Positions 1 through 31,137 of a stretch of DNA of 31,137 nucleotides are shown here, in pieces (the first letter of the stretch is position 1; each line of letters begins with the position of its first letter). The DNA comes from a virus. The stretch spans positions 1-31,137 of the IMG/VR virus record IMGVR_UViG_3300027754_000305; one strand, 5' to 3'. A model generated the notes under the pieces. That model was not told the DNA's origin. It saw nothing but the letters and a program-made list of their open reading frames with translations, and did not search any database. The position numbers were made by a program, and so were the translations under genes.

Positions 1-619
1 GGTCGGAGAGATCGTTGGCGGATTCTTCGCCGGCGGCTCGGATGAGGTCGATGGGGGACCAGCGGACTGGGGTGATGTCGGTGAAGCCGTCGGCGTCGAT
101 GTAGACCTGGGCGAGTTGGAGGTAGCGGACGCCGATGGTGTTGTCGGGGACGGTGTCCTCCAGCCAGACGATCTCCACGGTGTCGATGGTGAAGGTAAGG
201 GTATCGGGATCGGGGGCGGCGTCGTAGGCGTCGGTGATCTCCAGCTTGATGCAGACGAAGCCGGAGGCCGGGGAAGTGATGGGCAGGGTGTTGGCGCTGG
301 TGTCCATGCCGAGGGTGGCGGCGTCGATGGTAATGTCGTAGAGGTCGCCGTTGATGCGAAGGGTTCCGTAGCGGACGGTGACCACGTCGGTGTCTGAAAG
401 GGTCACTTTCCACGGGTGCTGATTGATGCTGGCATCCCATTCTGATGCGTGAAGGGTCTGGCCGGAGAGGTTCTTGCTGATCTTCACATTGTCACCGGGC
501 AGGAGTTTGGCGGCACGCATGCAGGCGACCAGCATGTTCCAGGTCTCGGCCGTGGGCAGGATGAATTTTCCTTTGGCTGTGGGCAGGGCGGCGGGGTCGG
601 TGTCTGGTGCTTTAGCCAT
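1..619 (-). CDS. Distal tail protein, partial (3' end off window)
   Basis: This is an open frame of 206 codons that runs off the left edge. Its ATG at 619 overlaps the stop of the upstream gene by 8 bases, so the two are translationally coupled. The family is not recognised. The protein has a Trp-Asn pair at residues 27-28, an LLPGDNVKI stretch near 39, a beta-rich middle and a GFVCIKLEI strand at 120-128. The upstream neighbour carries the same landmarks in the same order, so the two look like paralogues. The position after the tape measure and another distal gene suggests a baseplate, hub or tail-tip component. That role is inferred from gene order only. Confidence 0.75.
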   Translation of the reverse strand, partial: MAKAPDTDPAALPTAKGKFILPTAETWNMLVACMRAAKLLPGDNVKISKNLSGQTLHASEWDASINQHPWKVTLSDTDVVTVRYGTLRINGDLYDITIDAATLGMDTSANTLPITSPASGFVCIKLEITDAYDAAPDPDTLTFTIDTVEIVWLEDTVPDNTIGVRYLQLAQVYIDADGFTDITPVRWSPIDLIRAAGEESANDLSD

Positions 620-1301
620 TGAGCCAGTGGGTGATGGGGTTGTCTGATTTGATGAAGAAATCCCACCCGCTGGAATTCCAGTAAAGGGGGACTTCTGAAC
701 GCACGAATTCAGAGGCGAAGCCGTGGTTGATCTGCTCGATGGTGAGCTGGCCTTTGACCAGTTGGTGGATCTCGCCGGCGGCGCTGATGCCAGCGATGGG
801 ATAGTAACGATCCGTGAGGGTTTGCGCGGGCACGGCTCCGGCATTCCAGACGACAGTCAAGGCATAGACAACGGGGGCGGTTGTGACTGTCCAATCGAGT
901 TCCATTTTCAGGCAGATAAATCCCTCCTCATCGGCACCGGCCAGGTAGTTATTTCCAGACTGGAATAGGGTCGCGTCCACATAGAGGTCAGGGAAATTTT
1001 CCGCGCTGTAAATGACGGCTCCGGCGTTGGGGTAGCCGACGCCCAGCTCGTAATAGTCCCACTCCGCCTCGGTGCCTCCGTAAATATTGACGCCCCCGTC
1101 CGCCCTGGTCACCTGCCAGTAATAATCCCCGCGGGGGATGGCTCCGGTGCTTACCCTGGTGCCGTTGGGGGAGCGGTCCACGCGCACGCCGTTGCCTGGT
1201 TTCACCCAGCTTTTCTGGAGGGCGCGGACCACGGCATTCCAGGCCTTGGATGAGATGACCGCCAGACCGTGGGAGGCGGTGGGCAGTTCATCTGTCATCA
1301 T
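612..1301 (-). CDS. Distal tail protein, paralogue of next gene
   Basis: This encodes 229 residues. The start is the first of two adjacent ATGs at 1301, overlapping the upstream stop in an ATGA arrangement; a longer in-frame extension upstream would run through the neighbouring gene. The protein is beta-rich with no membrane segment. A Trp-Asn pair (residues 21-22), a KPGNGVRV segment, GFICLKMEL at 127-135 and RYYPIAGI at 165-172 match landmarks of the downstream partial gene, indicating an old tandem duplication. The context, last genes of the tail cluster, suggests a tail-tip structural protein. No family name can be given from sequence alone. Confidence 0.75.
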   Translation of the reverse strand: MMTDELPTASHGLAVISSKAWNAVVRALQKSWVKPGNGVRVDRSPNGTRVSTGAIPRGDYYWQVTRADGGVNIYGGTEAEWDYYELGVGYPNAGAVIYSAENFPDLYVDATLFQSGNNYLAGADEEGFICLKMELDWTVTTAPVVYALTVVWNAGAVPAQTLTDRYYPIAGISAAGEIHQLVKGQLTIEQINHGFASEFVRSEVPLYWNSSGWDFFIKSDNPITHWLNG

Positions 1302-2011
1302 GGCGTGTATTGATTCCGGTGGATGTAGTTGTCCGTCCGGTAGTGAATGACATCGTCGGCCACTCCCACGAGGAGTTGGATGGGCATGCGCTCGATGATC
1401 CATCCGCTGGGCCAGTGGAGCAGAGGATCGGCAAGGGTTGCCCAGTGGGAGGCGGCCAGATCTGGAACCCATGGAGGCGTGGCCTCTTCTCCCACGCTGT
1501 CGGTGGCCGCAGCCGTGCCAATGACCGGATAGGTGAAGGAGACGGTGACATCGCATTCCTGCGTGGCCACGCGGGCGAAGGGTCCTCCCACTCCGGCAAT
1601 GGAAATGTTTTTGCCCTCGTATTCGTTGGCGATGCTGTCCACCTGGATGAATTTGGGCTTGGAGGCATTGATCACGCCCAGTAGTTTGAGCGTGCCGCGG
1701 TAGCAATGCGGCGGGCCGTCCTGTTCGAGGTCGGCATCCTGCACGAAGAAAAGGGAGTCTTCATCGCCCGTCCAGTCGATGAGTCCGAGCGCCGTGTGGG
1801 CGGTGCCGAGCGGCCAGGTGGCGCGCAGCAGGGCATCCATGCTGGAGGTTGTGGTCACTTCCGGCGCAGTGGCCATGATGCCCCAGATTTCCAGCGTGAG
1901 GACATCCCAGCCGGACGGGTTCTGCGTCAGCTTTTCATTCGTCACGATGAAGCCGCCTTCATCGAAATCAGAGTGGCCGAAGATCCGGGAATAAACGTCA
2001 GCGAAGGCCAT
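1298..2011 (-). CDS. Hypothetical tail protein after tape measure
   Basis: This encodes 237 residues, starting 3 bases after the tape-measure stop and ending in a 4-base overlap with the next gene. There is no signal peptide or membrane segment. It is rich in Trp and acidic residues, with predicted beta strands. In Mu-like siphophages the first genes after the tape measure encode distal tail or hub proteins that connect the tube to the receptor-binding tip, and this slot fits that role. I cannot match it to a named family. The function is therefore inferred from position. Confidence 0.75.
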   Translation of the reverse strand: MAFADVYSRIFGHSDFDEGGFIVTNEKLTQNPSGWDVLTLEIWGIMATAPEVTTTSSMDALLRATWPLGTAHTALGLIDWTGDEDSLFFVQDADLEQDGPPHCYRGTLKLLGVINASKPKFIQVDSIANEYEGKNISIAGVGGPFARVATQECDVTVSFTYPVIGTAAATDSVGEEATPPWVPDLAASHWATLADPLLHWPSGWIIERMPIQLLVGVADDVIHYRTDNYIHRNQYTP

Positions 2012-2014
2012 GGT

Positions 2015-3502
2015 TCAGACGGGGGAGAGTTGTTTTTGGAAAAATTGGAGGATCTGCTGCACGGCCTCCAGCAGCGCTGCGTCCTTGTTCTGGCCTCCCT
2101 GCTGCTCTTCAGCCTTCGTCTTGGCTGGCTGCGTGCTCAGTCCGAGGTTGGGCTTCACCAACCCGGCTCGGATGCGCTCCTGCATCGTGGTGGGAATCCC
2201 CTGCTTCACCCGGTCCTGAATGCTCATGCGCTGGATGGCTTTGCTTTGTGGGGCAGCTCCTTCGGCTGCGCCGTTGCCTTGCATCTCTTGAGCAAACGAC
2301 CTCAATGTGCCCAACGCACGACCTATTGCTGGCGTTGCTGTTAGCTTGGCCATTGAAGCTGCCTCTCGCTGGGTTTTGGCTGCATTTTTCTGTTCCTGGG
2401 CTGCCTGCTTTTGCTCCTTGGCGCTGTCGATCAACTCGTTCGTGTCGAAATTCCACTTCCCATCCATCATGGCCTCGCGCTGTTTTTGATCCGCATCCGC
2501 CTGCGCCTTGTTCTCATCCTGGATCTTTTTGTTTTCGTCGTCCTTCAGCTTTTGGAGTTCATTGCGTCCCTCAGCGGCCGTGTTTTCAACGGCCATCTTG
2601 GCGTTGCCTTGGGCTGAGGTTGCCTGCATGGCGTCATACTCTGAGTTGATGCCAGCCTTGGTCTCTCTCATGAAGCCTTTTTGATCGAGGTTTTCATACC
2701 CTTTGATGATGTTTTGCCGCTCCATCTCGTATTCGCGTTTGATCCCCTTCGTCGGGTCGCCTACGGTCTCGGCGATTGTTACCATGACGGCCTCACCGGC
2801 ATCATTGATCTTCAATTGAGCCCACTTCACAACCTTCATGTAGGCGGACATCAATCCATCGGCGATATTTACGACGGTGCTCCTCAGATCCAGCATCACC
2901 GCATCCAATCCCTTGCCCGCTTTGGCCGCCCCGACAATGTATTGCGCCCATTTCGCGATTTTCTCGCCCACTTCCTGCGCATCAGTCTTCATTCCATCCA
3001 TCCAGAGTTTCCCATTTTCCATGGCGGGTTTCAGCGCATCGACAATGGGCTTTGCAAATTCGATTTGCACCTCCTGCCAGCCTTTGATCAGTCCGTCTTT
3101 GAGTTCGTTGAACGTGGCTCCGTGCTCCACGTATTCCCCCTTCATCTTGGCCAGTGCATCCGCCGCATCCTCGGCATCGCCGACAAGCTGCGCCATGCCC
3201 ATGGCTCCAGCGGCGAGGTTCTGCACCTTATTGATGACACCGCTCACCAGCGATATTGCACCGTTAAGGTGGTGCATGGCCTGCACGGTGCCGCCCACCG
3301 CCCCCACCGCGCCGCCCAGGCTGCTCTTAATGATATTGGCCGACGCCGCCACGGCCCGGCCCATTCTGCCAGCCGCGCCGCCGGTATCGGCAAAATGATT
3401 CACCCCCTTCATCGCAAAGCTCGCAATGTCTGCACCTGCATTTTGTAGAGCCGCCATGAAGCCCTTGGCGTTGAGATCGAGGTTAAACTCCAGGTTGTTC
3501 AT
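2015..3502 (-). CDS. Tail tape measure protein
   Basis: This encodes 495 residues, the longest protein of the leftward tail cluster, and starts in a 4-base ATGA overlap with the preceding gene. The first 130 residues are Ala/Gly-rich with hydrophobic helices. A long charged region rich in Glu, Lys and Gln, roughly residues 265-390, looks like continuous coiled coil. This pattern is typical of tape measure proteins, which sit in the tail tube lumen and set tail length. By the usual rule of about 0.15 nm per residue the tail would be around 75 nm, which is an estimate only. Confidence 0.85.
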   Translation of the reverse strand: MNNLEFNLDLNAKGFMAALQNAGADIASFAMKGVNHFADTGGAAGRMGRAVAASANIIKSSLGGAVGAVGGTVQAMHHLNGAISLVSGVINKVQNLAAGAMGMAQLVGDAEDAADALAKMKGEYVEHGATFNELKDGLIKGWQEVQIEFAKPIVDALKPAMENGKLWMDGMKTDAQEVGEKIAKWAQYIVGAAKAGKGLDAVMLDLRSTVVNIADGLMSAYMKVVKWAQLKINDAGEAVMVTIAETVGDPTKGIKREYEMERQNIIKGYENLDQKGFMRETKAGINSEYDAMQATSAQGNAKMAVENTAAEGRNELQKLKDDENKKIQDENKAQADADQKQREAMMDGKWNFDTNELIDSAKEQKQAAQEQKNAAKTQREAASMAKLTATPAIGRALGTLRSFAQEMQGNGAAEGAAPQSKAIQRMSIQDRVKQGIPTTMQERIRAGLVKPNLGLSTQPAKTKAEEQQGGQNKDAALLEAVQQILQFFQKQLSPV

Positions 3503-4140
3503 GGGATGGCTTGGATGGCGGTGGCGAGTTTGGAGAGGTAGGGCGGGGGTGCGTCGTAGCCGTGGGCATTGTCAGGTCCGTTGGTGCAGAAAAAATACTT
3601 CACGCCGCGGCTGGCGGCAACCTCCAGTGGCTTGTGGAAATCAGTTTCCCCCATGGCGATGACCGCCTGGCGCTTGGCTGCGATGTTGCCGACGGCGTGG
3701 GAGCGGGTGAAGCGCTCGGCTTCGAAGATGACCACGGGCGCGGTCTGCGAATCCATGGAGAATTTCGGCGCAGTGCCGGGATTGAGCATTTGCCAGGGCG
3801 CGATCTTCGGGGTGACGCGCACGTCGTCCAGGAAGAAAGCATTGATGCCGTAGAATTTCCGCCAGCGCAGGCGTTCGCCCAGGAGCTGGACCTGATTCTT
3901 CTGCACGGCTTTGTCCACGCGGATCGGTCCATCGTTGGGAAACTGGATGGCGTCCACATAGCCGAGGATTTCCGTGCCCTTGATGGCGCGGAGTTTCTCG
4001 ATAGCCTTCTGCCATTGCGCATCCTCCCGGATGCCCGGGCCGCTCCAGACATTGACGATGACCACGCTGGGCGTGATCCGGCAGGCTTCCACCACGGAGT
4101 TCAGCCAGGTCAGGTCATAGAATGGGAGCAGGAGGATCAT
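3499..4140 (-). CDS. Spherulin-4-like (GH135-type) glycosidase domain protein
   Basis: This encodes 213 residues with features of the spherulation-specific family 4 fold, a TIM barrel related to GH135. An ILLLPFYDLTW first strand is followed by VVIVNVWSGPG (residues 26-36), EILGYVDA (57-64), FFLDD (102-106), LNPGTAP near 119-125 and VVIFE ending at E140. Family members such as fungal Sph3 cleave amino-sugar polysaccharides using acidic residues; D105/D106 and E140 are the obvious candidates here. There is no signal peptide. The gene sits between the tail chaperone and tape measure genes, a slot rarely holding an enzyme, so a virion-borne depolymerase is plausible. Family assignment is from motif memory; activity is inferred. 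Confidence 0.7.
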   Translation of the reverse strand: MILLLPFYDLTWLNSVVEACRITPSVVIVNVWSGPGIREDAQWQKAIEKLRAIKGTEILGYVDAIQFPNDGPIRVDKAVQKNQVQLLGERLRWRKFYGINAFFLDDVRVTPKIAPWQMLNPGTAPKFSMDSQTAPVVIFEAERFTRSHAVGNIAAKRQAVIAMGETDFHKPLEVAASRGVKYFFCTNGPDNAHGYDAPPPYLSKLATAIQAIP

Positions 4141-4417
4141 GTTTCAGCCGGTAGTTTTTATCCAGGTGTTTGCGCATCCGCGCGCGGGCCGCGATGGCTT
4201 CGCGGGCGACGTAGTCCGGGCCTTCGTGCTTCCATCCGTTGCGAGCGCAGAGGGCAGGCCAGAGGGCGAGGGCTGCGGAGAGTGGGAATTTGCAGTAGGC
4301 TTCATGCAGGGTCATTTTGTAGTTGGCCATGAGGGCGTCCGTGAGGACCATTACCCAGCCAGGGCCGGTGCTGCCGGGGTGGCCTTCTAGCTGCTCGGCT
4401 CCCCGGCCGGGACCTGG
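4115..4417 (-). CDS. Tail assembly chaperone extension (T-like), reached by candidate -1 frameshift
   Basis: This is an open frame of 100 codons lying in the -1 frame relative to the upstream chaperone gene and extending past its stop. At minus-strand codons CTC CCC CAG (4422-4414) a Pro tRNA on CCC could slip back one base and still pair with CCC, giving a fused product of about 254 residues. The C-terminal part (MANYKMTLHEAYCKFPLSAA) looks like a folded helical domain. Lambda G/GT and many siphophages use such a shift between tube and tape measure genes. An internal ATG at MVLTDAL could instead allow separate translation. It overlaps the next gene by 26 bases. Confidence 0.5.
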   Translation of the reverse strand, partial: PGPGRGAEQLEGHPGSTGPGWVMVLTDALMANYKMTLHEAYCKFPLSAALALWPALCARNGWKHEGPDYVAREAIAARARMRKHLDKNYRLKHDPPAPIL

Positions 4418-4878
4418 GGGAGCTGGACCTCCTCGCGTTGGCCGTCCACGCGGCGGCGCTCTTCCGTGAACCATTCGCTGGCCGCGGCGAGATCCTCCTT
4501 GGTGAGGCAGCGCATGAAGGAAAAGACGCAGGCTTCGAAGTCGTCCAGGTTGAACGCGGCGCGGGTGCGCAGGCGCAGCCAGGCCTCGTGCTGTTCCGCC
4601 AGCAGGAAGATGAGGTGGCTGCTGGTGAACGTTTCCCCGGCTTCGCGGTAGCGCTCCGTGAGTTTCTCCATGAGTTCCACCGTGGCGCCGTTGTAGACGA
4701 GGCGGTGCTGGCCGAGCGGGTAGCCGTCGCTGAAGACGGCCGCGTCCATGAGACTGGCAGTCTGTTCAGGATCGGCCCCCTTGGTGCGGGCGGCGGTGGC
4801 GGCGTTGATTCCGGCGACGTGGACGAGCCAGTTGCGGTCTCGCTTGGTGATTTCGGGCAGGGTTTCGGTGTCGGGCAT
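4387..4878 (-). CDS. Tail assembly chaperone (G-like)
   Basis: This encodes 163 residues, soluble and mostly helical, starting at an ATG preceded by an A/C-rich leader of CCCAACA units. It lies directly after the tube-like gene and upstream of the tape measure, the standard position of the tail assembly chaperone that coats the tape measure during tail assembly and is absent from the virion. A second open frame overlaps its 3' end in the -1 register, supporting the G/GT interpretation. Sequence identity to a named family is not recognisable, so the call rests on position, size and frame overlap. Confidence 0.65.
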   Translation of the reverse strand: MPDTETLPEITKRDRNWLVHVAGINAATAARTKGADPEQTASLMDAAVFSDGYPLGQHRLVYNGATVELMEKLTERYREAGETFTSSHLIFLLAEQHEAWLRLRTRAAFNLDDFEACVFSFMRCLTKEDLAAASEWFTEERRRVDGQREEVQLPQVPAGEPSS

Positions 4879-4920
4879 GTTGGGTTGGTGTTGGGTTGAA
4901 TGTCAGCCGGTCTGGCTGGC

Positions 4921-5358
4921 TTAATCGACTTCGAAAGCGCCGGTTCCGGAGTTGTAAACAAAGAGGCTGGTGCTGCCGGCAGCGAGGTGGTCCCAGCTCT
5001 TGGCTTTGATGCTGATCATGCGTTCGCCGTTGTGGGTCCACTTGATGCTGGCACCAGGCAGGACGATGCCGGTCACTCCCACGAGGGGGAAGACCAGGTT
5101 GCTGCCCATTTCAGGGGCGGCCACGGAGGCATCGAAGAGACATTCGAAGTCCAGCTCGAAGCCGGCATTCTCAATGAGGAAGGCGCGGAGCCGGTTCCTG
5201 CAGTCTTTGATCTCGCGGGTGTCGGCCACGCGGGTGAGGTTGGCGCTCATGACCTGGCCGAAGTCGTCCAGCGTGGTCAGCATGCAGGTCCCGATGATGA
5301 TGCCGGGATCGGAGGTGAGATTGAATGAGACAGGTTCAAATGTGGTGTCGAAGGCCAT
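4921..5358 (-). CDS. Putative tail tube protein
   Basis: This encodes 145 residues, beta-rich, with no membrane segment. The pattern of alternating hydrophobic strands in the second half (residues 85-145) fits a tail tube fold. It follows the gp37-like gene and precedes the chaperone pair, the expected slot for the major tail subunit. No sheath gene lies between, consistent with a non-contractile tail. The start at 5358 follows an A/C-rich leader with ACCAACC units and no Shine-Dalgarno. The family is not identified by sequence; confidence comes from order and fold impression. Confidence 0.6.
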   Translation of the reverse strand: MAFDTTFEPVSFNLTSDPGIIIGTCMLTTLDDFGQVMSANLTRVADTREIKDCRNRLRAFLIENAGFELDFECLFDASVAAPEMGSNLVFPLVGVTGIVLPGASIKWTHNGERMISIKAKSWDHLAAGSTSLFVYNSGTGAFEVD

Positions 5359-5381
5359 GGTGGTGGGTGGTTGGTGTTAAA

Positions 5382-5909
5382 TTAGGCGGCTGGTAAAGTG
5401 GCTTTGATTTCGGCGGCGCCGGGAATGGCGCGCAGGATGACGAAGGTGAGGACGGCGGTGCGGGTGGACGGGAGGGACTGATCGGAGTCGCCCAGCCAGG
5501 CGGTGGAAACTGGTTTGAATCCCGCGGCGGGATCGAGTTCCGAGCTGCGGAGCGTCTGCGCGTCGTCTGTATAAAAGCGGATGCTGCGCACCCAGGTCTG
5601 GACTTGTTCAATGACATCCAGCAGGGCCGCGTTGGTGGTGGTGCCGCGCAGGGCATCGGCGGCGGGATCGAAGGAGAGCCCGCGGGCGGCTTGGATGATG
5701 ACGTTGATCTTGGTGCGGTCGTGGTTCCCCATGGTGCCGCCCAGGTCAGATCCGCCGTAGCCGATGAGGATGCGGACTTTCTCCGGGGCATTTTCCAGTT
5801 TCCGCAGCGCATCCTCCGGCGTGACGAAGGTCTCCACGGTCGCGGCCACCGTCTCGGCCAGTGGGGCGAGCGCGGTTTCCAGAGCGATGAGGATGACGGA
5901 AAGTTTCAT
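5382..5909 (-). CDS. Tail terminator-like protein (Mu gp37 position)
   Basis: This encodes 175 residues, with the start immediately after the stop of the upstream gene. The N-terminal helix (about residues 1-25) is followed by an alternating alpha/beta region containing TKINVIIQAA, and a late strand TAVLTFVILRAIPG. The length and pattern resemble the DUF1834/gp37 and tail-terminator group, which caps the assembled tube and helps join it to the head. It sits between the gp36-like and tube-like genes as in Mu-type clusters. The family call is tentative. Confidence 0.55.
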   Translation of the reverse strand: MKLSVILIALETALAPLAETVAATVETFVTPEDALRKLENAPEKVRILIGYGGSDLGGTMGNHDRTKINVIIQAARGLSFDPAADALRGTTTNAALLDVIEQVQTWVRSIRFYTDDAQTLRSSELDPAAGFKPVSTAWLGDSDQSLPSTRTAVLTFVILRAIPGAAEIKATLPAA

Positions 5910-6302
5910 TTACTGGGGTGGAAAATGCTTGTCCATGACACCTTGCAGATCGGCGATGAGCTGCTCGGCGGTGTCGAGATCGAGATTCAGACGGCTGGCC
6001 ACCAGCTCCCCGCCGGCGGCCACGCGCAGCTCCTTGAGGATGGCGGTGGTCTTGGTGGTGAGGGTGTCGATGTATTTCGCGGCCGTGGCGATCTGCTGGC
6101 GCACCTGGTCGATGCGCTGCATGTGCCGCACCTCATTGGCATCCGGCAGGCCCAGCCCACCGAAGGCGCGCTTTGGGGTGGGTGGCACTCCCGCAGGGCG
6201 CGGGATGGTGCCGGGGCCTGCTCCGGTCTGCGCAGACTTGGCGAACGGGATGGCCGGGATCTTTCCTCCGGCGAGTTGTTCGAGGGTGGCGTCGGTTTCC
6301 AT
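5910..6302 (-). CDS. Hypothetical protein in head-tail cluster
   Basis: This encodes 130 residues. The first half is Pro/Gly/Ala-rich and probably disordered; residues 60-130 look helical, with a coiled-coil character (RIDQVRQQIATAAKYID). It starts 3 bases after the gp36-like stop and its own stop abuts the next start, so it is tightly co-translated with head-tail joining genes. I do not recognise a family. A connector or neck accessory role is possible only by position. Confidence 0.65.
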   Translation of the reverse strand: METDATLEQLAGGKIPAIPFAKSAQTGAGPGTIPRPAGVPPTPKRAFGGLGLPDANEVRHMQRIDQVRQQIATAAKYIDTLTTKTTAILKELRVAAGGELVASRLNLDLDTAEQLIADLQGVMDKHFPPQ

Positions 6303-6305
6303 GGG

Positions 6306-6722
6306 TCAGGCGGAAAGGATGGTGGAATTGGTGCGGGCCGCTTGCGTGATGGCTGACACGCTGGGCTTTTTATTGAGAGCACCGGCCGCGAACGGCTGGT
6401 TCTTTTCAATGATGGCCGTGAGCTTTTTCTCCTGGGCTTTGGCGGCATCCGTCCAGGGATTCTGGTCGCCGAAGTAGCCACGCCGGCGGTAGCACGTCTC
6501 CAGGGCAAAGACCCGGGCGGCTTCCTTGGCGATGAGGAATCCATCCTCATCAGATCCCACGGGCACGCTCACGCGCTGCACCAGGATGGCGTCCACCTTC
6601 TCGCTGGCGCGCTCGGCCAGGACCGTGAAACTGATCGGCCCGTCCGGTCCGTCATTCAGCGCTTGCTGAAGGAAGGAGCTGGGCAGGTCTGCGAGCAGAT
6701 CATTTTCGACGAGGTAGGCCAT
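6306..6722 (-). CDS. Mu gp36-like head protein (DUF1320 type)
   Basis: This encodes 138 residues. It starts MAYLVENDLLADLP, matching the typical opening of the gp36/DUF1320 family, and has mid-protein features common there: a helix with AERASEKVDAIL (residues 36-47) and DGFLIAKEAARVFALETCYRRRG at 60-82. In Mu this gene lies after the major capsid gene and is thought to act in head-tail joining. Here it also follows the capsid gene, after a 153-base gap that contains a strong hairpin. The assignment rests on N-terminal and size similarity plus synteny. Confidence 0.75.
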   Translation of the reverse strand: MAYLVENDLLADLPSSFLQQALNDGPDGPISFTVLAERASEKVDAILVQRVSVPVGSDEDGFLIAKEAARVFALETCYRRRGYFGDQNPWTDAAKAQEKKLTAIIEKNQPFAAGALNKKPSVSAITQAARTNSTILSA

Positions 6723-6814
6723 GAGGTGAGGAAAGGAGAAAAAGGAAAATAGGCGCGGCGGAGTAGGTCAACGGACGCCGCCGCTCGTGCCCCGTCGTCC
6801 CTTGATGCGGGAGG

Positions 6815-6857
6815 AGGGTGGTGGTCTGCTGAACCCAACAACGGTGACCACCACCCT
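6815..6857. other. Perfect 12-bp inverted repeat (hairpin) after capsid gene
   Basis: AGGGTGGTGGTC at 6815-6826 is exactly complementary to GACCACCACCCT at 6846-6857, with a 19-base loop. It lies in the 153-base gap between the major capsid gene and the gp36-like gene. Neither strand has a U-run after the stem, so it is not a classic intrinsic terminator. An RNA-processing or 3'-stabilising element for the highly expressed capsid message is more likely, or a partial attenuator. Confidence 0.6.
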
Positions 6858-6875
6858 GAGATCCCCAACAAATTG

Positions 6876-7793
6876 TTACGCGGCGTCCACGCCCGTCGAT
6901 CCGTAGGCCAGCTCAGGCAGGCCGTAGCCGACGTTGCCCGAGTAGTAACCCTGCCAGACGAAGTCGTGAGACTCGATGAAGTCGCGGCCTTCCATGTTGG
7001 TGTCGCTGAGGACCCGGAAGGGGATTTCCTCATTCTTGAAGAGCGGCTTCACAGGGAGGCCGATTTCAAGGAGGAACCACTCATCGCCCGTGCCGCTGAT
7101 GGCCAGATCCTGGAGGACCACGACCTCGGCCATTTGGTAGTAAGGATTGTCCGCGCCGCTGGCCAGCTTCTGGAGGCTGACGATGGACTTGGCGGTGAAC
7201 TCATAGGTGGGGGAAACGACCAGGGCGACCCGGCGTCCGAGGCGCATGGGCTTGCCGAAGGCGTTCTTGCGGTTGCGCAGGTTGGCGTATCCGGTCGCGA
7301 AGTTGTCCGCGCTGAGTTTCTTCGTCATGCGGTTGCCGAAGGAGGTGGCACCCGTCCAGGCTTTTTTGCCGGAGGTCTTGAAGAAGGTGTCGCCGGTGTA
7401 GTCGGTGAGCGTGAAGCCGTTGATGAGCGCGTTGGCGCAGAGTTCCAGCGGGTGCATGGCCCCGGAGACGCCGAGCATCTGCGCGGTGGGCTTGTAGACG
7501 CCGAGCTGGTCGCGGTGGATGTCGATGGCCTTCACAGTGAGCGTCTGCGCCCATTCGTAGTTGGCCACCGTGTATTCCGATGTGCGCACGCCGGTCTTGG
7601 TCGTCTCACTGCGGAGCTGGGCCATGCCAGGCAGGGCACCGAGCCAGCCGAGGGTGACGTTGGCTCCGGTGGCGTTGGTGTTCATCATCAGGTCATTGAT
7701 GAGAGCGTCGTTTTGCGCGCCCTGGAAAGCATCCGTGGCGGTGATGATGATGCCGTTATTGAAAGCGGCGAGTTTCGTGGTCGAGATTAACAT
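6876..7793 (-). CDS. T: Major capsid protein, Mu gpT family
   Basis: This encodes 305 residues, the standard length for Mu gpT (major head subunit). Recognisable features are the N-terminal NNGIIITATDAFQGA segment, LGWLGALPGM near residue 50, the RTSEYTVANYEWAQTL segment typical of the gpT core, and a RVALVVSPTYEF strand around residue 188. It assembles the icosahedral shell on the protease/scaffold encoded upstream. Neighbours are the protease I and decoration genes upstream and the gp36-like gene downstream, the Mu order with the decoration gene inserted. The start follows an A/T- and A/C-rich leader without Shine-Dalgarno. Confidence 0.9.
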   Translation of the reverse strand: MLISTTKLAAFNNGIIITATDAFQGAQNDALINDLMMNTNATGANVTLGWLGALPGMAQLRSETTKTGVRTSEYTVANYEWAQTLTVKAIDIHRDQLGVYKPTAQMLGVSGAMHPLELCANALINGFTLTDYTGDTFFKTSGKKAWTGATSFGNRMTKKLSADNFATGYANLRNRKNAFGKPMRLGRRVALVVSPTYEFTAKSIVSLQKLASGADNPYYQMAEVVVLQDLAISGTGDEWFLLEIGLPVKPLFKNEEIPFRVLSDTNMEGRDFIESHDFVWQGYYSGNVGYGLPELAYGSTGVDAA

Positions 7794-7829
7794 AGGTGGT
7801 TAAATTTCAGGTTGGATCAGGCGGGTGGA

Positions 7830-8396
7830 TTAGGAGAGGATTCCGTGGACGACCAGGGCGGCGTAGATGGCGCGCACGTCATCGCCGATCTTTTCCGCTT
7901 CAGCGGCCAGATTGGCGAGGGAGGCGGATGCAGCGGCGGCGGTGCCGTTGGTGCTCGTCATGCTGACGGCGGTGGCGATACGATTCTGAATCTTCGGGTC
8001 CACCCAGACTTTGGAGCTGTCAGCATCAATGCCGAGGCAGATGCCGGCTTCGACGTTGTTGGTGCCCGGGCTGGTGCCCACGCTGTTGTCATCTTCGATC
8101 CAGACGATCTTGCCGATGTGAGCATTGGTGATGGCGTTGGAGCCGTTCGTGACGGCCACGACATCGCGGCTGATCTTGACGCGAATGTCACCGGCGGCAC
8201 CGGAGGCATTGTCGGCGGTTTCCAGTGCGGTGCCGATGACCGTGAGGCCGGAGGCATCGGCGGCGGGCAGTGCGTGACCGCTGGAGTTGATGGCGACGAG
8301 TGCGCCAGCGTAGATGGTGGTGGCGGCTTTGACCGGGTGGTCAGTTTCAATTCCCTTGCGGAACGTGGGGAGGGTGGCGGCGGTAAGTGCGGACAT
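7830..8396 (-). CDS. Capsid decoration / head protein (DUF2190-like)
   Basis: This encodes 188 residues, rich in Ala, Thr, Ser and Gly. The segment ATTIYAGALVAINSSGHALP (residues 24-43), followed by VIGTALETADN and a glycine-rich turn, resembles the small beta-barrel capsid decoration proteins of the DUF2190 group. These bind the outside of the shell and stabilise the expanded head. The C-terminal 55 residues are Ala/Ser-rich and probably helical. It sits between the protease and capsid genes, as in D3112-like phages. Its start follows an A/C-rich leader. Confidence 0.7.
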   Translation of the reverse strand: MSALTAATLPTFRKGIETDHPVKAATTIYAGALVAINSSGHALPAADASGLTVIGTALETADNASGAAGDIRVKISRDVVAVTNGSNAITNAHIGKIVWIEDDNSVGTSPGTNNVEAGICLGIDADSSKVWVDPKIQNRIATAVSMTSTNGTAAAASASLANLAAEAEKIGDDVRAIYAALVVHGILS

Positions 8397-8430
8397 GGTA
8401 GTTTAGTTTTTGAGTGGTGTTTGAGGTGGA

Positions 8431-8952
8431 TTACTTGGCGGCTTGAGCGGCCTTGAAGGCCTTGAAGCGGTCCTCGGAGATTCCGAGCTGCTTCATGACG
8501 GTGATGTCTTCGGCGCTGAAGGTGGTCACGGTCTCCTGGGCGGCAGTGCCGACCTTGTGATCCGTGGGAACCGTGACGCCGAGGTTGGCGACGAGGCTGG
8601 AAAAGACTTCGATGGGCAGTTGCTCGATCTCCGCAGCGGAGAGCGGGATCACCTTGCCCTGGCGCGTGGCCTCGGCCACCAGATCCGCTCGGCGCTGGGC
8701 CGGGGTTGGGGCTCCGGTGCCGTCCTTGATGCTGGTGAGTTCCGCAGAGAGGAGCGTGAGTTTCTCCGCCAGTTCCGTCACCGTAGCAGACAGCGCTGCA
8801 ACATCGGGAGCGGCGGGAGTTTCCTCCTCCTTGGTTTCTTCGGCGGCGTCGCAATAATCGGAGGCGAGTGCAGCGATGGTTTCTTCGGTGGCATCGGCGG
8901 GCACAGTGACGCCAGCCTTGGTGAGCATTTTAGTGAGGAGTTCGAGGAGCAT
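8431..8952 (-). CDS. Possible internal-start scaffold (Mu Z-like)
   Basis: An in-frame ATG at 8952 within the protease gene begins MLLELLTKML and is preceded on the coding strand by an A/C-rich stretch (ACACCTGATAAAACC) like other leaders in this window. Starting here would give about 173 residues containing the Glu/Ala-rich helical scaffold region and the conserved C-terminus. In Mu the scaffold Z is produced from an internal start inside I. This is an inference by analogy; the ATG and its leader are what the sequence shows. Confidence 0.35.
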   Translation of the reverse strand: MLLELLTKMLTKAGVTVPADATEETIAALASDYCDAAEETKEEETPAAPDVAALSATVTELAEKLTLLSAELTSIKDGTGAPTPAQRRADLVAEATRQGKVIPLSAAEIEQLPIEVFSSLVANLGVTVPTDHKVGTAAQETVTTFSAEDITVMKQLGISEDRFKAFKAAQAAK

Positions 8953-9525
8953 GGTTTTATCAGGTGTTAGAAAGGTTCCGGTGTAGTTTGTTGAAGGATC
9001 GAGGGATGAAAAAAGCGTCACTCCGTCCATCTCGCCGGTGCGGCAGAGTGCGGTGGAGTGCAGGGCGGTCACCTGGCCGGAGGCATTGCGGACGACGGCA
9101 GGGGAAAGGTCTTCGTAGGATTTCCACTTGGCCTTGCCGGCATCCGTCCAGCGCAGGTCCTTGTAGATGATCCCCACATTCTCGCGGCACTCCGCCGAAG
9201 CGAACGCGGCCACCTCGCGGGGCTCCTGCGCCAGCCAGGCATCATAGGCCGCGCTGCCCACTTCATGCTGGCAGACGGTGTTATGGGAAAAGTCCAGGGC
9301 CAGCCGATCCCACCGGCGCTTCTGCTGCTCGGCAGCAAAGACCGCCAGCGTGTGGCCATCCACCGTTACCTTGCCGCGCCGTGTCTCCGTCGTGCCCCAG
9401 GGGCAGACCAGCAGTTCATTCGGCGGCTCCGTGGCGGAGGCATCCACCTGCGCAGCCGCAAAACACAGCACCTCCTCAGTCTTGTCAGACGAGGGGGTTG
9501 GCTTGGCGCGGGCAGGTTTGGGCAT
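8431..9525 (-). CDS. I: Mu gpI-like prohead protease with scaffold domain
   Basis: This encodes 364 residues. The start at 9525 is chosen because AAGGG lies about 8 bases upstream; an in-frame ATG at 9540 lacks this. The protease half contains RLALDFSHN (D78-H81), the Asp-x-x-His motif of the Mu I protease family. Residues after about 190 are Glu/Ala-rich helix and end with LGISEDRFKAFKAAQ, the typical scaffold tail. It processes and organises the prohead. It is the first gene of the leftward late operon and lies 38 bases beyond the putative late promoter. An internal start may give a free scaffold. Confidence 0.88.
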   Translation of the reverse strand: MPKPARAKPTPSSDKTEEVLCFAAAQVDASATEPPNELLVCPWGTTETRRGKVTVDGHTLAVFAAEQQKRRWDRLALDFSHNTVCQHEVGSAAYDAWLAQEPREVAAFASAECRENVGIIYKDLRWTDAGKAKWKSYEDLSPAVVRNASGQVTALHSTALCRTGEMDGVTLFSSLDPSTNYTGTFLTPDKTMLLELLTKMLTKAGVTVPADATEETIAALASDYCDAAEETKEEETPAAPDVAALSATVTELAEKLTLLSAELTSIKDGTGAPTPAQRRADLVAEATRQGKVIPLSAAEIEQLPIEVFSSLVANLGVTVPTDHKVGTAAQETVTTFSAEDITVMKQLGISEDRFKAFKAAQAAK

Positions 9526-9532
9526 CGCCCAC

Positions 9533-9549
9533 CCTTGCACGCCGCAAGG
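9533..9549. other. Short hairpin in protease leader
   Basis: CCTTGC at 9533-9538 pairs with GCAAGG at 9544-9549 across a 5-base loop. On the minus-strand transcript the 3' arm (GCAAGG with the following G) carries the AAGGG used as Shine-Dalgarno for the protease start at 9525, so folding would hide it. No U-run follows, so it is not a terminator. Confidence 0.4.
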
Positions 9550-9550
9550 C

Positions 9551-9841
9551 TTACCTGCATCTTAGGGGTGTATCGGAGTGCTTGGATTTGACCCTTTCCT
9601 GTCGTTTTGACGGCAAAGATTCCTTGGCACGCTTGATGCAGACACTGCATGGCCCACGTCCGCTGTTGCAGCGCTTGCACTTGCTGCAATCTTTGCATGC
9701 CAGGCAGGTGCCGTCGTGCGCGGGGCGGCAGACCATCTCGCGCTTGGGAACTGGCGCGGGTTTGGCTGGCCTGGGCTCGGTCGCAGGTGGTGCGGCCTGC
9801 GTTGCGCAGAGTAGCAACAGCAGTGAGCAGAGGCGGATCAT
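9551..9841 (-). CDS. Secreted cysteine-rich small protein
   Basis: This encodes 96 residues, starting at the ATG at 9841 that overlaps the upstream stop by one base; an ATG 11 codons earlier would spoil the signal peptide. MIRLCSLLLLLCATQA is a clear Sec signal, cleavable around residue 16. The mature part has a Pro-rich linker and then nine or more cysteines in short CxxC-type spacings (CLACKDCSKCKRC, CSVC), suggesting metal binding or disulfides, and ends basic. It is the third gene of the repressor operon, so it is probably made in lysogens. No family is recognised. The late promoter overlaps its 3' end. Confidence 0.7.
   Translation of the reverse strand: MIRLCSLLLLLCATQAAPPATEPRPAKPAPVPKREMVCRPAHDGTCLACKDCSKCKRCNSGRGPCSVCIKRAKESLPSKRQERVKSKHSDTPLRCR
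9564..9600 (-). promoter_or_regulatory. Putative phage late promoter (left arm)
   Basis: Read on the minus strand this 37-base element matches the one at 22535-22570 at about 32 of 37 columns with one gap. The shared blocks are AGGAAAGGGTCAA, AAGCAC and ATACACCCCT. The last block supplies a -10-like GATACA. It lies inside the 3' end of the Cys-rich gene and 38 bases upstream of the protease ATG. In Mu a late promoter also lies in front of I and needs an activator instead of a good -35; the missing -35 here fits that idea. Confidence 0.65.
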
Positions 9842-10323
9842 CAGAGGGAATAGGTATATCCGCAGCCTCGGCATTTACGATGGCCTTTGGTCGCTCCTAG
9901 CAGCCTACCAAGAAGAAAGAGCACTCCAAGAATTAACGCGACGCCGAATGCCTTTCCTCCATCAGAACCGGCAATCCCTCCTGCTCCCATGAGACAACCA
10001 CCCACCAGGAACAGCGGCACGGCCATGAAGATTAGAAAGAGACAGCCTAGTCCCTGCGCCGCATAATCATTGCGGCGGATCATGCGGAAGTCGGTTCCCT
10101 GGCACATGGGGCATACCGCCTGGCCCGCAGGACGGACCCCGCTGGCCGCCTCCGCCTGTCGTGCAAACTGTTCTAACGTTTGTTCCTCCGCCTCCGCAGC
10201 TTTACGTTGCCGGTGCTGTTCCTTCTTTAATTCCAGCGCCGCTTTGCGCTTCCGCTGCGCCTTTGTGGGCTTTCCCCAAAACGCGGTCCACATGCGCTGC
10301 CAGATGCTTGGTGCTTCGTTCAT
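9841..10323 (-). CDS. Membrane protein with split zinc ribbon
   Basis: This encodes 160 residues. An N-terminal basic coiled coil (residues 15-60) is followed by CPMC (71-74), then two hydrophobic segments (about 91-115 and 122-142), then CRGCGYTYSL at the C-terminus. The two CxxC pairs could together bind one zinc with the membrane hairpin between them. Its start overlaps the repressor stop in an ATGA arrangement, so it is co-translated with the repressor and probably expressed in lysogens. The function is unknown; a superinfection-exclusion or host-modifying role is a guess from its location. Confidence 0.72.
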   Translation of the reverse strand: MNEAPSIWQRMWTAFWGKPTKAQRKRKAALELKKEQHRQRKAAEAEEQTLEQFARQAEAASGVRPAGQAVCPMCQGTDFRMIRRNDYAAQGLGCLFLIFMAVPLFLVGGCLMGAGGIAGSDGGKAFGVALILGVLFLLGRLLGATKGHRKCRGCGYTYSL

Positions 10324-10838
10324 GTTTTCGGCTTGGGTTTGACTTTGAATTCAGGCGAGTCTTCAGCTACCTTCAGTTTTTCGACGCTAGAGGCGTCCCT
10401 ATCATTAGTGGACGCTGGTGGATTCTTCGCCAGCATATTATGCTGCAAAATTTTAAGCAATGTCACTGCTTGGTTCAACAGTTTGGTTCTTTCCTCTCCA
10501 CTGGCATCCTCTGCTTCGATAACTAAATCGGCCAAGAGCCTGGCCGCATTTTTTGGAAACATGGCGGCATGCCTAAGTGTTAAATCTTCGACCTTGTCAC
10601 GCTCTGGCCCGCCAAATTCTGAGCCGAGTAGCCATCCCACTGTGACTCCACATGACGCCGCAATGGAGTCAAGAACATCAGGCTTTGGAACGCGTCCTAG
10701 CTCATATCGGGCATAGCTCTGCTGCGCCATCCCCAACTTCTGTGCGAAGGCGCGCTGATTCAATGGACCACGCAGGGACCTTATGCGCTCGACAAAAATA
10801 ATCGCGCTTGACCCTTTTTCTTTGTTGACTGACTTCAT
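10320..10838 (-). CDS. XRE-family phage repressor (Mu c analogue)
   Basis: This encodes 172 residues from the ATG at 10838; the frame stays open further upstream but would then overlap the divergent small gene. The N-terminus holds a Cro/C1-type helix-turn-helix (about residues 26-52, RAFAQKLGMAQQSYARYELG), then GVTVGWLLGSEF, as in classic XRE regulators. The C-terminal half is helical, with a charged tail, and lacks the Ser-Lys autoprotease features of LexA/CI-type repressors. It diverges from a Ner-like gene across only 36 bases, the usual lysis-lysogeny switch layout. It probably represses the early promoter and is co-transcribed with two cargo genes. Confidence 0.85.
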   Translation of the reverse strand: MKSVNKEKGSSAIIFVERIRSLRGPLNQRAFAQKLGMAQQSYARYELGRVPKPDVLDSIAASCGVTVGWLLGSEFGGPERDKVEDLTLRHAAMFPKNAARLLADLVIEAEDASGEERTKLLNQAVTLLKILQHNMLAKNPPASTNDRDASSVEKLKVAEDSPEFKVKPKPKT

Positions 10839-10852
10839 TTCGGTGTCATAAT
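10825..10852 (+). promoter_or_regulatory. Putative early promoter (sigma-70 type)
   Basis: TTGACT at 10825-10830 and CATAAT at 10847-10852 are separated by 16 bases, giving an expected start point near 10859, just before the small HTH gene at 10875. The promoter lies over the 5' end of the divergent repressor gene, so the repressor or the Ner-like protein could act here. Confidence 0.55.
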
Positions 10853-10874
10853 CCTCGCGTAACTCGATACATCT

Positions 10875-11045
10875 ATGACCCATCCCAAAAAAAGCAAGCG
10901 GCGGAAGCCGACCATCACCCGAGCAGCCCAGGAGTTGGGTGTCACTCGGGTCCATCTCAGCTTCGTGATCCACGGACACCGCAGCAGCCGCAGTCTCTCT
11001 GCCCGCTATCAGGCCTGGCTCAAGCAGCAGGACGGCACGCCATAA
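10875..11045 (+). CDS. Small HTH protein, Ner-like early regulator
   Basis: This encodes 56 residues, very basic at the N-terminus (KKSKRRK), followed by a helix-turn-helix: ITRAAQELGVTRVHLSFVIHG (residues 14-34, here split across the two helices), then RSLSARYQAWLKQ. The size, HTH and position as first rightward gene opposite the repressor match Mu Ner, which turns down early and repressor transcription. It starts 36 bases from the repressor start and immediately downstream of a good sigma-70-like promoter. Ner homology at sequence level is not certain; a Cro-like role is the functional inference. Confidence 0.75.
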   Translation: MTHPKKSKRRKPTITRAAQELGVTRVHLSFVIHGHRSSRSLSARYQAWLKQQDGTP

Positions 11046-11113
11046 TTTCCCACCAAGGAACCCCTCTCCCCCAATACCAACACCACCAACAACAAACCCA
11101 CGACCAGACCCTT
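11046..11113 (+). promoter_or_regulatory. A/C-rich leader (representative)
   Basis: This 68-base interval between the Ner-like and ParB-like genes has few G residues near its 3' half and is made of CCAACA/CACCAACA words with no Shine-Dalgarno before the start. Comparable leaders precede starts at 12496, 12791, 12945, 15660, 18111, 23297, 24226 and 27849 on the plus strand and 4878, 5358 and 8396 on the minus strand. They look like unstructured translation-initiation leaders. Confidence 0.5.
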
Positions 11114-12124
11114 ATGACTCAAACAAACCCCGCCTCCACCACCAAATCCATCCCGCTCAGCGAAGACTCTCTCAAATGGCACCCTTTCCTTGAGGGCATT
11201 CCGCTGATGGCGGAAATTGGAAAATCCAAACCCCGTGGAGCGAATGTAAAAGACTTTGATGCAGATCGCAGCGAGGAACTGAGCGGCTTCGCTGAAGAAA
11301 CCGGCCAGGTGTGGGCGGCATTTCAACATGATGTCAGCGCCAATCTGGCGGAGCCCATCCTGGTCTGCCGTGGTCCAAAAGGAACCACTTACGTAGTTGA
11401 TGGCCGTGACCGGGTAACGGCCCTTCGTCTGGCTGGACATGAAACGGTGGCGGCAGAAGAGGTGGAACCGGAAGACGCAGAGAGGATCATCCGCAGCAAA
11501 ACCCTGCGCAAACATCTGACCAAGGGGGCGAGGGCCTACATGGCCGCTCTCCTAAACCCTTCGCTGGCAGGAAAAATGGCGGGGAATTCTTCCAATAAAC
11601 CGGGAAATTCAATTGTGAACGATTCACAATTGGTCTCCGAGGAGGCGGAAAGGGTGCCGGAATCGCATACCGCCCTGGCTGCCCAGTGGGGGTTTGACCG
11701 GGCACTTTTGAGCACCGCCTACAAGGTCATCGCCGCCCTGAAAGAGGAGCAGGAGATGATCGACTGCGACGAGACTTACAAGCCAAAGACCAAACCTCAT
11801 GAATTTGTAGTCAAGATCTTCGCTGGCACCGGCCTCGGTCAAATCATTCCTGGCCTCGCCGCCGTGCGCGCCGCCGCGCTGGGCAAAAAGCCGCCTGCCG
11901 ATCCTGACGCTACGCTCCTGGAGGAGAACGCCATTCTGAAAAGCTACCGGCGGATGAGTGCGGCAGTAGGCACCATTTTCAACCAGGCAAAAGGCTACAA
12001 CAAGCTCAGCAAAGAGCAACGCGCTGCCATACAAAATGCCACGGAGAAGGGACTCAAGGAAGCCCATGTCACCTTCAAAAACATGCTCGGCAAATGTCTG
12101 AAAGATATGGAGCTGCAGCCATGA
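11114..12124 (+). CDS. ParB-like N-terminal domain protein
   Basis: This encodes 336 residues. The region around residues 80-118 contains TYVVDGRDRVTALRLAG, the signature of the ParB/sulfiredoxin-like nuclease-fold domain (the DGxxRxxAxxxxG motif). The middle (about 165-215) holds a possible HTH, and the end is a helical, coiled-coil-like stretch. In phages such proteins serve as DNA-binding partition or regulatory factors or nucleases. It lies between the Ner-like and transposase genes, where Mu has none. A 68-base A/C-rich leader without Shine-Dalgarno precedes the start. It ends in an ATGA overlap with the next gene. Confidence 0.75.
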   Translation: MTQTNPASTTKSIPLSEDSLKWHPFLEGIPLMAEIGKSKPRGANVKDFDADRSEELSGFAEETGQVWAAFQHDVSANLAEPILVCRGPKGTTYVVDGRDRVTALRLAGHETVAAEEVEPEDAERIIRSKTLRKHLTKGARAYMAALLNPSLAGKMAGNSSNKPGNSIVNDSQLVSEEAERVPESHTALAAQWGFDRALLSTAYKVIAALKEEQEMIDCDETYKPKTKPHEFVVKIFAGTGLGQIIPGLAAVRAAALGKKPPADPDATLLEENAILKSYRRMSAAVGTIFNQAKGYNKLSKEQRAAIQNATEKGLKEAHVTFKNMLGKCLKDMELQP

Positions 12125-12453
12125 AAGTCGTCAAGCACATACGGAAGCCATGTGGCGCCGAGAGCGAGTTAATCCGTGAACTCCGAAAACTGGACATTGA
12201 TGCCGAGGTGGAAGTTTGGCCCGTGCGGAGACGTCTTGAAGCTGGGGTGGGGCTGGATACATGCATGCGGGTTTTGCTCCGTCTCTCAGGCAAACGTTTC
12301 CATTATTGGGACGTGCCCCGCTACACATTGATTTCAGAAATGTGGGAGCACAATGCCAGTCAAATCGGTGAAGACATTGAGCGCATCCTGGAAAAGGCCC
12401 GCGGAAAGGCCCGCCTCAAGCACGCGGCCAAACATCTCAACTTCGCCGCCTAG
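12121..12453 (+). CDS. Hypothetical early protein
   Basis: This encodes 110 residues. The ATG at 12121 overlaps the ParB-like stop, so it is translationally coupled; an in-frame ATG 27 bases earlier lies within that gene and is less likely. The protein is basic with helical ends (IGEDIERILEKARGKARLKH). It has no membrane segment or recognised motif. The coupling suggests that it works with, or is stoichiometric to, the ParB-like protein. No function can be assigned. Confidence 0.65.
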   Translation: MKVVKHIRKPCGAESELIRELRKLDIDAEVEVWPVRRRLEAGVGLDTCMRVLLRLSGKRFHYWDVPRYTLISEMWEHNASQIGEDIERILEKARGKARLKHAAKHLNFAA

Positions 12454-12495
12454 CCGCACCGGCAGTTTCAACCCCAAACCCAACACCCGCACACC

Positions 12496-12759
12496 ATGAG
12501 CATGACATCCACCGGCCTGAAGGCCTTTACCACCCACGGCGAGCCGCTGCACACCTGCCCGATCTGCCGCCGGGGGAATTTCACCGCCAGCGGACTGGCC
12601 CGCCACCGTTGCGCGGTGCGTCCGCCGCTCGTCCGCGAGTCCTCCGCCGGCACGTTCCGCTGCACGGTCTGCCACGAAATGAAATCCGACCGGCACGCCA
12701 ACACCAAGGTCTGCACCGGTTGCGCCAAAGCCAGTCCCATTAGCTGGCTGGCCCATTGA
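12496..12759 (+). CDS. Small double zinc-finger protein
   Basis: This encodes 87 residues with two cysteine/histidine clusters. The first, CPIC at residues 21-24 followed by HRC around 37-39, resembles a C2HC or C2H2 finger. The second, CTVC near 56 with VCTGC near 72-76, resembles a treble-clef ribbon. This is likely a zinc-stabilised nucleic-acid or protein-binding factor. An A/C-rich leader (CCCAAACCCAACACCC) precedes the start. The family is not recognised. It lies in the early operon among small regulators. Confidence 0.68.
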   Translation: MSMTSTGLKAFTTHGEPLHTCPICRRGNFTASGLARHRCAVRPPLVRESSAGTFRCTVCHEMKSDRHANTKVCTGCAKASPISWLAH

Positions 12760-12790
12760 TCCACCCCACACCCAACAGAACCCAACACCC

Positions 12791-12943
12791 ATGAAATTCA
12801 GTCCCTGCAACTACTACCTCATCGGCTGCCTCACCGGAGCCATCTACATGCTCATCTTTGTGATCCTCTCCGACCGCAAGCTCGAAGAAGGCAGCAAAGC
12901 CGCCCGCGCTCAAGCCCAACAAACAACCCAAACCCAACACTAA
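12791..12943 (+). CDS. Small single-pass membrane protein
   Basis: This encodes 50 residues: one hydrophobic segment (about residues 8-27, LIGCLTGAIYMLIFVIL region) followed by a charged, Gln-rich cytoplasmic-type tail. The start follows an A/C-rich leader (ACACCCAACAGAACCCAAC), and the stop is separated from the next ATG by one base. It has no recognised family. Its early-operon position is unusual for a membrane protein and might point to a role in superinfection exclusion or membrane anchoring, but this is speculative. Confidence 0.55.
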   Translation: MKFSPCNYYLIGCLTGAIYMLIFVILSDRKLEEGSKAARAQAQQTTQTQH

Positions 12944-12944
12944 C

Positions 12945-13505
12945 ATGACACCGATCGCAGACACAGACATGGGCTCCGCCCCATCCACTCCCGCCGCCCC
13001 TGGTCAATCCGAGCACCCTGTTATCAGCATGCTCAAGATGATGGGCAAGCCCGTCAGCTTCGCGTTCCTGAAAAAGAACCTCGCCCTGCGCGGCGTGGAC
13101 ACACAAGGAGCCATTCAATATGTGATGGCCCTCTGGCAGAAAAACACCATCGCTATGTGGCGTTATGACCTCATTGAAGGCGGCATTCGCCTGAGCGATG
13201 AAACGCTGATCAGCCTGGCGAATGAGAAGTCCGCCACGCCCGCCACCAATGGCCACATCAACCGCGGCGTGCGCGTCATCACGGAAAAGATGAGCATTCA
13301 GAAACCGCTCTCCCTCTCCCCCGGCACCCGCGCCAACCTGGGCGAAGTGCAGAAGGCCCTGGGCTTGCAGGATCTGGATGCCGCCGTCGTCGTCTGCGCT
13401 GCCCTGGGGGCCACACTGCTGGAATACCTGAATTCCAACGGCACCGACCGCTGGCTCACGCTGGTGGACCACGAAATGGAGCAACAGGTCTCCGTGCTTC
13501 TCTAA
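12945..13505 (+). CDS. Hypothetical early protein, possible winged helix
   Basis: This encodes 186 residues. After a disordered Pro/Ala-rich start, residues 25-80 (ISMLKMMGKPVSFAFLKKNL onward) look like a winged-helix domain with two strands ending MWRYDLIEGGIRLSD. The C-terminal part is helical with LQDLDAAVVVCAALGATLLEYL. It has no transmembrane topology strong enough to call. It is placed two genes before the transposase. The function is unknown; DNA binding is possible. Confidence 0.68.
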   Translation: MTPIADTDMGSAPSTPAAPGQSEHPVISMLKMMGKPVSFAFLKKNLALRGVDTQGAIQYVMALWQKNTIAMWRYDLIEGGIRLSDETLISLANEKSATPATNGHINRGVRVITEKMSIQKPLSLSPGTRANLGEVQKALGLQDLDAAVVVCAALGATLLEYLNSNGTDRWLTLVDHEMEQQVSVLL

Positions 13506-13537
13506 ACGATTTGTCACCAACAAAGCCCGCCCATCTT

Positions 13538-13777
13538 ATGCAATCACAGAATGACCAGATTCTCGCCCACCTCAGCAGTGGCGCGGCGCTCACCAGCCTT
13601 CAAGCCATTGAGTTGTATGGCTGCACGAGATTGGGCGGGCGCATTTACGACCTGCGCTCGCAGGGACACAAGATCGACTGCGAACTCATCGCCGTCCCTG
13701 CGCGCGGCGGGCGCACCGCCCACGTCGCCCGCTACACCATCCCCCGCCCTGCCCCCGTGCAGCTCGAACTCATCTAA
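13538..13777 (+). CDS. Small winged-helix DNA-binding protein (HTH_39-like)
   Basis: This encodes 79 residues from the ATG at 13538; a TTG 27 bases upstream is in frame but less likely. NDQILAHLSSGAALTSLQAI is followed by GGRIYDLRSQGHKIDCELI, the pattern of the short winged-helix domain found in many phage proteins (HTH_39 type), where the R-I-Y-D-L-R segment marks the recognition helix and the last strands form the wing. It lies 9 bases before the transposase gene and may be an accessory regulator or accessory DNA-binding factor for transposition. Confidence 0.72.
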   Translation: MQSQNDQILAHLSSGAALTSLQAIELYGCTRLGGRIYDLRSQGHKIDCELIAVPARGGRTAHVARYTIPRPAPVQLELI

Positions 13778-13786
13778 TAGCATCTC

Positions 13787-15616
13787 ATGACTCCCTCCGA
13801 AAAAGCCGCCGCCGTCGCCCGTGTCAACGAGTTCAAACTCGCCGGACACAGCCTAAATCAATCCTGCGCCATGGCAGGCGTGGCCAAGGGCAGCTATGTG
13901 CGGTGGAGTTTGAAGCTGGAGGACCACGGCCTGATCCGCGACCAACGCACCGAGTGCAGCGGACGCAAAGCCAAGTTCCAGCTCACCAGCGCGGAGATCG
14001 ACGCACTGCGCGGGCTGACGCTGAAGCATGGGAGCTTTGCTTTCGCCGTGGAAATCTTTTCACGCTCGGAAGCCTGCACCCACGAGACCAGCGAGCTGAT
14101 CATCCGGACCATCGCCGAGGCCCAGCGCGCCGAGCGCCAGCCGAAGTGGCCGCTCTCCCTGCGCCGCCTCGCCCGCAGCTCCGATCTGGAGGACGATATG
14201 ATCCGCGGGGCCAAGGCCGTCGATTCCCACGCCCAGGGCAGCACGAAAGGCATGTTCTGGGAAACCGCCGAAGGCGAACTCCGCCCGCTCCAGCCGATGT
14301 CTGTCTGGCAGCTCGATGACTATTCCACCAACCAGCCCTACGGCATCCCCACGCTGGAAAATGGGAACCGCCTCTGCCGCCAGATCCTCGCCGCGCTGGA
14401 TGTCTATGCCTCCGGCTGGCTCGGCGTGCATCATGTGGGCCGCGAGCGCGATGCCTACCGCGTGGAGGACATCCTGCGTTTCATCCTGCATCTCATCGAC
14501 AGCCACGGCACCATGCCGGAGGCGCTGATGCTGGAGCAGGGCCGATGGAAAGCCGACGCCATCCTTGGCATCGAGATCCCCGACGGCAGCGGCCGCCGCT
14601 GGGGTGCGCTCAATGATCTCTTCCACGTCGTCCACGGATTCACCAGCCGCCACAAGGCCGCACTGGAATCCAATTTCCGCATTCTGCAAACCGCGCTGCG
14701 CCTCAGTGGCCGGGACATCGGCAGTTATCGCGGTGAAATGGAATCGGCCACCAAGTCGTATTTGAAAGTCCAGGCCGGCAAACTCTGCCCCACCAAGGCC
14801 GGATTCCTCACGCAGGCCGACAGCTCCCGCATCCACGAGGAAGCGATGCAATACCTCAACGCCCGCGCCAAGTTCCGCAAGGCCTTCGGTGGTCGGCACC
14901 TGGTGCCGGATGCCCTGCTCAATGAAGCCTGGACCCCGCGCCCACTTCCCCAGGGCGAGCGCTGGAGATTCCACCCCGTCAAGAAGGAGGCCACCGTCAA
15001 AGGCAACTTCGTGGAATGCCGCGCCGGCGAACACTACGAGGGCCACTTCATTTTCCGCGTCAATGGCGTGACCGATGACATTTATTTCCAACCAGGGCAC
15101 CGCATCCTGATCGCTTTCGATCCGTTGCATCTGGAACTCGGCGCGATGATCGCCAACGCCGAGCGCGGCTCTCTCAATCGTCCCGGCTGGCGCATGGGGC
15201 AGAACCTGATCACTGCCCCGCCGTATGAAATGACGCCACAATTTTCCTTCCGTCCGCGCAACGTCGAAACGGCCCCGCAGAAAAAAGCCAACGCCGCCGT
15301 CGTCAGCATGTTCAAGGCGATCAAACCCTTCGCCAAGGCCGGACTGGCCATCACGCATGTGGCGGATGGACGCGGGCAGAGTGCGGAAATCCGCAACCAC
15401 GAGACCCCCGACCAACTTTCCCAACGTCAGAGCACCGTGGAAACGCCGCGCAATGGCTCCGCGATAGCTCCGCGAACGCTCGCAACCCGCGAATCGACTC
15501 AAGACACCACCCGCCGCAGCACCGCCCCTGAGACGCGAAATTCGCGGGGCTTCTCTGATGACGATGAAGCCGCCCTCGCCGCCGAGGAGGCCGAGATCGC
15601 CGCCAAAGGGTGGTAA
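13787..15616 (+). CDS. A: MuA-type DDE transposase
   Basis: This encodes 609 residues, close to Mu A (663). The N-terminal HTH (residues 8-41, HSLNQSCAMAGVAKGSYVRW within it) is followed by a helical region, then the RNase H-like core: VWQLDDYSTNQPYG (D177/D178), LAALDVYASGW at 201-211, LMLEQGRWKAD near 247-256, and RHKAALESNFRIL with E294. These would supply the catalytic acids; the second position appears as Glu (E250) where MuA has Asp336. A beta-barrel region and a disordered, charged tail follow. It carries out strand transfer during integration and replicative transposition, with the ATPase encoded next. Confidence 0.88.
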   Translation: MTPSEKAAAVARVNEFKLAGHSLNQSCAMAGVAKGSYVRWSLKLEDHGLIRDQRTECSGRKAKFQLTSAEIDALRGLTLKHGSFAFAVEIFSRSEACTHETSELIIRTIAEAQRAERQPKWPLSLRRLARSSDLEDDMIRGAKAVDSHAQGSTKGMFWETAEGELRPLQPMSVWQLDDYSTNQPYGIPTLENGNRLCRQILAALDVYASGWLGVHHVGRERDAYRVEDILRFILHLIDSHGTMPEALMLEQGRWKADAILGIEIPDGSGRRWGALNDLFHVVHGFTSRHKAALESNFRILQTALRLSGRDIGSYRGEMESATKSYLKVQAGKLCPTKAGFLTQADSSRIHEEAMQYLNARAKFRKAFGGRHLVPDALLNEAWTPRPLPQGERWRFHPVKKEATVKGNFVECRAGEHYEGHFIFRVNGVTDDIYFQPGHRILIAFDPLHLELGAMIANAERGSLNRPGWRMGQNLITAPPYEMTPQFSFRPRNVETAPQKKANAAVVSMFKAIKPFAKAGLAITHVADGRGQSAEIRNHETPDQLSQRQSTVETPRNGSAIAPRTLATRESTQDTTRRSTAPETRNSRGFSDDDEAALAAEEAEIAAKGW

Positions 15617-15659
15617 AACATTCTCCCCCAAAACCCAACAACAAACCCAACAACCCAAC

Positions 15660-16682
15660 ATGACCCGAACCCAACAAGAAACCGAGCTGCAAGCCATCGC
15701 TAAAAAAATCCTCGCCTACAAACAAGCGGAGGATCTGTCACTCTCGCAGCTCATCGAAACTCTGCCCGAAGTCGGCAGCGACAAAACGCTCAATAAAATT
15801 GCCCGCGGTGATTTCTCCGAACTCAACTTTGAGCAATGGCTCGGCAAATACCGCGCCGCTGCAATGAAGATCGACGCGGACGACAGCGACGACCTGGTCA
15901 ATGCCCCCAAGACCGTCACCATCCCGATCCTGGACAACCTCACGCCCACGCTCAAACTCCGCCAGCTCTTCATGCGCCTGCGGAAAAACGAAGGCGAGAA
16001 CTGCCGCCTGGGCGTGCTCTGCGTGGATGGCGGAGGAGGCAAGACCACCGCCGCCAAAGCCCTGCAAGCCCGTTGGAAATCCCAGGTCCTGCGCATCGAG
16101 TGCCTGATCGTCTGGGATGACAAACCCGCCTGCATGCTCTTCGATCTCTGCGCCGCGCTCGGCATCAAAGACATTCCCACCAGCCGCCACCAACGCTATT
16201 GCAAAGTGCGCGATGCCCTCATCACCGGCAAGGCCCGCCGTTGCCTGATCTTTGATGAGGCCCATTACATGGGGCCCAACTGCCTCTCGTGCCTGGTCGG
16301 CCTGATCAATGAAACGCCAGGGGAATTTATCTTCCTGTGCAAGCCCCTGCTTTGGAAGAAACTGGAGCGCACCGCCTTCGAAGCGTGCGACCAGCTCAAG
16401 GTGAACCGGCTGGAGGAACTCGTGAAACTCACGGAGATGCCCTCCAAAGATTACGAGCGTTATCTCATCGCCCGCCTGCCTCACCTGGAGAACGACCGCG
16501 AGCCGCTCGCGGAGGTGGTGCGTGAGATCACCCGCCAGGCGCGCGACTGCGGCCACCTGGCCTTTGCCCGTGACGTGGTGAAGCGCGCCCAGCAGCTCAC
16601 CAAGACCACGGAGCCCAGCGATGTGACCACGGATCATGTGCTCGCCGCCGTGGAAGAAGTCGCCCGCAAACTCGGCAAATAG
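15660..16682 (+). CDS. B: MuB-type AAA ATPase, target DNA activator
   Basis: This encodes 340 residues; Mu B has 312. The ATG at 15660 follows a 43-base A/C-rich leader of repeated ACCCAACA units; longer in-frame starts lie inside the transposase gene. An N-terminal HTH-like domain (residues 25-65) precedes the AAA core: Walker A DGGGGKTT (K128, T129) and Walker B CLIFDE (D199, E200). The first Walker A glycine position is Val122, an oddity. MuB binds target DNA with ATP and delivers it to the transposase, giving target immunity. Its order directly after A matches Mu. Confidence 0.88.
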   Translation: MTRTQQETELQAIAKKILAYKQAEDLSLSQLIETLPEVGSDKTLNKIARGDFSELNFEQWLGKYRAAAMKIDADDSDDLVNAPKTVTIPILDNLTPTLKLRQLFMRLRKNEGENCRLGVLCVDGGGGKTTAAKALQARWKSQVLRIECLIVWDDKPACMLFDLCAALGIKDIPTSRHQRYCKVRDALITGKARRCLIFDEAHYMGPNCLSCLVGLINETPGEFIFLCKPLLWKKLERTAFEACDQLKVNRLEELVKLTEMPSKDYERYLIARLPHLENDREPLAEVVREITRQARDCGHLAFARDVVKRAQQLTKTTEPSDVTTDHVLAAVEEVARKLGK

Positions 16683-16693
16683 AACCCACGACT

Positions 16694-16990
16694 ATGAGAC
16701 CCAAATATTTCTACGCTCATTGTTCCGGCTACATTTGCAGCATCGCATCCGATGTGATGCAGGCCACCGGAGTCTGTTTCTACTTCACGGCGGACGGTCC
16801 GGTGGATGCCCCTCGGGCCGCCGCAGCCATCGCCCGGGATCTCCTGCCCGGTGCCTGGATCAACCACGTCGTCATCGACCACATGGACGAGCACGGCGAC
16901 CCGCTGCCGGCCGTCGCCATCGTGCCCACCCCTCCGCGCCTCAAGCGCACCTTCAAAACCAAACCACAACCTCAGCCCCAACTCCTATGA
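16694..16990 (+). CDS. Hypothetical early protein
   Basis: This encodes 98 residues, starting 11 bases after the ATPase stop and ending in an ATGA overlap. It is mixed alpha/beta with a Pro/Lys-rich C-terminal tail (residues 78-98). It has three cysteines near the N-terminus but no CxxC pair. I do not recognise a family. The position corresponds to the Mu semi-essential early region, which holds small host-takeover genes. Confidence 0.62.
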   Translation: MRPKYFYAHCSGYICSIASDVMQATGVCFYFTADGPVDAPRAAAAIARDLLPGAWINHVVIDHMDEHGDPLPAVAIVPTPPRLKRTFKTKPQPQPQLL

Positions 16991-17520
16991 TTGCCAAGCT
17001 CCCATCCACCAAACCCACCCTCACACCCGCCGAGCAAGCCGCCTGCGATGCTTATTCCAATGCGCTCTGGAGCGCGAAGCATGCCAAGAAGTTCAAGAAC
17101 ACCGTGATTGAGATCGCCCTCCGCCTGGGCCGGATCGCCACGGAGCGCGGATTCATCGCCACCGCGGATGCCACCAGCTACCCCATGCCCAGCCTGGAGG
17201 AATGGGATGCGCGCCTCTACCTGCAAGTGCTCGCCGTGGACAAGCTCTCCGCGCATGGCGACAGCCCTATCGCTGCCTCCCGCATCGCGGAACTCGAAGC
17301 CGCGCAGGCCGTCCTCCAACAGATGCGCGAGATCACGCCCAGCGTCGTTTCCTACCATGAGACCGCCGCCTGGATGAAGGAAGCCACGGACTATTTCAAA
17401 GCCGCCGGCGTCATCGTCCCTCAGAAGGCCGTCACCGTGAAATTCTACGAGACCGCCGCCGCCCCCGTCCGCCCCAAACTCCCCAAGGCTCCCAAGGCCA
17501 AGAAAGGAGACCATCCATGA
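16987..17520 (+). CDS. Hypothetical early protein (helical)
   Basis: This encodes 177 residues. The ATG overlaps the upstream stop, and the gene ends in an ATGA overlap with the next, so three genes are coupled. It is mostly helical, with Ala-rich stretches (residues 95-125), and ends in a Pro/Lys-rich basic tail (KAPKAKKGD). It lies where Mu carries Gam, a DNA-end-binding protein of 174 residues. The sequence does not look like Gam, so no function is claimed. Confidence 0.68.
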   Translation: MIAKLPSTKPTLTPAEQAACDAYSNALWSAKHAKKFKNTVIEIALRLGRIATERGFIATADATSYPMPSLEEWDARLYLQVLAVDKLSAHGDSPIAASRIAELEAAQAVLQQMREITPSVVSYHETAAWMKEATDYFKAAGVIVPQKAVTVKFYETAAAPVRPKLPKAPKAKKGDHP

Positions 17521-18086
17521 AACTCCTCACCCGCCCCCAGCAGACGGCCATCATCATGCTGGCAGACCAGGCCTACGAGCACCAGGTCAACGAGGGCTTC
17601 CACACGCCGCGCGGTGACATGGCCAAGACCCGCGACCAGTCCGACTGGCGGCATGCCATGCAGCGCAAATGCACCGGCCACGACAGCCTGACCATGTGCG
17701 TCAACGAACACTTCGAGCACCTCATGCGCGATTTCTCCCTCCTGGCCGGCCGCGATGCCGAGGCCTTCGAGTGGGGCATGAAATGCGGGCCGCTCCCCGA
17801 CGGCGCGCCGGAAGCCCCCGCCACCAAGCACGAGCTGCCGGACAGCCTCCACAACCGCTCCCTCTGGGCCTTCAAGATCAAGACGCTCTGCATCAGCATG
17901 CGGGTGAATTTCCCAGCCTACCCGCTCGGCATCCTCAAGCGCCAGAACCCCGCCGCCCCCAAGACCAGCATCGAAGCCTATTCCGCGCAGGCCATCCGCA
18001 AGGCCTTCTTCAGTCTCAACTTCAAAGCCCAGCGCGCCGCCAAAGCCCAGAACCAGGCCGAAGCAGAGGCCAACTGTCCATTCTGA
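17517..18086 (+). CDS. Hypothetical early protein, GemA-like position
   Basis: This encodes 189 residues, preceded by a good Shine-Dalgarno (AAAGGAG, about 7 bases upstream). The segment DWRHAMQRKCTGHDSLTMC (residues 42-60) and the following helix recall Mu gp16/GemA (DUF1018) proteins, which modify host gyrase and host gene expression, but the match is loose. The C-terminal part is basic and Ala-rich. It is translationally coupled to its upstream neighbour. Treat as unknown with a weak GemA hint from layout. Confidence 0.65.
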   Translation: MKLLTRPQQTAIIMLADQAYEHQVNEGFHTPRGDMAKTRDQSDWRHAMQRKCTGHDSLTMCVNEHFEHLMRDFSLLAGRDAEAFEWGMKCGPLPDGAPEAPATKHELPDSLHNRSLWAFKIKTLCISMRVNFPAYPLGILKRQNPAAPKTSIEAYSAQAIRKAFFSLNFKAQRAAKAQNQAEAEANCPF

Positions 18087-18110
18087 ACCCACACCCACAC
18101 CAACAAACCC

Positions 18111-18557
18111 ATGATCGACCAGCGACCCACCATCAACCTGCGCACCGGCAACCAGATCGACACCAGCAAACTGGCCGAGATCGCGCCCGGTGTCTTCACC
18201 GGAGACATTCCCATGCTGGAATTGCCCCGCTACGGCGTGACGAAATTCGTGAAAGACCGGGACGGCATCTACCGCGCCATCCTGGTGACGTTTCCCGATT
18301 ATGTGAAACTCAACCAGAAGACACTCGACCAGCTCGGCATCAAGATCAGCACCCGCGTGCTGCGCTCCCTGGTCTATGCCGGCTTCGTCAAAGGCTCCAA
18401 GGTCTCTCCCTTCCAAACGGAATTCTGCGTGGAGTCTCTCTACCGCCACCGCCGCAAAACCCTGGAGCGCGGATTCTGGAACGAACGCCGCCTCACCGAC
18501 TACTCGCTCGGCTGGGATGCCGTGCTCAACGGCACCGTCCAGGGAGAGGAGGACTAA
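18111..18557 (+). CDS. Hypothetical protein with possible winged helix; regulator candidate
   Basis: This encodes 148 residues. The middle (residues 67-105, LNQKTLDQLGIKISTRVLRS then GFVKGSKVSPF) has the shape of a winged helix. The C-terminus is aromatic and charged. The gene follows an A/C-rich leader and lies late in the early operon, where Mu places Mor and C, the middle and late activators. As the phage seems to use unusual late promoters, this is one of two candidates in the window for their activator. That is inference; no sequence match to Mor/C is evident. Confidence 0.65.
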   Translation: MIDQRPTINLRTGNQIDTSKLAEIAPGVFTGDIPMLELPRYGVTKFVKDRDGIYRAILVTFPDYVKLNQKTLDQLGIKISTRVLRSLVYAGFVKGSKVSPFQTEFCVESLYRHRRKTLERGFWNERRLTDYSLGWDAVLNGTVQGEED

Positions 18558-18561
18558 ACCC

Positions 18562-18978
18562 ATGATCATTCTGCCCTCACTCAAAGCCCGTCCCTGCCAC
18601 AACTGCAGCACGCCCACCTATGCCAGGCACATCGTCAAAGGCCCCACCAAACGCAGCAAACCCTCCCGCCTGCCGCTCTGCGCCTGCTGCCAGCTCGGCC
18701 CGCAGAAGTCCGTGGAAATCCTCCCCACCATCCCCTACTTTGGAAAAGACGGCACCGCCGCCGCCACCGTGCCAGACACCACCAAACGCACCCAGGTCCT
18801 CGCCTGGCTCAAAGACCGCCAGAACAAAACCTGGAAGGCCCTGGGAAATAGCTACTCGGCCAAGATGAAGAACTGGGCCGCCGCTCTCAAAATCCCCGTG
18901 CCGGATCTGACCGCGCTGCGCGGCGGGCCGAGGAAGAACGATACGCTCTGCCGCGAGGCGGGGCAGAAAGACGCCTGA
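18562..18978 (+). CDS. Hypothetical zinc-ribbon protein; regulator candidate
   Basis: This encodes 138 residues from an ATG with a strong AGGAGG site about 10 bases upstream. CHNC at residues 12-15 and CACC at 40-43 would form a zinc ribbon. The rest is basic and helical (LAWLKDRQNKTWKALGNSYS), with a Gly/Arg-rich end. Zinc-ribbon plus basic helix suggests nucleic-acid binding, so this is the second candidate for a late transcription activator. It ends overlapping the next start by one base (TGATG). The family is not recognised. Confidence 0.66.
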   Translation: MIILPSLKARPCHNCSTPTYARHIVKGPTKRSKPSRLPLCACCQLGPQKSVEILPTIPYFGKDGTAAATVPDTTKRTQVLAWLKDRQNKTWKALGNSYSAKMKNWAAALKIPVPDLTALRGGPRKNDTLCREAGQKDA

Positions 18979-19292
18979 TGAACACTGAGACTCCAAGCCC
19001 CGACTCGTTGGCAGCAGCACATGGTTCTGAGTTCCGGGTGCGAATCACTCGGCTCTCAGTCCTGCCGCCGAAAGAGCCTCTATTCTCGGAGCAATGCACG
19101 AACGTCTCAATCGTGGATGAAGCCGCTGGCGAGTTCTTGGAAATCGAGCAGCAAAGCGGGCGCACAGATGTGAAGTCGCAGACCATCGCAATCTCGCCGG
19201 AAGAATGGCCTGCGCTGAAACGGGCCATCGAGCAACTGCTGGCAGACTGCGAAACTCAGAACACCCAACCACAGCCGACCCAATCCAAATGA
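18978..19292 (+). CDS. Hypothetical protein
   Basis: This encodes 104 residues. Beta strands early (FRVRITRLSVLPP) are followed by EFLEIEQQSGRTDVKSQTIAISPEEWPALKRAIEQLL in residues 52-88, a composition common in small conserved proteins of phages and plasmids. It has no motif that fixes a function. It overlaps its upstream neighbour by one base and its downstream neighbour by four, continuing the early operon. Confidence 0.65.
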   Translation: MNTETPSPDSLAAAHGSEFRVRITRLSVLPPKEPLFSEQCTNVSIVDEAAGEFLEIEQQSGRTDVKSQTIAISPEEWPALKRAIEQLLADCETQNTQPQPTQSK

Positions 19293-19642
19293 ATAATCCT
19301 ACCGTGAAAGACTCCCACCAATTCCAAGGCGCGAGCAGGGGGTCGGATGATGGGGCTGGTTCTCTCAGATACCATTCGCTTTGGGCTGTATGGGATGATG
19401 ACGCAACCGAGATACTTGCCGTTGAGAGCGAACGCCGCGAGGCCGTGCGATTTATGGAGCGCGACCAATGTGCCACTTATCACCTCGCGGAATACACCCT
19501 AAAAACATCCGAGATTGTTGGAGAGAACATGAATTCCCCAGAAGCAAAATCTGGGACGATCACTAGTCCGCTCGATGTCGCGCCGAAACTCCTGGCCTTT
19601 CCATTGCGGGCGGTTCCATCTATCTTGTCGGCACACTCCTGA
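19289..19642 (+). CDS. Hypothetical protein
   Basis: This encodes 117 residues starting in an ATGA overlap. An N-terminal polar stretch is followed by LWAVWDDDATEILAVESERREAVRFM (residues 31-56, continuous alpha/beta pattern) and a weakly hydrophobic end. It has lower GC than its neighbours in places. The family is unknown. It is the last gene before the F gene, 6 bases upstream of that start. Confidence 0.58.
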   Translation: MNNPTVKDSHQFQGASRGSDDGAGSLRYHSLWAVWDDDATEILAVESERREAVRFMERDQCATYHLAEYTLKTSEIVGENMNSPEAKSGTITSPLDVAPKLLAFPLRAVPSILSAHS

Positions 19643-19648
19643 TTCCCC

Positions 19649-21496
19649 ATGATCACCACTCCCATCCCCCACACTGAAGCCGCGCGCGCCATTGCTGACA
19701 AGCCTGCGGTGACCCGGGCGGTATTTGCGGAGATGCCGGCGGAGCTGAGGGCGATGGCGTTTACGATTACGGGGATCGAGGATCTGAAGGTGCTGCAACG
19801 TGCCCGCGACCTGATCGCGGAGCTGCCGAAGGGTGGTGATTACAACGAGATCAAGGCGGATCTGCTCAAGACGATCAGCCCCTACATGGCGAATGACAAG
19901 TCTGCGGAGATCCGGGCGGAGCTGCTGCTGCGGCTGCACGGCGGGCAGGCTTATGCCGCTGCGCAATACCGGGTCATGGACCGCCAGCGCGATGCGTTCC
20001 CTTACTGGCAATATCTGAGCTTTGGCGATGACCGCGTGCGGGCCAGTCACAAGGCGCTGGATCACAAAATCTTTCCGGCCAACTCGCCCTTCTGGGACCT
20101 GCACTATCCGCCCTGGGAATTTCTCTGCCGGTGCCGGGTGGCTCCGCTGACCCGCCGCGATGCCATGGCCATCCGCGATGCCGACCGCAAGCTCCCCGCC
20201 GTGAAACGCCGCTTCATGGAAGGTGTGCTCCTGCAAAAGGCCGAGGTGGATCATGTGATTTTTTCGCCCAACGATGACGGCACGACCGCCAGCCTGGTGC
20301 CGCCGAGCGTGGCAGATCCCGCCAAAGGCTACCAGTGGCACCCGGGCACGCTGGGAGTTCCCCTGGAGAAACTCAAGGAGGGCTTCGACCAGGACATCTG
20401 GCAGCAGTTCGAAGACAAGGCCAAGGCCACCAAGCTGGGCAAAAGCCAGACGCTCTGGCAGGGCATGCAGCTCCAGGGCAAAGCCTACAAGGCCCCCGCC
20501 CCCAAGGAAACCATCACCACGGCGAAACGCGCCGCCATCCTCAAGGCGCTGGGCATGACAGAATCCGACTACGCCGCCTGGCAGGCCGCGCAGAAGGCGC
20601 TGCCGGATCTGGGAGGTGCTCCCACGCCGACGCCAACACCAACGCCTGCGCCGGTTCCTGCGGTGAAGAAGGCAAAACCTGCTCCGAAGCCCAAGCCCTC
20701 CGTGCTCTCCGTGCTCGACCAGGTCACCGCCCTGCATAATGCCAAAGCTGCCGACCGCCAGCCTTATGTGGATGCCGTCGCCAAGGCCACCGGCGAGATT
20801 CAAGACTTGATCCGCCAACTCAATGCGATGACCTCCTCCAATGCTGCCTATACAGCGCTTTACGGGGATTACACCCTGGCGATGGATAAACTGAATAACG
20901 CCACCGCCAGCTTCAACGCCTATAAGAAGAAGGAACTTGTGGAGTTCAGACGGATCATCGCCCTGGACCCATCGAAACGTGGCTCCATCAACCACACGGC
21001 CGGACCAAGCCTGACGAAACTGGCGGACGAGTCTGTGGACTTGTTGCTTTCCGTGGCTCACAAGGATCTTCTGCCGGCGGTGGCTGTGAATTTCCTGCAC
21101 AAGGCCGGACGCGCCCAATATTCCAAGGTGCTGCGAGCGGTGCAGATCAACAAGGGCAGCGGCGTGCGGACGGGAGTGCATGAGCTGGGCCACTGGATGG
21201 AGATGCACAACCCTGCGACGCTGCAAAAGCTCATCGACTTCCGCACCAGGCGCGCAGGCGCTGAGCAACCACGGAGGCTTTCCGCCATCACCGGAAACAA
21301 AAATTACGATGCTACCGAGATCGCCATCGAGGATAAATTCCTCAATGCCTACATGGGGAAGGTTTACCCTGGGGACCTGGCATCCGAGATCCTGACCATG
21401 GGTCTGGAAATGTATCTCTACGAGCCTGGGGAATTCGCCACGAAGGACCCCGACTATTTCACTTTCATCCACAACCTCCTCCACCAAATCCCATGA
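19649..21496 (+). CDS. F: Mu F-like head morphogenesis protein fused to a zincin-like domain
   Basis: This encodes 615 residues. Residues 1-220 carry the MuF signature: YWQYLSFGDDRVRASHKALD from about 119, then a Pro-Trp-Glu-Phe-Leu-Cys-Arg-Cys-Arg run near 157-165. F is a minor head protein packed inside the shell beside the portal. A Pro/Thr/Lys-rich linker (321-350) joins it to a C-terminal domain with GVHELGHWMEMH; HELGH is at 511-515, and ASEILTMGLE about 60 residues later could give the third zinc ligand, as in gluzincins. Mu F lacks this domain. It may be an injected or self-acting protease. The next gene overlaps by 4 bases. Confidence 0.85.
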   Translation: MITTPIPHTEAARAIADKPAVTRAVFAEMPAELRAMAFTITGIEDLKVLQRARDLIAELPKGGDYNEIKADLLKTISPYMANDKSAEIRAELLLRLHGGQAYAAAQYRVMDRQRDAFPYWQYLSFGDDRVRASHKALDHKIFPANSPFWDLHYPPWEFLCRCRVAPLTRRDAMAIRDADRKLPAVKRRFMEGVLLQKAEVDHVIFSPNDDGTTASLVPPSVADPAKGYQWHPGTLGVPLEKLKEGFDQDIWQQFEDKAKATKLGKSQTLWQGMQLQGKAYKAPAPKETITTAKRAAILKALGMTESDYAAWQAAQKALPDLGGAPTPTPTPTPAPVPAVKKAKPAPKPKPSVLSVLDQVTALHNAKAADRQPYVDAVAKATGEIQDLIRQLNAMTSSNAAYTALYGDYTLAMDKLNNATASFNAYKKKELVEFRRIIALDPSKRGSINHTAGPSLTKLADESVDLLLSVAHKDLLPAVAVNFLHKAGRAQYSKVLRAVQINKGSGVRTGVHELGHWMEMHNPATLQKLIDFRTRRAGAEQPRRLSAITGNKNYDATEIAIEDKFLNAYMGKVYPGDLASEILTMGLEMYLYEPGEFATKDPDYFTFIHNLLHQIP

Positions 21497-22014
21497 CCAC
21501 TCTTCACATCCACGGATCTGTCTGCACCTACACGGAAGGAAGCTGGGCCTGCCCGGACACCACGCTGGAGCGCATTCTGAACAACCTCATGCCCGACGGG
21601 GGATTCAGTGCTTCCGATCCTCATCCTGATCAGAGCGCGGTGGATCTCGTGCTCGGTTATTTCCCCGATGCAGATGTCGTGGATGTCGCCCCTGCTCTCG
21701 AAGGGGAGGAAGGCCCGGAGCTGCCGTCTGCCCTCGGTGCCCTCACCTTCACACCTGACTCCGTGCTCATCACTGTGGACGGGACGCGGCGGCGGCTGAC
21801 GTGGGATATGGGAAACGGGCACCCACGCAACGCTGTGCTAGATGGCTGGCCGGTGGCAGACATTCGAATGAATGAGATCGCGGCGCGGCATTTCCTCTGG
21901 ACGCATAACCTGCTGCCGGACAGTGTCGCGGAGTCGCCGCGGGTGCTCGGCGAGGCGGATGCGGCCGCGGCGCTGGCGAATCACCTGCGGGCCATGGATG
22001 AAGCGAAAATTTGA
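21493..22014 (+). CDS. Hypothetical partner of the F-zincin protein
   Basis: This encodes 173 residues, acidic, soluble, mixed alpha/beta, with no signal peptide. Its ATG overlaps the stop of the F-zincin gene by 4 bases, giving strict translational coupling, and G follows 3 bases after it. In Mu, F and G are adjacent, so this gene is an insertion exactly behind the added protease domain. That suggests a regulator, inhibitor or chaperone of the domain. The sequence gives no family match, so the role is inferred from placement. Confidence 0.68.
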   Translation: MTTLHIHGSVCTYTEGSWACPDTTLERILNNLMPDGGFSASDPHPDQSAVDLVLGYFPDADVVDVAPALEGEEGPELPSALGALTFTPDSVLITVDGTRRRLTWDMGNGHPRNAVLDGWPVADIRMNEIAARHFLWTHNLLPDSVAESPRVLGEADAAAALANHLRAMDEAKI

Positions 22015-22017
22015 ACC

Positions 22018-22536
22018 ATGCAAGTCACCGTCACCAGGACCGACAATATTTCCCCCCGCCTGCGCAGGGCGGTGAAGGAGCTGGAGAACCGCAAGCCGAT
22101 CACGGAGGCCATGGGGCTTTACCTGACGAGCTGGACGGTGCGGGCGTTCGATGACTCCAGCCTGCGGCCTGCTCCCTGGCCGAGCCGCCAGGGAATCCTG
22201 CCGCGGGCGCGGCCACTGCTGAAGCTGTCCGGCTCGCTGTGGCGGTCGATCAAATCGCACAGCACGAATGACCGGGTGACCATTTCCTCAGATCGTAAGT
22301 ATGCGGCCATCCACCAGCTCGGCGGGACGACCTCGCCGCACATCATCAAGGCCCGCAATAAGAAGGCGCTCTTCTGGCCTGGGGCGGGGCATCCGGTGAA
22401 GAGCGTGAAGCACCCGGGGAGCCGAATTCCGGCGCGGCCCTTCATGCCATTTCTAGGAAGCGGGGGCATGATGCCGGCAGCGAGGGAGGGCGTGGAGGAC
22501 GTGATCCGGGTGAAAGTGCTGGAAATGCTCCAGTAG
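22018..22536 (+). CDS. G: Mu G-like virion morphogenesis protein
   Basis: This encodes 172 residues, matching the phage virion morphogenesis family (Mu gpG/tail completion). The pattern is LLKLSGSLWRSI near 68, SSDRKYAAIHQLGG (residues 90-103) and RIPARPFMPF at about 139-148, all hallmark segments. It acts at head-tail joining or tail completion. It lies two genes after F, as in Mu except for the inserted gene. Its TAG stop is immediately followed by the putative late promoter, so G and F are upstream of it. Confidence 0.85.
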   Translation: MQVTVTRTDNISPRLRRAVKELENRKPITEAMGLYLTSWTVRAFDDSSLRPAPWPSRQGILPRARPLLKLSGSLWRSIKSHSTNDRVTISSDRKYAAIHQLGGTTSPHIIKARNKKALFWPGAGHPVKSVKHPGSRIPARPFMPFLGSGGMMPAAREGVEDVIRVKVLEMLQ

Positions 22537-22570
22537 GAAAGGGTCAATCTAAGCACCCTTATACACCCCT
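22535..22570 (+). promoter_or_regulatory. Putative phage late promoter (right arm)
   Basis: This 36-base element starts at the stop codon of G and matches the minus-strand element at 9564-9600 in about 32 of 37 columns: AGGAAAGGGTCAA, AAGCAC and ATACACCCCT are shared. TATACA at 22560-22565 would serve as -10; no TTGACA-like -35 is present at the usual distance. It lies in a 117-base gap before the lysis module. The word TTACCTGCA follows directly and occurs in the opposite orientation at the same place in the left copy. Confidence 0.65.
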
Positions 22571-22653
22571 TACCTGCAAAGGAGGCCGCCGCGTGGTCAA
22601 GTCTCGCGATGCGTAGCCTATTCCTTGCCGCCGCCGACTTTGAATCGGAAAAT

Positions 22654-22980
22654 ATGTCCATTCTCAAATGGATCGCCATTTCCTCCATGATCTTAAATCT
22701 GATCGTGGGCGCGCACTGGCTGATCTATCTGCGCAAGGAAAACACCCGGGACAATATCATCCCCGCCTCCGCCAAAGACCTGGAGGACTACAAGGAGGCG
22801 AGCGCGAAGAGCCACCACGATGCCGAGCTGCGGCTCATCCGGCTGGAGGCCACGGAAAAGCAGACGGGCAACCTGCTCAGTAAAATGGACAAGACGTTGG
22901 AAAGCATGGGGACGACGATCCGGGCGATTGCCCATGACGTGGCGAAGATAGAGGGACAAATGGAAGGGACCCGGCCATGA
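22654..22980 (+). CDS. Membrane-anchored coiled-coil protein (DUF2730-like)
   Basis: This encodes 108 residues. The start at 22654 follows CGGAAAAT; an in-frame ATG 45 bases earlier would add a polar stretch before the membrane anchor and is less likely. A transmembrane segment (residues 5-25) is followed by a charged coiled coil (45-100). The layout resembles the DUF2730 proteins of Mu-like phages and also i-spanin (Rz) proteins. It is the first gene after the right late promoter. Function, lysis or packaging accessory, is not settled by sequence. Confidence 0.72.
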   Translation: MSILKWIAISSMILNLIVGAHWLIYLRKENTRDNIIPASAKDLEDYKEASAKSHHDAELRLIRLEATEKQTGNLLSKMDKTLESMGTTIRAIAHDVAKIEGQMEGTRP

Positions 22981-23273
22981 GTGCGCAGCGCAATGAGGAA
23001 TGCCGGCAGGATGTGCTGTCCTGGCTGGCGGAGCGGCCCAGCCTGAAGTTCCGGGCGGACTACATCCACACGAGTTTGAAACGGAAGGGGCATGACTACA
23101 CGGACAAGGAAGTCCTCTGGGCTGGGGAATTCCTCTCGGACTTCCCGGTGGCCCTCCAGGAGGGAGGCAAGGAGCACCAGCTCGTCGAGTGGGCTTTCGA
23201 GTCGCCATTTTCCTCCATGAAATGTTTCGGCATCACCCCGCACGGCCAGCTTTACGCCGAGCGGAATTCATAA
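22977..23273 (+). CDS. Hypothetical protein, winged-helix-like
   Basis: This encodes 98 residues, coupled to the upstream gene by an ATGA overlap. The segment RQDVLSWLAERPSLKFRADY followed by a short helix and DKEVLWAGEFL suggests a winged-helix fold, and the end ITPHGQLYAERNS looks like the wing strand. Similar small proteins occur in Mu-like late regions. No membrane segment is present. The function is unknown. Confidence 0.65.
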   Translation: MSAQRNEECRQDVLSWLAERPSLKFRADYIHTSLKRKGHDYTDKEVLWAGEFLSDFPVALQEGGKEHQLVEWAFESPFSSMKCFGITPHGQLYAERNS

Positions 23274-23296
23274 ATCCACACCAACCCAACACCACC

Positions 23297-23713
23297 ATGC
23301 TCGACGAAATCCTCAAACAACGCCCCATGCCAGCCATCCCGGCTGGTCAGGCTCCATCCATCGCTGAAGCCATCGCGGAATCCGCCATCCGCTTCAGCGT
23401 GCCGGACATCTCCCCTGTGGAGCAGTTCTGTTATGATCAAAGCCTGACCACTGCGGAGAGCGAGGCCGTGGAGATCATCGTCAATCACCAGTCCGCCCAC
23501 GAGCTGGATCTGGCCATCAACAAGCTGCAACGCATCAAGGTCCTGGCCTACAAGGTGGCGCTGCTGGTGCTCTGCCTGGTCGGACTGTCCGCCTGCGGCG
23601 CTGCCTCCACCAGCGGGATCGGCCCGGTGGGTGTGAGCTACGACCCGAGCACCAACACCTGGAGCCTCGCGGGCAGCTACCACCCTGTCAAAGTCATCAA
23701 GCCCACCAAATGA
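23297..23713 (+). CDS. Membrane protein with internal lipobox (spanin candidate)
   Basis: This encodes 138 residues. An 80-residue soluble N-terminal part is followed by RIKVLAYKVALLVLCLVGLSAC (positively charged, hydrophobic, ending in an LSAC-Gly lipobox near residue 101), then a short periplasm-type tail. The last third therefore looks exactly like a small lipoprotein placed in frame behind another domain. An alternative start (GTG within the segment) could release it as a separate o-spanin-like lipoprotein. The leader is A/C-rich. It ends in a 4-base overlap with the next small membrane protein gene. Confidence 0.65.
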   Translation: MLDEILKQRPMPAIPAGQAPSIAEAIAESAIRFSVPDISPVEQFCYDQSLTTAESEAVEIIVNHQSAHELDLAINKLQRIKVLAYKVALLVLCLVGLSACGAASTSGIGPVGVSYDPSTNTWSLAGSYHPVKVIKPTK

Positions 23714-23838
23714 AGCACACTCTGCAAATGCTGGCGATTCTCACGGTGCTGGTGCTCGGCGCGGCCGGGGTGGCTTATGTCATCACGCACTTCATCTGCG
23801 CGCCCGTGGAGGTCGGCCCCTACCCACCTGAAAAATGA
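23710..23838 (+). CDS. Small membrane protein of the lysis module
   Basis: This encodes 42 residues: basic start, one transmembrane segment (about 7-28) and a short tail. Its start overlaps the upstream stop and its stop overlaps the next start, so three lysis-region genes are coupled. The size and topology fit an antiholin, pinholin or accessory protein. No family is recognised. Confidence 0.6.
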   Translation: MKHTLQMLAILTVLVLGAAGVAYVITHFICAPVEVGPYPPEK

Positions 23839-24206
23839 AATTTCTCCGCAACACCTGCAAGGAAATGGTCATCACTGTGCTGCTGCTCTGCGGGCTCTGG
23901 CTGGGCCTGCAATGGCTCCGCGACCTGGACCCGACCATGGGCCTGCCCGACGCCTCTGTCATCGTCCTGCTGGGCTGGCAGGTGGTGAAGCTCTACCTCG
24001 CCGTCATCGTCGGCCACGGACTGTTCCGCCTCATGGCCCCGAGCCTGGCGGACTTCGCCGACGATGGCACCTTCGCCGCCGAGTGGAAGGCCAGCAAGGG
24101 GCATAATAGTGTCAGCAACAGCGCGGCTCTCAGGATGGCCGCTACCATCACCGTCGCCTTCCTCTGCTTCACCGCAGCGCTGACCGCGCTGCTGCTGGCT
24201 CCTTAA
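23835..24206 (+). CDS. Putative holin (three transmembrane segments)
   Basis: This encodes 123 residues with hydrophobic segments at about 9-28, 42-65 and 101-122 and a charged loop between the second and third. Small three-pass proteins next to an endolysin gene are usually class I holins, which form inner-membrane holes at the lysis time. It lies 19 bases before the CHAP endolysin gene and is coupled to a small membrane protein. The family is not identified. Confidence 0.65.
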   Translation: MKFLRNTCKEMVITVLLLCGLWLGLQWLRDLDPTMGLPDASVIVLLGWQVVKLYLAVIVGHGLFRLMAPSLADFADDGTFAAEWKASKGHNSVSNSAALRMAATITVAFLCFTAALTALLLAP

Positions 24207-24225
24207 ATCAACCACCACCACCGCC

Positions 24226-24861
24226 ATGAAAAATCCGTTCGCCTCATTCCTCCAAGCCTTCGTGTTGTTTTTCTCCATCCTCGGCATTTACCACGCCTGG
24301 GGGATGGGCGGGCCGCTGCGACCGCCGCCCTCCGATCCCTCCCCACGCTCCCAACTGCAAGCCCCCCAGCCTCAGAGCGTCCGTCAGATCCTCGTTGCCA
24401 CTGCCGCCGAAGAAATTGGAGTCACTGAAGCAACCGGGAACAATGACGGTGCGCGCGTGGAAGCCTACCTTTCCAGCGTGGGCCTGCACCGCGGTGATCC
24501 GTATTGTGCCGCTTTCGTTTATTTCGTTGGGGCCACGGCCCTGGGGCAGGCCAATCCATTTCCGCGCAGCGGCTGGTCGCCCGACATGGTCACGCCGGCC
24601 AGCAAGGGATCGCCGAGAAGCGGCGACACCTTCGGTATCTATTTCCCCAGCAAGGGCCGGATCAGTCACACCGGCCTGATCGCCGGCACGGAGAGCGACC
24701 AGGGGAAATGGGCCGCGCCCCGTGGCTACCTGCGCACGATTGAAGCCAACACCAGCGGCAGTGCAGCCAGTGGCAGTGCAGCCGACCGGGATGGCGAGGG
24801 CGTTTTTAGTAAACTCAGGCCCACGTCCACCGTCCGCCAAACCAAGTCCTTCCTCCCTTGA
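24226..24861 (+). CDS. CHAP-type endolysin with N-terminal signal anchor
   Basis: This encodes 211 residues. Residues 5-25 are a hydrophobic anchor, followed by a Pro-rich linker and then a CHAP/NlpC-type amidase core: DPYCAAFVYF with C94, GRISHTGLI with H148 and TIEANTSG with E173/N175. Such enzymes cut peptide or amide bonds in peptidoglycan. The uncleaved anchor suggests a signal-anchor-release (SAR)-like endolysin that can be exported by Sec, with the holin fixing timing. A 15-base tandem repeat encodes SGSAASGSAA near the end. It is preceded by an ACCACCACC leader. Confidence 0.8.
   Translation: MKNPFASFLQAFVLFFSILGIYHAWGMGGPLRPPPSDPSPRSQLQAPQPQSVRQILVATAAEEIGVTEATGNNDGARVEAYLSSVGLHRGDPYCAAFVYFVGATALGQANPFPRSGWSPDMVTPASKGSPRSGDTFGIYFPSKGRISHTGLIAGTESDQGKWAAPRGYLRTIEANTSGSAASGSAADRDGEGVFSKLRPTSTVRQTKSFLP
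24754..24783 (+). repeat. 15-bp tandem duplication within endolysin gene
   Basis: AGCGGCAGTGCAGCC is followed directly by AGTGGCAGTGCAGCC, differing at one base. It is in frame and duplicates five residues (SGSAA) close to the catalytic end of the protein, a likely slippage product in a loop. Confidence 0.6.
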
Positions 24862-24863
24862 TT

Positions 24864-25187
24864 ATGCCCGCCATCTTTTCCAAATTCCTGCTCGTCCTGC
24901 TGGCCTGGACGCAGCGCAAGATCCTCTCCGTGGGCCGTGCCACCTGGTCGGATGCCGTCTGGGCAGTGGAACAAGTGGACGCGGAGTCTGCGCGGCTCGA
25001 CCGCGAGGCCGTGGAGCAAAAGAATACCGCCTACAAGCCGATGACTCCCGACGAAGCCCTGGCCCACGCGCAGGATCTCCTCTGTGAATCCCTGGAACAA
25101 CGGACCGGCTCCGATGTCGTGCCCAATATCATCACCCGCAGACTCATCCAAGCCGCCCACATCTGGGTCCGGCTGAAAGCATTTTAA
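24864..25187 (+). CDS. Hypothetical protein, lysis region
   Basis: This encodes 107 residues from the ATG at 24864, 2 bases after the endolysin stop; a TTG 6 bases upstream is also possible. The first 17 residues are hydrophobic (IFSKFLLVLLAW), followed by a helical, charged middle and a C-terminal helix. It could be a peripheral membrane protein. No family is recognised. Confidence 0.62.
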   Translation: MPAIFSKFLLVLLAWTQRKILSVGRATWSDAVWAVEQVDAESARLDREAVEQKNTAYKPMTPDEALAHAQDLLCESLEQRTGSDVVPNIITRRLIQAAHIWVRLKAF

Positions 25188-25191
25188 CACG

Positions 25192-25374
25192 ATGACCTTT
25201 CCACAATTCGAAGCCCTCATCACCTTCCTGCTCTGCCATGATGATCCCGCCAGCCCTGCGCAAGCGCACCGGGCCGAGCTGGAAGCGTTCGCCGCAGAAC
25301 AGGCGAATCGCTTTGGATTCAAAGACCTGGGGGAAGCCTACGCTGGCTTCCCTCCTTCCCAGAAAAGTTCCTAA
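25192..25374 (+). CDS. Small hypothetical protein
   Basis: This encodes 60 residues, helical and Ala/Glu-rich (AELEAFAAEQANRFGF), starting 4 bases after its neighbour and ending 9 bases before the tail fibre gene. It has no membrane segment. The family is unknown. Its position suggests co-expression with the fibre. Confidence 0.55.
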   Translation: MTFPQFEALITFLLCHDDPASPAQAHRAELEAFAAEQANRFGFKDLGEAYAGFPPSQKSS

Positions 25375-25383
25375 TCCTCCCCC

Positions 25384-27555
25384 ATGGCCCTGACCGCCCG
25401 CACCATCACCGTCCAGCTCAAAGCCAACCGCCCCCCGGTTCCCGGCGAATACTGGGCATGGCAGGCGAACAAGCTCACGGTGGATATCACGCTGCCGGAC
25501 GGCGAGACCTTCGACGGCGCGGAATCGCTCTACTGCGAACTGCATTCCGTGGAGTTTCCTGTGGATGATCCGCCGCTGGCAAATGTGGTCATTGCAAGCC
25601 CGTCTGGAGATAATGCGGTCTTTGAATTCACTGGGGCGCAGATGAACCAGACGCTGACGGCCAAGGAGGGAGTCTTCTGGCTGGTAGTCTTTTCCAACAC
25701 GGACGACGAAGCTCCGGAAGTCGTCTGGGGCAGCAAGCTCAAACTCAAGGCCCACCACGCCAGTCTCACCACCCCGGCACCGCCGGAGCCCACGCTGGCG
25801 CTGACACAGACGACCGGAGACGCCCGCTACCGCAGGCTCTCGGTGGACATCGCGCAGAGTTCCATCACCGGACTGGTGGCCGCGCTGGCCGGGAAGGCAC
25901 CGTTGGAATCTCCCAGTTTTACCTACGGCATCAGTGTTTCTGACGGCATCAGCACGGATGATCTGACGGCCACAGGGCTGGTCAATGCTGGGTCTCTCCA
26001 GGTAAACGAAAATATCGTTTTCGCCGCAGGTTCAAATTTCGCTTTTGGCACGACCACGGAGCGCGACGGTATGCGCTCGGCCCTCGCTCTGGGCTCCATG
26101 GCTTACCTCACCGCCCCCGTGGGCACGGTCCTTGGCAGCAGCGACACGCAGACTGTTTCCAACAAGTCTTTCGTGGATGCGAGCACCTTCATTTGTGACG
26201 ATGCCGACCCGACAAAAAAGGCGCAATTCCAATGCGCCAGCATCACCACTGGAACAACCCGCACTTACACGCTGCCGGACGCCACTTGCACGCTCGTGGG
26301 GCAGGGCACGGCTCTGGGAACTCCCAGCAGTGGCAGCCTGGGGAGCTGCACCGGGTATCTGACATCGGCCTTGTCCGGCACCATCACCAATGCCCAGCTC
26401 GCCGGGAGCATCGCCGCCTCCAAGCTGGTGGGAACGGACATTACCACCGTGGGAACGCTGGTGGCGGGAGCGGTGCCAACCACGCTTTTAACGGGAACAA
26501 TCACCAACGCCCAACTGGCGGGGGGCATTGACCTTGCGGCCAAAGTAGGGGCGTCCATTCTTCCCGTAGCCAACGGGGGAACGAATGCATCCACGGCGGC
26601 GGGCGCGGCGACAAGCCTAGGACTTGGAATAGGAGATTCGCCAGAATGGCTTCCGATGGGGATTGCGCTAGCCACCACGGGCACCAATTCCACCGTCAAC
26701 CACGCCACCTATAAAGTTCCAACAAGCACGGGGAGCACGAATGTAAGCATTGGTATTCAACCCAAGGGCACGGGGGCATTTATTTTAGGTCCACCCCCGG
26801 ACGGGACCGCCACGGGCGGAAATGCCCGTGGCACTAACGCCGTCGATTTACAAATAACGCGAGCGAACGCGACTGGTGTAGCTAGCGGGGCACGGAGTTT
26901 TTTGGCGGGGTACAATAATACAGCTTCGGGGGCGGGATGCTCCGTTCTTGGGGAAGCCCATCTCGTCTCCAGTTCCTATGGTTTTGCGGTGGGGTATTCC
27001 CACACGGTTAGCGGGTTAGCAGCGGCGGCGATAAATAACGCGAATAGCGCAACGGCGGCTTCCGGATTTGCGTCTGGGAAAAACTCTCTGGCAAATAGGC
27101 TAGCCATGCAGGCAACCGCAAATGGAACATTTTCAGCAACGGGAGACGCGCAAGCCGGAAAATGCATTATGCGCCGGGCGACTTCTGACGCGACACAGAC
27201 GGAATTAACTTTGGATGGGGCGACGCCCACGGGAACGACTGTCACAACCTCGAATCGTTTCATCATCCAAACGTCTTCCGTTTGCACGGTGGACGTTTAT
27301 GTGGCGGCGTGTTCAACCAGTAGCGGCAACCGGGCGGCATACCACAGGCGCGCCACCATTTACAAGAACGCCACAAATTGCGCGCTCACCGGACTTCAAA
27401 CTATCGGAACGGATCAAGAATCAGACGCCGCATGGGATGTCACATTGGCGGCGGACGATACTAATAAATCTTTGCAAATCCTAGTTACAGGCGCGGCGGG
27501 CGTGAATATCCGTTGGGTTGCTAGGGTTGAATTCAATGAACTTATTTCACCATAA
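25384..27555 (+). CDS. Tail fibre protein, modular
   Basis: This encodes 723 residues. The N-terminal 130 residues form a beta-rich domain that probably attaches to the virion. The shaft contains a block common in phage fibres (VSNKSFVDAST, then TYTLPDATCTLVG), two GTITNAQLAG copies, and a VANGGTNASTAAGA hinge. From about residue 500 there are YadA/adhesin-head-like repeats (ARSFLAGYNNTASGAG, GFAVGYSHTVSG, SGFASGKNSLA), then a beta-rich tip. From roughly 26560 onward codon use shifts toward A/T-rich codons (ATA, AAT, GGA), a sign of exchanged tip DNA. It is responsible for host recognition by inference. Confidence 0.8.
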   Translation: MALTARTITVQLKANRPPVPGEYWAWQANKLTVDITLPDGETFDGAESLYCELHSVEFPVDDPPLANVVIASPSGDNAVFEFTGAQMNQTLTAKEGVFWLVVFSNTDDEAPEVVWGSKLKLKAHHASLTTPAPPEPTLALTQTTGDARYRRLSVDIAQSSITGLVAALAGKAPLESPSFTYGISVSDGISTDDLTATGLVNAGSLQVNENIVFAAGSNFAFGTTTERDGMRSALALGSMAYLTAPVGTVLGSSDTQTVSNKSFVDASTFICDDADPTKKAQFQCASITTGTTRTYTLPDATCTLVGQGTALGTPSSGSLGSCTGYLTSALSGTITNAQLAGSIAASKLVGTDITTVGTLVAGAVPTTLLTGTITNAQLAGGIDLAAKVGASILPVANGGTNASTAAGAATSLGLGIGDSPEWLPMGIALATTGTNSTVNHATYKVPTSTGSTNVSIGIQPKGTGAFILGPPPDGTATGGNARGTNAVDLQITRANATGVASGARSFLAGYNNTASGAGCSVLGEAHLVSSSYGFAVGYSHTVSGLAAAAINNANSATAASGFASGKNSLANRLAMQATANGTFSATGDAQAGKCIMRRATSDATQTELTLDGATPTGTTVTTSNRFIIQTSSVCTVDVYVAACSTSSGNRAAYHRRATIYKNATNCALTGLQTIGTDQESDAAWDVTLAADDTNKSLQILVTGAAGVNIRWVARVEFNELISP

Positions 27556-27574
27556 CACCACACCCTTTTTTTCC

Positions 27575-27814
27575 ATGATAATAAATATTGAAGTAACGGA
27601 AGAACAGCGCGCCGCCATCGCCGCCAATGCCGCCGAAAACGGAAGTTCCGCCAGTGAAGAAATATGGTTGGGGGAATTCCTCTTGTCGCGCATCGAGGAA
27701 TGGAAGGAACAATCCTACAACCGCAGCGTGGCGCAACTTGGGGAGGAGGCGCGCCCCCTTCCTTATGAGACGCGGCAAGCGCTGGTTGCCAATGTGCGAT
27801 CCATGATTTCCTGA
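27575..27814 (+). CDS. Small hypothetical protein after tail fibre
   Basis: This encodes 79 residues from the ATG at 27575; longer in-frame starts lie in the fibre gene. It opens with a strand (MIINIEVTEEQ), then a helix with AENGSSASEEIWLGEFLLSR. The coding shares the shifted codon use of the fibre tip, so it may have travelled with it; genes behind fibres often encode fibre chaperones. The function is unknown. Confidence 0.6.
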   Translation: MIINIEVTEEQRAAIAANAAENGSSASEEIWLGEFLLSRIEEWKEQSYNRSVAQLGEEARPLPYETRQALVANVRSMIS

Positions 27815-27848
27815 TCGAAACCCAAACCCAAAACCAAACCAACAACCC

Positions 27849-28067
27849 ATGAACATTGACAAACTCAAAGCCTCCTACCTCGTCAAACGTGAAACCGCCG
27901 TGGCCGGCATCCAACAGATCTCCGCACAGATCGACCAGCTCATCCGCAACCGGGCCGCCAATGAGGGCGCGATCCAGACCATCGACATGATGCTGGCCGA
28001 GCTGGATGCGGATGCTCCCAAGCCGCCCGTGCCCACCAACTTCAAACCGCGCAAAGTCAAAGCCTGA
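27849..28067 (+). CDS. Small coiled-coil protein
   Basis: This encodes 72 residues, a helical coiled coil (residues 5-52) followed by a Pro/Lys-rich tail. It is preceded by an A/C-rich leader of AAACCCAAACC units and lies 3 bases before the terminase small subunit gene. It occupies a spot where Mu-like phages hold small gp25/gp26-type proteins. No family is identified. Confidence 0.62.
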   Translation: MNIDKLKASYLVKRETAVAGIQQISAQIDQLIRNRAANEGAIQTIDMMLAELDADAPKPPVPTNFKPRKVKA

Positions 28068-28070
28068 ACC

Positions 28071-28766
28071 ATGGGATTCACCGGAAAGATCGAACGACTG
28101 CCCAAGGCCCTGCGCGACGAACTCGGCGTAAGGCTGCTGGATGGCGCGTCCTTCCGGGAGATTTCCACCTGGATCAACAGCGAACCGGATGCCGTGGCCC
28201 GGTGGGACCAGTTCTTCAAAGGTGCCCCGCTGGAGGATCACAACCTTAGCGAATGGAAGACCAACGGGGGATTCGCCCGTTGGAAGGAGGGATATTCCAC
28301 GGCCCAGCTCGCGGAGCGGTGCATGGTCATCGCCAACGCCAGCGGGGGGAAGATCACCCGCGGCGCGGCCACGATCCTGGGCGGGCAGATCATGGCCGCG
28401 CTGGAGACGCTGGCGGAGGACCGCTCGCCGGACGACGATGAAGGCGCGGATGGCAAGCCCAACAAAAACACCAAGGCCGACAAGCTGCTCAAGCTGGCCA
28501 TGGCCCTGAAGATGGGAGCCGAGGCCGAGGCCATCCCGGTCAAGACGGGCATTGCCCAGGACAATGCCAAGAGGGCGCAGGACACGCTGGACCTCAATGT
28601 CCAGAAATTCCGGCGGGATAACGCAGCCCTTTTCCTCAAGTTCTACGAAGACAAGCGCGCCAAGGAGATCGCCGCCGGCGACACGACGAAGGACCGCAAG
28701 CTCGACCAGCTCGTGCTCCACTTCTGGGGTGAGATGCCGGAAAATATCGGCCCGCAGGAAAAATGA
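28071..28766 (+). CDS. Terminase small subunit (Mu gp27 / DUF3486-like)
   Basis: This encodes 231 residues. The opening GFTGKIERLPKALRDELGVR and LLDGASFREISTWIN (HTH) match the start of the DUF3486 family, the gp27-type DNA-recognition subunit of Mu-like packaging. The middle has Gly/Ala-rich helices and the end is a long charged helix, fitting ring assembly. It lies 6 bases before the large subunit gene. It selects phage DNA for headful packaging. Confidence 0.82.
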   Translation: MGFTGKIERLPKALRDELGVRLLDGASFREISTWINSEPDAVARWDQFFKGAPLEDHNLSEWKTNGGFARWKEGYSTAQLAERCMVIANASGGKITRGAATILGGQIMAALETLAEDRSPDDDEGADGKPNKNTKADKLLKLAMALKMGAEAEAIPVKTGIAQDNAKRAQDTLDLNVQKFRRDNAALFLKFYEDKRAKEIAAGDTTKDRKLDQLVLHFWGEMPENIGPQEK

Positions 28767-28772
28767 AATTTC

Positions 28773-30413
28773 ATGATTGCACGCCAACAACGCCCCTATC
28801 AGGCCCAGGCCTTCTGGTTCCGGAAAAAAGTCCGGCGTTACCTGCTGTCGTGGCTGCGGCAGGGCGGTAAGACGACCACGCTGGCAGACCAAAGTCTCCA
28901 GGAAATGATGGAGGTGCCAGGGCGGCTGGTGACCTTCGCGAGCGCGTCATTGGGCATCGGCGGGGAAATGATCGAGAAAGAAGCCAAGTCCTGGGGCGAG
29001 CTGATGGCCGGCCTGCGGGATCTGGCATCCAAGCAGAACATGCGCCTGGTGGGAGTGGAGACGCGGGATGATCGCGGGGACGCCGCGAAGGAGCTGCCCG
29101 CGGACCTGCCCTGGTCGGATCTGGCCGGGATCATGGAGCGGAATCGTTTCGAGCTGAAGCTCTGGCATTCCAATTCTGTGTGCAGCCGGACGAAGGTGAT
29201 CGCCGCAAACCTGAGCACCTGCCGGGGGTGGTCGGGATCGGTGAAGCTGGACGAGGCTGCTTTCGTGCGGGATCTGAGTGTCCTGCTGGCGGAAATCGAG
29301 CCCTTTGTCTCGACTGACCCGACTTTCAATTTGATCATGGCTACCACGCCGCCGGACGACTACGGACATTTTGCCTATGAGCTGATGGCCGAGGAGAACG
29401 GGGTGGAGGAATGGGAGGTGAAGCCGGAGGGGAACTGGTATCGGAACCGCATGGGCCTCTGGGTCCACCGGGTGACCGTGGACGATGCCTACGCCGCCGG
29501 CCGCAAATGCTACGACGCCGACACCGGAGCCGCGCAGACGCCGGATGAGAACCGGGCCATCTCCCTGAATCGGGAAGGCTGGGACCGGAGCAACCGCCTG
29601 CTGCGTCCGAAGGTGGGCACCAGCATGGTGAGCCCCATGGCGGTGGATGCCGCGATGCAACGCGGCCGGCACGGGCTGGCGGTGGCTGGGGATCTGGCGA
29701 GCGGTGACCTGGAAAAGGTGGTTTCCCAAATCGGGGACGGCAAGATCACCGTGGGCGTGGATTTGGCCACTACCACCAGCAAGAAGAGCAACCCGACCGC
29801 CCTGGCCATCTGCGAGCGGCGCGGCATGGTTTACCATTTCCCCCTGGTCTGGTGGTGGAAGACGAGCAACCCGGAGGAGACGCAGCAGAAGCTCCAGCAG
29901 ATCCTGCAAGCGTTGAAGGCTGCTGGGAAAAATGTCCGCGGAACCGGGGTGGATGCTTCGAATGAGCGCTTTTTCTCGACGAATCTGCGGACTCGGATGC
30001 GCAGTCTGCGGCTGGGCTTCGTGCATTTGATCCTGAAGGGATCGCGGACGAATTACCGGGGCGAGGACATCACGGTGCAGAGCTATCTGGGGAATCTGAC
30101 GGCCAATGCCTTCGAGGACGGGCAGGTGGCCATTCCGCAGAACCGCTATTTGTCGGACGACATCGCCCGGAAGAAGAAGGATGGATCTGGATTCAGCGCC
30201 AACGTCGGCCCGAACGGGGAGCACGCGGACACGCTGGACGCCATCGAGATCGCCCTTTCGCTCCAAGCCAAGGGGGCTGGCTCCGCCCAGGCCGAGGCCC
30301 TGCCCGTCGGGGAAGTCTGCCAATCCATGAACGCCGGCGGAAACCGTTTCCGCTCCGGACTTAAAAACCCCCTGCTGCGCAAGGTCCGCAGTCTCTTCAA
30401 ATTTAACTCATGA
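28773..30413 (+). CDS. Terminase large subunit (Mu gp28-like)
   Basis: This encodes 546 residues. Walker A is LRQGGKTTT (K33, T34), a usual deviant form for terminases, and Walker B is VKLDEAAF (D160, E161). The RNase H-like nuclease follows: ITVGVDLATT (D330), TGVDASNERFF (D394) and HADTLDAIEIAL (D486/D489). It pumps DNA into the prohead and cuts at the headful point. In Mu-like phages this includes some flanking host DNA. It ends in an ATGA overlap with the portal gene. Confidence 0.9.
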   Translation: MIARQQRPYQAQAFWFRKKVRRYLLSWLRQGGKTTTLADQSLQEMMEVPGRLVTFASASLGIGGEMIEKEAKSWGELMAGLRDLASKQNMRLVGVETRDDRGDAAKELPADLPWSDLAGIMERNRFELKLWHSNSVCSRTKVIAANLSTCRGWSGSVKLDEAAFVRDLSVLLAEIEPFVSTDPTFNLIMATTPPDDYGHFAYELMAEENGVEEWEVKPEGNWYRNRMGLWVHRVTVDDAYAAGRKCYDADTGAAQTPDENRAISLNREGWDRSNRLLRPKVGTSMVSPMAVDAAMQRGRHGLAVAGDLASGDLEKVVSQIGDGKITVGVDLATTTSKKSNPTALAICERRGMVYHFPLVWWWKTSNPEETQQKLQQILQALKAAGKNVRGTGVDASNERFFSTNLRTRMRSLRLGFVHLILKGSRTNYRGEDITVQSYLGNLTANAFEDGQVAIPQNRYLSDDIARKKKDGSGFSANVGPNGEHADTLDAIEIALSLQAKGAGSAQAEALPVGEVCQSMNAGGNRFRSGLKNPLLRKVRSLFKFNS

Positions 30414-31137
30414 GCCTGAAATCCAAAATCCAATCCTACCTGGGCAGGCTGATCCCCCGCCAGCACCGCCACACGTTCAACCCTACGCTGGACAACATCG
30501 GCGCGGCCAGCAGCCTGGACGTGAACAAAATCCACGACGCCATTTCCCAGGCGAATGCCGGCAACACTATGGCGCTCTTCGGCATCTTCCAGGAGATGGT
30601 GCTGACGGATAACTACATCCAGGCGCTGATTGATTCCCGGAAACGCTCGGCGCTCAAGGATTCCATTTCCTTTCCGCCTGTGGATAAAAAGAACCCTCTG
30701 GACGTGGCCGCCAGCAAAGCTGCGGAATTGATGTTCGCAGGCTACACGCCAAACGCTGACGAGGTGGACGACTGGCAGCTCGCCATGGGGGCCCTCATGG
30801 ATGGCACCGTCTGGCCGGTGGTATTTCTCTCGAAACGTTACGCCCCCAGCACTCGCCCAGGTCTGCGCTTCGACCTCCAGGGACTCAAACTCGTGGACCC
30901 TTTACTGCTCGACTGGACCCGGGGCAAACTCATGCTGGCGGACACGTCGGACAACGGCAATCGGCTGGGGACCTTTCACGAGCCCGACCCCGCGCAGTAT
31001 ATTAAACACCAGGGGCACCTTTTGAGCATCAGCGGAAACCGGGGCGGCCCGCTCCGTAGCCTGCTCTTCTGGTGGCTGTTCGCCACGATGAACCGGGATT
31101 TCTGGAGCCGCTTCCTGGACCGCTTCGGTGCGCCTTT
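30410..31137 (+). CDS. Portal protein (Mu gp29 / DUF935), partial 3'
   Basis: The first 242 codons are in the window. Features of the DUF935 portal family include ALFGIFQEMVLTDNYIQALI with RKRSALKD near residues 55-82, a DWQLAMGALMDGTVWPVVFL stretch near 125, and the late GPLRSLLFWWLFATMNRDFW followed by RFLDRFGAPF at the cut, which is the classic portal signature. It forms the dodecameric ring through which DNA passes. The start overlaps the terminase stop. The gene is truncated by the window edge, not by mutation. Confidence 0.88.
   Translation, partial: MSLKSKIQSYLGRLIPRQHRHTFNPTLDNIGAASSLDVNKIHDAISQANAGNTMALFGIFQEMVLTDNYIQALIDSRKRSALKDSISFPPVDKKNPLDVAASKAAELMFAGYTPNADEVDDWQLAMGALMDGTVWPVVFLSKRYAPSTRPGLRFDLQGLKLVDPLLLDWTRGKLMLADTSDNGNRLGTFHEPDPAQYIKHQGHLLSISGNRGGPLRSLLFWWLFATMNRDFWSRFLDRFGAP

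Follow-up and report, generated by a model that had tools for sequence, protein, structure and literature searches.

Matched late-promoter-like elements at the ends of an inverted central block in a Mu-like phage probably of Verrucomicrobiota

The two late gene modules of a Mu-like phage are each preceded by a copy of one short element, and the two copies, A and B, are probably co-regulated late promoters, equivalent to PI and Plys of Mu, that respond to a phage-encoded activator specified by a middle gene, most likely 18111-18557. A 13-kb inversion in the window, by which we mean the whole stretch of 31,137 nucleotides analysed here, begins and ends exactly at these two elements. The inversion had been missed in the preliminary description of this DNA and was seen through the gene order of related phages. 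That the elements act as promoters, where transcription starts, and which protein binds and activates them are inferred from the sequence.

The window, an IMG/VR record, is a Mu-like phage, with genes for a repressor, a ParB-like protein, a MuB-type ATPase, MuF, a gpG-like protein, a protease, a gpT-like capsid protein and a terminase (Table 1). The ParB-like protein (11114-12124) is the first gene product of the early operon and is conserved in most relatives. Single-protein searches with the transposase, terminase and capsid protein recovered no close relatives from viral or genome collections, and relatives were obtained only via alignment of distant capsid proteins. These capsid relatives, at 34-40% identity, include prophages of Verrucomicrobiota genomes (LW23, Haloferula, Geminisphaera, Opitutaceae, Chthoniobacteraceae, and others), and the host of the window phage therefore probably belongs to this phylum. 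Duplicate handles were counted once (LW23 is G002, G007 is G023, and G005 probably stands for the Haloferula prophage); the cultured strain Haloferula luteola YC6886 carries a phage of the G005 type. Several features of these genomes were recorded in passing. Two LW23 contigs, C9 and C10 (L107, L108), carry two prophages with identical match scores in one Verrucomicrobia genome, suggesting recent transposition. The G005 record contains a tyrosine-recombinase-type gene (23569-24168, L094; PF00589, 5e-29) just before its gpG-like gene. The Verrucomicrobiaceae MAG G027 has two contigs (C23 and C33; L145, L146) with terminases 47-51% identical to that of the window and a differently shuffled phage map, one with tail genes in the terminase arm and the other with the terminase near MuF; a clear matched element was not found in either contig.

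Table 1. Elements and genes of the window discussed in the text
Feature	Position	Strand	Remarks
Element A	9564..9600	-	Upstream of protease-capsid-tail arm; B-like sequence reaches 9556
Element B	22535..22570	+	Upstream of lysis-fibre-terminase arm; A-like sequence reaches 22578
Core of A, AAGCAC-N4-ATACACCCCT	9564..9583	-	Proposed -10 region
Core of B, AAGCAC-N4-ATACACCCCT	22551..22570	+	Proposed -10 region
Head maturation protease, first gene of left late arm	8431..9540	-	phrog_328, 4e-23; homologs in relatives
Small gene, reading frame through element A	9551..9874	-	ORF; homolog in G021
Central block	9601..22534		Three leftward genes including XRE-type repressor, then ParB-like, MuA, MuB, early/middle genes, MuF, gpG-like
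Candidate late activator, small conserved protein	18111..18557	+	Found in 20 records, among them all 14 fuller phages; predicted winged-helix DNA-binding domain
Virion morphogenesis gene (Mu gpG-like)	22018..22536	+	PF05069, 1.7e-15; directly upstream of protease gene in relatives
Small membrane protein, first gene of right late arm	22609..22980	+	ORF; comparable small gene in same slot of relatives
Second gene of right late arm, conserved lysis-terminase-arm marker	22977..23273	+	Homologs beside element in most relatives
Large terminase, late gene of right arm	28773..30413	+	Homologs; in relatives on opposite strand from protease arm, left of early block

Element A, read directly from the minus strand at 9600-9564, is AGGAAAGGGTCAAATCCAAGCACTCCGATACACCCCT, and element B, read from the plus strand at 22535-22570, is AGGAAAGGGTCAATCTAAGCACCCTTATACACCCCT. 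The preliminary description had reported the pair at these positions as alike in about 32 of 37 columns with one gap, and reading of the sequence confirmed it, with 32 columns matching. Blocks of 13, 6 and 10 residues recur in the same order together with three further columns; the longest exact stretch in common is 13 bp, the single-base gap sits between the AGGAAAGGGTCAA block and AAGCAC, and the spacing from AAGCAC to ATACACCCCT is four in both copies. BLAST across the whole window lengthens the match to 45 columns (82%), with a score of 46 and an E value of 8.5e-7. This likeness is far beyond chance. Other 220-bp pieces of the window have non-self matches scoring 40 at best, shuffled lysis-side gaps score no higher than 29, and a block scan of the 31 kb gives 29/29 at A and B only, compared with 17-19 in shuffled sequence, the other high-scoring rows being shifted readings of A or B. 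The same scan found no third copy in the window, whose record is linear and may be incomplete. Copy B is intergenic, its first bases overlapping the TAG stop of the gpG-like gene, while copy A lies within the tail of an annotatable ORF (9551-9874) and is not strictly intergenic. No sigma-70-like site was called at either element, as would be expected if the promoters are activator-dependent; the -10 assigned to the core, like any start position, is a guess.

Matched pairs also occur in the related phages. The stretches in front of the protease gene and of the lysis arm were compared phage by phage in the 13 phages in which both gaps were readable (the window included). A private pair was clear in 9 of them and weak in 3, with none in the remaining one. 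It occupies the same two sites, one separating gpG-like from protease and the other in front of the lysis-terminase arm. Scores of the clear pairs range from 37 to 77, as against maxima of 24-30 from 20 shuffles per phage that kept single-base composition only. In terms of pair score and shuffled maximum these are the window (46/29), G001 (37/26), LW23 (47/25), G020 (53/26), G021 (49/27), G005 (58/24, with 29/29 positions identical), G024c (68/30), G025a (59/27) and G025b (77/24). The weaker pairs are those of G019 (30/24), G024a (27/23) and G024b (33/24), and in G004 no clear pair was found between the protease gap and the lysis gap (25/28). In seven phages the pair is the top repeat of its gap across the entire phage. 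The sequence of the element differs from phage to phage; its places and its orientation to the module are constant. The exact motif of the window is absent upstream of the same genes in relatives and a private equivalent is present there.

Further copies are found where modules are arranged differently. In G023 the fibre and lysis genes follow the tail genes, and the second copy (33 bp, 94%) precedes them, oriented as they are transcribed. A third copy is present in each of LW23, G021, G024b and G024c, in front of a separately placed fibre operon and likewise oriented with transcription, and the genes behind these copies encode a protein of 216-317 residues paired with a long fibre protein, or the two fused. 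The window carries its fibre gene (25384-27555) inside the lysis-terminase arm, so that a third promoter would be superfluous. The private pairs of most relatives, and the third copies in some, give strong support to the earlier proposal of a single late regulon in which each module, the two being on opposite strands, has a promoter-like element of its own in front. About half of the phages have in common, at the place corresponding to the cores of A and B, a weak core, [CG]CAC-N5-[AT]TAG, which was scored on the sequences from which it was derived, so that its significance is only indicative, and which the window core fits only with one base less spacing. Another candidate for a group-wide motif, GGAAA(A)GGGT, was discarded, being enriched in some phages, present also in coding regions, and absent elsewhere. 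The only match of an exact-pattern scan of viral contigs (L002) falls in a methyltransferase/ParB-like coding region of an unrelated phage and is attributed to chance. In G024b (the copy at oriented 23940; L137/L138) and G024c (L139/L140) the element overlaps a hairpin and T-run, as if the terminator of the upstream operon and the late promoter occupied one stretch.

The positions of the elements correspond to those of known late promoters. In Mu, the C protein activates lys, I, P and mom, and a 10-bp match between lys and I is known (PMC4461284). When the regions upstream of lys and I were compared in the same way as the phage pairs, the top match was TCCCGCACCT, in agreement with that 10-bp match. 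On the Mu map I, at 18056, comes directly after G (17389-17859), and C is followed by lys and then by the terminase genes. The relatives' first element, between the gpG-like and protease genes, therefore occupies the place of PI, and their second, before the lysis-terminase arm, that of Plys. Given these equivalent positions and the comparison with Mu, we take A and B to be, most likely, late promoters that share an activator site. The elements could instead act at the level of RNA, as antitermination signals or translational operators in the late-operon leaders with one phage protein recognising both. They do lie a few tens of nucleotides before the first genes and are common to the operons, as nut- or put-like sites would be. 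However, the window copies fold no better than shuffles, several phages have a promoter-like core in common, and such signals would require promoters further upstream, whereas the stretch from the repressor-side genes to the lysis arm shows no sign of any. We regard this reading as unlikely.

The relatives also reveal what has happened to the window. In the 12 relatives with both arms, the terminase-to-lysis arm runs leftward and is followed by the repressor side; rightward from there lie ParB-like, MuA, MuB, the middle genes, MuF and gpG-like, with the protease, capsid and tail genes after them. The window has the whole segment from repressor-side genes through gpG-like in the opposite orientation relative to its two late arms, and A and B are the exact endpoints of this segment, each having exchanged one flank relative to the relatives' gene order. 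The gpG-like and protease genes lie on one strand in every record except the window (85 entries in which both genes were found, 73 of them distinct, hence about 72 others). A homolog of the small gene 9551-9874 adjoins the lysis-side element in G021, as the inversion predicts, and so marks the junction. Assemblers join on words of 21 or more, and the exact identity of A and B, at most 13 bp, is too short for this; a mis-join of the assembly at the repeat is thus unlikely.

The coincidence of elements and endpoints raises another possibility, in which a site-specific inversion system acts at A and B and flips the 13-kb early block as a switch, any promoter role being secondary or absent. The elements are inverted with respect to each other, and the block between them, seen in a single state in each record, is flipped relative to all relatives with its endpoints at the elements. 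On the other hand, no serine or tyrosine recombinase domain was found in the window in searches for PF00239 and PF00589, the flipped order occurs in no other record, and a flip would alter nothing downstream of A or B. The third copies follow the direction of transcription and the two copies of G023 face the same way, an arrangement required of promoters but not of inversion sites. On this sequence evidence late promoters fit best, and a recombinase switch is very unlikely. Hardly credible is the remaining alternative, that the repeats are intrinsic terminators of the upstream operon duplicated in the genome; a hairpin plus T-run does overlap the element in copies from G003, G024b and G024c, but A and B have neither a T-run nor a stable hairpin and other copies of the element family also lack the hairpin-plus-T-run.

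For the late promoters proposed here, two activators had been suggested, the products of 18111-18557 and 18562-18978. Only the first is conserved in all the fuller phages, with homologs placed between the homolog of 17517-18086 and MuF; no homolog of 18562-18978 was found in the relatives. A Mor/C protein (PF08765) was not found at E<=0.01 in the window, the relatives or their host genomes. The AlphaFold2 model of 18111-18557 (pLDDT 82) has its best PDB matches in Xis (Z 5.1) and BldC (Z 4.5) over about 50 residues, with no Foldseek match at E <0.001; Mor-like folds are not among the structure matches listed, and no sequence family match was found. The model appears to have in common with Xis and BldC (MerR-like) a winged-helix core of about 50 residues, and differs from them in an extra strand-rich N-terminal part and a C-terminal helix as well as in lacking a sequence family match. 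From its conservation and predicted fold, 18111-18557 is the strongest candidate for the activator. Divergence of the element is weakly correlated with that of 18111-18557 (Mantel test, rho 0.24, p 0.02); as a pointer to this protein co-divergence was set aside, because the correlation is higher for ParB-like, TerS and TerL and similar for MuF.

In the proposed mechanism, the middle-gene activator, most likely the predicted winged-helix protein 18111-18557, would bind the upstream block (AGGAAAGGGTCAA and its neighbours), and host RNA polymerase would then start at the weak -10-like core (AAGCAC-N4-ATAC), so that both late arms would be switched on together. Since the version of the element is private to each phage, the activator has probably diverged along with it. 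The 13-kb early block has been inverted through, or at, the elements; because each late arm keeps its element, we propose that the inversion was harmless to late expression and hence tolerated. It is possible, albeit tentative, that Mu-like phages of Verrucomicrobiota use private matched late promoters with a new, non-Mor/C winged-helix activator, and that these promoters double as joints at which blocks can be flipped or relocated while late control is kept. Both sides of such a system are open to test, the element being a defined DNA sequence present two to four times in each phage and the candidate activator a single conserved protein. With their fixed places and fast-changing sequence, the elements would offer about a dozen presumed activator-promoter pairs as a natural series, and the inversion between them suggests how phages with two late arms may reshuffle modules yet stay viable.

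The closest parallel is with the late promoters of Mu, Plys, PI, PP and Pmom, in that one common element precedes each late operon with no recognisable sigma-70 promoter. Mu also has promoters in the tail region (PP) and beyond it (Pmom), to which the further copy in the tail/fibre region of some relatives may correspond. The present phages differ from Mu in having no Mor/C homolog, in late arms on opposite strands, and in an element private to each phage, and their pairs, at 26-59 bp, are much longer and more alike than the 10-bp lys/I match; unlike the Mu set, the window has no third copy. As no Mor/C protein was found in the window or its relatives, the Mu mechanism serves as an analogy only. 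B3-type and Leptospira transposable prophages likewise have two oppositely transcribed arms split by regulatory genes and no Mor/C, as described in the passages of PMC8705779 searched, in which matched late elements are not mentioned. The window phage stands apart from those prophages in its probable host phylum and in the inversion of its central block.
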